Assembly: GCA_016928975.1 (NCBI GenBank)
Contig: JAFGJR010000300.1
Location: 1-64,000, forward strand
DNA length: 64,000 nucleotides
From: Sedimentisphaerales bacterium
Lineage (GTDB): Bacteria > Planctomycetota > Phycisphaerae > Sedimentisphaerales > SG8-4
Direction: 5' to 3'
Positions 1-64,000 of the stretch are shown one piece after another (position 1 is the first letter of the stretch; each line of letters opens with the position of its first letter). The position numbers were made by a program, and so were the translations under genes. Under the pieces are notes generated by a model that made no database searches, had not been told where the DNA came from, and saw only the letters and a program-made list of their open reading frames with translations.

Positions 1-525
1 CCGGCTCGGCCGACCTGATCCCTGGTTTTGCCCCAGAAACACGGGTCGAAACCTGACTTCGGGACTTTTGTCGTAGGCGTCTTGTTTGGCGCCCTCGCCC
101 GCGCTGGTAGTGACGCCGTTAGGCGGTTCCTCTTGTAGAGACGCAAAATCTTGCGTCTCTACAGAAGACATGGCGGGCACACTGCAAACAGCCTCCATCC
201 GGTCAATTGGCTTTGTTTCGCACACCGGGTGATCGACCATGTAGCCCAGCCGCCCTCGGCTGGGGTCACCCCCGGGGGCGGGGGTGCTACTTGACACTTC
301 CCCAATTGGCTTTGTTTCGCACGGCGGGTCAGCATCGGCTCCACTTGACACTTCACACTTCGAACTTGACACTTCCTCCCATTGGCTTTGTTTCACGGCC
401 TCCTGCTCCCGGCGGAGCCGGTGCAGCTCGTTGTAGCTGCGATACAGGCTGCTCTCAATCCATCGCGGCCCGCTGGACTTCTGCGCGTTGAGACGATTGG
501 CGGTGACCTGTGCTTCGGTCGTCAT
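1..525 (-). CDS. Partial hypothetical protein of repeat-rich planctomycete type, runs off left edge
   Basis: Minus-strand frame starting at ATG 525-523 and open for 175 codons to the window edge, so the 3' end is outside. A strong AAGGAGG Shine-Dalgarno (complement of 534-540) lies 8 nt upstream. Residues 8-21 read TANRLNAQKSSGPR, which I recall from memory as the opening of a widespread planctomycete hypothetical-protein family. Right after it the protein jumps to WIESSLYRSYNELHRLR, which resembles the C-terminal region of that family, so an internal deletion is likely. The rest is low-complexity and built from repeats: CETKPI occurs twice and a diverged KQSQW once (from the 20-base repeat at 204-223, 303-322 and 381-394), plus EVSSS-type segments and a 30-base palindrome read as VETQDFASL. 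No function can be given. It may be a decaying relic despite the intact start. Confidence 0.55.
   Translation of the reverse strand, partial: MTTEAQVTANRLNAQKSSGPRWIESSLYRSYNELHRLRREQEAVKQSQWEEVSSSKCEVSSGADADPPCETKPIGEVSSSTPAPGGDPSRGRLGYMVDHPVCETKPIDRMEAVCSVPAMSSVETQDFASLQEEPPNGVTTSAGEGAKQDAYDKSPEVRFRPVFLGQNQGSGRPSR
134..163. repeat. 30-bp perfect palindrome (GTAGAGACGCAA family), copy 1
   Basis: Thirteen-base arms TGTAGAGACGCAA / TTGCGTCTCTACA around a four-base loop. An almost identical copy is at 38497-38525 inside the GH2 gene. Both copies are read in frame by the host reading frame as VETQ..ASL. Confidence 0.85.
204..394. repeat. Three direct copies of CAATTGGCTTTGTTTCGCAC
   Basis: Copies at 204-223 and 303-322 are identical over 20 bases; a third, shorter and diverged copy is at 381-394. 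CTTGACACTTC segments recur between them. On the minus strand they encode the CETKPI / KQSQW peptides of the edge protein. They are spaced about 80-100 bp apart with unrelated spacers, so this is not a CRISPR array. Confidence 0.8.
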
Positions 526-559
526 GGGCGATACCTCCTTACATGGATGATTGATAGGT

Positions 560-736
560 GGACTTCTGCAAAATGGACATTGGGCCTACTTTGGGAAGGA
601 GAAATCTTGTCTTTCGATTTTTCCTTCCTAAACCTCAACCACCGTCCAGATAAGGAGTTACGTTGATCCTTCAAGGAAATCAAAGAATGAGATTTCCTTG
701 AAGAATATAGGCCCAATGTCCATTTTGCAGAAGTCC
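560..736 (-). mobile_element. Two-hairpin inverted-repeat element, copy A
   Basis: Perfect 28-bp terminal inverted repeats lie at 560-587 and 709-736 (starting GGACTTCTGCAAAATG). Inside are two further hairpins: one around 591-632 (GGGAAGGAGAAATC arm) and one around 669-704 (CTTCAAGGAAATC arm). Copy B at 10726-10903 has the same termini and the same two hairpins in the opposite orientation. There is no coding capacity, so this looks like a non-autonomous MITE/REPIN-like element. No clear target-site duplication was recognised. Confidence 0.8.
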
Positions 737-935
737 AGTGACAATTGATGGTTGGCAGGCCGGCCGGTCTCACGGCGCACTCCCGCCGGACGAAAATGGT
801 CCAACGACCATATAATAGAGACGCTCCAGGGGGCGAAATGTTGCAGAGAATTCTGTTACATACTGACAAGACTCGCAAGTGCTTCTGGCGTAGAGACTTG
901 GCGGCTATGCTGGTGTCCGGAAGCCCAGCCAGGGA

Positions 936-1029
936 CTGGGGTGCCATGCCTACGCTCGCGCAGGCATGGTTCATCGATGGGACAAGGCATGCTTACGCGA
1001 AATGCGTAAGCATGGCACCCGCTCCCCAG
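936..1029. repeat. Cloverleaf palindromic repeat, copy 1
   Basis: The outer arms (CTGGGGTGCCATG at 936-948 and its interrupted complement at 1011-1029) enclose two hairpins, 944-969 and 988-1014. The second hairpin has 11-bp arms CATGCTTACGC / GCGTAAGCATG. A related element with the same arms is at 36021-36110. REP/REPIN-like. Confidence 0.7.
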
Positions 1030-1045
1030 ACTCCATCCGCAACAT

Positions 1046-1098
1046 TTGACAGCACCCCGGCCGTCAATGCCAATAATGAATAATGAAGACGTGACCCT
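1046..1098 (-). repeat. RAYT-unit left end, inverted relic
   Basis: The sequence 1072-1098 (AATAATGAATAATGAAGACG and onward) preceded by CCGGCCGTCAATGCC is the reverse complement of the 2966-3020 segment just upstream of the transposase start relic at 3034. It therefore marks the left end of another, lost copy in the opposite orientation. Confidence 0.55.
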
Positions 1099-1141
1099 AC
1101 TTCCCCAAATGACAAATAAGTATTATGTCCCCGGAAATCCC

Positions 1142-1225
1142 GAAATCCTGCGTCACGCGGCTCAGGATCGCCAACTCGCCAAGGACCTCGACCGCCTGCG
1201 ACGCACGCTGCAAAATAATGAATAA
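1142..1225 (+). pseudogene. RAYT transposase C-terminal relic 1
   Basis: Frame encoding EILRHAAQDRQLAKDLDRL and ending LQNNE-stop (TAA 1223-1225). It is almost identical to the C-terminal 28 residues of the longer relic at 1321-1518. Only the very end of the gene survives, followed directly by the terminal repeat at 1214-1240, which overlaps the stop codon. Confidence 0.6.
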
Positions 1226-1240
1226 TGAAGACGTGACCCC
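1214..1240 (+). repeat. RAYT-unit right terminal repeat, copy 1
   Basis: A 27-base repeat beginning AATAATGAATAATGAAGACG and ending in CCCC. It carries the last codons (N-N-E) and the stop of the transposase relic. Confidence 0.7.
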
Positions 1241-1255
1241 CCTTACCCCCTGCAA

Positions 1256-1282
1256 AATAATGAATAATGAAGACGTGACCCC
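1256..1282 (+). repeat. RAYT-unit right terminal repeat, copy 2
   Basis: A second copy of the 27-base end, 42 bases after the first and preceded by only CTGCAA of transposase sequence. This is a small tandem duplication of the element end. Confidence 0.7.
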
Positions 1283-1320
1283 CCTTACCCGCCCCCCTTT
1301 ACCCTGACCCCCTTTACCCT

Positions 1321-1518
1321 TTACTCCGGGATGTGGCCATCTGCCTGGTGCGGGAGTTCAGCGGCCTGCGATGGCGGGACCTCGGAGGCCATTTTGGCGG
1401 CATCGGCGGCTCAGCTGTGACGATGCGCTGCCGCGAAATCCTGCGTCACGCGGCTCAGGATCGCCCACTCGCCAAGGACCTCGACCGCTTGCGACGCAGG
1501 CTGCAAAATAATGAATAA
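1321..1518 (+). pseudogene. RAYT (REP-associated Y1-type) transposase C-terminal relic 2
   Basis: Open frame of 65 codons ending TAA 1516-1518. It reads LLRDVAICLVREFSGLRWRD, then LGGHFGGIGGSAVTM, then the EILRHAAQDR..NNE tail. The RE-x-SGL...L-x-x-HFGG..GSAV pattern is the helix-turn-helix-like C-terminal segment of long RAYT-type transposases related to IS200/IS605 TnpA. The N-terminal HUH catalytic domain is missing; an N-terminal piece occurs separately at 3034-3164. Upstream (1283-1320) is C/T-rich repeat sequence. A GTG at 1333 could act as a start, but nothing supports expression. Confidence 0.65.
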
Positions 1519-1531
1519 TGAAGACGTGACC
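1507..1531 (+). repeat. RAYT-unit right terminal repeat, copy 3
   Basis: Same end sequence as 1214-1240, again overlapping the last codons and stop of a transposase relic. It is the last end before the restriction gene at 1719. Confidence 0.7.
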
Positions 1532-1718
1532 TCCTTTACACTTTACACCCTATCAGGAAACCGTATAATACATAGTTGGGGGAAGGAGAACACGAGGAAC
1601 AGAGCGCAACGCGTCCAGATTGCACGGAAGGCGATCCTTTGAGTCAGTAATGGTGTGAATCGCCTGACTTCGTGGTCTCACAAGTTAGCTGTGAGGCGCA
1701 TTTGACGGGGCTGCTGAG

Positions 1719-2942
1719 GTGAGCGTACGACGCATTAGGCAGAATGTGCCTGTCCGTCTGGGGAACGTCCGCATTCATGAGCGCCGACTGCTGGACCGGC
1801 TCGCAGACCTACGGCGGGCAATTAGAGCTTGGGCCAAACGCCGTGACTTGTGGTACGACGCGGGGTTTCATGTGCCGTTCGTCTGGAACGGGGACCGTCC
1901 GGAGAGGGGAGACGTCCTCTACTTCTATTTTGAGGGGCCCCTTTACCATCTCTTCAACTATGCGTCTGGCCCTGAGTACGAACGGCGGGTGGCGGAGTTT
2001 GGGAGGATCCTCGAAGAGCGTGGATTCTGGTACGACTACCTCTACCACTACATGATCACCATCCTTCCCTCCGACGACAAGTCCATCGATGAGTACTTCG
2101 CCCTCTATCGTTGGCAGTGGTTGCAGCACCTTGCGCAGAAACGTTTGACTGATATCCACAGCGAGGTGTTCGACTACGTTGAGGAGCACCCCGAGGCCCT
2201 AGCGCGTCTAAGTTGGCGGCAGTACGAAGAAGTGCTCGACTCTATTTTCAAGAATCAAGGCTACTACACGGAACTCGGCCCAGGGACAAACGACGGTGGT
2301 GTCGACATCCGCCTCTATCAGAACTCAGCGATTCCTGAGCTTGTCACCGTTGTCCAGGCCAAACGCTACACAAGTCGCCCCATCGGGCTAGATGCGGTGG
2401 CTGCGCTGCTGGGGGTCGCTGTTGAGCAGAGAGCTGAGCGCGGAATTCTCGCCACGACTTCCCGATTTCAGCCGAAGGCCCAGAGATTCGCTAAGAGTAC
2501 GCAAAGCCGGATTGATCTCCCCTCCATCGAACTCGCTGATGCAAAGCGGGTGTCGGGCTGGTGCGCGGATATTGCCAAGGTGCTTGACGGCTATTTCTTA
2601 GGGAATTCGACTGAGCCGCCGCCTCTCGTCGCGAACGCGCCCTCCACCGAGTTGACCGGTAAGGTGCTGGTGGCACATGGTGGATACGAGATTATCGCGA
2701 ACTTCTTCGGTGTCGTGGAGGTGGACTTCCCTCATGAGGTAATTGTGAAAGAGATCGCGAGCAAGCGGCTGGACCCGTATAACAGTGGATATGAGGTGCC
2801 AGCCCCTGCGATACCGTGCGCGGGCAAACGTTTCGTTGCGTTCAAGCACACGGCTAACGATGGTTCGGTCAGCTACTGGGGAAACGGTCAACTCTACTCG
2901 CTTTGGGATGGCACTCGTCAGTGGTTTGACCACAACGACTAA
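1719..2942 (+). CDS. Orphan Mrr-like restriction endonuclease
   Basis: 407 residues from a GTG start with only a weak upstream Shine-Dalgarno. The middle of the protein (about 165-280) matches the Mrr catalytic domain of the PD-(D/E)XK nuclease fold: YEEVLDSIFKNQGYYTELG, then D192-GG-V-D196 and Q213-A-K215-RY as the Asp...Gln-x-Lys active site. Residues 1-160 form an aromatic-rich domain (YFYFEGPLYHLFNY, FWYDYLYHYM) that I do not recognise, and 300-407 is another unassigned domain. Family knowledge: Mrr-type enzymes cut modified DNA or act as orphan or antiphage nucleases. No methyltransferase or specificity subunit is adjacent. The gene is bounded on both sides by transposase-unit ends (1507-1531 and 2966-2992), which suggests acquisition by transfer. 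Confidence 0.8.
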   Translation: MSVRRIRQNVPVRLGNVRIHERRLLDRLADLRRAIRAWAKRRDLWYDAGFHVPFVWNGDRPERGDVLYFYFEGPLYHLFNYASGPEYERRVAEFGRILEERGFWYDYLYHYMITILPSDDKSIDEYFALYRWQWLQHLAQKRLTDIHSEVFDYVEEHPEALARLSWRQYEEVLDSIFKNQGYYTELGPGTNDGGVDIRLYQNSAIPELVTVVQAKRYTSRPIGLDAVAALLGVAVEQRAERGILATTSRFQPKAQRFAKSTQSRIDLPSIELADAKRVSGWCADIAKVLDGYFLGNSTEPPPLVANAPSTELTGKVLVAHGGYEIIANFFGVVEVDFPHEVIVKEIASKRLDPYNSGYEVPAPAIPCAGKRFVAFKHTANDGSVSYWGNGQLYSLWDGTRQWFDHND

Positions 2943-2965
2943 GAAGGGGAGCAAGGGGGGAGCAA

Positions 2966-2992
2966 GGGGTCACGTCTTCATTATTCATTATT
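2966..2992 (-). repeat. RAYT-unit left terminal repeat
   Basis: Reverse complement of the right-end repeat (27/27 against 1214-1240). It sits 42 bases upstream of the transposase start relic at 3034, so the transposase unit is bounded by inverted repeats. Confidence 0.75.
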
Positions 2993-3033
2993 GGTATTGA
3001 CGACGGAGGCCGGGAGGGGTATACAATGGAGGG

Positions 3034-3164
3034 ATGGCCAGAGCCTTGCGGATCGAATATGCGAGTGCGTTCTATCATGTGCTCACTGTCTGATGAGCAA
3101 TCACTACCACCTGATCCTCGGCGGCTTTGGCCGCACTATCAAGGAGCTCAGCGTCTATTCTTGA
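3034..3164 (+). pseudogene. RAYT transposase N-terminal relic, internally deleted
   Basis: The ATG at 3034 follows a typical leader (GTATACAATGGAGGG). It encodes MARALRIEYASAFYHVLTV, the conserved opening of RAYT/IS200-like transposases, then a stop at 3091-3093. From 3090 another phase reads LMSNHYHLILGG, the HUH (His-x-His) block that normally lies some tens of residues further on. The interval between the opening and the HUH block has been deleted and the rest of the gene is absent. The frame ends at TGA 3162-3164. Confidence 0.7.
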
Positions 3165-3200
3165 GCATCTTCGCGTTTTGTTGAGTGTCTTCGTGGCGAT

Positions 3201-3224
3201 GGGGCAACCACAGGGGGTTGCCCC
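3201..3224. repeat. Short GGGGCAACC hairpin
   Basis: Nine-base arms GGGGCAACC / GGTTGCCCC around ACAGGG. Intergenic, with no U-tract after it, so probably a REP-type repeat rather than a terminator. Confidence 0.5.
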
Positions 3225-3328
3225 TACGAGCGGCGAAGGGCCGCGTGAACGCGGGACTCCCGCGAAGAACCGCACGTAGTGTCCCCCCTGAATGTGGCTA
3301 TCGCGACACGGTAGCCAGTCTGCCCCCA

Positions 3329-3401
3329 TGTCATTCCCGCGCAGGCGGGAATCCAGTCACCCACCGAATGGTTCTGGACCCCCGCCTGCGCGGGGGTGAC
3401 A
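3329..3401. repeat. Inverted repeat of the CCCGCGCAGGCGGG type
   Basis: Imperfect arms of about 29 bp at 3329-3357 and 3373-3401 (TGTCATTCCCGCGCAGGCGG and complement) enclose a 15-base spacer. This kind of palindrome is common between genes in many bacteria. One copy is seen here. Confidence 0.7.
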
Positions 3402-3537
3402 TAACAGGACTCGTTCCGCTTTGTGCCTTCAAGCGGGACGTTGACAGGGGAAGGGGCGGGGCCTACACTCGGTCCACCGTTGGCTGCATGCGTGACCGAT
3501 GAGTGATATGCATTGCGATTGAGTATTTCGTATCTAT

Positions 3538-3617
3538 GGGTGGCAGCGGCAAGCGCAGCTTGCCGATGGTCTGCCCATTCGCCATCGGCAAGCCCTTCGG
3601 CCTTGCCGCTGCCACCC
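3538..3617. repeat. 80-bp palindromic repeat (GGCAGCGGCAAG family), copy 1
   Basis: The outer arms GGGTGGCAGCGGCAAG / CTTGCCGCTGCCACCC enclose inner CTTGCCGATGG / CCATCGGCAAG arms. An inverted second copy is at 36180-36261. Located about 75 bp upstream of the symporter start. Confidence 0.8.
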
Positions 3618-3692
3618 GAGCTTGACGGACTATGAAAAACTCATGTGTAACCGGTATGACACGCAGTGCGACGGCTGTGGAAGGGGCACGGC

Positions 3693-5570
3693 ATGAGTGA
3701 GTGGCACGCCATCGCATCATCGGTTCTGGGCGCCGGCAGCGTCGCGATTGGAAACGTTGATCTCATCGTCATCGTAGCGTATTTCAGCGTGATCCTCGGT
3801 CTGGGCGTCTGGGCGGGGCTCAAACGTCGCGGCGGGACCGAGAGCGCGGGGTACTTCCTGGCCGGCGGGTCGCTGACCTGGCCGTTGATTGGGATGGCTC
3901 TGTTCTCCACGAACATTTCCACGATCCACTTGGTCAGTCAGGCCCAGGAAGGCTACGTGAACGGCCTGGCCTACGGCAACTTCGAGTGGATGGCGCCGTT
4001 TCTGCTGATCACCTTGTCACTGTTCTTCGCCCCGTTCTACTTTCGGTCGAAGGTCGCGACGTTACCGGACTTTCTGGAGCGGCGGTACAGCCGGGCCTGT
4101 CGCGACTGGCTGGCGGCTATGTCCATCATCTCCGCCATCGTCATCCACATCGGCTTTACCCTCTACACCGGCGCCGTCGTGCTGGAAGAGATGTTCGGGA
4201 TCGACAAGATGACGAGCATCATCGGGGCCTCGATCGTGACGGGCATCTACACGATCGTCGGCGGCCTCCTGGCGGTCGTGCTGACGGAATCGCTCCAGAC
4301 GGTCATCCTGCTGGCCGGCGCCATTTTGATTACGCTCGTGGCGTTCACTCGGGCCGGCGGCTGGGAGGGCATCGCGACCCACGTCGATCCGGTGAAGCTG
4401 ACGGTTTTGCGCTCGGCGCAGGACCCGGCGAACCTGCCGTGGTATTCGGTCTTCTTGGGCTACCCGGTGATCGGGCTCTGGTACTGGTGCGCCGATCAGA
4501 CGATCGTGCAGCGGGTGCTCGGGGCCAAGGACGTGAACCACGCCCGCGTTGGTCCGCTGTTTGCCGGGTTCATTAAGATCCTGCCGGTCTTCATCTTCGT
4601 CCTTCCGGGCACCATCTGCCTGGCGCTGCTGAACCAGGGCAAGCTCACCGCGCTTCCGGCTGTGCAGGTCGCCGGGTCGGCGGCTGCCATACCCCAGATG
4701 TCGGATGCCGAGCGCCGGACCTATCAAGCGGTGCGTGACTACGGCGGGCAGGACGGGGTCGTTCGCGTCGATTACGTCGTGGAACAGACCGGCCTGAGCA
4801 AGCCGCAGGTGGACGTCGCGATGACGGACCTGGTCAACAAGGGCGTGCTGAAGCCCAAGTCCGACGCGGTCTACGCCCACATGATCCTGGAGCTGCTTCC
4901 TCCCGGCCTGCGAGGCATCCTTGCGGCCGCCTTGCTGGCGGCTCTCATGAGCACCGTTTCAGGCGCCTTGAATTCCATCGCCACGCTCTTCAGCTATGAT
5001 CTCTATCGCCGCTGGCGTCCGGACACGCCGGACCACAAACTCGTGATTATCGGTCGAATCGCCACGTTTGTAGCGATGATCATCGCGATCCTCTGGTCAC
5101 CCTTGGTCGGTCACTATAAGAGCATCTACCAGGGTGTGAACACGATCATTTCCTATCTTGCCCCACCGATCACGACGGTGTTCATTTGGGGCGTGTTCTG
5201 GCGGCGGGCCTCCAGCCGGGCGGCGCTGACGACATTGGTCGTCGGCTCGCTCCTGGGAATCACGGTCTTTGCTCTGGATTGGTACAAGGACTATACCGGC
5301 TGGAACGTTCAGTTCATGATGGCGGCGTTCTACCTGTTCGCGATCTGCTCGGCGGTTCTGGTGGTAGCGTCCCTGGTCTGGCCGCACCAGCATACGGCTG
5401 AGAGCGACCGGCTGGTCTGGCGAAACCCGCTGGAGGCGTTGCAGGACCGCGGCTGGCGCGGCCTGGGCAACTACAAGCTACTGGCCGGGCTGCTCTTCGC
5501 CATCATGGTCCTGCTATACGTGATCTTCGCCACGGAGGCCACGCAACGTTTCTTCGGCCTGATACGATGA
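3693..5570 (+). CDS. Sodium:solute symporter (SSS/SLC5 family), likely deoxysugar uptake
   Basis: The ATG at 3693 has an AAGGGG Shine-Dalgarno 6 nt upstream; it is preferred over an upstream GTG at 3666. About 625 residues with multiple membrane segments and typical SSS signatures: DLIVIVAYF in the first helix, the SAGYFLAGGSLTWPLIG region, and LLAALMSTVSGALNSIATL late in the protein. Unusual: between two helices there is a soluble insert of about 65 residues (MSDAERRTYQAVRDYGGQDG, then VEQTGLSKPQVDVAMTDLV) that reads like a small winged-helix. The gene overlaps the next by a few bases and is followed by a rhamnose-type mutarotase and FucU, so L-rhamnose or L-fucose import is a reasonable inference. 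The substrate is not determinable from sequence. Confidence 0.85.
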   Translation: MSEWHAIASSVLGAGSVAIGNVDLIVIVAYFSVILGLGVWAGLKRRGGTESAGYFLAGGSLTWPLIGMALFSTNISTIHLVSQAQEGYVNGLAYGNFEWMAPFLLITLSLFFAPFYFRSKVATLPDFLERRYSRACRDWLAAMSIISAIVIHIGFTLYTGAVVLEEMFGIDKMTSIIGASIVTGIYTIVGGLLAVVLTESLQTVILLAGAILITLVAFTRAGGWEGIATHVDPVKLTVLRSAQDPANLPWYSVFLGYPVIGLWYWCADQTIVQRVLGAKDVNHARVGPLFAGFIKILPVFIFVLPGTICLALLNQGKLTALPAVQVAGSAAAIPQMSDAERRTYQAVRDYGGQDGVVRVDYVVEQTGLSKPQVDVAMTDLVNKGVLKPKSDAVYAHMILELLPPGLRGILAAALLAALMSTVSGALNSIATLFSYDLYRRWRPDTPDHKLVIIGRIATFVAMIIAILWSPLVGHYKSIYQGVNTIISYLAPPITTVFIWGVFWRRASSRAALTTLVVGSLLGITVFALDWYKDYTGWNVQFMMAAFYLFAICSAVLVVASLVWPHQHTAESDRLVWRNPLEALQDRGWRGLGNYKLLAGLLFAIMVLLYVIFATEATQRFFGLIR

Positions 5571-5584
5571 TAAGGAGGCTTCAC

Positions 5585-6379
5585 ATGAGACCTGCTCGTA
5601 GGGTGGTGCTTGCCCCACCGATTCTCCTGTTTATCTTGTCCGCGCTTGCGGCGCAGGGGTGCCGGGTGGCCGGCCCAGAGCCCAGCCGGGAAGGCGCGGT
5701 GATCGGTATCCCAGGCGACGCCATCCCCGAATACAAGCGGTTGCACGCAGACACCTGGCCCGGCGTGCTCCAGGTGATCGACAGGGCGCACATTCACAAC
5801 TACTCCATCTATCTCGGCGAGGTCGCCCCAGGCCGGCACTACCTGTTCGCGTACTCCGAGTACACCGGCAAGAACCGCGAGGCCGACAAAGCCAGGATCG
5901 CCGGCGACAAGACCATGCAGGAGTGGTGGAAGCACACCGACCCGCTGCAAAGGCCCCTGCCGACGAGGAAAGAGGGCGAGTGGTGGTCCCGGTGGGAGGA
6001 GGTGTTCCACTACGCCGGTCCGGCGTACAAAGAGAGCGACGTCAAGTCGCGCCATGGCTCGATCGTCGGGCTGCGCGAGGAGGCGATTCTCGTATACACG
6101 CAGATGCACGCGGCGGTCTGGCCGGGCGTTTTGGCGGCCCTTGAAAGGGCCAACATCCGCAACTACTCGATCTACATGGGCCGGACCAAGCCCGGCGAGT
6201 ATCTGCTGTTCAGCTATTTCGAGTACATCGGCGATGACTTCAATGCCGACATGGCCCGGATGGCCGACGAGGTGACCAAGGCTTGGTGGACGTACACCGA
6301 CCCGCTCCAGCAGCGCCTGCCGGGTACGCCGGAAGGCAGCCAGTGGAAGACGATGGAAGAGGTGTTCCACACAGATTGA
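5585..6379 (+). CDS. Secreted lipoprotein with two tandem L-rhamnose mutarotase (RhaM) domains
   Basis: The ATG at 5585 is favoured by AAGGAGG 6 nt upstream (an ATG at 5567 also exists). The signal peptide ends in LSALAAQGC, a lipobox. Two homologous units follow, each with LH/MHA..WPGV, NYSIY, a LF.Y.EY segment, WW..TDPLQ..LP and EVFH. These are the hallmarks of the RhaM/L-fucose-mutarotase family that interconverts alpha and beta anomers of L-rhamnose; family members are normally single-domain, cytoplasmic and about 100 residues. Here the two copies are fused and exported, presumably acting at the cell surface next to the symporter encoded upstream. Whether both copies are active is unknown. 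Confidence 0.82.
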   Translation: MRPARRVVLAPPILLFILSALAAQGCRVAGPEPSREGAVIGIPGDAIPEYKRLHADTWPGVLQVIDRAHIHNYSIYLGEVAPGRHYLFAYSEYTGKNREADKARIAGDKTMQEWWKHTDPLQRPLPTRKEGEWWSRWEEVFHYAGPAYKESDVKSRHGSIVGLREEAILVYTQMHAAVWPGVLAALERANIRNYSIYMGRTKPGEYLLFSYFEYIGDDFNADMARMADEVTKAWWTYTDPLQQRLPGTPEGSQWKTMEEVFHTD

Positions 6380-6383
6380 ACGA

Positions 6384-6483
6384 CAGGTCCTATTCGTCCT
6401 ATCGGTCCTATGAGTCCTACGCCTTTCCGCAGGCGCGCGACCAGAGAGACAGGACAAATAGGACGGATAGGACTCATAGGACA
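6384..6483. repeat. Inverted repeat of TCCTATNNG units
   Basis: The left arm (6384-6420) consists of tandem TCCTAT/TCCTAC units; the right arm (6448-6483) is the complementary AGGAC-AATAGGACGG-type series. It fills the spacer between the mutarotase and fucU. Related elements are at 57764-57850 and, more diverged, 56477-56558. Confidence 0.75.
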
Positions 6484-6516
6484 CAATAGCCGCACTGATT
6501 CAAAGGAGCTTGTGCC

Positions 6517-6942
6517 ATGCTCAAGAACGTACCGTCGATCTTGTCGCCGGAGCTGATGAAGACCCTGCTGGAGATGGGTCACGGGGATGAAATCGTCCTG
6601 GCGGACGGGAACTTTCCAGCCGCCAGCGTGGCACGGAGGCTGATCCGATGCGACGGTCACGGCGTGCCCGAATTGCTGGAGGCTGTCCTGAAGTTCCTGC
6701 CGCTGGACGTCTACGTGGATCGCCCGGTCGCTCTGATGGCGGTTGTCCCCGGCGACAAGACGAAACCGACCATCTGGGAGCAGTACCGCACGATCGTCAA
6801 AGACAGCGGCGAGCGGTTCTCGGACTTTGAGTTCGTCGAGCGATTCGCCTTCTACGAGCGAGCGAAACGGGCCTACGCCGTCGTCGCCACCGGCGAAAAG
6901 GCCCTTTACGCCAATATCATCCTCAAGAAGGGCGTTCTCTGA
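6517..6942 (+). CDS. fucU: L-fucose mutarotase FucU (RbsD/FucU family)
   Basis: 141 residues, the usual family length, preceded by AAAGGAG. Recognised by the N-terminal SPELMKTLLEMGHGDEIVLAD (HGD catalytic region), FPAASVA, and the conserved tail FYERAKRAYAVVATGE with a C-terminal NIILKKGV. FucU/RbsD proteins catalyse anomer conversion of fucose or ribose. It is the third gene of the symporter/mutarotase unit and the cytoplasmic counterpart of the exported RhaM-type protein. Fucose versus rhamnose preference is inferred from family resemblance only. Confidence 0.85.
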   Translation: MLKNVPSILSPELMKTLLEMGHGDEIVLADGNFPAASVARRLIRCDGHGVPELLEAVLKFLPLDVYVDRPVALMAVVPGDKTKPTIWEQYRTIVKDSGERFSDFEFVERFAFYERAKRAYAVVATGEKALYANIILKKGVL

Positions 6943-7378
6943 CGGCTGTGGATCGTCGTGCGGCACCTTGACCGGCAATGGCAATTCGCAAGGCCGACCG
7001 GACGCGAGCCATGGTCCGAGAGGCGCCTGTCAGAGCGAAAGCCGCAGTCCGAGTCGTCCCATAATCTGCGGATAAAGGCTTGACACACCTGGGGGCCTGG
7101 GGTAGAATCGGTGCTTTGGTGAAGGATTGCCTCCGTTGCGGGTGCCGGGGGGAGTCTCGATCCGGCCGGTGGGTATCCTTTTCCGCCTCATCGCGGCAAA
7201 AAGAGGGTAAATACATCGCACAGGAAGTGCCGAAAATAAGGGAACAGCTTTCGGGGCACGCGCGTCTATGTCTGTGGGTCTGACGATTGACGGTGAGCCG
7301 CGTGCTTGTGCGCATGGCGCCGCGGACAGGCGGATTCTGCCGGGCAGGGCGAGATAACAACTGATTAGGAGCCGTACA
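6943..7378. other. 436-bp intergenic region with a sigma70-type promoter
   Basis: No gene is seen. It holds the promoter at 7080-7108 and then a leader of about 260 nt before the first pseudopilin gene. The leader has several GC-rich pairings, but I recognise no known riboswitch. Confidence 0.5.
7080..7108 (+). promoter_or_regulatory. Sigma70-like promoter TTGACA-17-TAGAAT
   Basis: TTGACA 7080-7085, 17-base spacer, TAGAAT 7103-7108. It points at the pseudopilin cluster and implies an unusually long leader of about 260 nt. Confidence 0.6.
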
Positions 7379-8236
7379 ATGGGTAGACGACGGGGTTTCA
7401 CACTGATCGAGTTGCTGGTGGTCATTGCGATCATCGCACTGCTGATGTCCATCTTGATGCCCGCGTTAGGGCGGGTGAGGAAGCAGGCGAGGACGACCGC
7501 CTGCCTGGCACAGCTCAAACAGTGGGGCCTGGCGTTCTCCCTGTATTGCCAGGACAACGACGGATACTTCTTCACTGGCGAGGTCCAGGGGGCCCGCGGC
7601 TCGGTCACCGCTACGATCGATGGCGTGACGAAGTCCTGGGGTACCGGGTCCGGCGGATTCTGGCGACTCGTCATGGCGCCATATTCCAAAGACAAGAGGA
7701 TGTGGTGCTGTCCGCAAGCGGTCAGGCCAATGCCCACTGGGGGAACGATTCCACAGGGCGGATGGTCATATTTTGCATGGACAGTCGATGGCACGGTGGG
7801 CAGCTACGGGCTCAACGGCTGGATCTTGAACATCAAGGCCTCCCAGCAGGCAGGCAACCGGACAAACGGATGGGGCCGTGCCGACAACGGCCGGCATTGG
7901 GGTGCTCCTCCCACGCAGTACAGCAACCAGGTGCCTGTGTTTACCGGCAGTTGGTGGGTGGATTCCTGGCCGCTCGAGACGGACCAGCCTCCGCAACTCG
8001 AGAGCGGACCAGGCGACACGCCGGGAACCAACGAGATGAACCGCGTGTGTGTCAATCGGCACGACGGCTTCGTCAGCTCCCTCTTTTGTGATTGGACCGT
8101 CCGCAAGGTCGGGCTCAAGGAGCTGTGGATGCTCAAATGGCATAAGACCTATAATACTCGCGGGGTCTGGACGAAGGCAGGCGGCGCGGATCCGTCCGAC
8201 TGGCCCGAGTGGATGGGTCGGTTCAAGGATTATTGA
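7379..8236 (+). CDS. Pseudopilin-type secreted protein 1
   Basis: 285 residues; TAGGAG 7 nt before the ATG. A short basic leader (MGRRRG) precedes the class III signal [19 protein letters not shown] with the prepilin peptidase site G/F and Glu at +5. A long C-terminal globular part follows. Planctomycetes encode very many such proteins, thought to be type II secretion or pilus-like surface proteins of unknown individual role. It is the first of three tandem paralogues with near-identical leaders. Its C-terminal half differs from the next two and lacks their HGDGT motif (it has [11 protein letters not shown] in the equivalent place). Confidence 0.8.
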
Positions 8237-8330
8237 CAATAGCAGACGCCCGTCCAAGCGTTCGCCGGCTTAGCGACGTCTTGAACGATGTTCAGGTGCT
8301 GTTGTTGAGCGTGTGTATTAGGAGTAGTTC

Positions 8331-9194
8331 ATGAACAGGGGCACAAGAGGCTTTACGTTGATCGAATTGCTTGTGGTGATCGCCATCATCGCGATTCTGA
8401 TGGGCATCTTGATGCCGGCGCTGCAACGAGCCCGCGAGCAGGGCCAGCGAGCGGTCTGCATGGGCACTCTCAAGCAGTTGACGCTCTGCTGGATCATGTA
8501 CGCGGACGCCAACGATGACAGACTTGTCAACGGAGAGGCGGGAATCTCCTATACTGGTCGTGGAGCGATACACGCTGGAGAACCCGAATGGGTCGGCCGG
8601 TGCTGGCGGGAGCCGTACAACTCGGCAACCGGGACACAATGGCCTATCGAGGGCGGCAACGGCCAGAAAGCCGCCATCATGGGGGGCTCCTTGTGGAGCT
8701 ACACGCAGAGTCTCGGCATGTATGCCTGCCCGACCGGCATTCGCGGCGAGCTGCTGACGTATAACCTTATGGACGGCGTCAACGGCATGCCGAGAACAGG
8801 GACGCACAATAACGGCGTGCCCACAATGGGACCCAACGGCAAGAAACTCTGGGTTAAGAAGCGCAACGAGATCAGCCAGCCGACGTACAGACTGGCCTTC
8901 ATCGACGAAGGCGCGTCGACCCCCGACAGCTTTGCGGTGAATTGGCAGAGCAGCGTCACCATGTGGTGGGATGACCCGCCGACCCGTCATGGAGACGGCA
9001 CCGTCGTGTCGTTCGCCGACGGCCACGTCGAGCACCACAAGTGGAAGGCCGCGCAGACAATCGACTACGGGAGAACGTATGCCAATTACAAAGGGCCCGG
9101 CTTTGCCGCCTCCACGCCGGATGAATTGAATGACATAGAGTTCATTCACAAGGGCTGCTGGGGTCAGACGCATTCCAGCTTCCCGAGCTATTGA
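8331..9194 (+). CDS. Pseudopilin-type secreted protein 2
   Basis: 287 residues; TAGGAG 6 nt before the ATG. N-terminal [20 protein letters not shown] signal with conserved Glu, then [20 protein letters not shown] and a globular part containing CPTG, FIDEG and [20 protein letters not shown] near the C-terminus. The last motif corresponds to the His-x-Asp-Gly tail typical of planctomycete pseudopilin-like proteins. Closely related to the next gene over its whole length. Confidence 0.82.
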
Positions 9195-9340
9195 GTGTTC
9201 GATGCGTTGATGGCGATGGCAAAAGCGGATGCAGCATTACAGAGATCGGTGAAAGACAGCTCAGATCTTCAGGTGTCGGCTGGGCCGTGTTATGACCCAA
9301 GTTGGGTGCTGTCGCAGAGCTTGTTGTTAGGAGTGGTATC

Positions 9341-10228
9341 ATGAACAGAAGCAGAAGGGGTTTTACGCTGATCGAACTGTTGGTCGTGATCGCAATCATT
9401 GCGCTCTTGATGGGGATTCTGATGCCGGCGTTGAACCGGGCGCGGGAGCAGGGCCGTCGGGCCGTCTGCCAGGGCAACCTCAAGACCCTCACCCTCGGCT
9501 GGCTCATGTACGCCGACGAGAACGATAATAGGATCGTCAATGGCGCCGGCGGCTTCCATTACATGACGGGGGGCGGCATGACGAACAACGGCGCCGAGCC
9601 CACGATCGTCGAGCGGGCCTGGGTCGGCAAAGGTTGGCAGGATGACTATGCCAGCCCCACCTCGATCAACCGCACGACCAACGAGCGAGACCAGAAGCTG
9701 GCCATTCACCAGGGGGCGTTGTGGCCGGCCGTCAACAACGAGGGTTGCTACAAGTGCCCGACCGGCCGTCAGGCCGAGTTCATCACGTACTCGGTGGTCG
9801 ATGCGATGAACGGCCTGTATCGAACGGGCACCGCGACGGGGAGCAACCATCTGACTGCCGTGGGCACCCGTGTGGGCAAGACCGTCTTGTGGATCAAGAA
9901 AAGGACCGAGATTGTCAGTCCCGGCCCGGCGGAGCGCATGGTGTTCATCGACGAAGGGGCGATGACGCCGGACAGCTACGCGGTGAACTATCCGACCGGC
10001 CCATGGTGGGATAACCCGCCGGTTCGTCACGGCGACGGCACGACGGTCTCGTGGGCCGATGGACACGTCCAGCACCTCAAGTGGAGTGCCTCCGAGACGA
10101 TCGAGTTTGGGCGTGATCACCGCGACTACTACGGCGGAGGCAACTTCTCGCCGCAGACCCAGGAAGGCAAGATCGAGTTGAGGGACTTTCGCAAATGGGT
10201 CTGGGGCAAGGCCGGCGATCAGATATAG
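9341..10228 (+). CDS. Pseudopilin-type secreted protein 3
   Basis: The ATG at 9341 (TAGGAG 7 nt upstream) gives 295 residues and places the basic leader MNRSRR directly before [20 protein letters not shown]; an upstream GTG at 9302 would spoil the prepilin leader. Shares [49 protein letters not shown] and [20 protein letters not shown] with protein 2, so the pair arose by tandem duplication. Likely exported and processed by a prepilin peptidase. Confidence 0.82.
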
Positions 10229-10258
10229 CTCCGGTCGTTTCCCTGTAGATTGAGCACG

Positions 10259-10294
10259 CAGGCACGGTCCCCTGGATTGTGCCTGTTTGTTTTG
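10259..10294 (+). terminator. Possible intrinsic terminator after pseudopilin cluster
   Basis: Seven-base arms CAGGCAC / GTGCCTG with a 13-base loop, followed by TTTGTTTT. It lies 31 bases after the last pseudopilin stop. Confidence 0.45.
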
Positions 10295-10335
10295 AGGGAA
10301 TCGAAGCGGTCAAGCGGGTCGCTGAAATCGGCCTG

Positions 10336-10533
10336 CTAACCGTTGGAATGGCAGGTGAGCACGACCGCCAGGAGGATATGCCGGAGGCGGTCCAGACTGA
10401 TCGTATCGAGGTAGTCGTCCGTGAAGTCGAGCTTGCGGGACCCCTGAAAGCCCTGGATTCGCGTCTTCACCTCGTCCCTGCTCAGCGTGGCGATGAGGGC
10501 TGCGGTGCGCTCGAAGTAGTTGCACGAGTCCAC
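10336..10533 (-). CDS. Small conserved-looking protein, possibly N-terminally truncated
   Basis: Minus-strand frame with a GTG start at 10533 gives 65 residues. The frame stays open a further 11 codons upstream (to a TGA) without an ATG. The sequence is protein-like, with CNYFERTAALIATLSRDEV and LDFTDDYLDTISLDRLRHIL, which I recall as resembling short planctomycete hypothetical proteins ending in a LRHILLA helix. No Shine-Dalgarno is visible at the GTG. Function unknown. It may be a remnant, since the expected start is missing. Confidence 0.45.
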   Translation of the reverse strand: MDSCNYFERTAALIATLSRDEVKTRIQGFQGSRKLDFTDDYLDTISLDRLRHILLAVVLTCHSNG

Positions 10534-10725
10534 GATCCTGGTCTCTCGAAGGAACGATTCTCGTCACCGGCCGCACGATCCACGCGTGCAGCCGCATCAT
10601 GGCTATCGACGGGAGCGCCCGTATGCTTGCGTGAAAACGCAGGCACGCGCGACAATCCCCGGAATTGGCCTATTATTGGGCGCGAAAATTTTTGTTCTCG
10701 GCGCGGGCGTCTGATAAATAGGGGT

Positions 10726-10903
10726 GGACTTCTGCAAAATGCACGTTGGGCCTATATTCTTCAAGGAAATCCTATTCTTCGATTTCCTTGAAGAATTGGC
10801 GCCGGGGAGTCGTCTGTGCTACAGTTGCAGTTTGGGAAGGAGAAATCGAGAAACGAGATTTCTCCTTCCCAAAGTAGGCCCAATGTGCATTTTGCAGAAG
10901 TCC
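10726..10903 (+). mobile_element. Two-hairpin inverted-repeat element, copy B, abutting queA
   Basis: 28-bp terminal inverted repeats at 10726-10753 and 10876-10903 match those of copy A apart from a few bases. The left and right arms differ from each other at one position (GCACG versus GCACA). Internal hairpins: 10756-10797 (TTCTTCAAGGAAATC arm) and 10831-10873 (TTTGGGAAGGAGAAATC arm). The right terminus ends 5 bases before the queA ATG at 10909, so the element is the leader of that gene and supplies any ribosome-binding sequence. Confidence 0.8.
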
Positions 10904-10908
10904 AACCC

Positions 10909-11961
10909 ATGAACACAGATCAGCTTGATTATCAGTTGCCGTCCGAGTTGATCGCGCAGGATCCCGTTGAGGTGCGCAGTGAATCGCGCCTGCTGGTGCT
11001 GGATCGGGCGACACGCCAGTTGACCGACTCGCGGTTCAGCCGGCTGGGCGATTTCCTGCGCCCCGACGACTGTCTTGTGCTCAACGATACGCGCGTGCTG
11101 CCGGCGCGATTCTTCGCCCATCGTCAGACGGGGGGCCGGCTGGAGGGTTTGTTCCTGGGGACCGCCGCGATGCCGGAGGTCTGGCAGGTGTTGCTCAAAG
11201 GCCAGCGCCGAGTCAAAGCCGGCGAGCACATCTGGCTCCAGAGCCGCGATGGGTGCGACTACTGCGAAGCCCAGGTGCTCGCCAAGGAGCCCGAAGGAGT
11301 CTGCTCGCTGGCTGTGCGAGGAAGGACGAATCCTGAAGCCGTGCTGAACGAGGTGGGCTTCCCTCCGCTGCCGCCCTACATTCATCGTGACCGCGATCCG
11401 GACAAGGCGAGCGCCGACCGGGAGCGATACCAGACAGTGTACGCGCGGCATTCGGGAGCGGTCGCGGCTCCGACGGCCGGCCTGCACTTCACCGAGGCGC
11501 TGATCCGGCACCTTCGAGAGCAGGGGGTGCGCTTCGCCCGTGTCACCCTGCACGTCGGCGCCGGGACCTTCAAGCCGATTGCCACGGATCGTGTTGAGGA
11601 CCATCCCATTCACCGCGAGTCGTATCGCGTTGATGAGGAAAACGCGGCGATCATCAACAAGGCCCGCGACGACGGCGGGCGCATCGTCGCCGTCGGCACG
11701 ACCACCGTACGGACACTGGAGACCGTCGCGGCCGGCGACCGGATCGCGGCTCGCGCCGGCACGACGGATTTGTTCCTCACGCCCGGCTCTCCGTTCCAGA
11801 TCGTCAATGCGATGATTACCAATTTCCACCTTCCAAAGTCCACGTTGCTCGCGCTGGTGGCCGCCTTCGCCGGCCTGGAGGAGATCCACCGGGCCTATCG
11901 CCACGCGATCGAGCAGCGATACCGCTTCTACTCCTACGGCGACGCCATGCTGATCCTCTGA
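10909..11961 (+). CDS. queA: S-adenosylmethionine:tRNA ribosyltransferase-isomerase
   Basis: 350 residues, the normal QueA length. The enzyme transfers and isomerises the ribosyl part of SAM onto preQ1 in tRNA during queuosine synthesis, in the cytoplasm. Family blocks visible: the opening LDYQLPSELIAQDP, LNDTRVLPARFF, GAVAAPTAGLHFT, HVGAGTFKPI and the C-terminal TNFHLPKSTLLALVAAF. The ATG at 10909 is chosen because upstream in-frame codons belong to the inverted-repeat element. No clear Shine-Dalgarno is seen between the element and the ATG, which is odd for an essential-type modification gene. No other queuosine gene is adjacent. Confidence 0.93.
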   Translation: MNTDQLDYQLPSELIAQDPVEVRSESRLLVLDRATRQLTDSRFSRLGDFLRPDDCLVLNDTRVLPARFFAHRQTGGRLEGLFLGTAAMPEVWQVLLKGQRRVKAGEHIWLQSRDGCDYCEAQVLAKEPEGVCSLAVRGRTNPEAVLNEVGFPPLPPYIHRDRDPDKASADRERYQTVYARHSGAVAAPTAGLHFTEALIRHLREQGVRFARVTLHVGAGTFKPIATDRVEDHPIHRESYRVDEENAAIINKARDDGGRIVAVGTTTVRTLETVAAGDRIAARAGTTDLFLTPGSPFQIVNAMITNFHLPKSTLLALVAAFAGLEEIHRAYRHAIEQRYRFYSYGDAMLIL

Positions 11962-12124
11962 CAGGCCTGTGCGTATCCTGACGCCCCCTGGCGCTTGGCA
12001 TCGGCAGTCTGGAGGGATCATTGAAAGAAACGGCCGGCGGCTCCGTCGTCCGCCGGCCCAGTGATCTCCGTAGGGGCGCTCCGCCCGTACCTGCCCGAAC
12101 CTGGCGTAGCCCCGAAGGCTACAC

Positions 12125-13774
12125 CTACGGCTCCACCACGCGGTTGAAGACCCGCACGTCGTCGATCAGTCCGTTCCAGAAGGTGTCGGGCGTGATCTGG
12201 GCGGCGGCTCCGATGTACAAGCCGCTGGATGTGCTCGTTGGCTTGACCCGCGTACCCGTGGCCGCCTCTTTGTCGTCCAAGTAGAGGGTGCAACTGGTGT
12301 CCCTGCACACGACGCCAACGCGGTGCCAGTTGCCGTCAGTAATCACGGCCGGGGAGCAGAGCCACTTGCCGGTGTTGCTACTCAGCTCGGTCGCCAGCTT
12401 GCCATCTACAGCACTGGCCATCAGCCAAGTGACACCGTCCTGCGAGAGGATCCCCTGCCTGGGGGCTCCGCCCTTGACCCAGGCGAAGACACTGAAAGAC
12501 TCCGCCGTCGGGTCCAGGACCGAGCCGGTAGCCGCAAAGGTGGTCCCGTCGAATTGCAAAGCTCCACCCACCTTGCCCCCGGTAGGCTCCCAGAGTGGCG
12601 AGCCCATCAGAAACGCATCGTTCATGCCCGCGCTGTCGGAGATCACATCACCTTCGGTTTCGTCGAAGGTCCAGTGGGCCACGAGCGTAGGATCATTCAC
12701 CTCCTGCCCGATATAGCTGGCCAGAACCTTAAAGTCGGCAATGTCGACGATGCCGTCTCCCCATGGCGATGGCCCAATGTCATAAAGCGAATTGCTCTGG
12801 CCCCAGTGGTCGGCCATGGCCAGCACCTCCTTGCCATCCACCTTCCCATCGCCGTTGAAGTCTACGATGGGTAGCATCGTCACCTGCCATAGCTCATAGA
12901 TGGCAGTCAGGGTGTTGGCGCGAGTGAAATAGAGAGCCGAGTCCTCGGTCGAAAACGACAAGTGCCACTCGCCACGGGGGGAGTTGACCGGGGCAAACGG
13001 CACCGGTTTGCCCCAGGGTGAGGCGGTGGTGACCCGTCGGCTCACGTAGATGTCAGGGGGAGATGTCCCCTCCGAGAAGTACAGCGACAGGCCATCGGGC
13101 GAGATGAATGGGGCGCCTTCACTCTCCATCGCGATGGGAGCACCGAGCATCACGGGCGGTCCCCAGGGCGCGTTCTTGTTGGGACGAGTGGTTACCCACA
13201 GCGCGGAATAGGGAGGCTTAGCCCTATCGGACGCGAAGTAAAGCGACAAGCCGTCCATCGACAGTGACGGATGGTCTTCCCACCTTGCCGTGTTGACTGT
13301 CGGGCCAAGGTTCTGTGGCTCACCCCAGGGGTCCGTCTTCATGGCTCGCTTCGACACCCACAGGTCCCCGGATCCGTACCCGCCAGGGGCAGCGGAGCAG
13401 CCCCCCGTCCAATGGAGCCAATACCCATCCGCGAAGTACAATTCCAGCCCATCGGCGGAGATGCACACGCCGCCTGCCGGTCCGGTGGAGTTGACGGGAG
13501 GGTCAAGCGGAACCGGCGTGCCCCATGGTTCCTGGGTTGTTGACCGTCTCGCCACCCACAGGTCACGGCACTCCCCCGGGTCATTGTACGCGAAGTACAG
13601 CTCCAGGCCATCCCGCGAGACCTGCGGCGAGCCCGCACCAACCTTGCTCACATTGGGGATATTGGTCGGTTCGCCATAGATGTAGTCTGCTCTGGTGACT
13701 TGGGCACAACTCCAGAGAACCGCCAGGACCGCCCAAAGCACTGCTGCTACTCTCGAATCATTCGTCTTGTTCAT
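12125..13774 (-). CDS. Secreted propeller / dockerin-like / LamG protein
   Basis: 549 residues with a signal peptide (about 1-29, ending VTRAD). Residues 45-300 hold repeated PD40-type beta-propeller strands (SPQVSRDGLELYFA, HPSLSMDGLSLYFASDR, FISPDGLSLYFS). Residues 304-357 contain two dockerin-like Ca-binding repeats, DFNGDGKVDGKEVLAMADHW and GDGIVDIADFKVLASY. Residues 362-549 are a LamG/concanavalin-like domain ending in GLIDDVRVFNR. This layout is common among planctomycete exoproteins and suggests carbohydrate or surface binding, but no catalytic site is seen. The upstream AAGGAAGGTGAGGA provides a good ribosome site. Convergent with queA, with 163 bp between them. Confidence 0.75.
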   Translation of the reverse strand: MNKTNDSRVAAVLWAVLAVLWSCAQVTRADYIYGEPTNIPNVSKVGAGSPQVSRDGLELYFAYNDPGECRDLWVARRSTTQEPWGTPVPLDPPVNSTGPAGGVCISADGLELYFADGYWLHWTGGCSAAPGGYGSGDLWVSKRAMKTDPWGEPQNLGPTVNTARWEDHPSLSMDGLSLYFASDRAKPPYSALWVTTRPNKNAPWGPPVMLGAPIAMESEGAPFISPDGLSLYFSEGTSPPDIYVSRRVTTASPWGKPVPFAPVNSPRGEWHLSFSTEDSALYFTRANTLTAIYELWQVTMLPIVDFNGDGKVDGKEVLAMADHWGQSNSLYDIGPSPWGDGIVDIADFKVLASYIGQEVNDPTLVAHWTFDETEGDVISDSAGMNDAFLMGSPLWEPTGGKVGGALQFDGTTFAATGSVLDPTAESFSVFAWVKGGAPRQGILSQDGVTWLMASAVDGKLATELSSNTGKWLCSPAVITDGNWHRVGVVCRDTSCTLYLDDKEAATGTRVKPTSTSSGLYIGAAAQITPDTFWNGLIDDVRVFNRVVEP

Positions 13775-13927
13775 TCCTCACCTTCCTTTCATTCCTGTTC
13801 TTGGAAAGACGCGACTGTTCTATCGACCTCCCTGCGCGCAGACCATCCTCACGCCGGAGATACCTTTGCGACTCTCCCACCTCCTTTCTACTGGCTTCAT
13901 CCGAACCCGGCTGACGAGATGGTGACG

Positions 13928-16447
13928 TCAGTGTGGTTCATCAATTCTGTCGTTCTGTGTCCGTGAAGTACCCGCGTACGCTTGACGCAATGGTTCCAGT
14001 CGGCCCAATGTTGCGGCCGCGCCTTGGGAGTCTCTCGAAGCCTCCTGTTCCTCATAGACCTTGGTCAACTCCCCGATGCGCATTTGCAACCAATGCTTGA
14101 TGTACCCGGTCTGTGGGTGTTTCTCCCCGTGCGTTCGCCGACTGGCCTCTATCAGCCTGATGAGCAGCGTCTCCTGTTCCGGATACCGCCCTTGCACACC
14201 GTATAGCGCAGCCAGCCGCAGCCCGAAGAGGACCGCGCCTGCACAGCCGGTGCCGCCACGCTGGGCGGCCAACTCACGAGACCGCGTAATCAAGGGAGTG
14301 GCCTCTTCCTGACGGCCCTGCCTCAAGTAGGCCGCACCGAGATTGCTCATCGCCCAGACCGTAATCGGATTCTCCTCGCCCACCGTTCGCCGGCCAATCT
14401 CCAGGATCCGAGCGCCTAATTCCGCCGCCTCGTTGTGACGACCGTCACTCTCAAGGGCCCAAGTCAGCACATTGGCCAGCGCCAGAGTGGTTTCATGCTC
14501 ATCCCCCAGCACGCGCCGGCTGATCTCGTAGCCCTTGCCGCTAAGTGACTCCGCCTCAGCGTACTGCATGAGCGTCACGTGCCCCGCCGCGAGGGCGTTC
14601 AGCGCCCGGAGCATGATTGGATCCTCCTCATGCAGGATGCGACGACCAATCTCGAGCGTCCTGGTGGCTAGCGCCATTCCCTCCCTGAAGCGGGCCCCAC
14701 ACATGTACTGCCAGGCCAGATCGGACATGGACTCCAGCGTGTCAGGATGCTCCTCGCCGAGAACGCGCCTTCGGCTCGCGAGCGCGCGGACGAGAAGCGG
14801 CTCGGCTTCCTCGTAACGTCCCTGGTTCGAATGGAGCAGGCCAAGGCAATTCAGCAAGGCCAGCGTGGCCGGATGCTCCTCGCCAAGCTGCTCACGCCGG
14901 ATCGCCAGGGCTCGCTCCCAATGCGTCTTGGCGGCCTCGTAGTCCCCCATCTTCTGGTACGTCAGACCCAGCGTCTCACGAACCTGGGCCTCGGTGAGCG
15001 GGTCGTTCAGGAATCTGCCGTTCAGGTTCCGCGAGGCGGCCTCGAGGATGTAGCGTACGGTCACCTGTTGGTTCTTCGCTTTTTCCGGGTAGACGGAGGC
15101 AAGCAGATCCTTTGTGAGGAAATCCGTCACGGCCTGGGCGTCTGCCCTCGCCCGCTCGGCACGCACGTACAGCACCGTGCTCACGCCAAGACCGGTCAGG
15201 AGGGTCGCCGTCACGAATGCCGCCACGGTCACCATCGCCCGCTGCCGTTGGAGCAGTTTGGTCGTTCGGTACCACGTCGTCGGCGGGCCGGCCAGGACCG
15301 GCTCCTGGTTCAAATATCGCTCGATCTCAGCGAGCAATGCGCTGCTGGAGTCGTACCTACGGGTCCGGTCCTTCTCCAGAGCCTTCATCACGATCCAGTC
15401 GAGATCGCCACGAATGGCCTTCCTGAGTAGATCGGGGGTAGAACTGCGGTGCTTTGCGACATCGGTCAGGGTATCGCCCAGGGTGCTGAGCTTCGTGGAG
15501 GGCTTGGTGGGTTCCTGTTCACGAATGACCCGCTGCATCTCGATATAGCCGGCTTTGCGAAGCTCCTCTTCACTGAAGGGCGTGGTGCCAGTGAGCAACT
15601 CGTACAGCAGAACGCCGAGAGAGTAGATGTCTGAGCGGGTGTCGATATCCAGATCGCTCAGTTCTGCCTGCTCCGGACTCATGTAGGCAGGGGTGCCGAT
15701 GAGGTGGGCGTAACGGGTGAAGAGGGTTTTTTCCGTCAGCTTCTGGTTCGTAGCCTTGGCAATGCCGAAGTCGATCACCTTGGGGACCGGCTTGCCGTCA
15801 TGGTGAGTGACCATGACATTGGAAGGCTTGATGTCGCGATGGATGATGCCCTTTTGATGGGCGTGCTGGACAGCATGGCAGACCTGAACGAATAGGGCCA
15901 ACCGGTCTTTGGTGCTCAGGCTGTTCTTGTCGCAGTATTCGGTGATCGAGACGCCCTGGACCAGTTCCATGACGAAGTACGGCCGGCCGGTGTCTGTGGC
16001 GCCGGCGTCGAGGACTTTGGCTATACTGGGATGGTCCATCATCGCAATCGCCTGGCGCTCCGCCTCGAAGCGGGCGATGACCTGGCGGGTATCCATGCCC
16101 AGCTTGATGATCTTGAGGGCGACCTTGCGCCGGATGGGCTGCTCCTGCTCGGCCATGTAGACCACCGCCATGCCACCTTCGCCGATCTTTTCCAAGAGTT
16201 TGTACCGCCCAACGACTGTCCCCGGCGATTCAGTGACTGGGTTCCCTCCGACCACCTCTGAATCCTCCACGAGGACACGCAAGAAAGGCTTGGCGTCGCG
16301 ATGGGCGGCAACCAGCGACTCGATCTCCGCCCGCAACTGGCTGTCGGAACCACACGCGCCGTCCAGGAAGCCCGCCAGTTCCGCCGCGGTCTTCTTCTCG
16401 ATCGCTTCGGCAAAGATCGCTTTGATATCTTGTGACGCGTTGGCCAT
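13928..16447 (-). CDS. Membrane Ser/Thr protein kinase with TPR sensor domain
   Basis: The start is taken at ATG 16447 (GAGAGGTG upstream; a GTG two codons earlier is possible), giving 839 residues. Kinase domain about 82-365: glycine loop [12 protein letters not shown]112 in VALKI, H203-RDIKPSN catalytic loop, D227-[13 protein letters not shown] activation segment. A membrane helix at about 405-430 ([20 protein letters not shown]) is followed by extracytoplasmic TPR repeats (about 500-780) with repeating LGEEHP..L motifs. Planctomycetes often pair this architecture with an ECF sigma factor, and here the sigma gene lies directly upstream on the same strand. It probably senses an envelope signal and acts on the sigma factor or its own targets. 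Confidence 0.9.
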
Positions 16448-16624
16448 GATCACCTCTCAACCTGGTGTCCGATGTACAATGCGAGATTCGTGGGACCGAC
16501 CTGAAAGGAAAAAAGCACAGATTTCACGTTTTCCTGATGACGGATCGCATCGCTGATGCCGGAGGCGGCACGCGTCCGCCGAGGTCCGCCAACCGGGGCC
16601 GCTACCAGGGAGAAGCTCCAGCCT

Positions 16625-17188
16625 CTACTCGGGACCGTCCTGCAGAATCGCCCGATGCAGCCACGCACGAGCATAGGCCAGGTGATTGAACACCGTGCGG
16701 TCGGAGAGGCCGCGAATCTGGGCGATCTGCTCAATAGTCATGCCGCCAAAGTAACGCAGCTTGACGCAATCGGCCACGTCCGGCTGCGAGGTTGCCAGCT
16801 TTGCCAGGGCCTCGTCCAGGGCAAGGAGATCGTCCGGGTCGGTCTCAAACGGAGCTTCCAGCCCACCGGGAGCGGTTGCCGACTTATGCGCGGCGTGTTT
16901 CAGAGTTTTCTTGCGGCGTGCGTTCTCGACCAGAATGCGCCGCATGGCTTCCGCCGCCGCGGCAAAGAAATGGCCTCGGTTCTGCCAACTTTGTGGCTCG
17001 CCCCCCACCAGCCGCAAATATGCGTCGTGGACCAGTGCGGTGGCTTGAAGCGTTTGGCCGGGGAGCTCGTGGGATAGCTTCTGCGCCGCGAGAAGGCGCA
17101 GTTCCTCATACACCAACGGCAGAAGCTCGTCTGTAGCTTTCGCGCCCCCCCGTTCAATCGCGTTCAAGATCCGTGTGACGTCACTCAT
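16625..17188 (-). CDS. ECF-type RNA polymerase sigma factor of the kinase-associated group
   Basis: The start at ATG 17188 (MSDVTRILNAIERGG) gives 187 residues. Region 2 reads LLPLVYEELRLLAAQKLSHE, then TALVHDAYLRLV and FFAAAAEAMRRILVENARRK. Region 4 reads VKLRYFGGMTIEQIAQIRGL, then SDRTVFNHLAYARAWLHRAI. This is the sigma form typically encoded beside Ser/Thr kinases in planctomycetes and used instead of an anti-sigma partner system. The kinase gene follows after 177 bp on the same strand. It diverges from the DUF481 gene. Confidence 0.88.
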   Translation of the reverse strand: MSDVTRILNAIERGGAKATDELLPLVYEELRLLAAQKLSHELPGQTLQATALVHDAYLRLVGGEPQSWQNRGHFFAAAAEAMRRILVENARRKKTLKHAAHKSATAPGGLEAPFETDPDDLLALDEALAKLATSQPDVADCVKLRYFGGMTIEQIAQIRGLSDRTVFNHLAYARAWLHRAILQDGPE

Positions 17189-17515
17189 ACTGACTGCCCA
17201 CCGTTGCGCGCTTATGACAGGCATATTCTGTCGTCATCGTGATGAGATTTCAAGCCTCGGCAAGGCCATCGTGGCGGCGGTCCGGCCGACCGTCGCCGTG
17301 CAGGTGACCGATAATCCCGACCTGTGGGCGGGACAGGCGAGGCCTCCTCATGGCTCCTCTTTCTATCCTCGATCGAATACTCTCCGTTGACACGGGACAC
17401 AGACATCGCTACTCTTGTGTCCGACACAGGTGTGTTGGCCAATGGAGCCTATCCGGGCTCGCTCAGGTCGGGGGCTGCACCGACGGAGTCTTCAACAGTT
17501 GGAAAGGAGACCAGG
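17189..17515. other. Divergent promoter region between sigma factor and DUF481 gene
   Basis: 327 bp with no gene. It contains a weak promoter candidate at 17387-17415 toward the plus strand. No operator-like repeat was recognised. Confidence 0.45.
17387..17415 (+). promoter_or_regulatory. Weak promoter candidate TTGACA-17-TACTCT
   Basis: Perfect TTGACA 17387-17392, 17-base spacer, poor -10 TACTCT 17410-17415, about 100 bases ahead of the DUF481 gene. Confidence 0.35.
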
Positions 17516-18532
17516 ATGCGTTTCATTACGCCCATTATCGTTTTGTGGACGCTGTTGTATCCGTTGGCAGCGTTCGGCGATGAGCTCTACTTCAAGAACG
17601 GAGACCATCTCACCGGCCAGATCGTTCGGATGACGGACGACAAGCTCGTCTTCAAATCCCAGAGCGCCGGCGAGGTGACGGTGAACCTGTCGGACCTCCG
17701 GACGTTCAGTAGCGAGACGCCGCTGGAGATTCATCTCAAGGACGGCACGGCCTATCACCAACCGGTCGGGACAGCCGAGCCGAACGGAATCTCCATCGCC
17801 ACACAACCGAAACCCTTTGCTTTGTCCCAGGTGACGGCGATCAACCCGCCGGCCAAGCCGAAGCCGAAGTGGACCGGGAATATCGCCGGGTCCATAGCCA
17901 TCGTGAGTGGCAACACCAAAACCAACTCTTATGCCGGCAGCATCAGCGCCGTCCGGCGCAGTGAGAAGGACCGTCTCTCCGGCAATGCCGACATCGTCCG
18001 CAGCGAACGGGAGACGGATGCAGGGGACAAGGATGTTCTGGAGAACTGGTGGAAGCTCAAGGCCCAGTACGACTATTTCTTCACCAAACAGCTCTACGGT
18101 TTTGTGAACGGCCGGTATGAGAAGGACACGATCGCTCTGCTGGACCGTCGGATCGTGGTCGGCGGCGGTGCCGGTTACCAGTGGGTCGAGAAGCCGCAGG
18201 TGAGCTTCTCCACCAACCTCGGTCTGGCGTCGCTCTATGAGAAATACGATGACCCCGGCAATACGACCAACAGCACGACCTCCCTGCAAGCGGGCTATAA
18301 CTTCCAGGTGACCCCGTTGAAGAACTTCACCTTCCTGCACGACCTGACCTACTATCCAAGTCTGGAGGATTTCTCCGATCACTTCCTGACGTCCTCGGCG
18401 GAGCTGCGCGCCACGATGGTCAAGAACCTGTACGCCAGCTTCCGGGTGATCTTCGATTATGACGCCACCCCTGCCCAGGGCCGGCAAGACACCGACATCA
18501 AATACCTCTTCAGCATCGGCCTGCAATTTTAG
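17516..18532 (+). CDS. DUF481/YdiY-like outer-membrane beta-barrel protein
   Basis: The ATG at 17516 is preceded by AAAGGAG and starts a clear signal peptide (MRFITPIIVLWTLLYPLAAF, ending FG/DE); 338 residues. The N-terminal part, ELYFKNGDHLTGQIVRMTDD, is the small beta-rich domain common before DUF481 barrels. From about residue 120, WTGNIAGSIAIVSGNTKTNS and alternating amphipathic strands lead to the C-terminal LFSIGLQF, an outer-membrane insertion-type terminus. Related proteins are described as salt-stress-induced outer-membrane proteins, with function poorly defined. It stands alone. Confidence 0.75.
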   Translation: MRFITPIIVLWTLLYPLAAFGDELYFKNGDHLTGQIVRMTDDKLVFKSQSAGEVTVNLSDLRTFSSETPLEIHLKDGTAYHQPVGTAEPNGISIATQPKPFALSQVTAINPPAKPKPKWTGNIAGSIAIVSGNTKTNSYAGSISAVRRSEKDRLSGNADIVRSERETDAGDKDVLENWWKLKAQYDYFFTKQLYGFVNGRYEKDTIALLDRRIVVGGGAGYQWVEKPQVSFSTNLGLASLYEKYDDPGNTTNSTTSLQAGYNFQVTPLKNFTFLHDLTYYPSLEDFSDHFLTSSAELRATMVKNLYASFRVIFDYDATPAQGRQDTDIKYLFSIGLQF

Positions 18533-18647
18533 CCGGGTGCGTCCGCACGGACCAACGGATCGTTTTGCGCTGGACTTGGTATCGTTCATCGGGTATCAGC
18601 AAGATGAGCGTTGATGACTGTGAGCGCGCCTGATGGAGGACAAGGCC

Positions 18648-20636
18648 ATGCGGGATTCCGGACGTGCGGTAAGTGTGTGCTGGTGGTTGTGTGCGGGGCT
18701 CCTGTTCCTTGCGCTGGGGCCTGGAAATGCCCCGGCCGAAGAAGATGGGAGCGTTGTCCCCTGGCCGCGCCAGTACAAGATCAAGCCCGAGCAGAAAGAC
18801 CGTTTGACGGTGGCTGACGTTGTCGGGCCGGACGGAATCGTGTACCCCAACTGGACGATGTGCGGCGTGCAGGGCGGCATCCCGACGGTCAAGGCCGTGA
18901 CGAGCATCGAAGACTTTGGGGCCGTCGCCAATGATGACGTAGACGATGCGAAGGCTCTCCAGGACGCCTGCGACTATGCCGGCCGCACCGGCGGCGCCGT
19001 GCGAATCGGCGAGGGGACGTACCACCTGGATCGGCCCGTGACCGTTCGGCATGATAACGTGCTCATCCGAGGCGAAGGTCCATCGCGGACCCGCCTGATC
19101 TTCCGGTATGCGGTCCCGAAAGAGGGCGTGACGTTCTTCAGTCCCCCGGCCGGCGCACGCGTAGGCAGGGATACGCGGATCGAGTTGCACTGCGTGCCCA
19201 CCGGTCTGACGAAAATGACGCTGATGGTGGGCAATACTGCGATCGGCGCCTGGACCGTCGGCCAGCACTCGGGAAACACATTCAGCTATGCCGTGCACGG
19301 ACGGGTAATCCCCAGGGACGTGCCCGACGGCCAACACACGCTCAGAGGCATCGCGGAATACCGCGACGGCGCCAAGCGAGTCGCGGAGGTCCCCATCATC
19401 CTCGACCGGGCGTTCCAGGACACGCGATTCGTCCCCGACTCGCGGGCGGCGATCACATTCGCCGGACAAGGAACCGTCGGCGAGAAGCTGGAGCTGGCAA
19501 GCGACGGCAAGCGGGGGGATACCGAGTTGCACCTGCGGAGCGCTGGAGGCCTGCGAGCGGGCGATGCGATCTTCATCGACGGCCCGGCCACGAGCCGATG
19601 GAAGACGCTGACGCGCAATGCGTGCCAGTGGGGCATGTACCGCAACTACGAGGCTGTCGTCACCGCGGTCGCCGCCGGATTCGTGACGATCGGTCAGCCG
19701 CTGCGGATCGAGTTTCCGGTGATCGACGGCTCGTCCGTGCAGAAGGTTGTCCCCATCCAACGCTGCGGAGTCGAGGACCTGTACCTGGAACAGACGGAGA
19801 ATCTCTGGATCACCGGCGTGCTTTTCTCGCACGGCTGGAACTGCTGGGCTCGCGGCGTGACGGTGAAGAAATGCGGTCGGTTCCCCGTCTACGGCTCGAT
19901 GGCCAAATGGTGTGAAATCCGCGACTGCACCTTCGACGACGCATGGTTCAAGGGCGGAGGCGGGACCGCGTACACGGGGTGGGACCACTGCTGGGACTGC
20001 CTGATGGAGAATGTCGAGACGTTCAAGATGCGGCATGGTCCGCTGTTCCAATGGGCGGCCAGCGGATGCGTCATTCGCAAGAGCGTCTTCCACGAGAGCG
20101 ACGCCCAGTGGCATGCGGGCTGGACGAACGAGAACCTGATCGAGCAATGCGTCGTGGAGTCGGTCCGGGGTCACGGCGGCTACGGTTACGGCATGTGGGC
20201 GTCGCCGCCGGAGGACACGGCACACGGGCCGAATGGCCCCCGGAACGTGGTTTACAACTGTGACATCCACTCCCAGAAAGCCGGCGTCTGGATGGGCGGC
20301 ATGAACGAGAACTGGTTGATCCTTCACAACCGCTTCACGGTAGATAGCGGCCCCGGCGTCTTCGCCAAGGCGACCAGCTTCGATCACATCCTCCGGGGAA
20401 ACGTCTTCATATTGAAAGACGGCAAGTCACCGATGATCCAACTGGCCGCGGCGGATTGCATCGGCGTGGAGGCGGTCGGCAACAGCCTCTATGGTGGCAG
20501 CGGGCGCTTCCTGTCAGGACCAGCCCAGCCGGCCTTGTGCGGAGAGAACCAGGGGTTTGCGCTTTCGCCTGCGTCCCGGCCGCAGCTCCAGGTGCCGTCG
20601 ATATACGAGTGGCAGCGCCAGCACCGGGACCGCTGA
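18648..20636 (+). CDS. Secreted right-handed beta-helix / pectate-lyase-superfamily protein
   Basis: Start at ATG 18648 (GGAGG 8 nt upstream), 662 residues with a signal peptide ending about NAPAEE. Residues 85-150 show the pectate-lyase-superfamily opening: VTSIEDFGAVANDDVDDAKA, then LQDAC and RIGEGTYHLDRPV, and IRGEGPSRTRL. An inserted beta-sandwich-like region (about 165-250) is followed by parallel beta-helix rungs rich in N/C/W (CEIRDCTFDDAWF, CVIRKSVFHESDAQWHAGWT). Such proteins bind or cleave polygalacturonate-like or other uronic polymers; catalytic residues cannot be assigned from sequence alone. The sugar ABC importer follows immediately, which suggests use of the released sugars. 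Confidence 0.75.
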   Translation: MRDSGRAVSVCWWLCAGLLFLALGPGNAPAEEDGSVVPWPRQYKIKPEQKDRLTVADVVGPDGIVYPNWTMCGVQGGIPTVKAVTSIEDFGAVANDDVDDAKALQDACDYAGRTGGAVRIGEGTYHLDRPVTVRHDNVLIRGEGPSRTRLIFRYAVPKEGVTFFSPPAGARVGRDTRIELHCVPTGLTKMTLMVGNTAIGAWTVGQHSGNTFSYAVHGRVIPRDVPDGQHTLRGIAEYRDGAKRVAEVPIILDRAFQDTRFVPDSRAAITFAGQGTVGEKLELASDGKRGDTELHLRSAGGLRAGDAIFIDGPATSRWKTLTRNACQWGMYRNYEAVVTAVAAGFVTIGQPLRIEFPVIDGSSVQKVVPIQRCGVEDLYLEQTENLWITGVLFSHGWNCWARGVTVKKCGRFPVYGSMAKWCEIRDCTFDDAWFKGGGGTAYTGWDHCWDCLMENVETFKMRHGPLFQWAASGCVIRKSVFHESDAQWHAGWTNENLIEQCVVESVRGHGGYGYGMWASPPEDTAHGPNGPRNVVYNCDIHSQKAGVWMGGMNENWLILHNRFTVDSGPGVFAKATSFDHILRGNVFILKDGKSPMIQLAAADCIGVEAVGNSLYGGSGRFLSGPAQPALCGENQGFALSPASRPQLQVPSIYEWQRQHRDR

Positions 20637-20690
20637 GTGGAATCGGCGCTTCGATCCGTACAACCTCGTGCGCTCCTGCGCGGGTAGACG

Positions 20691-20719
20691 TTGCAGCCGG
20701 TGACGAAAACAGGTATCCT
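20691..20719 (+). promoter_or_regulatory. Promoter candidate TTGCAG-17-TATCCT ahead of the ABC importer
   Basis: -35 20691-20696 and -10 20714-20719, separated by 17 bases and 70 bases before the substrate-binding-protein start. Confidence 0.45.
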
Positions 20720-20788
20720 GACACCGCCGTCGTGCCAGTGTCCTTCCGGATCGGCCGCACTCAAGGCGATTGGATAGGAGTGCAGACT

Positions 20789-21757
20789 ATGAAAAATGCG
20801 CTGTGGATCGTTCTGTTCGTTGTCGTGGCCGGATTGCTTGTCGCCGTGGGGCTGCTCCGCCGGGGCGGCCAGGCGGCCCACCGAATCGGCGTGATTCCGA
20901 AGGAAACGGTATCGATGTACTGGGAAGGCGTTCGCCAGGGGGCTCTCAAGGCCGGACAGGAGGAGAAGTATGAGATCCTGTGGAACGGCCCGGAGATCGA
21001 GACGGACCGCGAACGGCAGATCCAGGTTGTCGAGGACATGATCGTGCAGAAGGTCGACGGCATCGTCCTGGCCCCTACCGACCGCAAAGCCCTCGTGCCG
21101 GCCGTGGAGAAGATCAGTAACAGGAAGATCCCGTGCGTCATCGTGGATTCCGGCGTGGAGACGGACAAGTACCTCTCCTATATGGCGACCGACAACTACA
21201 AGGGGGGCGTCCTGGCGGCCCAGCGCATCGGCGAGATCCTCGCCGGCAAGGGCAAGATCATCGTCGTCGAGTGGACGCCGAACTCCGCCTCCACCGATGC
21301 CCGCCTGCAAGGGTTCCGCGAGACTCTCGCCAGGGAGTCCCCCGACATTCAGATCGTCGATGCGAAGTACCCCAATCCGCCCACGATGGACAAGGCGCGC
21401 GACGTCACCCAGGACATGCTGACCCGGAATCCCGATATCGACGGGCTGTTTGCCTGCAACGCGACGACCGCCGGCGGGGCGCTGACCGCCCTGCAGGGGC
21501 TCCAGCAAGGGGCAAAGAAGATCAAGATGGTCGGATTCGACGCCTGGCCGATGGTCGTGGACGGACTGGCCAAGGGCGACCTCGACAGCCTCATCATCCA
21601 GAATCCCTACAAGATGGGCTATGAGGGGGTCAAGGCGATCGTTCGTCACCTCCGGGGCGAGGCGGTGCCCAAGGAAGTGGACACCGGCGTGGAGCTGGTG
21701 ACGCAGGACCGTCTGAGCGATCCGAGGATCAAAGAGCTGCTCGATTCACAGATATGA
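20789..21757 (+). CDS. Sugar ABC importer substrate-binding protein (RbsB-like)
   Basis: The ATG at 20789 has ATAGGAG upstream; 322 residues. An N-terminal membrane anchor or signal (ALWIVLFVVVAGLLVAVGLL) precedes a periplasmic-binding-protein type I fold: RIGVIPKETVSMYWEGVRQG, VDGIVLAPTDRKALVPAVEK, IPCVIVDSG, YMATDNYKGGVLAA and GFDAWPMVVDGLAKGDLDSL. It captures a monosaccharide outside the cell and delivers it to the permease encoded two genes on. The stop overlaps the ATP-binding gene start (ATGA), so the three genes are one operon. The sugar is not identifiable; xylose/ribose/galactose-type ligands are usual for the family. Confidence 0.9.
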   Translation: MKNALWIVLFVVVAGLLVAVGLLRRGGQAAHRIGVIPKETVSMYWEGVRQGALKAGQEEKYEILWNGPEIETDRERQIQVVEDMIVQKVDGIVLAPTDRKALVPAVEKISNRKIPCVIVDSGVETDKYLSYMATDNYKGGVLAAQRIGEILAGKGKIIVVEWTPNSASTDARLQGFRETLARESPDIQIVDAKYPNPPTMDKARDVTQDMLTRNPDIDGLFACNATTAGGALTALQGLQQGAKKIKMVGFDAWPMVVDGLAKGDLDSLIIQNPYKMGYEGVKAIVRHLRGEAVPKEVDTGVELVTQDRLSDPRIKELLDSQI

Positions 21758-23280
21758 GCGAGGCGAAGCCAGAGAAGTCGCGCCGGGGCGAGACTGCACT
21801 GCGCATGACGGGGATTTCCAAGCGGTTTGGCCCCGTCCAGGCGCTTCGCAACGTCAGCCTGGCCGTTCGACCGGGCACGGTGCACGCGCTGGTCGGCGAG
21901 AACGGCGCGGGCAAGTCCACGCTGATGAAGATCCTCGCCGGGGTGTATCAGCCGGACATGGGCGACATCGAGATCTACGGCCAAAGGAGGACCTTCGTCA
22001 ATCCCGCCGAAGCGATTGAGGCGGGCGTCTCGATGATCTACCAGGAGCTGGATCTGGCGGAGCATCTGACGGTGGCGGAGAACATCTTCCTCGGCGCCGA
22101 GCCCGCCGGTCCCCTGCCGTTTACGGTCAGTCACCGGCAAATGATCGCTCGGGCGCGCGAGCTTGCCGGACGCTTCCACTTTGACATCGATCCCGCGGCT
22201 AAGGTCGAGGATCTGCCGACCGGCGACTGCCAGATCATCGAGATCCTCAAAGCCCTGCGGCGCAACGCCTCGATCCTCGTTATGGACGAGCCGACCTCCT
22301 CGCTGTCCGAGCGCGAGGCGAAACGGCTCTTCGAAGTCGTCCGCCGGCTCCGCAGCGAGGGACTCTCGATCATCTACATCTCTCACCGCCTCGAAGAGAT
22401 CATCCACCTGGCGGACGAGGTCAGCGTCCTTCGTGACGGCGAGCTCGTGCACTCCTCGCCGATGACGAGCCTGGACATTCCCGGAATCGTCCACCACATG
22501 GTCGGCCGGGAGCTGACGGATTTCTTCCCGCCTCGAAGCGCCACGATAGGCGAGGTCCTCGTTCAAGTCGTGGATCTGTCCTCCGAGGCGGGCATCCGCG
22601 GCATCGATTTCGAAATCCGGCGAGGTGAGATTGCCGGCATGGCCGGCCTCGTTGGCGCCGGCAGGACCGAGGTCGCCCGGGCCATCTTCGGCGTCGACAG
22701 AAGAGCAGCCGGCCGGATCATTCTGGGCGGCCGGGAGTTGCGCATCGACTCGCCGGGCGAGGCGATCGCCAGCGGCATCGCCCTGCTTACAGAGGACCGC
22801 AAGCGCACCGGACTGTGCCTGGAGCTGCCCTGCAGTTGGAATGTCACGCTGCCGAGCCTCGATCAGATCGGTTTCAGGCCGTTCATCAAACCGGCCCGGG
22901 AAATCCAGATCGCCGCTGAAGTGGGCTCGCGCATCGCGGTCAAGTGGTCTTCGCCGCAGGCGCCCGCCAGCTCGCTGTCCGGCGGCAACCAGCAGAAGCT
23001 GCTCATCGCACGCTGGCTCCTGGCCAACTCGCAATTCATGATCTTCGACGAGCCCACGCGCGGCATCGACGTCGGGGCCAAGGCCGAGGTCTACACCCTG
23101 CTCAACCGGCTCGCCGAGCAGGGAAAGGCGATTCTGTTCATCTCGTCGGAGCTGCCGGAGCTGTTCGGAATCGCCGACCGGATTCTCGTGATGCGCCGAG
23201 GAAAGCTGGTTGGCGATCTCGTGACGAAGGAGACGACGCCTGAACGGGTCATGCACTTGGCGGCCGTGGAGGAATGCTGA
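21754..23280 (+). CDS. Sugar ABC importer ATP-binding protein (RbsA/MglA-like, two-domain)
   Basis: 508 residues with two ATPase halves, as usual for this family. First half: Walker A GENGAGKST at 48-56, YQELDLAEHLTVAENIFLG, and Walker B ILVMDEPTSSLS. Second half: the degenerate Walker A GLVGAGRTE typical of the group, signature LSGGNQQKLLIARWL and MIFDEPTRGIDVGAK. In the first half the LSGG signature is replaced by LPTGDCQIIEILKAL. The start codon overlaps the binding-protein stop and the stop abuts the permease ATG, so translation is coupled. Confidence 0.93.
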   Translation: MSEAKPEKSRRGETALRMTGISKRFGPVQALRNVSLAVRPGTVHALVGENGAGKSTLMKILAGVYQPDMGDIEIYGQRRTFVNPAEAIEAGVSMIYQELDLAEHLTVAENIFLGAEPAGPLPFTVSHRQMIARARELAGRFHFDIDPAAKVEDLPTGDCQIIEILKALRRNASILVMDEPTSSLSEREAKRLFEVVRRLRSEGLSIIYISHRLEEIIHLADEVSVLRDGELVHSSPMTSLDIPGIVHHMVGRELTDFFPPRSATIGEVLVQVVDLSSEAGIRGIDFEIRRGEIAGMAGLVGAGRTEVARAIFGVDRRAAGRIILGGRELRIDSPGEAIASGIALLTEDRKRTGLCLELPCSWNVTLPSLDQIGFRPFIKPAREIQIAAEVGSRIAVKWSSPQAPASSLSGGNQQKLLIARWLLANSQFMIFDEPTRGIDVGAKAEVYTLLNRLAEQGKAILFISSELPELFGIADRILVMRRGKLVGDLVTKETTPERVMHLAAVEEC

Positions 23281-24234
23281 ATGAGCAAATTCGCCCGACA
23301 ACTGCTGCCCTTCGCCACCCTGATCCTGCTGATCGCCACGCTGTCGGCTCTCAAGCCGGATACGTTCCTGACGGCGGAGAACACGTTCAACGTCCTGAGC
23401 CGTTCCAGCGTCAACGGCATCATCGCAATGGGCATGACGGCCGTCATCATCTCCGGCGGGATCGATCTGTCCGTCGGCTCGATGATGGCCTTGTGCGGGA
23501 TGGTCGCAGGCATGGTCATGACCAGGGATGGCGCCATCGTTCCCACGACCGGCTTGATGTGGCTCGGCACTCTGGCCGGTCTGGTCGCGGGGCTGCTTTG
23601 CGGCCTGCTCAACGGCGGCCTGATCACCAAGCTCAATCTCCCGCCGTTCATCGTCACGCTCGGCACGATGAGCGCCTTTCGCGGCCTGTCCTACATGATG
23701 CACCACAACGCGATGTATGACGTGCCAAGCTACACGTTCCTCGGCCAGAGCAGCATTGCCGCCGTCCCGGTCAGCGTGTTGATCTTCGCCCTGATTGTCG
23801 TGATCGCGTTCTTTGTCCTGCGATACACGCCTCTGGGTCGCTACACCTACGCCATCGGCTCGAACCGCCAGGCGGCCTACCACGCGGGTGTGAACGTGGA
23901 TCGCAACCTGCTGGCGATCTACGCCCTCACCGGCTTGTCCGTGGGCCTGGCCGCGATGATCGCCACCAGCCGGACCGTCTCCGCGCAGCCGACCGCCGGC
24001 ATCAGCCTGGAGCTTGACATCATTGCCGCCGTCGTCATCGGAGGCGCCAGCCTCTCCGGGGGCCGGGGCACCGTCATCGGCACGATCATCGGGACGCTGC
24101 TCATCAGCTTCCTTCGCAACGGCCTGACCCTGCTGGGGATCTCCACGAACCTCCAGCTCGTCGTCCTCGGCGCCATCATCATCGGCGCCGTGGCCCTCGA
24201 CCAGATGGCCCGCGCCAAGGCCGAGGCGGCGTGA
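23281..24234 (+). CDS. Sugar ABC importer permease (RbsC-like)
   Basis: 317 residues, directly following the ATPase stop. Hydrophobic throughout, with the family blocks NGIIAMGMTAVIISGGIDLS, VGSMMALCGMVAG, GLLNGGLITKLNLPPFIVTL, GTM and VIGGASLSGGRGTVIGTIIG. It forms the membrane channel of the importer. Convergent with the propeller gene on the opposite strand, only 5 bp apart. Confidence 0.92.
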   Translation: MSKFARQLLPFATLILLIATLSALKPDTFLTAENTFNVLSRSSVNGIIAMGMTAVIISGGIDLSVGSMMALCGMVAGMVMTRDGAIVPTTGLMWLGTLAGLVAGLLCGLLNGGLITKLNLPPFIVTLGTMSAFRGLSYMMHHNAMYDVPSYTFLGQSSIAAVPVSVLIFALIVVIAFFVLRYTPLGRYTYAIGSNRQAAYHAGVNVDRNLLAIYALTGLSVGLAAMIATSRTVSAQPTAGISLELDIIAAVVIGGASLSGGRGTVIGTIIGTLLISFLRNGLTLLGISTNLQLVVLGAIIIGAVALDQMARAKAEAA

Positions 24235-24239
24235 GGGAT

Positions 24240-26567
24240 CTACGGGCTTACCTTGAAGATGTGAATGCAGTCGTCGTCGGCGCAGCCCACGTACAGGTGC
24301 TTGTAGGTGGCGTGGTTGTCCACGAGGAACACGCTTCGCGGCCCGGCCAGCGCATCCACCGTCCCATCCGGCAGACCCACCTCCTGATCCACGAGCGTCA
24401 AGGCCCCTGTGCTGGCGTCGCGTTTGAACGCCGCGACGGTGTTCGAGTTCTGGTATGGAACGAAGAGGTATGTTCCCTTGCTGTCAAACGTCATGTTGAC
24501 CCCGCAGCCGGCGAAGGCGGGATAGCTACTACTGAATGTCAGCTCTCCGGTCTTGAGATCGCGCGTGAAGCAGGCCACACAGGATTCAGCCATTGCGGCG
24601 ACGTACACGTGCTTGCCGTCTTTGGGAATGGCAATGCAAAGAGGACCGTTCATGCACCGCACGCCCTCCACGCTGTTCCTCTCGGAACTCTTGTAGCTCA
24701 ACGCACCGGTGCTTGTATTCCTGGAGAAGACAACGGCCGCGTCGCTTCGCATGGCCGTGACGTACAGGAACTTCCCGGAGGTGTCGTCGGGTGAGAAACA
24801 AAGATTGCTGGGACCATCCAGTTGCTGCACGCTGTCCTTCCCGTTGACCACGGATCCTCTGAAGATCAGGCTGCCGTCCGTCTTCACTTCAAACCAGACG
24901 ACACTGTTGGACTGTTCAGCGGTAACGTACAGAAACCTCTTGGTGCCTGGCGACACGATCATGGCGCTGGGCCTGACCATGTTGACGATTCCGGCGCTGT
25001 TGTTGCGGTATGTTCCTTTCCATGTTAGGCGGCCGTGATCCGACGTCTTGCGGCTGAAGTGGACCACCGCGTTGTACTTTCGTGAGCATGCGTAGACGTT
25101 CGAGTTGTCCGGCGCGAGGACCTGCGAAACGTCCGACAGGCAGTCGGGGGGCTGCCAGTCGCCGTACTCCCCGAAGGTCTGGAGATGCGTCAGGGTCCCG
25201 TACACGGTGTTTCTCTCGAAACACGTGACGACGTTGTCGTGAAACGCGGCGGGAACGTAGAGATTCTTGCCGTCGGGCGGCGCGCCGATCTTCTCGCCGT
25301 TTCGCAGTCCCTGGTACTGTCCCGTGTCGCCGAACCTGGGCGAGCCGTAGGCGACGATCTCTTTTCCGGCACTGCGCAGTGTGAAGCAGTGCAGGGCATC
25401 GTCCCCGGTCGCTACGTACGCGTTCTTTCCATCCTTTCCGTCCGGCACGACAACCACCTGATGGGGCCAGACGAAATGCTGCTGTCCGTCCTCCCCCTGA
25501 CGGACCTGGTCCGCCAGAGTGAGTCCACCTGTCGCGACCTCGCGTGCATATACCAACAGCGAGGAGCTCTCCAGGGCGGTCGCATAGAGTCGCTTTCCGT
25601 CGCCAGAAAGCGCCAGGTACTCACAGCCCAGAAGATTGGGGTCGTTGTGGCTCTCAAGCACCGTCCACACCCACGGCGTCTTGACGGTGCGCTCCAGGAC
25701 GACAATCCCGAAGCTGCGACAGGCGATGTAGGCGTTCGGGCCTTTGTTCGGCCGGGTGGCAAAACCGATCCACGACGGTGAGAGCAGGCCGGTCAGACCG
25801 TCGGTACGGTTTGGCCACGCCCTGTCCAGAGTCAGGTCGCCGGTACTCTTGTTCCTGTTGAAGATGAACAGTGTGTTGCTCGACTGGGCGGTCACGAACA
25901 CCTGATCGTCGTCCGGCGCCACGGCGACAAACCGGGGACCGCTGAAATTGCGCAGCCCTCCCTCATTGTTGCGAAGCACCTTCTTCGGGATCAGCTTGCC
26001 ATCCGACTGGACCGAGAACACCCACAGCGTATTGTTGCCATACCCGGTGACGTACAGGTTCTTCTGGTCGTGCGACAGGGCGACTCCGAAACAGCCCTGC
26101 ACGTTCCATTCGGCAGCGTCTCCGCTCCATACCTGTCCGGATACGGCGGTGAGCTTCTCGCTGGCAGAGTTCCAGGTGAACACGGAAACGGTGTTGTCCG
26201 CCGCGCTGGCTACATACAGGTACTTGCCATTGCTTGAGATCGTGATTCCATTCGGCTCCTGAAGCCCGTCCACGCGCTCCGGGTCGTGCCGGAGGGCGTA
26301 CTTGTGCGTCAGACCTCCCCTTGTGTCGCGTTTTAGAGCGATCAGGGCTCCGCCGCGCCACTGGGAGGTCACGAAGACGTACGCGTACGGCGAAGCAGGG
26401 CTGACCGCCACGTGCCAGGGATTTTCGATATCGCCGTCGAAGACCGGATCCTTCCATGAAGCCAGCACATCCGCTCGCAGCACGCCGGGCGCTGACAGAA
26501 CACCGAATCCCACGACAACCAGAACAGCCAGAAACCCCGTGGATGACGTGATACCGCGCTTGCACAT
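24240..26567 (-). CDS. Secreted lactonase-type beta-propeller protein
   Basis: 775 residues with a signal peptide (1-32, ending LRAD). It consists of repeated blades resembling the 6-phosphogluconolactonase/YncE 7-bladed propeller: PNGITISSNGKYLYVASAAD, GVALSHDQKNLYVTGYGNNT, KYLY/KHVYV-type strands with V.VF.R...TG.L motifs recurring along the whole length. The number of blades exceeds one propeller, so two or more probably occur in tandem. A 6-phosphogluconolactonase role is unlikely for an exported protein; binding or scaffold function is more plausible. It lies 210 bp after the GH3 gene on the same strand and could be co-expressed. Confidence 0.72.
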   Translation of the reverse strand: MCKRGITSSTGFLAVLVVVGFGVLSAPGVLRADVLASWKDPVFDGDIENPWHVAVSPASPYAYVFVTSQWRGGALIALKRDTRGGLTHKYALRHDPERVDGLQEPNGITISSNGKYLYVASAADNTVSVFTWNSASEKLTAVSGQVWSGDAAEWNVQGCFGVALSHDQKNLYVTGYGNNTLWVFSVQSDGKLIPKKVLRNNEGGLRNFSGPRFVAVAPDDDQVFVTAQSSNTLFIFNRNKSTGDLTLDRAWPNRTDGLTGLLSPSWIGFATRPNKGPNAYIACRSFGIVVLERTVKTPWVWTVLESHNDPNLLGCEYLALSGDGKRLYATALESSSLLVYAREVATGGLTLADQVRQGEDGQQHFVWPHQVVVVPDGKDGKNAYVATGDDALHCFTLRSAGKEIVAYGSPRFGDTGQYQGLRNGEKIGAPPDGKNLYVPAAFHDNVVTCFERNTVYGTLTHLQTFGEYGDWQPPDCLSDVSQVLAPDNSNVYACSRKYNAVVHFSRKTSDHGRLTWKGTYRNNSAGIVNMVRPSAMIVSPGTKRFLYVTAEQSNSVVWFEVKTDGSLIFRGSVVNGKDSVQQLDGPSNLCFSPDDTSGKFLYVTAMRSDAAVVFSRNTSTGALSYKSSERNSVEGVRCMNGPLCIAIPKDGKHVYVAAMAESCVACFTRDLKTGELTFSSSYPAFAGCGVNMTFDSKGTYLFVPYQNSNTVAAFKRDASTGALTLVDQEVGLPDGTVDALAGPRSVFLVDNHATYKHLYVGCADDDCIHIFKVSP

Positions 26568-26777
26568 GGCTCTCTCCTCGCAAAACGACTTTCGGCAGAC
26601 ACGTTTCGTCTTTCACCGTGCCAACCTGTTGTACTCCGTTTCCTGTTGCTCCAGCGTGCAGTTCAGTATGGCGGAAAGGGCCGCAGAATGCAAGGGAAAA
26701 TGCGCAGACCCACAGGGTTGCGCGCCCAGAAGTGCGGCACACAGCGGCTATCCATACTCCAGAGCCTGCTGGTTCGG

Positions 26778-29030
26778 CTACAGGATTCTGAAGACCCCCT
26801 GAACGGGCTTGGGGGCGCCGAGGGTGAGCCCGCGATCGCCCGGGGAGCAGCCGCCGATGAGGACTCGGAAATCACCGGGCTCCAGGACGCTGCGGCCAAT
26901 GTCGTCGATCAGGCTCATCATCTCGGGCGTGATCGTGAAGCTGACGGTCCGGCTCTGACCGGGTTTGAGGGCGATTCGCTGAAAGCCTTTCAGCGCCGCG
27001 ATTGGGACGGGAACGGAGGCCTCCATGTCAGTCACATAGAGCTGTACGACTTCCTCAGCCGCATGCGGGCCGGTGTTCTTGACGGTGACCGTGGCGCGGA
27101 CGGAGGCGCCCTTGCGTGCGCGGGCGGGCTGGATCTTCAGGTTCGCATACTCAAACCGGGTGTAGCTCAGGCCGAAGCCGAAGGGATACAGCGGCTCGGC
27201 GGTCATATAGCGATAGGTTCGGCCCGCCATCGAGTAGTCCGCATAGGGCGGAAGCTGGTCTGTCGATTCTGGAAACGTCACGGGCAGTCGTCCGGAGGGG
27301 CAGGCGTCGCCGAAGATCACGTCGGCCACCGCGGCCCCGCCCTGCTCGCCCGGGTACCACACGTACAGGATCGCATCGGCCAATTCCTGGACTTCCGGAA
27401 TCGCCAATGGGCTGCCCCCGGTGAGCACGACGATGATCGGCTTTGTGTTGCCCTGGCGCAGCCGCCGCAGGAACTTCACCTGGCTGGCGGGCAGGCCGGT
27501 ATCCACGCGGTCGCCCTTGGTCGGCGAGGCGATGGATTCACCCTCCTCGCCCTCCAGTAGGCCCGAAAGGCCCATGACCACGACCATCGCGTCGGCCTCC
27601 TTGGCGTCGCCGCTGGTCCAGTCGATCGGGTTGATATTATCGCGATCCAGCAGGAAGCCCTGCTTGTACCCGACGAAGGTGCCGGGCCCGCGCTTGCCGG
27701 CGATGCCTTCGAGGATGGTCACGACCTCGTCACTGACGCCGTAGTAATTGCCCAGAAGCACCTCCACGCTGGTAGCCAGCGGCCCGGTGACGTACAGCCT
27801 CGCCATATCCTTCTTCAAAGGCAGCACGTGGTTGGCGTTTTTGAGCAGGACGATGGACTTGACCGCTGCCTCGCGGGCGAGCTGCTTGTGCTCGGGACTG
27901 TGGATGACGCTCGTCGGGATTCTCTCGTGCGGGTTGCTGCCGGGCGGATCGAACAGGCCCAGCTTGAACCGTGTTCGCAGCAGGATGGCCAGGGCTTGAT
28001 TGATCGTGTCCTCCGTGACGAGCTCCTTCTTGACGGCTTCAATGAGGTGCGGGAAGGTGTTGCCGCAGTCGAGGCTGACGCCGCTGTTGATCGCCATTGC
28101 GGCGGCCTCGGCGGCCGTGGCGACGACCTTGTGCCCCTCGTAGAAATCGACCAGCGCCCAGCAGTCGGAGACGATGTGGCCCTGGAAGCCCCATTGCTCG
28201 CGGAGGATTGTGCCGAGCAGGGTCTTGCTGCCGCAGCAGGGCTCGTCGTTCGTGCGGTTGTAGGCGCACATCACCGCTTCGACCTTGGCGTCCACGAGCG
28301 CCTTGAAGGCCGGCAGGTACGTCTCGTATATGTCCTTGGCGCTGACCCGGGCGTCGAACACGTGCCGGTCCGCCTCCGGGCCGCTGTGGACGGCGAAGTG
28401 CTTGGCGCAAGCGGCGACCTTGAGATAGCGTGGATCGTTGCCCTGCAAGCCCTTGACGAACGCGGTGGCCATCGTGCTGGTCAGGTAAGGGTCCTCGCCA
28501 TAGGTTTCCTGGCCCCGGCCCCAGCGTGGGTCGCGGAAGATGTTGATATTGGGAGTCCAGAAGGTCAGGCCGCCGTAACGGAACCGATGGTCCAGAGCGG
28601 CCGAGGCATGGTACATGGCGCGGGCCTCGTCCGAGATCGCCGTGGAGACGCGGCCGGCCAGCTCCTGGTCGAACGTCGCCGCCAGGCCGATGGCCTGCGG
28701 GAACACCGTCGCCCGCCCGGCCCGCGCGACGCCGTGCAGGCACTCGTTCCACCAGTTGTATGCCGGCACGCCCAGCCGTTCGATCGCCGGGGCGTCGTAG
28801 ACCATCTGGGCGACCTTCTCCTCCAGGGTCATGCGAGAAATCAGGTCCGCCACGCGCTCGTCAATGGAGAGCTTCGGGTCCTGAAAAGGCATTGCGCCAA
28901 TCGCAGACTGCGGATTCTGGATCGCCGATTGCTGGGCCGTGCCCCGGTCGTTCGCTCTGTGACGCGCACAACTCGCCGTCAGCAACAGAACCGTGGTGGC
29001 AACCGTCGTCAGGATTGTCGTTCGTCTCAT
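26778..29030 (-). CDS. Glycoside hydrolase family 3 lipoprotein (beta-xylosidase/glucosidase-like)
   Basis: The start at ATG 29030 (MRRTTILTTVATTVLLLTAS with Cys following, a lipobox) gives 750 residues. The GH3 N-terminal barrel shows MTLEEKVAQM, NWWNECLHGVAR, FWTPNINIFRDPRWGRGQET and KHFAVHSGPE. The catalytic nucleophile is Asp289 in GHIVSDC. The C-terminal alpha/beta sandwich follows (SIVLLKNANHVLPLKK), then a fibronectin-III-like domain (GFGLSYTRFEY...VTVKNTG). The barrel sequence (NEC.HG, SDCWA) is nearest to the xylosidase/arabinosidase-type GH3 branch. Between lipobox and catalytic domain is the repeat-derived linker SAIQNPQSAI (28898-28933). It probably acts at the cell surface on oligosaccharides. 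Confidence 0.9.
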   Translation of the reverse strand: MRRTTILTTVATTVLLLTASCARHRANDRGTAQQSAIQNPQSAIGAMPFQDPKLSIDERVADLISRMTLEEKVAQMVYDAPAIERLGVPAYNWWNECLHGVARAGRATVFPQAIGLAATFDQELAGRVSTAISDEARAMYHASAALDHRFRYGGLTFWTPNINIFRDPRWGRGQETYGEDPYLTSTMATAFVKGLQGNDPRYLKVAACAKHFAVHSGPEADRHVFDARVSAKDIYETYLPAFKALVDAKVEAVMCAYNRTNDEPCCGSKTLLGTILREQWGFQGHIVSDCWALVDFYEGHKVVATAAEAAAMAINSGVSLDCGNTFPHLIEAVKKELVTEDTINQALAILLRTRFKLGLFDPPGSNPHERIPTSVIHSPEHKQLAREAAVKSIVLLKNANHVLPLKKDMARLYVTGPLATSVEVLLGNYYGVSDEVVTILEGIAGKRGPGTFVGYKQGFLLDRDNINPIDWTSGDAKEADAMVVVMGLSGLLEGEEGESIASPTKGDRVDTGLPASQVKFLRRLRQGNTKPIIVVLTGGSPLAIPEVQELADAILYVWYPGEQGGAAVADVIFGDACPSGRLPVTFPESTDQLPPYADYSMAGRTYRYMTAEPLYPFGFGLSYTRFEYANLKIQPARARKGASVRATVTVKNTGPHAAEEVVQLYVTDMEASVPVPIAALKGFQRIALKPGQSRTVSFTITPEMMSLIDDIGRSVLEPGDFRVLIGGCSPGDRGLTLGAPKPVQGVFRIL
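28898..28933. repeat. GCAATCCGCA-type repeat inside the GH3 linker
   Basis: Short AATC(C/G)GCA-type units read in frame as QSAIQNPQSAI. The same unit reads NSQSAIPNPQS in the histidine kinase at 60264-60299. Confidence 0.6.
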
Positions 29031-29204
29031 GGTTCGACTCCTTTCCTGAATTGCGCGACCGACCCGCGCCGTGATTGTGGCCTGAGCACTCATGTCACGA
29101 AACTGGCAGGAGTGTATCCGCCCCGGTCGCCCCACGTCAATGGCCGGACTCCGTCGTCGCGTGCTCCAGGCTCTGGTTTTCGGCGACGCCCTGGTTTTCT
29201 GTTA

Positions 29205-29234
29205 TTGACGGCGTGCCTGAAATGGACATATGAT
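29205..29234 (+). promoter_or_regulatory. Sigma70-like promoter TTGACG-18-TATGAT
   Basis: -35 29205-29210, 18-base spacer, -10 29229-29234, 33 bases before the ATG of the small protein gene. It probably drives that gene and dcd. Confidence 0.55.
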
Positions 29235-29267
29235 AAGGTGCAATTCCTATGAAGAAAAGGAGAACCT

Positions 29268-29540
29268 ATGGAACGATGGCTCAAGTGCACAATATCTCCG
29301 GGGCAGTTCACCGGAGAGTTTGCTGTTCACGGAAAGATGTTTGACGCAACCGACTTCTCCCTCTTCGCCTCACGCGAGGATCTGGAGTTCGCGGAAGAAC
29401 CGACTTGTGACAAACCAGTCTCTGGCTTCATTCGGGTGAAACCCACCGCACAGGAAGACGATCTCCTGTTGGTGAGCTTGCCTCGCCCCACGTTTGAGAA
29501 TGGGCGCACCATCACTGTCAAGGTCAGTGAGACGAAATGA
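29268..29540 (+). CDS. Small protein of unknown function upstream of dcd
   Basis: 90 residues; AAAAGGAG 5 nt before the ATG. No signal peptide or membrane segment. Predicted beta-rich: MERWLKCTISPGQFTGEFAV, DFSLFASREDLEF, SGFIRVKPTAQEDDLLLVSL and PRPTFENGRTITVKV. I do not recognise a named family, though the shape (SPGQF, PRPTFENG) gives the impression of a conserved small protein. It ends 7 bp before the dcd start, so the two form a two-gene unit with their own promoter. Base composition is less GC-rich than its neighbours. Confidence 0.65.
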   Translation: MERWLKCTISPGQFTGEFAVHGKMFDATDFSLFASREDLEFAEEPTCDKPVSGFIRVKPTAQEDDLLLVSLPRPTFENGRTITVKVSETK

Positions 29541-29547
29541 GCTTCGG

Positions 29548-30135
29548 ATGATTCTCTCGAACGTGGAGATCCAAAAAGCGTTAGATGAAGGCCGGCTGAT
29601 CATCGACCCCGAACCAATGCCTCGCGTTAAGGGATTGCGCGACAAGTATTGTCCGTATGACTCTCACACAGTCGACCTCCGGCTTGGGAGTGAGATCACG
29701 GTGCCCAAGCCAGGCGCCTATGCGTATGATTTCCTGGCGCAAGGCAACATCGCCGATCTGATCGCGAAGAACTCCGAAAAGCATACATTGACACACAACC
29801 GTCCCTACTACTTGCAGCAGGGCGAGTTCATACTTGGCCAGACCTTGGAGGTCATCAGGCTCCCTACCTCTAAAGGCCCGCCGTACTTGGCGGCCCGCAT
29901 TGAAGGAAAGAGCAGTAGGGCTCGCTGCGGTCTCTTGATACATTTCACTGCACCGACGGTCCATCCTGAATGGAGCGGGCCGCTTACGCTCGAGATCATA
30001 AACCTCGGTAAGACAGCCATCGTCCTCCATGCCGAAATGCCCATAGCCCAGTTAATCGTTGAGCAGGTCATGGGCGAGATCAAGTCGAACCTAAGTCAGT
30101 TCCAAGGTCAGGTTACCCCGGAAGGGACCCCATAG
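29548..30135 (+). CDS. dcd: dCTP deaminase
   Basis: 195 residues from ATG 29548, the usual Dcd length. The enzyme converts dCTP to dUTP (or dUMP in bifunctional members). Family blocks: the N-terminal MILSNVEIQKALDEGRL, YDSHTVDLRLG, the phosphate/active-site block EGKSSRARCGLLIHFTAPTV and SGPLTLEIINLG with the catalytic Glu, then the tail PIAQLIVEQV. The paired unknown gene upstream and lower GC composition set it apart from its neighbours. Housekeeping use is most likely; related deaminases also serve in phage defence, but nothing here (no extra domain) shows that. Confidence 0.85.
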   Translation: MILSNVEIQKALDEGRLIIDPEPMPRVKGLRDKYCPYDSHTVDLRLGSEITVPKPGAYAYDFLAQGNIADLIAKNSEKHTLTHNRPYYLQQGEFILGQTLEVIRLPTSKGPPYLAARIEGKSSRARCGLLIHFTAPTVHPEWSGPLTLEIINLGKTAIVLHAEMPIAQLIVEQVMGEIKSNLSQFQGQVTPEGTP

Positions 30136-30209
30136 TTGCCGCAGCGCACGCAAGGCAGTCTCCCTTGGGACGTTTCTTGGAGGCGGTTAGCATTATGGAA
30201 GGCCGTGGA

Positions 30210-31871
30210 ATGGTGAGTGATGCAAAAAAAAAGGGGGGGGCCGTTGCGGCCGAGCGGATTCGGTTCGGCGAGCCGCGGCGGTACCTGGTGAATATCGATT
30301 CGATCTCGACGAACCAGCTTTTCACGGACTGCGTGATCGTCGGCGCGGGGATCGCCGGCCTGCGGGCGGCCATCGAAGCCTCCGACCACCGCAACGTCAT
30401 TGTCGTCTGCAAGGGCGGGCTTGAGGACAGCAACACCTGGAAGGCCCAGGGCGGCATCGCCTCCGTACTGCGCAAAGACGATTCCTTCGAGTCCCACGTT
30501 GCCGACACGCTCCGCACGGGCTGCGGCCTGAGCGAGCGGGACGTCGTCGAGCAGGTGGTCCGCCAGGGGCCGGAGCTGGTCAAGCAGTTGCAGCAGTGGG
30601 GCGCCGGCTTCGATCGCGTGGACGGCGAGATCGACACGACCCTCGAAGGCGGCCACTCGCACGCCCGCGTAATCCACGCGCACGGCGACGAGACCGGGCG
30701 GGCCATCGCGGAGGTGCTGATCGACAAGGTCAAGAGCAAGCCAAATATCCGAATTATCGAGAGCTTCTTCACGATCGACCTGCTCACCGACCGGGACAAT
30801 CAATGCGTCGGCATCATCGGCCGCGACAGAGATCACAGCTTGCAGATCATCTGGGCGGCCAACACGATCCTCGCCACCGGCGGCGGCGGACAACTCTATC
30901 GCGAGACGACAAATCCCGCGGTTGCCACCGCCGATGGGCTGGCGATGGCCTACCGCGCCGGCGCGGTCCTGCGCGACCTGGAGTTCGTCCAGTTCCACCC
31001 GACGACGCTCTATGTCGCCGGCGCCTCCCGCGCGCTGATCACCGAGACCCTTCGCGGCGAGGGCGCCTACCTGCTCGACACCAAGGGCCGGCGGTTCATG
31101 AGGGATTACGACGAGGCCGGCGAGCTGGCGCCGCGCGACGTGGTCAGCCGGGCCATCCTCGCCCAGATGCGAAAGACCGACGCCACCCACGTATACCTCG
31201 ACATCCGCCACCTGGACAAAGGGTACTTCGCCCGGCGATTCCCGCTCATCAGCGACTTGTGCGAGAGCTTCGACATCGACGTGAGCCACGATCTGATCCC
31301 GGTCCGCCCGAGCGCCCACTACATGGTCGGCGGCGTCAGAACCGACGGCTCGGCCAGAACGAATATCGAGAACCTCTACGCGTGCGGCGAAGTCGCCTCA
31401 ACGGGTCTGCACGGGGCGAACCGCCTTGGGAGCAATTCGCTGCTCGAAGGGCTTGTGTTCGGCAAGATCGCCGGCCGGGCTGTGGCCGGGCGAAACGGAA
31501 CGGACGTGACGTGCCTCACGCACCCGGCAATCAAGTACGGCATCCCCGACTCGGACCGCAGTCGGCTGGATACCAACGACGTGCGCAACTCGCTTCGGTC
31601 GCTGATGTGGCGCAACGTGGGCATCACGCGAAAGGCGCAGCCGCTGGTCGAAGCCCAGGAGATCATCCGGTTCTGGCATCGTTACGTGATGGACAAAGTG
31701 CTCGATGCACCGGAAGGCTGGGAATGCCAGAACATGCTGACCGTCTCGCTGATGATGGCCCACGCGGCGGAGCTGCGGAAGGAAAGTCGCGGCGTGCACT
31801 ACCGGATGGACGACGCCAAGACCGACGACGAGCGATTCCGAAAGCACATCGAGATCGTGCGCGGCCGGTAG
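30210..31871 (+). CDS. nadB: L-aspartate oxidase
   Basis: The flavoprotein oxidises aspartate to iminoaspartate in NAD synthesis. ATG 30210 (GGAAGG upstream) is preferred; ATG 30195 is also in frame. It has the FAD-binding GAGIAG at 45-50, GGLEDSNTWKAQGGIA, HARVIHAHGDETGR, ATGGGGQLYR, and the LFQFHPT-equivalent VQFHPTTLY. Further on come RPSAHYMVGGVRTDG and GEVASTGLHGANRLGSNSLL, all typical of NadB rather than succinate dehydrogenase. A run of nine A then eight G (30224-30240) lies within codons 5-11. nadA and nadC are not nearby. Confidence 0.88.
   Translation: MVSDAKKKGGAVAAERIRFGEPRRYLVNIDSISTNQLFTDCVIVGAGIAGLRAAIEASDHRNVIVVCKGGLEDSNTWKAQGGIASVLRKDDSFESHVADTLRTGCGLSERDVVEQVVRQGPELVKQLQQWGAGFDRVDGEIDTTLEGGHSHARVIHAHGDETGRAIAEVLIDKVKSKPNIRIIESFFTIDLLTDRDNQCVGIIGRDRDHSLQIIWAANTILATGGGGQLYRETTNPAVATADGLAMAYRAGAVLRDLEFVQFHPTTLYVAGASRALITETLRGEGAYLLDTKGRRFMRDYDEAGELAPRDVVSRAILAQMRKTDATHVYLDIRHLDKGYFARRFPLISDLCESFDIDVSHDLIPVRPSAHYMVGGVRTDGSARTNIENLYACGEVASTGLHGANRLGSNSLLEGLVFGKIAGRAVAGRNGTDVTCLTHPAIKYGIPDSDRSRLDTNDVRNSLRSLMWRNVGITRKAQPLVEAQEIIRFWHRYVMDKVLDAPEGWECQNMLTVSLMMAHAAELRKESRGVHYRMDDAKTDDERFRKHIEIVRGR
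30224..30240 (+). repeat. A9-G8 homopolymer tract in the nadB 5' coding end
   Basis: Nine A followed by eight G at the start of nadB. Length change by one base would shift the frame before the FAD-binding domain; the tract also contains an A-AAA-AAG slippery heptamer. Confidence 0.8.
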
Positions 31872-31887
31872 GCGAGTTCGGGCGCAG

Positions 31888-32067
31888 TCATCCCTTCTGC
31901 AGCAAGGCCATGAGCCACACCGTGCTGGCATAGAAGGGATTGCAGCCAAGCACCCAGTCGAGCTGTCGCTGGGCGACGGCCCGAAGCCGGGGCTCGTCGA
32001 GAATCGTTGCAGCTCGGACCAGTCCGACGCCTGCATCGGCGCAGTGTAGGAGCCCAGGCAATCTCCG
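31888..32067 (-). pseudogene. C-terminal relic of a GH9-like / six-hairpin glycosidase
   Basis: Minus-strand open frame bounded by TGA 32070-32068 and ending TGA 31890-31888, with no ATG. It reads LLHCADAGVGLVRAATILDE, then PRLRAVAQRQLDWVLGCNPF and YASTVWLMALLQ. AQRQLDWVLGCNPF closely resembles the C-terminal helix block of GH9 cellulases. The rest of the gene is absent and rnpB follows, so this is a remnant left by deletion. Family assignment is from memory of the motif. Confidence 0.5.
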
Positions 32068-32117
32068 TCAAGCCGCGTGTCGACCAGGCGGCTATGGAAC
32101 AGAGCATCGAAATACGC

Positions 32118-32123
32118 TACAAT
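32118..32123 (+). promoter_or_regulatory. Possible -10 box (TACAAT) for rnpB
   Basis: TACAAT at 32118-32123, about 47 bases before the mature RNase P RNA 5' end. No convincing -35 is seen. Confidence 0.35.
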
Positions 32124-32170
32124 GACGGCACGCCCGTTCGTAAACCGTAACTGGTGAATCGCAAATCCCG

Positions 32171-32616
32171 AGGGTCGGTCGGGCGGTCGCCGGTCGCGAA
32201 AGCGGCTGGAGGAAAGTCCGAGCAGGGCAGGGCACGGTGGTGGCTAACGGCCACCGGGGGCAACCCCAGGGACAGTGCCACAGAAAACACACGGCCGATG
32301 GCCCTTCGGGGCTCAGGCAAAGGTGAAATGGTGCGGTAAGAGCGCACCGCGGCGGCGGCGACGTCGCCGGCAGGGAAAACCCCACCGCCTGCAAGACCAA
32401 GCAGCCGGTCAGCGAAAGGGGTTCCCCGAACGCCCAGATTCGCGTTTGGGGGCCCCGAGCCGCACTCGGCCCGGGTGCGAGCGGCCACGGTCGCTCGGCC
32501 GGCGGGTAGGTTGCTTCCCGCGTTGCGGGAGAGTCAGCCGGCAACGGCTGGTCCAGATAAATGATCGCCGGAACGCCCTCGTGGCGGGAACAGAACTCGG
32601 CTTACAGACCGGCCCT
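32171..32616 (+). ncRNA. rnpB: RNase P RNA (bacterial type A)
   Basis: The catalytic RNA that trims tRNA 5' ends. Conserved blocks in order: GAGGAAAGTCCGAGC (CR-I, about 32211), GGCAGGGCACGGTGGTGGCT, ACAGAAAACACACGGCCGAT (CR-II/III), GGCTCAGGCAAAGGTGAAA, GTGCGGTAAGAGCGCACCG, then GGGTAGGTTGC (L15, tRNA CCA-binding GGU) and the CR-V end AGATAAATGATCGCC. P1 is a 10-bp helix between 32171-32180 and 32607-32616, which defines the ends and a length of about 446 nt. No terminator was identified. The antisense frames over this region are not genes. Confidence 0.95.
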
Positions 32617-32725
32617 GGGATTTGCGATTTGCCATCGACGCATGGTGAGTCACCATGTATGATGGCCGCACAGCCGGCGCGTTGTGGCCGGCGACTGATT
32701 GCCAGCGACATACGGAGCACGGCCA

Positions 32726-34246
32726 GTGCTGCACGGAATTGACTACTTCGTTGTCATCGCCTACCTCCTTGGCATCATGACGTTGGGATTGTACTTCGCG
32801 CGATTCGTGCGCTCCGCCGACGATTTCTTCCTCTCCGGCAGGACACTGCCGTTCTGGGCGGTCGGCATGTCCATCGTCGCCACCGACATCAGTGCGATGG
32901 ACTTCGTCGGCGTCTCGGGCCAGTCCTACCGCTTCGGGGTGGCCGTCGGCAACTTCGACTGGCTGGGCTCGATGCCGGCGATGCTTCTGGCGGCGTTCAT
33001 CTTCATCCCCTATTTCTGGAAGGCCGGACTCTACACGATTCCGGAATACCTGGGTCGCCGCTACAACAACGGCGTCCGGGCCGTGGCGTCGCTGACCTGG
33101 ATCGTCTTTTTCGCGCTGGATCTGGGCGTCCTGTTCTGGGCGGCGGCGGTCATGTTCAAGCCGCTGATGGGCTGGCCGCCGTGGTTCTCGATCATCGGGA
33201 CGGCTGTCGTTGTCGGCCTCTACACCTTCTTCGGCGGCCTGACCGCCGTGGTGATGACCGATGCCGTGCAGATGGTCATCATGTTCGTGGGCGGGGCGAC
33301 CGTCGCGGTCGTCGGGCTCTACCATGCCGGCGGCTGGAGCGGACTGACGGACAAGATCGCCGCGCTGGGCGAAGCCTACCAGAACCATTTCGAGCTGATC
33401 CTGCCCGCGGACACGAAGACGCCGTTTCCATGGACGGGGATTCTCTTCGGACTGACTCTCGTCATGTCCAACGCCTATATGATCGGCAATCAGGCCGTCG
33501 TGCAGCGCTGCCTGGCCACCAAGAGCGTCTGGCACGCCAAGGCGAGCATGGTCTGTGGCGCCTTTTTCAAGATGTTCATTCCGCTGCTCGTGATGTTCCC
33601 GGGCCTGATTGCAGTCGCGGCCTACCCCGGGATGGAGGACGGGGATCAGGCCTTTCCCACTCTGGTGAAGAACCTGTTGCCACCGGGGCTTCGCGGCCTG
33701 CTCTTCGCCGGCTTCCTCGCCGGTCTGATGTCCACCATCGATTCGATCCTGAATTCCACGGCGACCCTCTGGACCAAGGACATCTACGAGAGATACGTGA
33801 GGAAGGGCGCGAGCAGCCGTCACTACATGATCGTGGGACAGTCGGCGACCGTGCTCCTGCTCGTCTTCGGCGTCATCACCTCGCCGCTGAGCAAGCAGTT
33901 CCCTGGCATCTACGTCGCCATTCAGACGTTCCTGTCCTTCTTTCAGGGTCCTGCGTTCTCCGTCCTGCTGCTCGGCATGTTCTGGCGTCGCGCCACGCAG
34001 TGGGGCGGTCTGGTGGGACTTGTCGGAGGAATTAGCACCTCGGCGCTGCTGTACATCTTCAAGGGTCGCCTGTTCACCATTGAGGATCCCTTCCTGTATG
34101 TCTCGTGGTGGTCGTTCGTAGTGGGCGTGCTGCTCAACGTGGTGGTGAGCCTGGCGACGAGGCCGCACCCGGCCAGCCGGCTGGCCGGGCTGGTGTATGG
34201 GCTGCCAAAGGGCGCGGACGGGGGCTGCGAGGCGGCGGTATGTTGA
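32726..34246 (+). CDS. Sodium:solute symporter (SSS family)
   Basis: The GTG at 32726, with GGAG 8 nt upstream, fits the membrane topology (MLHGIDYFVVIAYLLGIMTL); 506 residues and about 13 hydrophobic segments. Typical SSS blocks: ADDFFLSGRTLPFWAVGMSI, TDISAMDFVGVSGQ, TIPEYLGRRYN, FLAGLMSTIDSILNSTATLW. Unlike the symporter at 3693 it has no soluble insert. Substrate unknown; sugars or sugar acids are likely given the glycosidase-rich surroundings. The stop overlaps the start of a 69-residue membrane protein, and a second small membrane protein follows, so the three form one operon. Confidence 0.87.
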   Translation: MLHGIDYFVVIAYLLGIMTLGLYFARFVRSADDFFLSGRTLPFWAVGMSIVATDISAMDFVGVSGQSYRFGVAVGNFDWLGSMPAMLLAAFIFIPYFWKAGLYTIPEYLGRRYNNGVRAVASLTWIVFFALDLGVLFWAAAVMFKPLMGWPPWFSIIGTAVVVGLYTFFGGLTAVVMTDAVQMVIMFVGGATVAVVGLYHAGGWSGLTDKIAALGEAYQNHFELILPADTKTPFPWTGILFGLTLVMSNAYMIGNQAVVQRCLATKSVWHAKASMVCGAFFKMFIPLLVMFPGLIAVAAYPGMEDGDQAFPTLVKNLLPPGLRGLLFAGFLAGLMSTIDSILNSTATLWTKDIYERYVRKGASSRHYMIVGQSATVLLLVFGVITSPLSKQFPGIYVAIQTFLSFFQGPAFSVLLLGMFWRRATQWGGLVGLVGGISTSALLYIFKGRLFTIEDPFLYVSWWSFVVGVLLNVVVSLATRPHPASRLAGLVYGLPKGADGGCEAAVC

Positions 34247-34449
34247 ATTTCGATTGGCTTAGCGGCGTTTCACCGGCGGCGGCGAAGTGGGTCTTCCTGA
34301 CCCTTTTCATCGTCTCGGGTCTACTCGTGTGGATGATCCCCAAGGCCTCAATCCTTGAGGGGGTCGAAAACCCGCGGTGGTGGCACAACCTCAAGCTCTG
34401 GGCCGTCGGCGTGCTTGCGATCATCTTCACGATCTACTACGTCTTCTAA
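34240..34449 (+). CDS. Small two-helix membrane protein, symporter partner 1
   Basis: 69 residues; the ATG at 34240 overlaps the last codons of the symporter, indicating coupled translation. Two membrane segments (WVFLTLFIVSGLLVWMIP and LWAVGVLAIIFTIYYVF) joined by a polar loop (ILEGVENPRWWHNLK). No family recognised. Tight coupling suggests a small accessory subunit of the transporter, which is inference. Confidence 0.7.
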   Translation: MLNFDWLSGVSPAAAKWVFLTLFIVSGLLVWMIPKASILEGVENPRWWHNLKLWAVGVLAIIFTIYYVF

Positions 34450-34460
34450 CTGGGGCAATC

Positions 34461-34685
34461 ATGGCTGACGCTCCGAACCGCGATGATGCACGAGCGCTGC
34501 ACGAGGCACAGATCAACAATGCGCTCGGCACGTTCCTGGCGATCTTTGGCCTGCTCGTGCTCGTGTCCATCTTTTTCACGGATACAGGGATCGGCAAGTT
34601 GGCGAACCTTGGGGCCGGCGTCATCATCAGCGGGATTGGCGCTCTGATGATCTACAGGGCTCGTCGCCTTAGGAGATCGCAGTGA
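34461..34685 (+). CDS. Small two-helix membrane protein, symporter partner 2
   Basis: 74 residues, starting 11 bp after the previous gene. A charged N-terminus (MADAPNRDDARALHEAQ) precedes two membrane helices (ALGTFLAIFGLLVLVSIFF and LGAGVIISGIGALMIY), ending in a basic tail YRARRLRRSQ. No family recognised. Third gene of the symporter operon; convergent with the aminotransferase gene. Confidence 0.68.
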   Translation: MADAPNRDDARALHEAQINNALGTFLAIFGLLVLVSIFFTDTGIGKLANLGAGVIISGIGALMIYRARRLRRSQ

Positions 34686-34689
34686 TTCG

Positions 34690-35970
34690 TCACGTGCGTC
34701 TCAGCTCGTCGGCGTTGTCGTAGGCTTTCTGGATCGCTTCGAGAATCACGTCCATGTCGGCCTTCGTGCCCATCAGCGTGGTGAAGTGCATACACACGGA
34801 TTGTTCACCATGGACCCGGTCACAGACCGGCAGCCGGAATCGACTCGGATCGATCCGTTTCCAGTGTCGTTCGGCGAGCTTGTAGCGCCAGGGCTTGGTA
34901 TGGGGCGCGTAGAGCGAGCAAGCGTTGAGCGGCTGGTAGCTGGCCTCGACGCCGCGCCCGATCTCGGCGGCGAGCGCCTCGCGGAATCGCGTCACCGGGA
35001 TACCTCTGAACTGCTCTCGGTTGTAGCGGAACGAGAAGTTGTAGAAGGCCTGAGCGGTCTCGCGATCATCCCGCCGCATCGGTTGCACGCCGGGCAGGTA
35101 GGAAAGCTGAGAGTTGAAGTACGCCGCGTTCTTCTCGCGGACTCTGTTGTCTCGCGGCAGCCGGCGCAGGGACTCCGTCAACAATGCAGCCTGGAATTCC
35201 GTGATCCGGAAGTTGCCCGACTGGATGAAGTTGCCCTCATCGCCATAGACGCCTGCGCCTTTGTCGGCCGCTCCTTCCTGCTCGGGCCGCCGGCCGCAAT
35301 TGCGAAGGGCATCGAGCTTCTCCCAAAGCTCCGGGTCACTGGTGGTCAGAGCCCCACCCTCGCCGGCGGTCATGAGCTTGGAGAGCTGGAAGCTGAAGCT
35401 GCCGATGTCGCCGATGCTTCCGGCCTTCATGCCGTTCCATTCGCCGCCGTGCTTGTGGGCGCAGTCCTCGATGACGCGCAGGCCGTGACGTTCCGCGATT
35501 TGGAGGATCGCGTCCATGTCAGCCATGCAGCCGTACAGGTGGACGGGGATGATCGCTTTCGTCCGGGGGGTGATTGCGGCCTCCACCGCCGCCGGGTCGA
35601 TGCACCACGTGTCCTCGGTGACATCGACGAGGATCGGAACCGCATTGATGTCCAGAGCGGCCGCCGCCGTTGCCTGCCAGGTCAGCCCCGGCACGATCAC
35701 CTCGTCGCCGTATCCGATCCCGCACGCTTCCAGGGCCACTTGCAGCGTGACGGTCCCGTTCGCCAGCGCCAGCGCATACCGGCTGCCGACGTACTCGGCG
35801 AAGGCCTTGTCGAATCGCTTCTCCGCGGGCCCATTGTACGACCACACGCCGCTGCGCAGAACGCTAAGCAGGGCCTTCTCATCCCGCTGGTCCCAGACGG
35901 GCCATTTCGGCCATGGATTGCGCTTGACGTTTCGCACCGGCTTGCCGCCATTGATTGCCAGTCGGCTCAT
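34690..35970 (-). CDS. DegT/DnrJ/EryC1/StrS-family PLP aminotransferase
   Basis: 426 residues. PLP-dependent enzymes of this family aminate keto-sugars or keto-cyclitols. Visible: GGKPVRN start, YALALANGTVTLQVALEACG, PGLTWQATAAAALDINAVPI, the IEDCAHKHGG block (Asp that binds the pyridine nitrogen), and the Schiff-base Lys198 in FSFQLSKLMTAGEGGALTT. The length and LAINGGKPVR opening resemble the cyclitol/scyllo-inosose aminotransferase-like branch. No sugar-biosynthesis partner lies next to it; it stands alone between two transcription units, convergent with the symporter operon. Role unassigned. Confidence 0.87.
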   Translation of the reverse strand: MSRLAINGGKPVRNVKRNPWPKWPVWDQRDEKALLSVLRSGVWSYNGPAEKRFDKAFAEYVGSRYALALANGTVTLQVALEACGIGYGDEVIVPGLTWQATAAAALDINAVPILVDVTEDTWCIDPAAVEAAITPRTKAIIPVHLYGCMADMDAILQIAERHGLRVIEDCAHKHGGEWNGMKAGSIGDIGSFSFQLSKLMTAGEGGALTTSDPELWEKLDALRNCGRRPEQEGAADKGAGVYGDEGNFIQSGNFRITEFQAALLTESLRRLPRDNRVREKNAAYFNSQLSYLPGVQPMRRDDRETAQAFYNFSFRYNREQFRGIPVTRFREALAAEIGRGVEASYQPLNACSLYAPHTKPWRYKLAERHWKRIDPSRFRLPVCDRVHGEQSVCMHFTTLMGTKADMDVILEAIQKAYDNADELRRT

Positions 35971-36020
35971 GATCGTGTCCCTTCTCTGATCAGTTCAGAT
36001 GAATCACTCCGGCACCGTCT

Positions 36021-36110
36021 GGGTGCTGGATGCCATGCTTACGCCCTGCGTAAGCATGCCTTACGCGGCCCGAACATGTCTACGCAAGCGTAGACATGCC
36101 ACCCGGCACC
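36021..36110. repeat. Cloverleaf palindromic repeat, copy 2
   Basis: The outer arms GGGTGCTGGATGCCATG / CATGCCACCCGGCACC pair imperfectly. They enclose two hairpins with 11-bp arms, 36034-36058 (CATGCTTACGC) and 36075-36098 (CATGTCTACGC). The first hairpin has the same arms as 988-1014. Confidence 0.75.
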
Positions 36111-36179
36111 ACGTTACCCGATGCGGCCTCATGTTTCAATCGCCATCGGTCATCGGTGCGCGGTGCAGCCAGACGGCTC

Positions 36180-36261
36180 GGGTGGCAGCGGCAAGGCCGA
36201 ATGGCTTGCCGATGGCGAATAGGGCCAACCATCGGCAAGCTGGCGCTTGCCGCTGCCACCC
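36180..36261. repeat. 80-bp palindromic repeat, copy 2 (inverted relative to 3538-3617)
   Basis: Same GGGTGGCAGCGGCAAG outer arms and the same inner arms, in the opposite orientation to copy 1. Confidence 0.85.
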
Positions 36262-36334
36262 ATCTTCGGCGGCTTCTCATCACGGGTGACGGTCGTCGTT
36301 GCATCACACGCGCGAATCCTATAGCATCTCGGGC

Positions 36335-38995
36335 ATGGATGAGCACCGACGAGAGCTTTCACAGGGATGGCAGATTCGCGCGTGTGATGAGGTCGGTGTC
36401 CCCGGCGAACGGGTATCTGCACCTGGCTTTGATGCGCGTGACTGGGTTCCGGCGGCCGTTCCCGGTACGGTCCTGGCGGCGCTGGTCGCCGCCGGCAAAT
36501 ACGAAGACCCCTACTTCGGGATGAACTTGAAGCAGATCCCGCGAGAGCCCTTTGAGCGGCGGTGGTGGTCCCGCACGGAATTCGAGCTGTCGGGGGCGCA
36601 GGCAGAGCAGACCACCCTTCTGGAACTCGACGGAGTCAACTACGCCGCCAATATCTGGCTCAACGGCCGGCAGATCGCCGCGGCCCACCAGGTGAACGGC
36701 GCGTTCCGCCGGTTCCAGTACGATGTGTCCGACGTGGTCACGTCGTCTTTGAACGTCCTTGCGGTGGAAGTGATTCCTCCGCGGCCGGGCGATTTCACCA
36801 TCGGGTTTGTAGACTGGAACCCGCCGGCGCCGGATCGCAATATGGGCCTCTTCCGCCCGGTCCGGCTGCGCTTCTGTGATGCGGTATCCATTGAGAATCC
36901 GTTTGTGCAGACTCGCCTGAATCTTGCCACGCTGGCCGAGGCATACCTGACAATCACTGCCAATGTAGTGAATCACACGGATCGGGACGTCGCCGGCACT
37001 CTGGAGGGTCGCATTGAGGGAATCCATTTCGCCCGCGAGGTACACCTGCGGCCGCGTGAGAGAAAGACCGTGACTCTCACGGCGGATGAATACTCGCAAC
37101 TACATATCGCCAATCCCCGCCTGTGGTGGCCGCACGATCTGGGCTCGCCTGAGCTATACCCGCTGGAGCTGAGGTTCGTCGCTGAATCTCAGATTTCAGA
37201 TTTCAGATCTCTTTGCTTCGGCATCCGCGAGGTCGCGGACTACTGGACGCCGGAAGGCCATCGGGGTTTCAAGGTCAACGGCCGGCAGGTGCTCATCAAG
37301 GGTGCGGGATGGACGGACGATCTACTGCTGGCGGATACGCGCCAGACCATCGATGCGGAGCTGCGCTACGTGCGCCACATGAACCTCAACTGCATCCGCT
37401 GCGAGAACATCTGGGGCAAGGACTCGACGCTCTACGATCTGTGCGACGAGTACGGCCTCCTCGTGATGGTCGGCTGGAGCTGTCAGTGGGAGCACGAGCA
37501 GTATCTCGGCAAGCCCGTCGACGAGCGCTACGGCGGGGTCGTCTCGCCCGAGGATATCGAGCTGGTGAGCCGGTCCTGGCTCGACCAGCTCCTGTGGCTG
37601 CGTCATCATCCGAGCATCTGCGTCTGGGCGGTAGCAAGTGACAAGACCTGCGCGCCCGATCTGGAGAAGCGCTACATCGAGATCTTTCGCGAGTACGACC
37701 CCACTCGTCCGCACCTGGCCTCGACCGGGGGCATGGGCAGCGAGCAGGCGATTGTGACAAAGGAGCGGATCGTCAGCGAGATCAGCGGCTGCTCCGGCAT
37801 GAAGATGCTCGGGCCATACGAATACACGCCGCCGATCTACTGGTACACGGACACACGCCGCGGCGGCGCGTACGGCTTCAATACGGAGACTTCGCCCGGT
37901 GCGGTCGTGCCCACACTGGAGAGCCTGAAGAAGATGCTGCCACCCGAGCACCTGTGGCCCGTTGACGAGTACTGGCGCTTCCATTGCGGCCTGAACGAGT
38001 TCACCACGCTGGACCAATACGAGAAGGCGGTGACAAGGCGTTACGGCGGCGCGAGGACGGTCGAGGAATTCTCACGCAAAGCACAGGCACTCAATTACGA
38101 GCTGATGCGTCCGATGTTCGAGGCCTTCCGCGTCCATCGCGGCCGGGCCACCGGCGTCATCCAGTGGATGCTCAACGCCGCCTGGCCCAAGATGTGGTGG
38201 CAGCTCTATGACTGGTACCTCATGCCCACCGGCGCATTCTACGGAGCGAAGAAGGCCTGCCAGCCGCTGCAACTGATCTACAACTACGGCGACCACGGCA
38301 TCTATCTGGTGAACGATTCGCGCGTAGGGTGTGCCATGCACACCGCTCCCAATGAGGATCACGCGCGAAGGAATCGGCCGATGGAGAAGGTGTGCACGGC
38401 ACACCCTGCGAGTCTCACGGCCGACATCCGCGTTTATGACGTCGAGTCGCGGTTGTTCTTCGCCGAGCACATACCTGTTTCGCTGGCAGGCAACGCTGTA
38501 GAGACGCAATATCTTGCGTCTCTACCCTCTCGATTCGGGAACATCACCGCAACCTACTTCCTGAGCCTTCGACTGCTCGACGCGGCGGGTATGTCGATTG
38601 CCGACAATCTCTACTGGCTGTCCACGAAGCCCGATGTCCTGGACTACAGCGCGAAGGTCACGCCCTGGGAGTACTACACGCCGAGCAAAGGCTACGCCGA
38701 TCTGACCGGGCTCGATTCGCTGCCGCCCGCGCAGGTGGATGTCGTGCATCGTCTTGAGACCGCCGGCCCTGAGAGCACGATGACAGTCGAGCTGGCCAAC
38801 CGCAGCGACAAGATCGCGTTCCTCATCGAGCTGCTGCTGACCGATGAGCAGACCGGCGAGCCCATCGTCCCGATCTTCTGGCAGGACAACTACGTGACCC
38901 TCCTGCCGAGCGAGACGAGGGCTGTGTCAGGCATGTTCACCTCGACGGGACATGAGCCGGCTCTGGCGGTCCGAGGCTGGAACCTCATCGGATGA
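36335..38995 (+). CDS. GH2 exo-beta-D-glucosaminidase-like enzyme
   Basis: 886 residues from ATG 36335; no signal peptide is evident. GH2 layout: N-terminal sugar-binding domain (WWSRTEFELSG, NYAANIWLNGRQIAAAHQVN), beta-sandwich, then barrel (HRGFKVNGRQVLIKGAGWTD). The active-site blocks match exo-chitosanase CsxA as I recall it: acid/base Asp436 in VASD (where most GH2 enzymes have Asn-Glu), GCSGMKMLGPYEYTPPIYWY, and nucleophile Glu518 in GFNTETSPG. Chitosan-oligosaccharide or glucosaminide hydrolysis is therefore likely. Two repeats lie in frame: AGATTTC units at about 37184-37212 and the VETQYLASL palindrome at 38497-38525. The 3' end overlaps the next gene convergently by 11 bp. Confidence 0.87.
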   Translation: MDEHRRELSQGWQIRACDEVGVPGERVSAPGFDARDWVPAAVPGTVLAALVAAGKYEDPYFGMNLKQIPREPFERRWWSRTEFELSGAQAEQTTLLELDGVNYAANIWLNGRQIAAAHQVNGAFRRFQYDVSDVVTSSLNVLAVEVIPPRPGDFTIGFVDWNPPAPDRNMGLFRPVRLRFCDAVSIENPFVQTRLNLATLAEAYLTITANVVNHTDRDVAGTLEGRIEGIHFAREVHLRPRERKTVTLTADEYSQLHIANPRLWWPHDLGSPELYPLELRFVAESQISDFRSLCFGIREVADYWTPEGHRGFKVNGRQVLIKGAGWTDDLLLADTRQTIDAELRYVRHMNLNCIRCENIWGKDSTLYDLCDEYGLLVMVGWSCQWEHEQYLGKPVDERYGGVVSPEDIELVSRSWLDQLLWLRHHPSICVWAVASDKTCAPDLEKRYIEIFREYDPTRPHLASTGGMGSEQAIVTKERIVSEISGCSGMKMLGPYEYTPPIYWYTDTRRGGAYGFNTETSPGAVVPTLESLKKMLPPEHLWPVDEYWRFHCGLNEFTTLDQYEKAVTRRYGGARTVEEFSRKAQALNYELMRPMFEAFRVHRGRATGVIQWMLNAAWPKMWWQLYDWYLMPTGAFYGAKKACQPLQLIYNYGDHGIYLVNDSRVGCAMHTAPNEDHARRNRPMEKVCTAHPASLTADIRVYDVESRLFFAEHIPVSLAGNAVETQYLASLPSRFGNITATYFLSLRLLDAAGMSIADNLYWLSTKPDVLDYSAKVTPWEYYTPSKGYADLTGLDSLPPAQVDVVHRLETAGPESTMTVELANRSDKIAFLIELLLTDEQTGEPIVPIFWQDNYVTLLPSETRAVSGMFTSTGHEPALAVRGWNLIG
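38497..38525. repeat. GTAGAGACGCAA palindrome, copy 2, inside GH2 coding sequence
   Basis: 29 of the 30 bases of the palindrome at 134-163 (one loop base differs, outermost pair lost). Read in frame as VETQYLASL within the late beta-sandwich region of the GH2 protein. Confidence 0.85.
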
Positions 38996-40853
38996 CGCCG
39001 AGGTGGCGGCCGAGCCAGTAGGGCAGGAGGTAGATGTCGGGAGCGAACTCTTCGCGGCCGCCGTTGCCGCCGTCGAGGTCGAAGGCGTTGCCGTTGTGCT
39101 TGCTCATCGGCCGCTCGTCGGGCGGCAAAACGACTCTGGTCGTTTGCTGGCGGAAGTTGGGTCCCAGGAACTCCAGGTCCTTGCGGCGGCTGTTGTGAAC
39201 CGTCCAACTGATTGTGTCGAGCGGGAATTCCTTCAGGGTCCAGATGGATTCTTCGAGGTCGAATTCCCTGGCGCCGGTGTCGGCATAGATAAAGTCCCAC
39301 AACGGATTCTTCTCCGGCCGCTCGATTTCCCAGTGCTCCTTGATCGCTCCCCGGTACTTCTCGCGCAGCTCGTCCGTGAATGCGTAGCGGTACAGGTTCC
39401 AGTACGTCAGGAACGCCAGCTCGTCGTCGCTGTGGTTCCACTCCGTGGTCAGATCGATGCCAGGCACCCGACTAAGCTCCTTGATTGGGATCATGATGTT
39501 GTCGAGGTAGCCGTACTTGTCGAATAGCTCGAAGGCCTTCTGCTTGTAGAGATCCTTGCCGGTGAAGTGGTTTGCCGCCTGGAGGAAGGAGATGATCTCG
39601 GCGGAGTTGAGCCGCCGGTCGCCCACCTGGCGGGGGAACTGGTTCACATACTCCGGGTTCCACCGGCCCCACTGCGTGGGCTTGCCGTCATAATCGACAA
39701 GATACCAGTCGTTGCGCACGATGTGGGCCATGATCGCGTCCATGAGCGCAACGGCCCGATCCCGCCACACCTTGTCCGGAACGATCTCCGCGAAGATCGT
39801 ATAGGCGAAGAAGTGTCCGACGATCTCGTCGCTGCTGGTCGTCGCCTTCCAGACCCAGCGTTTGTCCTGGGCCGGTTGCCAACGCGACTTGTCGGACACC
39901 TGGTACCCGGCGCGCTCGAACGACCGCGCCGGGAAGCCTTCCATCGGCGTGATCTCGCTGAGCCGCTCCATCGCCTCGAACGATTCGTAGCAGTTGTGCA
40001 GCGCCTCATCCGACTTCGTGACCGCATACCGGAACAGCTCGCCGGCCAGATACATCGCCGTCCACAGGCCGTCGTTGTCCGTATCGATCAGCGAGGCCGT
40101 CGAGAGATCGCCCGGCTCGCTCATCACCAGCGCACTGTTGAAGCCGTAGCGGATGTGACGCTGACGCATGATCCTGTCGAAGTGCGTGGCCTTCTCCGCC
40201 AGCGTCATTTCCTTGAAGCGAATGATGTTGAGCCCCTTGCGGGTAAGGACCAGCACGGCATCGTCTGGTCCCGGTTGGATATCGACAACATCGTCATCCA
40301 CGAGCCATCGCCGCGACGCGTAATAGTCAATTCGCCCATCGGGATGCAACGCAACGGCGCCATCGGGTGTTCCGAACCAGGTCCGTTTGCCTATCACTCT
40401 GGTGCAGCGGATATCCGTGGAGGGCAATCTGCGTTCTGATGCGGCGATAGGCTTGAGAGAATTCGCGTCCCGCCGCTCGTCTTCTGATGCCGGGTTCGGC
40501 ACGTGGAGCTTGCCGGCCCCCGCATTGCTCAGAATGAACTCGTCGGTCACGTAGACAAATTGCCCGTCCTGCGTCTCGATATCAACGATGTGCATATCCG
40601 CCAGCGGCCGATGAAGGCGCTCCGGCACAAGCCGGCCCTCGTGAACCTGGAGCAGGCCCTTATCCGAGAGCACGCAGATGCGGCCGTTGCGATCCGCGCG
40701 GACCTTCCGCAGCTCCGCATTGCCGACGCTTGGTGCCAGCGGCACCTTCTCACTGAAGTCCTGGACAAAGGGACGATCCACGTACGTCTGTTGTGCCGCT
40801 TCCACGTGCGTGCAGAGACAGCACACGCTCCACAACCACAGCATCCATCTCAT
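38985..40853 (-). CDS. Secreted protein: N-terminal propeller-like domain plus alpha-toroid domain
   Basis: The start at ATG 40853 (GGAAGG upstream) gives MRWMLWLWSVCCLCTHVEA, a signal peptide; 622 residues. Residues 40-220 hold short propeller-like repeats (LRKVRADRNGRICVLSDKGL, IDYYASRRWLVDDDVVDI). Residues 225-620 are rich in aromatic and helical segments (DTDNDGLWTAMYLAGELFRY, WVWKATTSSDEIVGHFFAYT, ATEW/NHSDDELAFLTYWNLY) typical of an (alpha/alpha)-barrel as in unsaturated-glucuronyl hydrolases or related glycosidases. No family number can be assigned. It is convergent with GH2 and follows the 938-residue secreted glycosidase gene by 25 bp on the same strand, so those two are likely co-transcribed. 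Confidence 0.7.
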   Translation of the reverse strand: MRWMLWLWSVCCLCTHVEAAQQTYVDRPFVQDFSEKVPLAPSVGNAELRKVRADRNGRICVLSDKGLLQVHEGRLVPERLHRPLADMHIVDIETQDGQFVYVTDEFILSNAGAGKLHVPNPASEDERRDANSLKPIAASERRLPSTDIRCTRVIGKRTWFGTPDGAVALHPDGRIDYYASRRWLVDDDVVDIQPGPDDAVLVLTRKGLNIIRFKEMTLAEKATHFDRIMRQRHIRYGFNSALVMSEPGDLSTASLIDTDNDGLWTAMYLAGELFRYAVTKSDEALHNCYESFEAMERLSEITPMEGFPARSFERAGYQVSDKSRWQPAQDKRWVWKATTSSDEIVGHFFAYTIFAEIVPDKVWRDRAVALMDAIMAHIVRNDWYLVDYDGKPTQWGRWNPEYVNQFPRQVGDRRLNSAEIISFLQAANHFTGKDLYKQKAFELFDKYGYLDNIMIPIKELSRVPGIDLTTEWNHSDDELAFLTYWNLYRYAFTDELREKYRGAIKEHWEIERPEKNPLWDFIYADTGAREFDLEESIWTLKEFPLDTISWTVHNSRRKDLEFLGPNFRQQTTRVVLPPDERPMSKHNGNAFDLDGGNGGREEFAPDIYLLPYWLGRHLGVIR

Positions 40854-40878
40854 GCTTGGCCTTCCATCCATTTCTATC

Positions 40879-43695
40879 TTACCTTCGGACTTCGTAGTAA
40901 TAGGTTGCGTAGCGGCCGTCGATCCGGAACGTGTCGCCGGTCCGCTCGACCTGCCGGTCGGTCGGCACGCCGTAGATATCGACGACCTTCACGGTTGCCG
41001 CCGGACTGCCTTTGAGCGTGATTGTCGCCTGGACCGGCTCCAGCAGCAGAGGCGGTCCACCGGTCTCCAGCAGTCGCGTGCCGTCTTCACTGTACACGGT
41101 GCCAAGCTGCTTGTCCCTGGCCAAGGCCGTGATCAGAATGTGGTTCGACTCGATCAGCGGCCGGTTGTCCAGCGGCGTGAACAACAGCGAGATGAACGGC
41201 GTCGCAATGTCTTTGATCGTCACGCCCGGCAGATCGTATGCTCCACCGGCCGCAAAGCCGATCACGCCTTGCGTCTTGTCACTGTGGACCGTCACGACCT
41301 TGCGCGCGTAGTCCCAGGTGAGCTGGCCGGTGCTGCTCTGAACGACCTGCGAGCGACCGTCGATCCAGGTGCTCAGTGCGGCCAGATGCGACGGCGGCTG
41401 GCTGTCGGCGACCTTGAGCGTCACTCGCCCGGCGGCGAGCGCCTCGACGGGTGTGTCGCCATGCGAGAGCAGCTCGTTCTCATCCTGGCCGGTGCGGCCG
41501 GACGTTTGATTCAGTGCGTCCACGCCTGCGAAGATCGCGCCGGTGGACAATCGCCTCGCGGATACGATCTGCCCCTCGGCAAAGTGGCCATTGTAGATCG
41601 CGAAAGCGAGAGCGGGGAACTGGCCGATGTAGTGGGGCGTCTCCGTCACGTAAGAACTCATGCCGGGCCAGCCGTTGCCCATGTAGCTGCGCGAGCCGGC
41701 GAAGTGGTACGACGCGTCCCAGCCCTGCAAGCCCAGGCCGTAGCAGGCCATCAGCGGCGCGATCTCCGCCTTCCACTGGTTCGGCGGTTTCTGCGTCCAT
41801 TCGGTCATGATGAACGGCTTATCCTCGACCTGCCACAGGCCGCTCGACAGGATGCCGCGTCCGGGTTTGTCCAAGTGCGTCTCGTTGTCCACGGCGCCGG
41901 TGGTGATGCCATGCCCGCCGGCCCCGCCGCCGCAGTAATTGTGACGATCGATCGCGCCCATGGCGTCGTCGGTCCAGAGGTTCGCCGCAGAGGCGGCCGG
42001 CCCGCCGGCGTTCCAGGCGGTGCTTACCGTCACCGCTTTGTAGCCCAGGTCGCGCAGTCGTTGCTGGTAGGTCTCGTACGTCTGCCGTTGCATCTCGGCC
42101 AGGAATCGGATGAAGTCGCCCATCCGTTGCTTTTCCGTGCTCTTATTCCATCGGGGCCCGTCTTTCTCCATCTCCCAGGCCGCGTAGATGTACATGTTCG
42201 TCTCATCGACGGAGTCGGGCCGGCTCCGTAGCGAGCCATCGCCGTTGTAGGTGGATTTGGTCCGCCGTCCGGTGCCCCAGGCCCTGCTCAACAACGGGTC
42301 GTTGCCGTACTTGGCCTTGACCCACTGCTGCCACAGGAGCTTGAGCCTCGCCCCGTGGTTCGGGTAGGACTTGCCTGTGACGAAGCTGTCGCCCAGCGGA
42401 TTGTGGAAGAACACGCTGTCCTCGTTTCGCGCCTCGACGATCGTGAGGGCCGGATCGTCCTTGTAGGCCAGAGCGGTGTACGGATTGACGTGGCTGAGCA
42501 GCAGGCTCGCGTACTGCCACTGCGAATCCTGATACTCCTGGATGAAGGTGGCCAGGCCGTACGTATCCTTGCCCGCCCCCTGGTTGGGCAACTCGTTATA
42601 CAGGGCCGGGTCAATTCCCTGATCCGGCAGGACCACGTGATGATAGAAGATCGACCAGGTCATGTAGATGCCGTTGGCCTTGAGGATGCTGAACCACCGG
42701 TCGAGCTTGTCGAGCTTCGCGGCGTCGAAGTGCCGGCCGCTCGCATCTTGAATCGGCGAGCCCAGCACGCTCTCCACCGGATGCTGGCGGACCATGTTGA
42801 TCCCGTGCTTGGCGTAGAACCTCGCCTGTCGCTCCTGGGCCTCGGGCGTGTCCGTCATGGAGGCGTCGATGCCCCAGAACCTGATGGGCGTGCCGTCCTC
42901 GAAAGCGAAGTCCTTGCCTCGCGACACCAGAACGCCGTGACTGCCCGCGGGCTTCTCGACCAGATTGCTCATGTCGATGATGGAGTCCGTAGAGAACGGG
43001 TCGGGTCCGGCCATCAGGGTGAACCAGTCACCCGGTCCCGACGCAGGCACGTTGGGATCGGGTGGGATGACGCCGGCCGGCGCCCAGGGGAAGTGGACCA
43101 GCGCGATCACGTCGATGCCGCCGTGGTTCTCCGCGTCACCCTCGCGCCGTGAGAGGCTCACCTCCAATTCGTACGACCCGCGAGCAAGCTCCAGCGCGCC
43201 GCCGTAGCACCAGGCGATGAATCGAATGTCGATGCCGGGCTCGACGAGGTCGATCATCTGGTCCTTCGCCTCGGAGGCGTTGAGGGCTTTCCACGGCGTC
43301 CAGGTACCCCTGGCTGGCCGGCAGCGATAGCTGTAGTTCCCGCCGCCGTTGCTGTTGCTGAACGGATTGAGCCGAATCCACCACGAGTACGCCCCACCCT
43401 CGGCAAGAGTGAACGGATACGTGGCCGAGGCTCGCTCCGAGGAGCCCTTGCCTGTGTAGTGTGCGACCCAGTTGCCGCTGGTGCCGCCCGGCGTGCCGGG
43501 CGAGAGCAGGTCCTTCTTGATATTCGTATTCTGATACCACCCGTGCCGGTTGAACGACGTGCTCGCGCAATTCTCGCCTTCGATCCAGATCGCCTCTCTG
43601 GCATGGACGGCATGTGACAACACGACCAGCAGAAGGAGCCCGCTGAGCGCATTTCTGGTTCTTGTTCTTTGACTCCCGGCGTAGCTGACTGGCAT
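40879..43695 (-). CDS. Secreted clan GH-A glycoside hydrolase (GH5/GH42-like)
   Basis: The start at ATG 43695 follows GGAGGAG closely; an ATG at 43728 is less well supported. 938 residues with a signal peptide ending HAVHA. Residues 30-200 form a carbohydrate-binding-like sandwich (IWIEGENCASTSFNRHGWYQ). The catalytic barrel spans about 225-700: FEDGTPIRFWGIDAS, HGINMVRQHPVE, YHHVVLPDQG, acid/base Glu425 in EARNEDS, and the probable nucleophile Glu632 in PFIMTEWTQKPP. This is the Asn-Glu/Glu pair expected for clan GH-A retaining enzymes. A C-terminal beta-sandwich follows. Substrate unknown; the exo-glucosaminidase-like neighbour hints at amino-sugar polymers. Confidence 0.78.
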   Translation of the reverse strand: MPVSYAGSQRTRTRNALSGLLLLVVLSHAVHAREAIWIEGENCASTSFNRHGWYQNTNIKKDLLSPGTPGGTSGNWVAHYTGKGSSERASATYPFTLAEGGAYSWWIRLNPFSNSNGGGNYSYRCRPARGTWTPWKALNASEAKDQMIDLVEPGIDIRFIAWCYGGALELARGSYELEVSLSRREGDAENHGGIDVIALVHFPWAPAGVIPPDPNVPASGPGDWFTLMAGPDPFSTDSIIDMSNLVEKPAGSHGVLVSRGKDFAFEDGTPIRFWGIDASMTDTPEAQERQARFYAKHGINMVRQHPVESVLGSPIQDASGRHFDAAKLDKLDRWFSILKANGIYMTWSIFYHHVVLPDQGIDPALYNELPNQGAGKDTYGLATFIQEYQDSQWQYASLLLSHVNPYTALAYKDDPALTIVEARNEDSVFFHNPLGDSFVTGKSYPNHGARLKLLWQQWVKAKYGNDPLLSRAWGTGRRTKSTYNGDGSLRSRPDSVDETNMYIYAAWEMEKDGPRWNKSTEKQRMGDFIRFLAEMQRQTYETYQQRLRDLGYKAVTVSTAWNAGGPAASAANLWTDDAMGAIDRHNYCGGGAGGHGITTGAVDNETHLDKPGRGILSSGLWQVEDKPFIMTEWTQKPPNQWKAEIAPLMACYGLGLQGWDASYHFAGSRSYMGNGWPGMSSYVTETPHYIGQFPALAFAIYNGHFAEGQIVSARRLSTGAIFAGVDALNQTSGRTGQDENELLSHGDTPVEALAAGRVTLKVADSQPPSHLAALSTWIDGRSQVVQSSTGQLTWDYARKVVTVHSDKTQGVIGFAAGGAYDLPGVTIKDIATPFISLLFTPLDNRPLIESNHILITALARDKQLGTVYSEDGTRLLETGGPPLLLEPVQATITLKGSPAATVKVVDIYGVPTDRQVERTGDTFRIDGRYATYYYEVRR

Positions 43696-43882
43696 GTCTC
43701 CTCCACCCCAATAGACGTATCTGTTCATGAGTTCTTCGTGTGATGTACGGATTCTACAGCCATTTCCATCGACGCGGTCAGTATACCAGATTCGAGCCCG
43801 AACGCCCATACAGTCTTTGGCGGCTTGACTGTTCGGACCGTCGGCGGCAAAATGGGTTTGTCGCTCGTGTTGAGGATCGGAG

Positions 43883-44371
43883 ATGGCGCAGTTGGAACCC
43901 ATGTTGTGTCCGCGGTGCTGCAAGCCGCTCAACCTGGAGAAGCACGTCCAGGGCGGCCTGTGGCGATGCCCCCAGTGCCACGGGGTCGCGGCCAATCTTG
44001 CGGTCCTTCGCCGGCACCTGGAGGAGGAGGTTGCCCGTGACTTCTGGCTCAAGGCCGGACAAGCGAGCGTGCCCTCCAAGAGACACTGCCCGTCGTGCTC
44101 CAAGCCCCTGAGAGAATTCGTCGCCTATCACGAGAAGCAGTCGTTGCACCTGGACCTGTGCCGGCCGTGCCAGTTGATGTGGTTCGACCGCGGCGAGCTG
44201 GAAGTCTTCCCCAAACCCCAAAGGAGGGAGCAACCGTCGGAGGTCGATCGGCAGCTCGCCATGGCGCAATTCCAAGCTGAATTTGCGACCAAAGAGAACG
44301 CGAGCAAATTCGCCTACTACGTGGAGGTAGGTCTCACCGTGATCATAGCCCTCCTCCGCCTGTTCCGTTAG
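43883..44371 (+). CDS. Double zinc-ribbon protein with C-terminal membrane helix
   Basis: 162 residues; GGAG before the ATG. Two zinc ribbons of the TFIIB-like type: C9-x2-C12...CPQC and a second CPSC...CRPC-x-LMWFDRGELE, the Cys-x2-Cys pairs with the WFDRGELE signature of zf-TFIIB-like proteins. After a polar linker (KENASKFAYY) there is one C-terminal membrane segment (VGLTVIIALLRLF). Probably a tail-anchored cytoplasmic zinc-binding protein; function unknown. Divergent from the secreted glycosidase gene. Confidence 0.72.
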   Translation: MAQLEPMLCPRCCKPLNLEKHVQGGLWRCPQCHGVAANLAVLRRHLEEEVARDFWLKAGQASVPSKRHCPSCSKPLREFVAYHEKQSLHLDLCRPCQLMWFDRGELEVFPKPQRREQPSEVDRQLAMAQFQAEFATKENASKFAYYVEVGLTVIIALLRLFR

Positions 44372-44414
44372 CCCGTACGTGACATCGCCCGGGGAGCAGC
44401 CCATCTGTGGCCTT

Positions 44415-44838
44415 CTACGGCAAGGGAACCAACCAGTATGGCCAGAACGAGTTGTCCAGTTCGATGAACGCGGCACGATCACGTACGGTGAACGAAGCCG
44501 ATGTGTCGCCGCCCATCACACCGTGGTTGGTGACGTATACCATGTACGTTCCCGGTTCAAAGGTGCCCAGAGATCGGGTGATTTCATAGTTCTTCAAGAC
44601 CCAGGGGTTCGGCGGCAGCGCACCACGGATCCATATAGATGTCCACGAAGATGTCGCGACCCTCCGTGCGGACCTCCAGACGGTCTACAACGTGAGTGGC
44701 GACCTGCTTCCAGCCCGTGATCGTCATGACCACCTCATCCTGAGGGGTGGGCATCGACGGTGTAAATGAGATATCCACCGGTGTCGTCACGTGGATCGTC
44801 GCGGGTAGTGTCAGGGTTGCTTGAGGGAGCTCCGGCAA
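44415..44838 (-). pseudogene. Frameshifted secreted-domain gene
   Basis: Two overlapping minus-strand frames make one protein if a single extra base near 44633-44635 is removed. The N-terminal frame runs to RTEGRDIFVDIY and would continue as WIRGALPPNPWVL, then KNYEITRSLGTFEPGTYMVY and VTNHGVMGGDTSASFTVRDR. The upstream frame starts only at TTG after a TGA and has no signal peptide, so the 5' end is lost too. The reconstructed domain is a small beta-sandwich-like module with TITGWKQVATHVV near its start. A matching segment occurs in the adjacent 381-residue protein (45675-45818). Confidence 0.6.
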
Positions 44839-44892
44839 ACTGAAGACTGGCGACGGTGGAGCTCAGTCGACTCCCTGGTTTGATGTCAGGGA

Positions 44893-46038
44893 TTACCTCC
44901 CTGTTTCACAAAGCCGGACATCGTCGAAGTACACGACATTGTCTGATCCATCCGAGTAGTTGCAGGACATGACGCCCCACAGGTCCAGCACGACATGTCC
45001 GTATCTGTCGGTGTCGAATTCCTTGGGACGGATTGCGACATTCTCGACGACGAGATTGCCATTCATCCAAAGGTCGGCCTTCTGGTTGACGAAATCGAGA
45101 TCCGCACGCACAGTACACCATGTGCCTGGCGTATACTCACCCACGTGCGTGCCGTCGAGACCCACGAACTGCACTTCCCCGGTGTCCCCCGAGACCCAGA
45201 AGTAGTTCCAAACGGGCCCCTCGTTGTTGACACCTTTCATGAAGCCCGCGAGGGCGCTGTGACCGTACGTTGGATCGACACGGATGGACACCTCATACAT
45301 CAGCCTGTCGGGGATTAGGTCCAGGTACAGGTAGTCCATACGAGCCCAATTCCCGTAGCTGTCGAGGCAGAAAGACCTGGTCCCGCTGCGAGCACAAACG
45401 TCCGTCACTGCACCTGCTCGCGTTCCCTTGCCATCGAACAACACCTTCCACCCGTTCTCGCGTGGGTAGTCTCCGACCTCGATGTTCTCGAAACCATCCT
45501 GAAACGGCAACGACACGGGAGACGGTGGCGGCGGCGGCGACCAGGGAATCCCTGGAGGATCCGTCCCTGGCAATTGTATAATCCCCGTTGCCTGGGGCTG
45601 GGGCAACAAGTTGCCCACGATGGACGGACCAGGATCGGGTACGTTGAATATCGGCCACGTGTCACCGCTCGTTGGGATGTGATCGGCGACTTGCTTCAAG
45701 CCTGCAATCCTCCTGGCCACCTCGTCCTGAAGGTCGAGCATCGGCAGTTTGGATGAAGTATCCACCGGTGTCATCGCGGGCGTCGTGGCGGGTCGTGTTG
45801 GGGTTGCTCGAACGAGATCCAACAGATTACGGATTGCTGGCGCAATCTCAGCCTGATCGTCGCCGCGATAAGGCCCGCATGTGAGTGTGGGACCCGGCTC
45901 GTCGGGCACGTAGTAGTAGTCGCCGAACGACGGGTCGCGCTCCCAGTGGCCCGGCGGGAGCGGGGGCGGGAACAGAACTCCCCCGGCTGACGTGCCGGCC
46001 CACAGAATGATCGACAACAGCAGTGTGCACGTTCTCAT
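44893..46038 (-). CDS. Secreted protein with C-terminal LamG-like domain
   Basis: 381 residues. Signal peptide MRTCTLLLSIILWAGTSAGG, then a Pro-rich region and, at about 73-125, a segment similar to the neighbouring frameshifted gene (TPVDTSSKLPMLDLQDEVA, then GLKQVADH). After a Pro-rich linker (about 165-178), residues 180-381 resemble a laminin-G/concanavalin-like sandwich (FQDGFENIEVGDYPRENGWK, WCTVRADLDFVNQKADLWMN, VVYFDDVRLCE). No catalytic residues seen. The first segment looks like a fragment of the module in the downstream gene, suggesting that this protein is a recombinant product. Confidence 0.65.
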   Translation of the reverse strand: MRTCTLLLSIILWAGTSAGGVLFPPPLPPGHWERDPSFGDYYYVPDEPGPTLTCGPYRGDDQAEIAPAIRNLLDLVRATPTRPATTPAMTPVDTSSKLPMLDLQDEVARRIAGLKQVADHIPTSGDTWPIFNVPDPGPSIVGNLLPQPQATGIIQLPGTDPPGIPWSPPPPPSPVSLPFQDGFENIEVGDYPRENGWKVLFDGKGTRAGAVTDVCARSGTRSFCLDSYGNWARMDYLYLDLIPDRLMYEVSIRVDPTYGHSALAGFMKGVNNEGPVWNYFWVSGDTGEVQFVGLDGTHVGEYTPGTWCTVRADLDFVNQKADLWMNGNLVVENVAIRPKEFDTDRYGHVVLDLWGVMSCNYSDGSDNVVYFDDVRLCETGR

Positions 46039-46304
46039 CGTTTACCTCCTTGCCTATTCACGTTCCTTCTTGTTGCGGGGTGCTCCACTGCTCGTCAGGG
46101 CTGCATCCGCGCCGGCGCAGGAGCCGGTATCCGCCCCTGTCGTGACGTTAGAGACTCAGCGCGAGTTCCAGTGTGTCCACGGAACACCCCCCACACCGTG
46201 ATGCTGTCCCCCGCACAGATGGCTGAAAACAATGCGCCTATGGATACTGGCTATAACGCATCTTCCAGCGTTTGTCAAGAAAAAAGATGGGCGATTTCCT
46301 CTTT

Positions 46305-47303
46305 TCAGTGGGTCATCGCGTACAGGATGATGTTGATGCCCCACTGGATGGTTTTTCGGTAGCCGTCGAGGCCCCATTCGATGCCGTGACTGTCGCACCA
46401 GCCGCAGTGCAGGTCGGTGGAGCTGAGGAAGACCGCCAGGCGGTCGCCGAGGAACAGACCGCGCGGGCCGTGGTTCTGGCCGTGCGTCTGGCGCATGGTA
46501 CGGTACGGGCGACGACGGATGTACTCCAGCGTCGGCAAGCCCACCTCGCGCAGGTCGTAGATGTTGTGACAGATCTCGTGCTCGCGCGGGATCTGACGCA
46601 CGGAGCCTTTGCCGAAGAGGTTCTCCAGCAGCTCGTAGGAGCTGCGATAGAAGAAATCGCCGCCGTCGCTGACGACGCAATCGTCCATGAGCAGGAAGCC
46701 GCCGGCCTTGAGATAGTCTTGCAGGTTCTGCTTCTGCTCGTCGGTGAGCACGTAGCCGTTCTCGCCGGTCATGAAGAGGAAGGGGTACTCGCGTAATCGC
46801 TGCGGATCGTCAAATGTGACGACGGCGTTGAGCTGGCCCGGTCCGGCGTATTGCGGGTCCCAGTCGCCGAAGAAGCTCAGCTCGACCGGCTTGACCTTGC
46901 AGCGGACCGCGGCCGACAGCTCGCGCAGGAGATTGGCGTCGCCGCCCGGCCGGACGTTCCAGATGTCGGGACCTTTGGCGTAGCCGGGCATGCCCTGCTC
47001 CTTGAACTGCACACGGGCGAGCACGAAGTCGTAGTCGTCGTACGTCGCCGGCGAAGCGGTATAAGAGGGCTGGGCGGCATCGGGCACGGACGGGGGTCGC
47101 TGCGGCGGGAAGCCGAACGGCGGCATGGAGGGCTGCCTGCCGCGCATCCTCGCTTGCATGTCCCGCATGAGCGACTCGAACCGCGCCCTGGGGTCCACAC
47201 GTCGCGTCGCGCCGGGCGCTGCACCTGTGTTGGCACAGGCATACTGTTGTCCTATGCCAAGGGTCACTCCCGCGGCCAGTTTCAGGAAGTCTCTCCGGTG
47301 CAT
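46305..47303 (-). CDS. DUF4159 protein with Tat-type signal
   Basis: 332 residues; Tat-like signal RRDFLKLAAGVTLG. A Pro/Arg-rich linker (about 50-85) leads to the DUF4159 domain (about 90-330): FVLARVQFKEQG, ANLLRELSAAVRCKV, YPFLFMTGENGYVLTDEQKQ, LKAGGFLLMDDCV, and the C-terminal HGIEWGLDGYRKTIQWGIN. The domain resembles a glutamine-amidotransferase-like fold. It is the last gene of the minus-strand MoxR operon and begins one base after the stop of the caspase-like gene. Confidence 0.8.
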   Translation of the reverse strand: MHRRDFLKLAAGVTLGIGQQYACANTGAAPGATRRVDPRARFESLMRDMQARMRGRQPSMPPFGFPPQRPPSVPDAAQPSYTASPATYDDYDFVLARVQFKEQGMPGYAKGPDIWNVRPGGDANLLRELSAAVRCKVKPVELSFFGDWDPQYAGPGQLNAVVTFDDPQRLREYPFLFMTGENGYVLTDEQKQNLQDYLKAGGFLLMDDCVVSDGGDFFYRSSYELLENLFGKGSVRQIPREHEICHNIYDLREVGLPTLEYIRRRPYRTMRQTHGQNHGPRGLFLGDRLAVFLSSTDLHCGWCDSHGIEWGLDGYRKTIQWGINIILYAMTH

Positions 47304-47304
47304 G

Positions 47305-48123
47305 TCAGGGCCCCTCCGTCAAGACGAATGTGGAGGCTTTGGCGCCGTCGCCCCCTTCCGTCTGGTGTTTCCACGGACGTTCACTCGGTGCGCCGTCACC
47401 GTCGTCGTCGAGGCAGGGGGTCTCTGTGGGCAGGAGGCCGTTTTGTCGATACCATTGCTCTATTTCTTTGGCAGCAGCCGTGAAGGCCTCCAGGAGAGAG
47501 ACCCGGCCGTCGTTGTCCACATCGGTCTGCGCCTGGGCCAGCGAGTGAACGAAGTGCGCGCTGAAGCGCGTGCCATACGCCTGCGTGGCGGTCGAGGCGC
47601 AGACGACGATCCTGTTCCCGGCGGCCAGGGCTTTGGCCGCCAGCGCCGCGCAGGGACAATCGAGCACGACGAGTTGTGTGCCTGCCTTGATGGTGCTGAG
47701 CCGGTCTGCCAGCTCCTTTTGCGTCATGTCCGGCCCGGGCAGATTGAATCTCAGCTCACCGCCGACGGCATTGGCCTGGCCGATGTAGTAGAAAATGAAC
47801 CTGTCCTCGGGCCGGACAACGGGTGCGAGCGTTTCAATCGTCTGGGCGACTTGCGAGGCCGTCGATGGAACGGCAGAGTCAGCCGCGAGAATCGTCAGCC
47901 TCTGCGGATCGACGCGCATATGTCTGAGCAGGTACTCTCGCAGGCCGGCCACCGCCCGTGTCCTGAGCGCTTGATCGTTCGGGTCCTTGCTGATCCCGCT
48001 GACGATCACGACGGTTGCCGATGGCTGGCTGACGCTCTGTGCCGCGCCCTGTGGGCCCGCGGCGCAGATACCGCAGGACAGCAGCAGGAAAAACGAAGTC
48101 AGTTGTGGATCTCTGTTAGCCAT
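47305..48123 (-). CDS. Caspase/legumain-fold protein lacking the catalytic His
   Basis: The start at ATG 48123 overlaps the previous gene's TAA; 272 residues with a signal peptide (SFFLLLSCGICAAGPQGAA). The central part has the C13/C14 peptidase-like pattern: ATVVIVSGISKDPND, DRFIFYYIGQANA, LVVLDCPCAALAAKAL, GNRIVVCASTATQAYGTRFS. Where the family has Y-x-GHG, this protein reads Y-I-GQA, so the catalytic His is missing, and the Cys block is altered. It is probably a non-catalytic relative. The C-terminal tail carries a Ca-binding-like DVDNDGRVSLLEAF and DDDGDG. It sits in the MoxR operon between the vWA protein and DUF4159. Confidence 0.6.
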   Translation of the reverse strand: MANRDPQLTSFFLLLSCGICAAGPQGAAQSVSQPSATVVIVSGISKDPNDQALRTRAVAGLREYLLRHMRVDPQRLTILAADSAVPSTASQVAQTIETLAPVVRPEDRFIFYYIGQANAVGGELRFNLPGPDMTQKELADRLSTIKAGTQLVVLDCPCAALAAKALAAGNRIVVCASTATQAYGTRFSAHFVHSLAQAQTDVDNDGRVSLLEAFTAAAKEIEQWYRQNGLLPTETPCLDDDGDGAPSERPWKHQTEGGDGAKASTFVLTEGP

Positions 48124-50303
48124 TATACGAGTCCTATGGATCGCCGCAGAAACCACTTGGCGGACAACAACAGACACAGCAGCAGCAGCAGGGGCCATTG
48201 CGGCCAGGCACTGGTGACTTTCTCTGTGGTCCCGATCTGCCGGGTGGCCGCGAAGGTCTGGGCGACCTGACTGTCGATATCGTCAACGTGTACGTACCGG
48301 GCGTCGATTTGGCGGGCGAGGGCTTTGAGGAATGGCTCGTCCAGGTCGGTCTCGGACATTTCGTCCTGGATGGGCGGGAGGTTGGCGGCGATGGTCCTCT
48401 CGCCGAGGAATGTGCCGTTGGACTGGGCCTGAGCGGTGGCGACAACGGACTCAGCCGGCCCCACGTCCAGCTCGGCCGTGTAGCGTCCCCCGCCCGCCGG
48501 TTCCATGGTCATAACCTGGTTGCCGAGGGTCAACAGGACGCTTGCCTCGCTGACCGGCTGAAAATCTCTGTCGGTGACATAAGCGACGAACGCCGCGCGC
48601 TTTGGGTCTGCCGTCGCTCGTTCGACGAACAGATCGACGCCGGTCCCGGCGGAGGGCACCGCCCCAAGGTACGCGATCAGGCCGCAGATCAGGTCGCCGA
48701 GCAGGCCGCCTTGCTGATCCTCGCGATAGAGCGTGAACAGCTTGGCGGCGTTGAGCAGGCAGAGGCGGCCCCGGCCAAGGCGATGCACCGAGAGGATCGG
48801 CGCGTCTCCCACGGTGGCCAGCGTCGTGGCCGCGGGTTTGGTCCTTGCGATGTTGTAGTACGGCGAGAGAGCCTGGCCCGGATTCGTCAGATGCGCAGCG
48901 TTGAAGACCCCGGTGATCTGAGCTTCAAGCGACAACTGGATCGCGTCCGGGCCGGGAGGCTGGAATCGTGGATTCGCGGCATCCAGAATCACCGGCAGTA
49001 GAGCGTCCGCCTGCTCGTCCTGCCAGACAACCAGCGAGGTCACCGCCGGGCCCGGCAAGAGCACGAGCCCGCCGCCGCGATCGGCGACGAAGCGGTACAA
49101 CACTTCCCGCTGCACCGGTGTGAATCGCTCCCACTCACATGGGCCGAGGATGACCACGTCGAAGTCTTGGAGCTCTTCCCTGTCGTCGGGGAAGTGTCCG
49201 GGCGCCAGGCCGACCGAGGCGCGCTGCGAAAGAACCGGGTCGCGGATGACGTCCAGTCTCAGGTCCAGCTCCACCCGCTTGTCCCAGGCGAGCGCCTGGC
49301 GGATCTTCGCGACATCGAAGCTCGCCTGCTGGGAGTACAGAAGGACCCGCGATATCTGCTTTTGTGTCACCTCGACGGCGGCGCTGCGAGTGTTATTGGC
49401 GACATTCGTGTCGTTCCTGTGGGGCGCGACCCGGGCGGTGAGAACGTGCGTGCCGAGCTGCTGAGCGGGGACCTTGAATTCAAGCATGGTCTCATTGGCG
49501 GCCGGCCGGGCGCCCGCGCGCTTCGACTGGTCCCGGACGATCTGACGTGAGTCGATGATCTGGCCGTCATAGAGCAGCTCGAGGGTGAACGGCTCATCGG
49601 CCCACTTCGCTCCGGCGACTGCGACCACGACAGGATACATGGTGTCGATCCAGGCTCGGGCGGGGGCGGAGATCGACTTGATCGCGATATCCGCCCCCGG
49701 TGTCCTGGAGCCGACGCCCACGAGGAGCAGCGGAGTGCCCTTTTCCAGCGGAGGCACGTAGCTGCGGATGTCTCGATCGTCGGCTCGGCCGTCCGTGAAG
49801 ATCACGGCGCCGGCAGCAGGCCCTCCTTCGTCCTGGGCGTGGCGAGACAGCAGCGAGATCGCGGTGTGCACGTTGGTTTCGCAGCCCCAGCGGTGCAGCG
49901 ACTGGGGCGAGCCGCAATGATACGCGTGGCGGTCGAACCCGTAGAGCCGGTATTCGGGACCCGTGGGATCGTCAGGACGGAAAGAGGCGGTGAATCTCGC
50001 CACGGCTTTGTCGAGGCGGGCGAGCTTCTGCTCATCGGCGATGGACATGCTTTCGCTCGTATCGAACAGCGTCAGGACGGAGTTGCGTTGAAAGACCTTG
50101 CTCGTTTGCAGCGTGGAAGGGTCCCAGGTTATGACAAACAGGAGGACGATCACGGCGTATTGCAGCAGCATCAGCAGCCGGCGGCAACGTCGTCGCTGCG
50201 GCGTTCGGGCCTCGGCCGAGTGAAATGCGGCGACCGTCAGCACGGCCAGCGCCACGGCGGCAGTCGCAACAACGAGATGTCCCGGATAGTCTACGAGCGT
50301 CAT
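48123..50303 (-). CDS. Membrane vWA-like protein of the MoxR/Bat operon
   Basis: 726 residues with two N-terminal membrane helices (LVVATAAVALAVLTVAAFHS and LMLLQYAVIVLLFVI). A von Willebrand A domain begins at about 75 with a MIDAS-type LFDTSESMS and AGAVIFTDGRADD. Beta-sandwich domains follow, then a glutamine-amidotransferase-like segment (about 370-500, FDVVILGPCEWERFTPVQRE, GGGLVLLPGP), more sandwich, and a C-terminal membrane helix (WPLLLLLCLLLSAKWF). It overlaps the DUF4175 gene upstream (ATGA) and the caspase-like gene downstream. Likely part of a metal-dependent envelope complex driven by the MoxR ATPase. Confidence 0.82.
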   Translation of the reverse strand: MTLVDYPGHLVVATAAVALAVLTVAAFHSAEARTPQRRRCRRLLMLLQYAVIVLLFVITWDPSTLQTSKVFQRNSVLTLFDTSESMSIADEQKLARLDKAVARFTASFRPDDPTGPEYRLYGFDRHAYHCGSPQSLHRWGCETNVHTAISLLSRHAQDEGGPAAGAVIFTDGRADDRDIRSYVPPLEKGTPLLLVGVGSRTPGADIAIKSISAPARAWIDTMYPVVVAVAGAKWADEPFTLELLYDGQIIDSRQIVRDQSKRAGARPAANETMLEFKVPAQQLGTHVLTARVAPHRNDTNVANNTRSAAVEVTQKQISRVLLYSQQASFDVAKIRQALAWDKRVELDLRLDVIRDPVLSQRASVGLAPGHFPDDREELQDFDVVILGPCEWERFTPVQREVLYRFVADRGGGLVLLPGPAVTSLVVWQDEQADALLPVILDAANPRFQPPGPDAIQLSLEAQITGVFNAAHLTNPGQALSPYYNIARTKPAATTLATVGDAPILSVHRLGRGRLCLLNAAKLFTLYREDQQGGLLGDLICGLIAYLGAVPSAGTGVDLFVERATADPKRAAFVAYVTDRDFQPVSEASVLLTLGNQVMTMEPAGGGRYTAELDVGPAESVVATAQAQSNGTFLGERTIAANLPPIQDEMSETDLDEPFLKALARQIDARYVHVDDIDSQVAQTFAATRQIGTTEKVTSAWPQWPLLLLLCLLLSAKWFLRRSIGLV

Positions 50304-53300
50304 CTTTCCGAACCGGGCGGCTGGAATCTCGCCGCCTTCTCAAAGAACTCCTTTTCGGCCTGGAAGAACTCCGCATCGGATGGCGGCTCTGCGAACGGCT
50401 GCAATTCCTTCTGCCTCGCCTCGATTGCCATCGACCAGAATTCCCGCGCGAGCATACGTGCCGTCTCCGCCGGTGTCGTGGGCGCACCCCTCGTGTAGAC
50501 CAGGCCTCCACCGGACCCGGCACTGTCGGAGACGGTAGACCACTGCGGATCGGCCCTGCTCTGGAGCAGACGTTTGGCTGCTTCAAGCCGCTCGAGCATT
50601 CGTTGGCGGTCCGTGGGACTGAGGGACTCATCAAGGGCATCCGCGTCCTGCGCGAGCTGCTCCGCCAGTTCCCGGGCCTGCTCGGCGGCATTAGGCTGCT
50701 TGCCGGAAAGGCCTTCCCTGATGGCTTGCGCTGCCTCGCTCAGCTCACGGCCGGCCGCCTCGGCCAACCCGGACAACCCGGCTTCGCTTTGCGCCGAGCC
50801 TGACTGATACCGTGCGTCCGTGAGTTGGTCCTGCGACTCCTCCATTTGCTCGATCGCCTGGGCCACATGCTTCTGCGCCTCGGTTCGTGCACGACCCTGG
50901 GTGGTCATCTCCATCGCAGGCAACCGTTGAAGCTCGGCGTATACCTGCAACGCTTGCTCGCGGGCGGCTTTCTGCCGGGCCTCCAGCATGCGCCATCGTG
51001 CATCCATGCCGGCGGAAGACTGCCCCTCGCCCTGCGAGCCCCCGGACTGCTCTTCGCGTGCCTGGCCTTTCTGTGCGCCGCCTGAGGGATCGCCGGGCAG
51101 CGACTGTGCTTGTGTGGTGCGTGTGTCACCCACCTGGCTGCTCTGCGAGATCTCCGCACTTCCAGGCGAGGGACCCTGCCGATCCGTCGGTGCACCGCCT
51201 TCCTTCGCTTGCGCCGGTTCGGACCCGGATGAGTCTCTGGCCGAACCTTGCGGCGGACTCTGGGTTGTGCCGGGGGAAGACTGCTCGCTGCTGGAACGTG
51301 AGGAGGAAGCGTGACCCGACTGGCCACCGGGCGTTGCCTGTTCTTGCTGTATCGCCTTGCCGACATCGCAGCTCAGAGATTTCTGCCGGCGGGCGAGCGA
51401 TTCGATCTTGCGCTGCAACTGTTCGAGCTGGTTCTCGATGCGCTCCTTGTTCGCCTGGGAATCCTGGGGCTCCTCCTGGAGCTTGACACGCTCGGGCTTG
51501 TCCTCGGGGACACTCTGTCCGCTCTGCGGCGGCTTCCATTTCAAGTGCAACTCATCGACAAATTGCCGCAGCAGGCGATAGGCGTCCCGGACGGGCGGCA
51601 ACGCGGCGCCAGCGTCACGGCGGCTGAGCTTGTCGCGGGCGTCGTCATAACGCTCTCCGATCTTGCGGAGCGATGCTTTGTCTGCTTCATCGAAAGCGTT
51701 GTCCGGATCGTCGCGAATATCAGCAAGTTGCCTGGCGCAGTATTCCGCGTCGCTGTGAAGCGCATCGAATCGCGAGGCGCTGTCCCCGGCGGGCCGTGGC
51801 TCGTTGCCCATCGCCCAGGTCTTTTTGAGAAGGGCCCGCGTGTACTCGAGGATCGTGATGAGGTCTTCAGGGACCGGTCCCGGCTGGGAGCTCGACTGGC
51901 CGCCGGGTTGCGGATGCCAGTACTGCCGATACGGCCGAATCTCAATGAAATACACTTCGCTGCAATGGTTGGCGTCCGAGGCACCTTGCCCGGTGTCGAT
52001 GTCCGTTGCCCGCGCGTAGAACAGGAGGCTGTCGCCGACTTGCAGGTCGTACTGCTCCAATTCGAGAGTGCGCGTCAGCGTGGCGCTCTTTGCGCCGTCG
52101 GCTACCTTCCAGTGGATCAGCATCGGCCCGCGGCCGGGCAGCTCGAAATAGAGCTGCGCCGCGTCGAGGCCGAAGTCGTCAGTGACCTCAAACGTGATCG
52201 GAATGCTCGCGACATCGGTGGCCAGACAGTCCCCTCCGGGCGAAAGCAGCTTGAACTGAGGCGGCTCATCGCCCTTGAGAACGATCCGGAGCTGCTGCGG
52301 CTCGCGATTTTCGATGCCCTCGGTGCTGGTGAGCTTGAACTCCAGGGAGGAAGCGGCATCCACAGGCAATTGGAGGTTGAACGCATCGGTCCCGGCGGGA
52401 GTTGGCACCACCTCGCGCCCACCGGGCGTGGCCACGCTCGCCTCGCGCAGAGGGGTCGTACACTCGACGTGCAACTCGACGACGCTGTGCGGCAGCACTT
52501 CGAGCGTCCCGGCCTCAATCTGCTGCGTGTAGGTCGACGCACTCTCGCCGTGGCGACTTGGGGGCAGGGAGACCCTGGCTGTCACGCCCTTGATCGAAGG
52601 CGGCTCGCATACCTTTACCGTGTGGGCGTCGGACGACACAGCGTCCGCCTCAAACTGATAGCTGAAACGCCCAAGCGTGTCGAACGACTTCGTCGCTGTG
52701 AGTATGGCGTTGCCGTGTGCGTCCACGCTCGGGCGGATCTCGATTCTCTCAGGCGGCACGTTGGCGTCATTCGCATCGCCTGAGCTGTGTGGGGTCAGCA
52801 GAATCGCAGCGGACTCAGGGGTCCGGCCTTCAATGGCGGCGGCGAACGTGACGGGGGCGTCGCGAGCCACAACAATATCCTCCGTGACGGACTTCAGCAC
52901 GGTTGCCGACACAGGCTCGATCTGCGCCAGCGGGCGAAACAGCCGGGACAGGTAGGACGAGACGTACAGGATGTTCTGATGTACGAACAGGCCGACGAGC
53001 GACAGGCCGAGAAGGATGAACCCGGCCAATACGTAACCTTGCCACTTGTTGATGGTGGAGTCGAAACGGAAACCGCGCGCAGCTTTGTCCACCTGTATCA
53101 CCAACTGCTCGGCCAGCACTCTGGAATAGGGGTAGTCCTGTCCTCTTTCGAAGTACTCGACGGCGGCCACAAGCTGCTGATCGAAGCTGCGCCGGTTCTC
53201 GACGTAATTGGCCGCGCAGGCGTAGGTCATGCTGTGCCTGAGGGCACGGACGAGGAAATACGATAGGACAGCCAGCAGGAGAATCAGCACGAACAGCGCC

Positions 53301-53485
53301 GAGAGCCTGCCTGCGTGGCCGAAATGCGCGCGATGATCGAGCCATGCGTAGAGCCCGAGGTAGAAACATACGGAGGCGAGTCCAGCCGCAGCGGTCTTCA
53401 GCATAACGAGGGCCACGAGCCATAATCGCACGCGTGCGACCCTGCCGATCAGATCGTTCAGGATGTCTTGTGCCTTAGCGGCCAT
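50300..53485 (-). CDS. DUF4175-like membrane protein with coiled-coil region
   Basis: 1061 residues from ATG 53485. N-terminal helices (VRLWLVALVMLKTAAAGLAS, GRLSALFVLILLLAVLSYFL, VLAGFILLGLSLVGLFV) are followed by an extracytoplasmic part of beta-sandwich modules (about 220-560). A long charged, Q/E/S-rich helical region (about 640-1000) has NQLEQLQRKIESLARRQKSL and low-complexity SSRSSSEQSSPGTTQSP. This is the usual DUF4175 arrangement. The gene starts 13 bp after BatA and its stop overlaps the vWA gene start. Role in the complex unknown. Confidence 0.78.
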   Translation of the reverse strand: MAAKAQDILNDLIGRVARVRLWLVALVMLKTAAAGLASVCFYLGLYAWLDHRAHFGHAGRLSALFVLILLLAVLSYFLVRALRHSMTYACAANYVENRRSFDQQLVAAVEYFERGQDYPYSRVLAEQLVIQVDKAARGFRFDSTINKWQGYVLAGFILLGLSLVGLFVHQNILYVSSYLSRLFRPLAQIEPVSATVLKSVTEDIVVARDAPVTFAAAIEGRTPESAAILLTPHSSGDANDANVPPERIEIRPSVDAHGNAILTATKSFDTLGRFSYQFEADAVSSDAHTVKVCEPPSIKGVTARVSLPPSRHGESASTYTQQIEAGTLEVLPHSVVELHVECTTPLREASVATPGGREVVPTPAGTDAFNLQLPVDAASSLEFKLTSTEGIENREPQQLRIVLKGDEPPQFKLLSPGGDCLATDVASIPITFEVTDDFGLDAAQLYFELPGRGPMLIHWKVADGAKSATLTRTLELEQYDLQVGDSLLFYARATDIDTGQGASDANHCSEVYFIEIRPYRQYWHPQPGGQSSSQPGPVPEDLITILEYTRALLKKTWAMGNEPRPAGDSASRFDALHSDAEYCARQLADIRDDPDNAFDEADKASLRKIGERYDDARDKLSRRDAGAALPPVRDAYRLLRQFVDELHLKWKPPQSGQSVPEDKPERVKLQEEPQDSQANKERIENQLEQLQRKIESLARRQKSLSCDVGKAIQQEQATPGGQSGHASSSRSSSEQSSPGTTQSPPQGSARDSSGSEPAQAKEGGAPTDRQGPSPGSAEISQSSQVGDTRTTQAQSLPGDPSGGAQKGQAREEQSGGSQGEGQSSAGMDARWRMLEARQKAAREQALQVYAELQRLPAMEMTTQGRARTEAQKHVAQAIEQMEESQDQLTDARYQSGSAQSEAGLSGLAEAAGRELSEAAQAIREGLSGKQPNAAEQARELAEQLAQDADALDESLSPTDRQRMLERLEAAKRLLQSRADPQWSTVSDSAGSGGGLVYTRGAPTTPAETARMLAREFWSMAIEARQKELQPFAEPPSDAEFFQAEKEFFEKAARFQPPGSER

Positions 53486-53498
53486 TTCCTGGTTGCCT

Positions 53499-55574
53499 TC
53501 ATCGCTTGAGCCGGTTCGCCACCGCCGATTCGAGCACCAACAGCGCAATGGCCGCCCATGCACAGACCGGCCAGGCAGGCCTCTGCCGAAAACCGGAGGC
53601 CGCGGCTGCCACAGAGTCCGGACGGCTGCCGGACGCCGTGGGGTGGGTGGTGCTCACAGTGTTTCGGTGCAGGATATCCTCCATTCTCTCCGCGGTCGGG
53701 GCGCTCAGGTCGGTCTCACCGGCGGGCAGATTGACCCCCGCGTACAGGGCCGGCTCATCCGTCGTCTTCATCCACCCAATACCGGCTGGGAGAGGCAGCA
53801 GGAGCAGATTGCCCTGGGTCGCCGCCCGCGCCCGGGTTCCATCGCAGTTCTCCACGGAGACGGCTCGTCGCGGGTCACGTGCTTCCGTGTCCCGGACGCG
53901 CAGAACGGGTCGCTCGCCGATGGAGAAGCAAAACTGGCGGATCTCGTCCGTCTCGCCGACGATGGAACGGCAGAACGCGACCCACGCGGCGGATTTGGCC
54001 AGAAGTCCGAGGGAATCATCGATGCTCGTGTTGATGAAGATCGACAGCCCGTGCCCACATGGCACGCTGTACAAGAGTCCCTCGCCGCCTGCCAGCCGCC
54101 ACAGGCGTTGCGCCTGTGCCGTGGGGCGGCACTGCCAGTATCCTTTCAAAACCACCTGATCGAGTCGATAATTGGACAGGGACCTGACCGCCCGATCGTC
54201 GAGATCACCCGACGCGGCCATGCCGGGCGTGGGCTCGGGGCGCGTGATGGCCTGAACCCACTGCTGCGGCTGGGCCGGCAAGAGCCCCTCGCGCGACAAC
54301 TGTCTTGCCGGCTCCAGGTCCTGCGCGCCGGCCGTGAAGAACAGGAGCCGGCCGCCTTTCTGCAGGAAGGTTTTCAGGTCGCCTGTGCGGACGGTTGAGC
54401 CTGCGGCCAGGGACGAGAAGACAAGGATATCGGTTTCATGCAACCCGGCGCCGATGAGTCGGCCCTGCGGCACTTTCGTCAGATGCAACTGCTCGAGAGA
54501 GCCTGAGCTCGAAAGCGCCTGCATCGCGGTCTCGAAGAGGAAGGTCTCCTCATCTCGGTAGACAAGGACCATGTTGATCGGGCTGGCCGGCGGCATGTAG
54601 ACGGCCAGATGGTACGTGTCATCTTCCACGAGACCGTCCTGGGGCGACAGGTTCAGCTCGATCGGCAGGCAGTGCCGGTCGCTCCGCCTCGATTGGGCGT
54701 TGAGCGCAAGTTGCAGTCGCACGATCCTGTGTTGTCCCGCCGCCAGAGACACCTCCTGCTTGCCTGCCGGGCCGCGACTCAGAATCTGTGCTGTCAGCGT
54801 ACACTGACGCTGTGCCTGGCCGTAGTGAGCGACGGTGACATCAAGGTTCAGTGTATCGCCGACGATCCCTGCTACCCGGGCGGCGACAATCGCGGTATTC
54901 TCCGCGGGTCTGGCAGGCAAGATGGGCTCGTACTGAATGTCACCGGTGGTGAGGGTCTGGACCTGATCCAGTTCTCGCAGCACACTCGGCGTGAAGTCGC
55001 TCAGGATCACTGCGGAGAGTCTATCGCTTGTCGTGGCCGTTCGGCTGCCCTGACCCAGGGCGGCGAGGAAGTCGGTGAGTCGCACGCCGGCCGGGACAGG
55101 CTTGAGTCGCCTGGTCGCTGCAAGGGCCTCGCGCTTGCCAAGGTTCTGGCTCGACCGGCCTGAGGCCAGGCCATAGATATGGAACGAGGTGTCGTCCGGT
55201 GCCTGCCGGATGCAGTTGAGCGTCTTCTCGATCATGTGATCGAACAGCGTCCGGCTTCCATCGCGGTACGCCATCGACATCGAGTCGTCCAGGGCGAGAT
55301 GAAACAAGGCCCGTTGCACGGGCGGCTTCGTCTTGACGCGGAGCACCGGCTGGGCGAACAGGATAGCGATCAGCACGATGATCGCGCAGCGAAGCAGAAG
55401 GATCAGCAGGTCGCGGAGCCTGCGACGCGAATGGCTGTGACTCTGGCCGGCGCGCAGGAACCGGATCATCGTGAAGGGCACGCGACGAAATCGCGGCTTG
55501 CTCAGCAGGTGCGCCACGATCGGACCGGCGACCGCCAGCGCCCCGAACAGGAAGGTCCACGCCAGGAAGCTCAC
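53499..55574 (-). CDS. BatA-type membrane protein with vWA domain
   Basis: The start is taken at GTG 55574, overlapping the DUF58 stop as GTGA; 691 residues. The N-terminus SFLAWTFLFGALAVAGPIVA, then HLLSKPRFRRVPFTMIRFL, is the characteristic BatA N-terminal helix. A second helix (LILLLRCAIIVLIAILFAQP) precedes a vWA domain with HLALDDSMSMAYRDG. Sandwich domains, a GATase-like segment (TDILVFSSLAAGSTVRTGDL, KTFLQKGGRLLFFTAG) and a C-terminal helix follow. Bat proteins accompany MoxR and DUF58 in many phyla and are linked to envelope or stress functions. Confidence 0.85.
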   Translation of the reverse strand: MSFLAWTFLFGALAVAGPIVAHLLSKPRFRRVPFTMIRFLRAGQSHSHSRRRLRDLLILLLRCAIIVLIAILFAQPVLRVKTKPPVQRALFHLALDDSMSMAYRDGSRTLFDHMIEKTLNCIRQAPDDTSFHIYGLASGRSSQNLGKREALAATRRLKPVPAGVRLTDFLAALGQGSRTATTSDRLSAVILSDFTPSVLRELDQVQTLTTGDIQYEPILPARPAENTAIVAARVAGIVGDTLNLDVTVAHYGQAQRQCTLTAQILSRGPAGKQEVSLAAGQHRIVRLQLALNAQSRRSDRHCLPIELNLSPQDGLVEDDTYHLAVYMPPASPINMVLVYRDEETFLFETAMQALSSSGSLEQLHLTKVPQGRLIGAGLHETDILVFSSLAAGSTVRTGDLKTFLQKGGRLLFFTAGAQDLEPARQLSREGLLPAQPQQWVQAITRPEPTPGMAASGDLDDRAVRSLSNYRLDQVVLKGYWQCRPTAQAQRLWRLAGGEGLLYSVPCGHGLSIFINTSIDDSLGLLAKSAAWVAFCRSIVGETDEIRQFCFSIGERPVLRVRDTEARDPRRAVSVENCDGTRARAATQGNLLLLPLPAGIGWMKTTDEPALYAGVNLPAGETDLSAPTAERMEDILHRNTVSTTHPTASGSRPDSVAAAASGFRQRPAWPVCAWAAIALLVLESAVANRLKR

Positions 55575-56458
55575 ATCATCCTCCTTCGCTTGACCAGGTA
55601 CGCGATGAGAGCCCTGTCGAGCGGCTCGGAGGTGTTGAGCAGGCAATAATCGATATTGTTCTTCCCACAGGTCCTCTTAACGTCGTCGAGGAAGTCGCGC
55701 ACCTGCCGCTGGTACTCGGACCGAACGGATTGCGGGAACGTGCGCACCTTGTCCTTCGACTCCAGGTCCTCGAACTCGATCAGGCCCTCGTAGTCGAGGT
55801 GCAGCTCCTGGCGGTCCATCACGTGAAAGACAAGGAGGTCGTGCTTGAGGAACTTCAGATGCGCCAGGCCTCTGAAAATGTCGCCCTGATCGTCGAGCAG
55901 GTCGGAGACCAGGACGATCAGCCCCCGGCGTTTCGTCGTCTCGGCCATCGCGTGCAAGACGGCGGCCAGGTCCGTCCGGCCCGAAACGGCGGCGCCTTCG
56001 AGCGTGTGAAGGATCGCGTTGAGATGCGTTCGCCTGGACGCCGGCGGGACCTGTGCCTTGATCTTCTCCGCGAACAGAACGAGGGCCGTGCTGTCGCATT
56101 GCCTGAGCATGAGATAGCTCAGCGCGGCGGTGAGGTATGACGCATAGTCGATTTTGGAAATGGAGCCGTCACCGGCGAACGACATGCTCCTGCTCGTATC
56201 CAGGAGGAGGTACGCAGTCGTGTTCGTCTCCTGCTGAAACCGCTTGATATAGAGCCGGTCGCTCCGCGCGAACACCTTCCAGTCCACGAACTTCACCTCG
56301 TCGCCCTCGTGGTACTCGCGATGGTCGCTGTACTCGACGCTGAAGCCCTGGAACGGGCTGGGATGCAGACCGGAGAAGAAGCCCTCCACGGCGCACCGCG
56401 CCACCAGCTCCAGGTTGGCCAGCTTGCTCAGGAAGATGGGATCGAGGAACTCTGTCAT
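55571..56458 (-). CDS. DUF58 protein
   Basis: 295 residues, cytoplasmic. DUF58 block FQGFSVEYSDHREYHEGDEV, then KFVDWKVFARSDRLYIKRFQ, followed by a vWA-like part with LLLDTSRSMSF and GLIVLVSDLLDDQ. DUF58 proteins are constant partners of MoxR ATPases. The gene follows MoxR after a 116-bp spacer filled by an inverted repeat, and its stop overlaps the BatA start. Confidence 0.9.
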   Translation of the reverse strand: MTEFLDPIFLSKLANLELVARCAVEGFFSGLHPSPFQGFSVEYSDHREYHEGDEVKFVDWKVFARSDRLYIKRFQQETNTTAYLLLDTSRSMSFAGDGSISKIDYASYLTAALSYLMLRQCDSTALVLFAEKIKAQVPPASRRTHLNAILHTLEGAAVSGRTDLAAVLHAMAETTKRRGLIVLVSDLLDDQGDIFRGLAHLKFLKHDLLVFHVMDRQELHLDYEGLIEFEDLESKDKVRTFPQSVRSEYQRQVRDFLDDVKRTCGKNNIDYCLLNTSEPLDRALIAYLVKRRRMM

Positions 56459-56476
56459 TTGAGCTGCCGCTTGAAA

Positions 56477-56558
56477 AGGACGTAAAGGACCTCAAGGACC
56501 GAAGAGCATCGCGTGGGCAGGACGAGTCCTTCAGGTCGTTTACGTCCCTTAGGTCCTT
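56477..56558. repeat. AGGACGTAAAGGACC inverted repeat in the MoxR-DUF58 spacer
   Basis: Left arm 56477-56500 (AGGACGTAAAGGACCTCAAG and on), right arm 56524-56558 carrying the complement. Built of AGGAC/GTCCT units like the elements at 6384-6483 and 57764-57850. Confidence 0.7.
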
Positions 56559-56574
56559 CTTGCGAATGCCATTG

Positions 56575-57651
56575 TCACTTGGGCACTGTCACTCTCTCCA
56601 ACAAGTCGTCGAGCACGGCTTCGATGCTGATGCCGTCGGCCTCGGCGTTGAAGTTCGCGATCACTCGGTGCCGCAGGACCAGCTTGCAGATGGCTTTCAC
56701 GTCGTCGAAGCTCGGCGTGATGCGACCCTTGGTCAGCGCCAGGGCCTTGGCGCCGAGCGTCATGAACTGCCCGGAGCGGGGACCTGCGCCCCACTTGAGG
56801 TACTTCTTCACCATCGTCGTGGCCAGGGCATCCGTCGGCCGAGTCGCGCGGGCCAGGCGGATGCAATAGGCGATCACCATATCGCTGACCGGGGCCGTCC
56901 GCACGACCTCCTGGAACAGGATCATGTCGTTCCCATTGAGGACATTCTCGATCACGTGCTTCTTGCCGGTCGTGGTCTGCTTGACCATGAGATGCTCTTC
57001 CTTGGCCGTGGGATAGTCGATGTAGATCATGAACATGAAGCGGTCCAGTGCGGCCTCCGGCAGCGGGTATGTGCCTTCCTGCTCGATTGGGTTCTGTGTG
57101 GCCAGCACGAAGAACGGCTCGACGAGCTTGTGAGTCTTGCCCGAGATGGTCACCTCTCGCTCCTGCATCGCCTGGAGCAGGGCAGCCTGGGTCTTGGGTG
57201 GCGTGCGGTTGATCTCATCAGCCAGCACGATATTGGCGAAGATCGGTCCTCGAATGAACTCGAACTTCCTTTGCTTCGATTGCGGATCCCTCTGGATGAT
57301 GTCGGCGCCGGTGATGTCCGACGGCATGAGGTCGGGCGTGAACTGGATGCGATTGAACCTGAGCTTCATCGCATCGGCGATAGAGTGCACTAACAGGGTC
57401 TTGGCCAGGCCCGGAACGCCTTGAACGATGCAATGCCCACCGGCGAGCATGCAGCAGAGGACGGAATCGATTACCGCATCCTGCCCGACGATGACCTGGT
57501 GGACCTGGCGTTTGAGCCGGCCGTAGCCTTCGTGCAGGCGGGCGATCAGTTGGTCGTCGCCCAGATTTGCCTGGGAGGGCGGGGTAGCCTGTCGGTTGTC
57601 AGTTGCCGCCTCAGGATCACCCTCTTTGTGGATTCTGTCGGCCAATGTCAT
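56575..57651 (-). CDS. MoxR-family AAA+ ATPase
   Basis: The start at ATG 57651 gives 358 residues. AAA+ features: IVGQDAVIDSVLCCMLAGGH, Walker A GVPGLAKT, Walker B IVLADEIN, sensor-1 LATQNPIEQEGTYPLPEAAL with D-RF (Arg finger), and the C-terminal lid GPRSGQFMTLGAKALAL. MoxR ATPases act as chaperone-like remodelers that load metals or assemble complexes with vWA proteins. First gene of the seven-gene minus-strand operon (MoxR, DUF58, BatA, DUF4175, vWA, caspase-like, DUF4159). Confidence 0.92.
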   Translation of the reverse strand: MTLADRIHKEGDPEAATDNRQATPPSQANLGDDQLIARLHEGYGRLKRQVHQVIVGQDAVIDSVLCCMLAGGHCIVQGVPGLAKTLLVHSIADAMKLRFNRIQFTPDLMPSDITGADIIQRDPQSKQRKFEFIRGPIFANIVLADEINRTPPKTQAALLQAMQEREVTISGKTHKLVEPFFVLATQNPIEQEGTYPLPEAALDRFMFMIYIDYPTAKEEHLMVKQTTTGKKHVIENVLNGNDMILFQEVVRTAPVSDMVIAYCIRLARATRPTDALATTMVKKYLKWGAGPRSGQFMTLGAKALALTKGRITPSFDDVKAICKLVLRHRVIANFNAEADGISIEAVLDDLLERVTVPK

Positions 57652-57763
57652 GGATCGAACCACCTTTCCAGCGAAGAACCACACTTTTCCACCTGTAAGA
57701 CGCAATGGGGCTGGAGGAGTTACAAAAAAGCTGGATGTAGTGCCTTGGATGGAGGCGTCGCTC

Positions 57764-57850
57764 GAACAGGACCTATAGGACGAATAGGACCCATACGACT
57801 CGCGCTGCCGCGATGTGCTTGCCTGTCCTGTTCGTCCTATAAGTCTTATT
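57764..57850. repeat. AGGACCTATAGGACG inverted repeat
   Basis: Left arm 57764-57800 of AGGAC-TATAGGACGAATAGGAC units, right arm 57822-57850 with CCTGTTCGTCCTATAAG. Same family as 6384-6483. Confidence 0.7.
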
Positions 57851-57934
57851 TGCCGGTCGTGCGGCCGCTGGCCCCGCTGCCGATAAGAAACTGGGTGCTA
57901 TAGTCAAAAATGGGGGTTTTCTGTTTTTTTACGC

Positions 57935-57963
57935 TTGACAAATAGCGGTTCGCTGGGTAATGT
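57935..57963 (+). promoter_or_regulatory. Promoter candidate TTGACA-17-TAATGT
   Basis: -35 57935-57940, -10 57958-57963, about 70 bases ahead of the response-regulator gene. Confidence 0.5.
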
Positions 57964-58031
57964 AGGCCGTCAAGGCAACCTGGATCGGCCTTCGTTAAAA
58001 GGAGTTGGCGAAGAAGGAAGGGTTAAGGAAG

Positions 58032-58598
58032 ATGAAGGATCTGTTTACCACGGGCGAGGCTGCTGATATCTGTCGCGTCAGTCAACAGACGATTATTCGC
58101 TGCTTCGATTCCGGTCGTCTCAAGGGCTTCCGCGTCCCAGGGTCTAAGTTTCGCCGCATCCCTCGTGCCAGTCTGATTCGGTTCATGCGGGACAACAACA
58201 TCCCCCTGGACAATCTCGACTCGGGCAAGCGCAAAGTGCTCATCGTCGATGATGACGCGGAGATCGTGGAGCTGATCAGCGACATTCTGTCTCGCGAGGG
58301 CGGCTTCGAGATTCGCACGGCCTCCAGCGGGTATGAGGCGGGGATGATCACGCAGCAATTCCGGCCGGACCTGATCCTGCTCGACTATATGTTGCCCGAT
58401 GTCAACGGCAACGTCGTCTGTCAAACCATTCGCAAGAACCCGGAGTTCGAGAACACGCGGATCATCATCGTCAGCGGCGTCATCAAGCAGGAAGAGATCG
58501 ATCAGCTTCTCAGAGCGGGGGCCCAGGAATTCCTGCATAAGCCCTTTAACGTTTCGGAACTGGTGGAGAAGGTGAACTCCGCACTACAGGTGGCGTGA
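58032..58598 (+). CDS. Response regulator with N-terminal excisionase-type HTH
   Basis: 188 residues from ATG 58032 (GAAGGAAGGG upstream; a TTG at 58005 is also in frame). N-terminal MerR/excisionase-like winged helix (LFTTGEAADICRVSQQTIIR, FDSGRLKGFRVPGSKFRRIP), then a receiver domain from about 68: KVLIVDDDAEIVELI, phosphorylation-site Asp in PDLILLDYMLPDVNG, IIIVSG, and the conserved Lys in FLHKPFN. The HTH-before-receiver order is the reverse of most response regulators, and the HTH is of the kind that binds as a phage excisionase does. It is followed after 85 bp by the HDOD kinase gene, its likely partner. Confidence 0.85.
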   Translation: MKDLFTTGEAADICRVSQQTIIRCFDSGRLKGFRVPGSKFRRIPRASLIRFMRDNNIPLDNLDSGKRKVLIVDDDAEIVELISDILSREGGFEIRTASSGYEAGMITQQFRPDLILLDYMLPDVNGNVVCQTIRKNPEFENTRIIIVSGVIKQEEIDQLLRAGAQEFLHKPFNVSELVEKVNSALQVA

Positions 58599-58683
58599 GC
58601 CCGACAGGTCCGAAGGATTCGCCGACTGTCACTCCGTGATGGTTTGACGTACGGGTGGTTTGCCCTCGTGCAACAAGGACAGC

Positions 58684-60972
58684 ATGGCGCAGAAGAACGT
58701 GGACGCAACAGCCTCCCGGAAGGTGGAATTGGCGATAGGGGAGCTCGATGCACTGTCGGTGCCGCCGTGCGTTGCCGTGCAGTACCTCTCGAAGCTTCTC
58801 CAGGGTCAGTTCTCGCCCGCTTCGATCGCAGACATTGCGGAGTGCGAACCTGCGCTTGCGGCCGAGTTGATCGCCCTGGCGCAGCACCTAGATCGCGGCC
58901 CGGCATCCCAACGGCATTCCATCCGTCAGATCCTGGACCGGCTGGACCCAAGCGAGGTCCGCAATACCCTCTTGGCCACCAAGGTCAGCGCCAGCTTCGA
59001 GATCGAGTTCGCCAATGAGCACCCAGCGGTGCCTGCCCGCAAGGACCTGACGCTCCACAGTCTGGCGGTCGCCTGTTGCGCACGCAAGATCGCGGAAGCG
59101 GCGCCGCTACGGGTCGAGCCCGACGTGGCCTACTCGGCGGGTCTGCTCCACGACATCGGCAAGCTCGCGTTGCAGGACCTTATGCCACGAAGTCTGGCCG
59201 CGATCACGAAGGAGGCCGAAGCCGCGAAGCTGAGCCTGAGCGAGGTCGAGCGAAGACACTTGGGCACCGATCACGCACTGCTGGGCAAGCAACTGGCCCG
59301 GCGCTGGCGCCTGCCCGAGTCTATTACACTGGCTATCTGGCTCCACCACAGCGACCCGGTCGTCATCCGCGAGGGCATTCCCGAAGCCAGAACCGCGCTA
59401 TTGGTCTGGGCGGCCGATCACATCGTCCGACAGGCGGGTCTCGGCCATTCCGGCGCGTATGACACCCCCGAGTCGCTCGACAACATCGCCCGGGTTCTCG
59501 GCATCGCTGTGCAGTCGTTGCAGGAAATCCGGGACGAATTGCCCGAGCAGGTGGCGTCGAGATCCAAGGCGCTCGGGTTCGATCTGCCTCAGCCTACGGC
59601 CAGATACTGTGACCTGATCCAGGCCTCGGCGGTGCAACTGTCCAGAATGCACACGCAACTGGCCGTCGAGAACCACAACTTGCAGATGGAATCCGGCTGC
59701 CTGAATTTCGCCGATGAATTCTTCCGCAGTGTGGGTGCCGACGCGGACGCCATCTACCTCGCCGAAGATTTCGCCCGGCGGTGGCAGCGCTTTTTCCAGA
59801 CAGGTAGCGTCTGTGTTTTCTGGCCGGGCCGGTCGCAGGGGAATGTGGTCGAGCTCGTCCTCGTGGAGGCTCTTGGCCACAGCCGCAAGATCGTCCTCGA
59901 GGCCCCGGACGACCGTGTGCTGATCCCCAAGCCTGTGGCGAGCCGCTTCGCTGTGGCGGACGCGCGGGACCACATCGACTGGTTGTTGGAGCAGTTGGAG
60001 GTCGATTTTGACTCGGGACGAACGAAGCTCGTGCCGCTGCGCTGCGACGGTCAGACCGTCGCCGTGGTCGCGTTCGAGCTGAACTATCCCGGCGATACGG
60101 ACTTCTTTGCGGACAAATTCGAGACCGCCGCCTCGATGGCCGGCGCGATCCTGGGTCTCGCCCTGAACAAACAGCGTGAGGAGCATCTCCTCGAACGCTT
60201 CGCCCAAATCAAGACAGACAGCAGGCGCGCGGGCGAACAGTGGATAGAGGCCAGCGCCGCTGAGAATTCGCAATCCGCAATCCCCAATCCGCAATCGCCG
60301 TTGCCTCCTTCTTCTGTTGAGGCGCTGGCGGAGATGGCGGCCGGCGTGGCCCACGAGCTGAACAATCCGCTGTCGGTCATCGCCGGACGAGCGCAGTTGC
60401 TTGCCCAGGCCGAAAGCGATGGACAGAAGCGTCACGTCCTCGACGTCATCGGGGAGAACGCCCGCGAGGCGTCGGGCATCGTCGATGACCTGATGAGCTT
60501 CGCACAGCCCGACCCGCCACGACCCACGAAGGTTGGCATCCGCCAGGTCCTTCATGAAGCGGTCGAGCTCGCCTCCCAGAAGACCGGGGGCGAGCCGATC
60601 AACGTGCAAGTCCAGGTGACAGAGGGCATCCGCGAGGCCTTCGTGGATTCGGCCCAGATCGTCTCCGCGATCGCGAACGTGATCGCCAACTCCGTCGAGT
60701 CCTACGCGGACGCACTGGGCCCGGTGAAGATCGCCGCCGAGCCCGCCGACGCCGGAGTCCGCGTGCAGATCAGCGACCTCGGCTACGGCATGAACCCCGA
60801 GACGATCCGCAAGGCGACGTATCCGTTCTTCTCCGCCAAGCCCGCCGGCCGCAAGCGCGGCATGGGCCTGGCCTATACCGCCCGCCTGATCCAGCTCAAC
60901 CGGGGCGCGATGACCATCGAGAGCCACCCCGAGCACGGCACCATCGTGACCATCACCCTGCCGTACGCGTAG
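58684..60972 (+). CDS. HDOD-domain histidine kinase
   Basis: The start at ATG 58684 (AAGGA upstream) gives 762 residues. HDOD domain about 15-250 (VPPCVAVQYLSKLLQGQFSP, AYSAGLLHDIGKLALQDLMP, LLGKQLARRWRLPESITLAI) that retains the HD pair LLHDIGK. A GAF-like sensor region spans about 330-500. HisKA begins at about 540 with phospho-acceptor His557 in GVAHELNNPLSVIAGRAQLL. The HATPase has NVIANSVESYAD, DLGYGMNPET and GRKRGMGLAYTARLIQLNRG. There is no membrane helix, so it is a cytoplasmic sensor. A repeat-derived linker (NSQSAIPNPQS, 60264-60299) joins the sensor and kinase parts. Partner of the upstream response regulator. Confidence 0.88.
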   Translation: MAQKNVDATASRKVELAIGELDALSVPPCVAVQYLSKLLQGQFSPASIADIAECEPALAAELIALAQHLDRGPASQRHSIRQILDRLDPSEVRNTLLATKVSASFEIEFANEHPAVPARKDLTLHSLAVACCARKIAEAAPLRVEPDVAYSAGLLHDIGKLALQDLMPRSLAAITKEAEAAKLSLSEVERRHLGTDHALLGKQLARRWRLPESITLAIWLHHSDPVVIREGIPEARTALLVWAADHIVRQAGLGHSGAYDTPESLDNIARVLGIAVQSLQEIRDELPEQVASRSKALGFDLPQPTARYCDLIQASAVQLSRMHTQLAVENHNLQMESGCLNFADEFFRSVGADADAIYLAEDFARRWQRFFQTGSVCVFWPGRSQGNVVELVLVEALGHSRKIVLEAPDDRVLIPKPVASRFAVADARDHIDWLLEQLEVDFDSGRTKLVPLRCDGQTVAVVAFELNYPGDTDFFADKFETAASMAGAILGLALNKQREEHLLERFAQIKTDSRRAGEQWIEASAAENSQSAIPNPQSPLPPSSVEALAEMAAGVAHELNNPLSVIAGRAQLLAQAESDGQKRHVLDVIGENAREASGIVDDLMSFAQPDPPRPTKVGIRQVLHEAVELASQKTGGEPINVQVQVTEGIREAFVDSAQIVSAIANVIANSVESYADALGPVKIAAEPADAGVRVQISDLGYGMNPETIRKATYPFFSAKPAGRKRGMGLAYTARLIQLNRGAMTIESHPEHGTIVTITLPYA
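60264..60299. repeat. GCAATCCGCA repeat inside histidine-kinase linker
   Basis: Units of AATCCGCAATC read in frame as SQSAIPNPQS. Compare 28898-28933 in GH3. Confidence 0.65.
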
Positions 60973-61032
60973 GGTCGGTTCGAGACTGCAACACCGCGCT
61001 GCCAGCCGTCTCTCTCCGACCACACGCAGCCC

Positions 61033-63369
61033 TCATTTGTACTGGCTGAGCCGGGTGGTGATTTGCTGGACCAGGGCGGCGTCATCTGTGGAGCGAGCCA
61101 GGTTGAGGGCTCTCTCGAGCGACGAGGCCGCCTTGTCTCGTTGCCCGATCTTGTCGTAGGTGCCCGCCAGGTTCAGCAGGGCGGGGATGCTGGACGGATC
61201 GACCTGTGTTGCCTTCGTGAGGTAGTAGATCGCTTGATCGTACTTCTTCTGGCGGGCGAGCATCGCACCGAGGTTGACGTACGCGTTGGTGTAGTCCGGC
61301 TTGATCTGGATCGCTTTGGACAGATGCTTGACGGCTTCATCGAGTTTCCCTTGATCAGCCGCGATGACGCCAAGGTTGTAGGGGAATCTGGCGTCATTTG
61401 GGTTGAGCTGGGCTGCCGTCGCGTAGTGGGTGACCGCCTCGTCGCGTCTCCCCAGATCGGCCAGCACCACAGCGAGGTTGAAGTGGGCGTCGGGATTGTC
61501 CGGCTTGAGTTGAACGACCTTCTCAAACTGCGTCGCTGCCTCCTGCGGCTTTTTCTGGAGGGCCATCGCCATACCGAGGTTGAACATCGCCTCAACGTTG
61601 TTGGGATCGAGTTTCAGCGCCTCGTTGGTGTGGATCAGGCCTTCGGCCATCTCACCCCGGCTGAACAGGACGTAGGCCAGATCGACGCGCGCCTTGGCGT
61701 TGTCGGGGTTCAGCGCGAGCGATTTCCTGTATGCCTGTTCCGCGCCGTCGGGATCATCCACCCGCAGGGAGACGACTCCGGCCCTGAAATAGGAGTAATC
61801 GTCCAGGAACTGCTCGTGGATCTTCGCGATCGCGGAGGGTTTGGCATTGACGAATTCGGGGATATTGGCGGCGCGGTCCGACGCCGTGAATCGGTCCAGC
61901 AGAACGGCGGGGCTGCTGTTCCCCTGCTCGTCGATGTGCGTGAGAAAGAGCTGCGTGTAGACGGAACTGGCCTTGGAAGAGAAGACCAGCCATCTTCCGT
62001 TGGGCGACCAGCTATGCCAGGAGTTCATCCGGCTGGTGTTGGCACGAAGTCTTCGCGGCTCGCCTCCGTCGGCCGGGATGATGTACAGCTTGCTGTCCGG
62101 CTGGAGCAGCATGTAGCTCTTCGCCTGGCAGAACACGATCCACCGCCCGTCGGGCGAGTAGCGAGCGAAGAAGTTGCTCATGCCGTTGCCGGAGGCCCCC
62201 CGGATCGGCTCCGGCGTGCCCCCCCTGCCGTCGTTGAAGGGGATTCTGTATAGGTCGTACAGAAAAGGCTTCCCGTCCCTGAGGAACTCGGAGCAGTCTT
62301 CCGGGCTCAGGAGCACTTTGTTCTCGCTGCCGGGGACCTTGAGCCGATAGGTCGTGGTCCGGGCGAATACGATGTACCTGCCGTCGGGACTCCAGGAAGG
62401 GTTACTCTGGACCAGCGTCGGGTCGTCTGCGCCCGGCAGGGTCTGGAACGTGCCGGTCTGCCTGTCATAGACGCATAGGATGCCCTTGATGGGGAAGAAG
62501 AGCTGCGAGAACGCCAGACCGGGCTTGGGCACGAAGACGGACTGGTCTTTGACCGTGCTCACCACGTACCGGCCGTCCGGCGAGACCTGCGAGAGCAGGC
62601 CGAACGTGGGCTCCCCGTCTTCGCGTCTGTAGTCGCTCCACGTGATGATCTCGCTCTTCGCCAGCGTTATCTCATCCCTGACCGGCGTGACGACATATGA
62701 GCCTTTGTCATTGGCGTAATCCACGTCCATTCCCAGAACCGCCGCATCGGCGGAGAATGAGTGACAGTTCCCGCAGACCGGCAGCTTCTCGAGCACGACC
62801 GGGGGCTGCTGCCCTGAGGAAATCGATCCGAATCGCCAACGAATCCGGGCGGGATCCTTGACCGCGTCGATGAAGGGCAGAATCACTTCCCTGTAGAAGA
62901 TCGGTGCGCCGACCTCGTCCCTGGAAGTCCGGATGCGGGTCTGGTTTGCCGAGAGGATTCTGCGCGACATGCCGCGATGGACACCCGCGATCGTGATCGT
63001 CGCCTCCTTCTGCAGAGATCGCTGTTTGATGGCTTCCCAGGTCGCATGGCCGGGGGTCCATCGCGGCTCGCGGGTCAGGAATCTCATAGGTTCCTGGCCA
63101 TCGGCAAACTCGATTGCCACCACATATGCGCCCGACCTGGTATTGAGCTCCATCCAGCGAAACGTGGGAGCGGCGATGTCGGGGGGAAACAGCGTCTCAT
63201 CCAAGGGATACTCAATGGTCAGTCTCTGGCGATTCATGGGTTCCCTGGATGCCGCCAGTACGGCCTCCACTTCGGGCCAGCTACGCTGCCACGCGACGAA
63301 TGTGATCGCAACGACGGCAATGCCCAGCAATGCCACGGGTGCGACCAGACGTATGGTTGTCTTGCTCAT
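61033..63369 (-). CDS. Membrane-anchored CxxCH / propeller / TPR protein
   Basis: 778 residues. N-terminal membrane anchor (LVAPVALLGIAVVAITFVAW), a sandwich-like domain (about 50-190), then C199-G-N-C202-H203, a c-type haem-binding motif. This is followed by TolB/PD40-like propeller repeats (YVVSTVKDQSVF, NPSWSPDGRYIVFARTT, ARYSPDGRWIVFCQAKS, SWSPNGRWLVFSSKA) and at about 545-778 at least six TPRs (EQAYRKSLALNPDNAKARVD, AATQFEKVVQLKPDNPDAHF). One haem site and a scaffold suggest a periplasmic redox-linked or assembly protein. Only one CxxCH is present, and the distal ligand cannot be identified. Confidence 0.75.
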   Translation of the reverse strand: MSKTTIRLVAPVALLGIAVVAITFVAWQRSWPEVEAVLAASREPMNRQRLTIEYPLDETLFPPDIAAPTFRWMELNTRSGAYVVAIEFADGQEPMRFLTREPRWTPGHATWEAIKQRSLQKEATITIAGVHRGMSRRILSANQTRIRTSRDEVGAPIFYREVILPFIDAVKDPARIRWRFGSISSGQQPPVVLEKLPVCGNCHSFSADAAVLGMDVDYANDKGSYVVTPVRDEITLAKSEIITWSDYRREDGEPTFGLLSQVSPDGRYVVSTVKDQSVFVPKPGLAFSQLFFPIKGILCVYDRQTGTFQTLPGADDPTLVQSNPSWSPDGRYIVFARTTTYRLKVPGSENKVLLSPEDCSEFLRDGKPFLYDLYRIPFNDGRGGTPEPIRGASGNGMSNFFARYSPDGRWIVFCQAKSYMLLQPDSKLYIIPADGGEPRRLRANTSRMNSWHSWSPNGRWLVFSSKASSVYTQLFLTHIDEQGNSSPAVLLDRFTASDRAANIPEFVNAKPSAIAKIHEQFLDDYSYFRAGVVSLRVDDPDGAEQAYRKSLALNPDNAKARVDLAYVLFSRGEMAEGLIHTNEALKLDPNNVEAMFNLGMAMALQKKPQEAATQFEKVVQLKPDNPDAHFNLAVVLADLGRRDEAVTHYATAAQLNPNDARFPYNLGVIAADQGKLDEAVKHLSKAIQIKPDYTNAYVNLGAMLARQKKYDQAIYYLTKATQVDPSSIPALLNLAGTYDKIGQRDKAASSLERALNLARSTDDAALVQQITTRLSQYK

Positions 63370-63942
63370 AGATGCCCCGAAGACAGGTAGTGCGAGTCAT
63401 CAGTATAGCCCGGTCGCACGCTGGTGACAAGCCGGCTACAGCTCACGAGCATTGTCATGAGGGTGGACGGAATTCGGGAGAATCTGGGAAAAATACGTAT
63501 TCTCCACAATCGTGCAGGCTGGGACCGATTCCCTATTGTGAAGCGGCTGGCGACTGGCGAGACCGGGAATTCATCAGGAACGACCGGATCGGAACGTCCG
63601 GTGCGACAGGCTCTCTGCGATGGAAGGGCCCGGATTGGATATACACTGCGGGCCCTTCCCCCGTCTTGGCCCACTTCGCTGGATGCCGCAGATGCATCCC
63701 CCTACGCGGGACGTCCGAGAACCTCCGTGTCTTTCGCTCGCAAGTCCCTATTTGCGCCTGTCGTGACGTGCTGGCGAGCCGAGTGCGAAAGTCGCCACAG
63801 GTAATAGCAGATTGTTTATGGGGCGACTGCCGAGAGTCTTCGGGAACCGATCTTTGGGGCTAAAGCGGCGTGGATGGCCTGTCGAATCCTATGCCAGGGT
63901 ATTACACCCTACAGCGACTGGGTCCTTTGGACGTGGAGACCT
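63370..63942. other. 573-bp region without a recognised gene
   Basis: Frames here look random. A hairpin at 63622-63659 (11-bp arms GGAAGGGCCCG / CGGGCCCTTCC) is the only clear structure. The divergent promoters of the flanking genes must lie here but were not identified. Confidence 0.5.
63622..63659. repeat. GGAAGGGCCCG hairpin
   Basis: Perfect 11-bp arms with a 16-base loop. It is followed by C-rich rather than T-rich sequence, so a terminator is unlikely. Confidence 0.6.
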
Positions 63943-64000
63943 ATGAGTCAAACCGAGCGACAAAGACGGCTGCGCCTGCTTATCAAGAGGCTCAACAAGG
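63943..64000 (+). CDS. Start of an unidentified gene, truncated by the right edge
   Basis: The ATG at 63943 has GGAG 5 nt upstream and opens MSQTERQRRLRLLIKRLNK, a basic, helical N-terminus. The frame is open to the edge. Nineteen residues are too few to assign a family. Confidence 0.55.
   Translation, partial: MSQTERQRRLRLLIKRLNK

Follow-up and report, generated by a model that had tools for sequence, protein, structure and literature searches.

The window (the whole stretch of DNA that was analysed, 64,000 nucleotides) contains two complete copies, A and B, of a palindromic element in opposite orientation, each adjoining a start codon from upstream (33 nt in case of A, 4 nt in case of B) and neither lying inside a reading frame. 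The gene next to copy B is presumably queA-like, judged by its protein sequence. The features and the analyses that define them are:

1–525, minus strand: reading frame starting MTTEAQVTANRLNAQKSSGPRW, ATG at 525–523, 33 nt from copy A; leaves the window at its edge
559–737, plus strand: copy A, complete element, 179 nt (ends, fold and family comparison)
559–588, plus strand: copy A, left terminal inverted repeat, 30 bp, 100% complementary to 708–737
590–632, plus strand: copy A, hairpin 1, 17-bp stem, 9-nt loop at 607–615 (predicted fold)
633–668, plus strand: copy A, fast-evolving spacer (predicted fold and identity comparison)
669–703, plus strand: copy A, hairpin 2, 13-bp stem, 9-nt loop at 682–690 (predicted fold)
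708–737, plus strand: copy A, right terminal inverted repeat (inverted-repeat comparison)
10725–10904, minus strand: copy B, complete element, 180 nt (ends, fold and family comparison)
10725–10754, minus strand: copy B, terminal inverted repeat at the hairpin-2 end (inverted-repeat comparison and fold)
10756–10796, minus strand: copy B, hairpin 2, 16-bp stem, loop at 10772–10780 (predicted fold)
10797–10830, minus strand: copy B, spacer (predicted fold)
10831–10873, minus strand: copy B, hairpin 1, 17-bp stem, loop at 10848–10856 (predicted fold)
10875–10904, minus strand: copy B, terminal inverted repeat at the hairpin-1 end (inverted-repeat comparison and fold)
10909–11961, plus strand: queA-like gene, with 4 nt between copy B and its ATG

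Both copies are predicted to fold into an outer stem and two hairpins with 9-nt loops (-103.0 kcal/mol for A and -103.7 kcal/mol for B), which matches the cloverleaf of outer arms and two internal hairpins proposed in an earlier, sequence-only reading of this DNA. The two copies and their opposite orientation had also been recognised there: each proves to be 1–2 nt longer than had been assigned, and the terminal inverted repeats of copy A, described as perfect over 28 bp, are so over 30 bp. A 17-mer end motif (up to 3 mismatches) occurs four times in the window, always at an end of A or B, whilst 100 shuffles of the window gave a mean of 0.06 occurrences and at most 1. The same reading held that no protein is encoded: this stands insofar as a search with the element-queA frame of the window found no fused protein for the window copies, but not insofar as A and B each contain at least one frame open over the full length and copies in relatives lie inside genes, an in-frame occupation that had not been foreseen.

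The element belongs to a dispersed family. An initial exact-pattern scan found 17 stretches in 6 assemblies; a profile search of the window and 12 other genomes gave 140 hits, which were reduced to 118 by merging opposite-strand duplicates and to 116 full copies, the two of the window included, by leaving out repeats and any copy that lacked 15-nt flanks. Most copies measure approximately 176–181 bp, with 30-bp ends and no encoded transposase, as is the case for MITEs. The sequence between the hairpins, which had been called completely diverged, is not unrelated but evolves fast: among the copies of genome G003, pairwise identity is 0.55 in the spacer and 0.86 in the stems, with values of 0.39 and 0.71, respectively, across genomes. 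Host genomes number at least 11 of 397 in the class, at least 7 of 89 in the family of genome G271 and at least 1 of 392 in a sample of the phylum, with the centre genome counted each time; these are lower bounds, since only 2–9 candidates were scored per genome and known hosts were missed (such as G002 and G224 in the scan of the G271 family). A queA match is present in 75 of the 89 genomes of that family, and in none of the 30 matches listed does the element lie upstream of queA. Plasmids and phages searched with the element returned matches covering just 11–17% of the query (E 2–7), and three viral pattern matches were rejected as family members because the rest of the element is absent. 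The six host assemblies that bear a name are MAGs, as G271 apparently is too, and several copies end at contig ends.

Evidence for movement comes from the flanks. In 24 of the 116 copies, direct repeats of 8–10 bp (up to 2 mismatches) immediately flank the element, against a mean of 1.5 and a maximum of 6 in 300 re-pairings; at zero offset the signal is found for lengths of 8 bp (z 8.6) and 9 bp (z 4.7), with z values of 1.7 for 7 bp and 1.2 for 10 bp, and this supersedes a 7-bp duplication read at an offset. The other 92 copies, both window copies among them, carry no duplication at this mismatch level, and in G271 the threshold is passed by L132 and L211 alone among 33 copies. L146 and L147, both counted among the 24, represent one ancestral insertion. 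Empty sites were found as well: each of the 9 other genomes searched has a PurQ free of the element, with a net difference of 63 residues, and L190 and L208 serve as empty sites for each other by protein alignment, which places them at two different sites and overturns the single orthologous insertion suggested by BLAST of the flanks. The MITE envisaged by the sequence-only reading is thus supported: copies are dispersed, end in inverted repeats and in part carry target duplications, and empty orthologous sites have been found. The outcome named there as speaking against it did not materialise, as there are more than two copies, empty sites exist and compensatory changes are seen.

The main new point is that in relatives, chiefly G271, copies are found, at the level of sequence, in frame within protein genes. 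Hosts backed by homology, i.e. with family matches flanking the element on both sides or running across it, are PurQ, NAD synthetase, PdxB, GH127, RNase R, MTHFR and a beta-propeller protein; the in-gene copies occur in both orientations and appear as an extra segment of approximately 60 residues. The element-coded peptide is present in 25 of 41 candidate public predicted proteins, and the peptide of the opposite orientation found no protein when used as query. We also tallied frames open for at least 40 residues on both sides, a tally with no chance control; in addition, the excess of open frames over shuffles extends to G003 (1.43 vs 0.18), for which we have no homology-backed in-gene copy, and for these two reasons only the homology-backed genes are regarded as firm. 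One public protein, P0002, resembles a chimera in which the N-terminus of another protein is joined to the C-terminus of PurQ through the element.

Repeat-driven misassembly appears a very unlikely source of the in-gene copies. The MAG status of the named assemblies, the contig-end copies and the apparent chimera P0002 would fit such an origin, as would the fact that none of the homology-backed in-gene copies has a target duplication (8–10 bp, up to 2 mismatches); against it, several homology-backed genes stay in frame on either side of the element, the copies have their full length and differ in their spacers, and the same site is filled in different assemblies for PdxB (G271 and G437), GH127 (G001 and G271) and PurQ (P0004, P0009 and P0023).

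The stems evolve in a coupled manner. Over 48 pairs, in a structure derived from the same alignment on which it was scored, 91.9% of cells are Watson-Crick and 817 are double-change cells, compared to 20–40% and 108–143 with slid partners and to 78.9% and 437 (maximum 465) in within-genome shuffles: covariation is strong. Among the five orthologous pairs, 6 distinct double compensated changes were counted with approximately 0.2 expected, although 4 of the 6 fall in one pair. The mispairs in the stems of the 116 copies are nearly balanced (G.T 151, A.C 142), and this near equality indicates that the symmetry is kept or regenerated in DNA rather than in RNA. Accounting for coding direction, the 16 copies classed as coding from the reverse strand have A.C 18 (equivalent to G.U in the mRNA) and G.T 15, and the 3 classed as coding from the forward strand have G.T 6 and A.C 3. 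Unlike the overall equality, new mispairs in the five orthologous pairs, counted both ways, are G.T 13 and A.C 6; this way of counting avoids a two-sequence consensus, which excludes A.C by construction. In the orthologous PdxB inserts, stems differ at 2–4 of 120–122 sites and unpaired positions at 10–12 of 57–59, with an insert dS of 0.05 vs 0.54–0.70 in the host gene.

A structured RNA family, riboswitch-like or a small RNA at many loci with the cloverleaf selected as RNA, could be read from the covariation, strong in all three stems, from the fold near -103 kcal/mol, from the position of the window copies ahead of start codons and from the G.T excess in the orthologous pairs. An RNA helix should tolerate G.U, whereas G.T and A.C are nearly equal overall and close to equality also in the reverse-strand coding copies; some copies moreover have target duplications and some sit inside genes in both orientations, and Rfam places no family on the element: in the window RNase P alone reaches gathering level, and the three weak matches obtained at four other loci, with E values up to 1, do not overlap it. 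We consider this explanation very improbable, and from these sequences we read the stem symmetry as mattering, or being regenerated, in DNA, with an RNA fold not indicated. How the symmetry arises in DNA can be seen in two ways. It may be mainly mutational, produced by template switching between the arms during replication without selection for structure, a possibility that we rate as less likely than not: the balance of G.T and A.C favours it, as do the compensated double changes, which with four in one pair maybe reflect few events, and according to PMC8794818 such copying is able to generate hairpins and to preserve them. Copying between arms alone should not slow substitution, yet the PdxB stems are slow, and it is stem sequence, not symmetry alone, that is common across genomes (0.71, against 0.39 in the spacer). 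At L104/L231, however, the stems are no slower than the unpaired positions. Since stems evolve more slowly than the synonymous sites of their host and carry paired compensating changes, selection may alternatively act on single-stranded DNA: tentatively, after landing in genes a folded single strand, serving transposition as its substrate or offering the host a site to use, would be what is selected, with the 60-residue peptide as by-product. The earlier statement that structure is selected is thus upheld as regards strong covariation and compensated changes, and is to be modified in that the symmetry lies at the DNA level and may come from arm-to-arm copying.

Loop 1 approximates the reverse complement of loop 2: over 90 of the 116 copies, complementarity between loops is 4.14 vs 3.92 in within-genome shuffles (sd 0.10), or 4.73 vs 4.41 with G.U allowed (sd 0.09). 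Loop-loop kissing was discarded as an explanation, since the excess would follow from the half-units being inverted copies. The loop relationship, together with the layout of two inverted hairpin half-units and a short spacer, would also suit a REPIN-type element moved by a RAYT, a single-strand HUH transposase, as had been suggested earlier. Target duplications are not expected for RAYT movement, whereas here they lie exactly at the element ends in part of the copies, and in place of a short hairpin with a tag these ends have paired arms of 30 bp. Judged on the duplications, the REPIN assignment is not supported and we regard it as highly improbable.

The reading that we favour, and consider likely, is a non-autonomous MITE-type mobile DNA made of two inverted half-units round a weakly constrained spacer, which in relatives also lies in frame in genes. 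Each half-unit would comprise a 30-bp terminal arm and a subterminal hairpin; a putative DDE-type transposase of another element would recognise the arms, with insertion at sites like GTT(N2-3)AAC, as judged by eye, and probable duplication of 8–9 bp. Within a gene the insert may be tolerated as an extra surface loop, presumably with no known benefit to the host. Mobilisation in trans is plausible. The search for a transposase sharing the element ends covered PF01609 and PF00872 loci in fragmentary genomes and found none: matching ends were absent from all 30 PF01609 loci (from 33 matches in 7 genomes), and 13 PF00872 loci offered no convincing ends, one having a single hit with 4 mismatches. 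The solo ends inspected in G003 and G001 as a route to an autonomous partner were internally deleted copies or partnerless ends abutting other sequence.

We know of no other bacterial MITE with coupled evolution of internal stems as strong as here. Like Correia, ERIC, RUP, YPAL and QMITE, as outlined in the source extracts, the element is short and non-autonomous with terminal inverted repeats, target duplications and a stable fold; unlike for these, no parent insertion sequence was found at the PF01609 and PF00872 loci. It shares two inverted hairpin units and a spacer with REPIN/RAYT and the GTAG/CGTC-tagged repeats (PMC3733652, in extract) and differs from them in its target duplications. 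With the stem-loop-replacing transposition of IS1272 (PMC5678879, in extract) it has palindromic ends and palindromic targets in common, although the IS1272 insertions described there lack target duplications, which some of our copies have. By description, it resembles the Rickettsia palindromic elements, a likeness by which we claim neither kinship nor membership: according to extracts of PMC2229807 and PMC10969869 these are palindromic, 105–146 bp long, intergenic as well as in frame in unrelated conserved proteins, and code a recognisable peptide. The planctomycete element is likewise palindromic and in frame within conserved protein genes (in relatives, not in the window copies), but is longer, has two internal hairpins and 30-bp ends and belongs to another phylum; some of its copies have target duplications, for which the table in PMC2229807 gives "?" in the case of the Rickettsia elements.

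In several bacteria, short mobile repeats have become joined to genes in frame, as described for some elements with open frames such as ERIC and the 107-bp Correia form (PMC10969869 and PMC2229807), and in Rickettsia this is unusually frequent; PMC10969869 calls it "conceivable" that proteins of other prokaryotes change by a similar route. At title and abstract level, our literature search returned no named planctomycete in-frame palindromic element. The present family, which combines target duplications and empty sites with shared old insertions and numerous copies inside genes, makes the movement of such elements testable, along with the tolerance of proteins for approximately 60 extra residues and selection on a DNA fold, and it advises caution: odd 60-residue inserts in planctomycete proteins may derive from mobile DNA. 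Protein-coding palindromes are also reported for Wolbachia, according to a cited title.

The repeat is represented in the window by two copies of identical layout:

559-737, copy A: 30-bp terminal inverted repeat enclosing a ~35-nt spacer and two hairpins, each with a 9-nt loop
10725-10904, reverse strand, copy B: 30-bp terminal inverted repeat, likewise enclosing a ~35-nt spacer and two hairpins with loops of 9 nt

The 17-nt end motif (≤3 mismatches) occurs four times in the window, each time at an end of copy A or B, against a chance expectation of 0.06. Copy A precedes a minus-strand reading frame by 33 nt, and 4 nt separate copy B from the start codon of a downstream gene that we take to be queA-like; a search of public proteins returned no match with the window's element-queA frame, and neither copy has a target duplication of 8-10 bp (≤2 mismatches). 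We consider that these copies probably belong to a MITE-type mobile element, which in relatives lies in frame within protein genes.

An exact-pattern scan of a genome collection (84,980 species, one genome per species, contigs ≥3 kb) returned 17 stretches from 6 assemblies, of which five bear planctomycete labels and the sixth is labelled Verrucomicrobia; whole-genome searches revealed numerous matches in two of the six, G003 and G001. In the class of G003 (record label Phycisphaerae), which takes in 10 of the 12 host genomes, at least 11 of 397 genomes including G003 contain a match. A profile search of the retrieved loci, with full-length hits starting at or before position 25 and reaching at least position 153 of 177, gave 140 such hits, reduced to 116 non-redundant copies: G271, 33; G003, 23; G001, 19; G361, 14; G002, 6; G005 and G340, 5 each; G325, 3; the window, G373 and G224, 2 each; G006 and G004, 1 each. 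A clear hairpin-2 motif is absent from 3 of the 116, besides which decayed remains were found: single ends, a one-hairpin element and mini-palindromes with little left but their ends.

Sequence comparison indicates that the element moves. Using the bases just outside each copy, an 8-10-bp direct repeat (≤2 mismatches) was detected at the ends of 24 of 116 copies (G003, 10; G001, 5; G271 and G224, 2 each; G340, G361, G004, G005 and G006, 1 each), whilst 300 random re-pairings averaged 1.5 such copies and never exceeded 6; by eye, the duplicated target motif is GTT(N2-3)AAC. In case of PurQ, an empty site exists in 9/9 other genomes: the match to the interrupted protein stops at its residue 118-119 and resumes at 183-184, the two parts lying 0-2 codons apart in the other genomes (one TAG lies within the first part in G437). 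The net difference of 63 residues is compatible with 180 bp plus a 9-bp duplication, which itself is not visible there. The element occupies different positions in two orthologous beta-propeller proteins, each thus being the other's empty site, and the near-identity of two G001 copies at separate places (L093, L094) suggests recent activity. The sequence-only reading had suggested that the element could be a REPIN/MITE mobilised in trans: the dispersed copies in the window and 12 genomes support the MITE part, as do the terminal inverted repeats, the target duplications in part of the copies and the empty sites, whilst a transposase sharing the ends was not found at the PF01609 and PF00872 transposase loci examined.

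In G271 the reading frame extends 40 residues or further to either side of the element at 21 of 33 copies, and 80 or further at 18; over all 116 copies the figures are 37 and 27, respectively. Open frames of six, observed versus shuffled, were 2.06 and 0.39 in G271 and 1.43 and 0.18 in G003; since the open-frame count is uncontrolled and G003 also exceeds its shuffles, the in-gene claim rests on homology. Family matches flank or span the element in PurQ (GATase_5 match split into two stretches), NAD synthetase, PdxB, GH127, RNase R and a beta-propeller protein; MTHFR exhibits matches on either side and has an uninterrupted relative. The PurQ search of G271 gave 12 other matches, all confined to the element part, and hence no second PurQ at E 1e-20. 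Using the stretch of PurQ that the element encodes as a query against ~5.8 billion proteins, we found the peptide in 25 of 41 candidate public proteins (identity 59-90%, coverage 71-100%, a few matches partial or disrupted); the opposite-orientation peptide gave no match.

Public proteins with the element-coded peptide
PdxB: 4
PurQ: 4
PF03065: 3
PF13531/PF12727/PF12849: 2
HNH, PF26550/PF07676, PF22016, MTHFR, enolase-like, Ca-ATPase, PF00809/PF12225: 1 each
no Pfam: 5

Two of these proteins (P0001, P0011) seem to derive from G271 itself. One of the four PurQ proteins, P0002, joins the PF17132 N-terminus of another protein via the element to the PurQ C-terminus on a 1.8-kb contig and is likely a chimera, arising in assembly or by recombination between two element copies.

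None of the homology-backed in-gene copies is among the 24 with a target duplication, for which reason our confidence in the MITE reading goes no higher; the same lack would speak for misassembly of the in-gene copies, which we regard as quite unlikely. Element sites are identical in PdxB of G271 and G437 and in GH127 of G001 and G271, and the public proteins P0004, P0009 and P0023 share the PurQ site of G271. The PdxB insert shows dS 0.05 and dN 0.066 (host gene 0.54-0.70 and 0.07), the GH127 insert dS 0.36 and dN 0.16 (host gene 0.59-1.00 and 0.09-0.10). By these values, the insert has diverged less than the surrounding gene at synonymous sites, with its amino acids showing no extra constraint; selection on the DNA fold or sequence exchange among copies could account for this, two genes being too few to choose.

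Across 48 consensus pairs in 116 copies we counted 5089 Watson-Crick, 151 G.T, 142 A.C and 158 other pairs, with 28 gap cells. An RNA helix is expected to prefer G.U to A.C on the transcribed strand: this preference is absent overall and in the 16 copies classed as reverse-strand coding (A.C 18, G.T 15), whilst the three forward-coding copies hold 6 G.T and 3 A.C. A structured RNA family, towards which the new mispairs in five orthologous insertion pairs lean (G.T 13, A.C 6, counted in both directions), is accordingly very unlikely, and the pairing data indicate that the symmetry is kept in DNA; of the DNA-or-RNA fold suggested from sequence, the RNA part is disfavoured by the near-equal overall G.T and A.C counts. 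Covariation, the check proposed there, far exceeds slid partners and within-genome shuffles, with the caveat that the structure comes from the same alignment. The orthologous pairs are not uniform. Counted both ways, they contain 12 compensated double changes (6 distinct) versus 0.33 expected on the same double count, and differ at 64/1214 stem and 82/558 unpaired sites; the copy pair L116/L212 holds 4 of the 6, L104/L231 and L136/L186 have none, and in L104/L231 stems are no slower than unpaired sites.

The MITE-type element works like the Rickettsia palindromic elements, as these are described in reviews (PMC2229807, PMC10969869), a likeness that implies no kinship. In-frame fusion to genes has also been described for ERIC and for Correia in its short form; the habit is common to them and the planctomycete element, and is thus not unique.

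Further repeats were seen alongside the element. Proteins at the G271 loci L201, L203, L207 and L215 contain other repeated in-frame peptides, e.g. VRPSDLLNFSPSS, GKNTPEGGGAT and STGILPVA..QGQDAPAT, one of which occupies the position of the element in that genome's MTHFR. The RNase P RNA gene (window 32171-32620) holds a 37-nt palindrome, GGGTTCCC...GCGTTTGGGGGCCC, at 32419-32455, which resembles hairpins inserted in hairpin 2 of three element copies (L008:2029, L149:1538, L084:964) and may be a second mobile palindrome; its loose pattern, however, matches at 11 distinct places in a partly redundant set of loci totalling 1.28 Mb and also at 3 in shuffled sequence (469 kb). A 29-nt palindrome with GTAG/CTAC ends, GTAGAGACGCAA...TTGCGTCTCTAC, occurs in two near-identical copies (134-162 and 38497-38525), and AATAATGAATAATGAAGACGTGACC repeats, direct and inverted, lie at 1066-1541 and 2967-3009. 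Three successive paralogous reading frames at 7379-10228 share a type of N-terminal segment, presumably pseudopilin-type.
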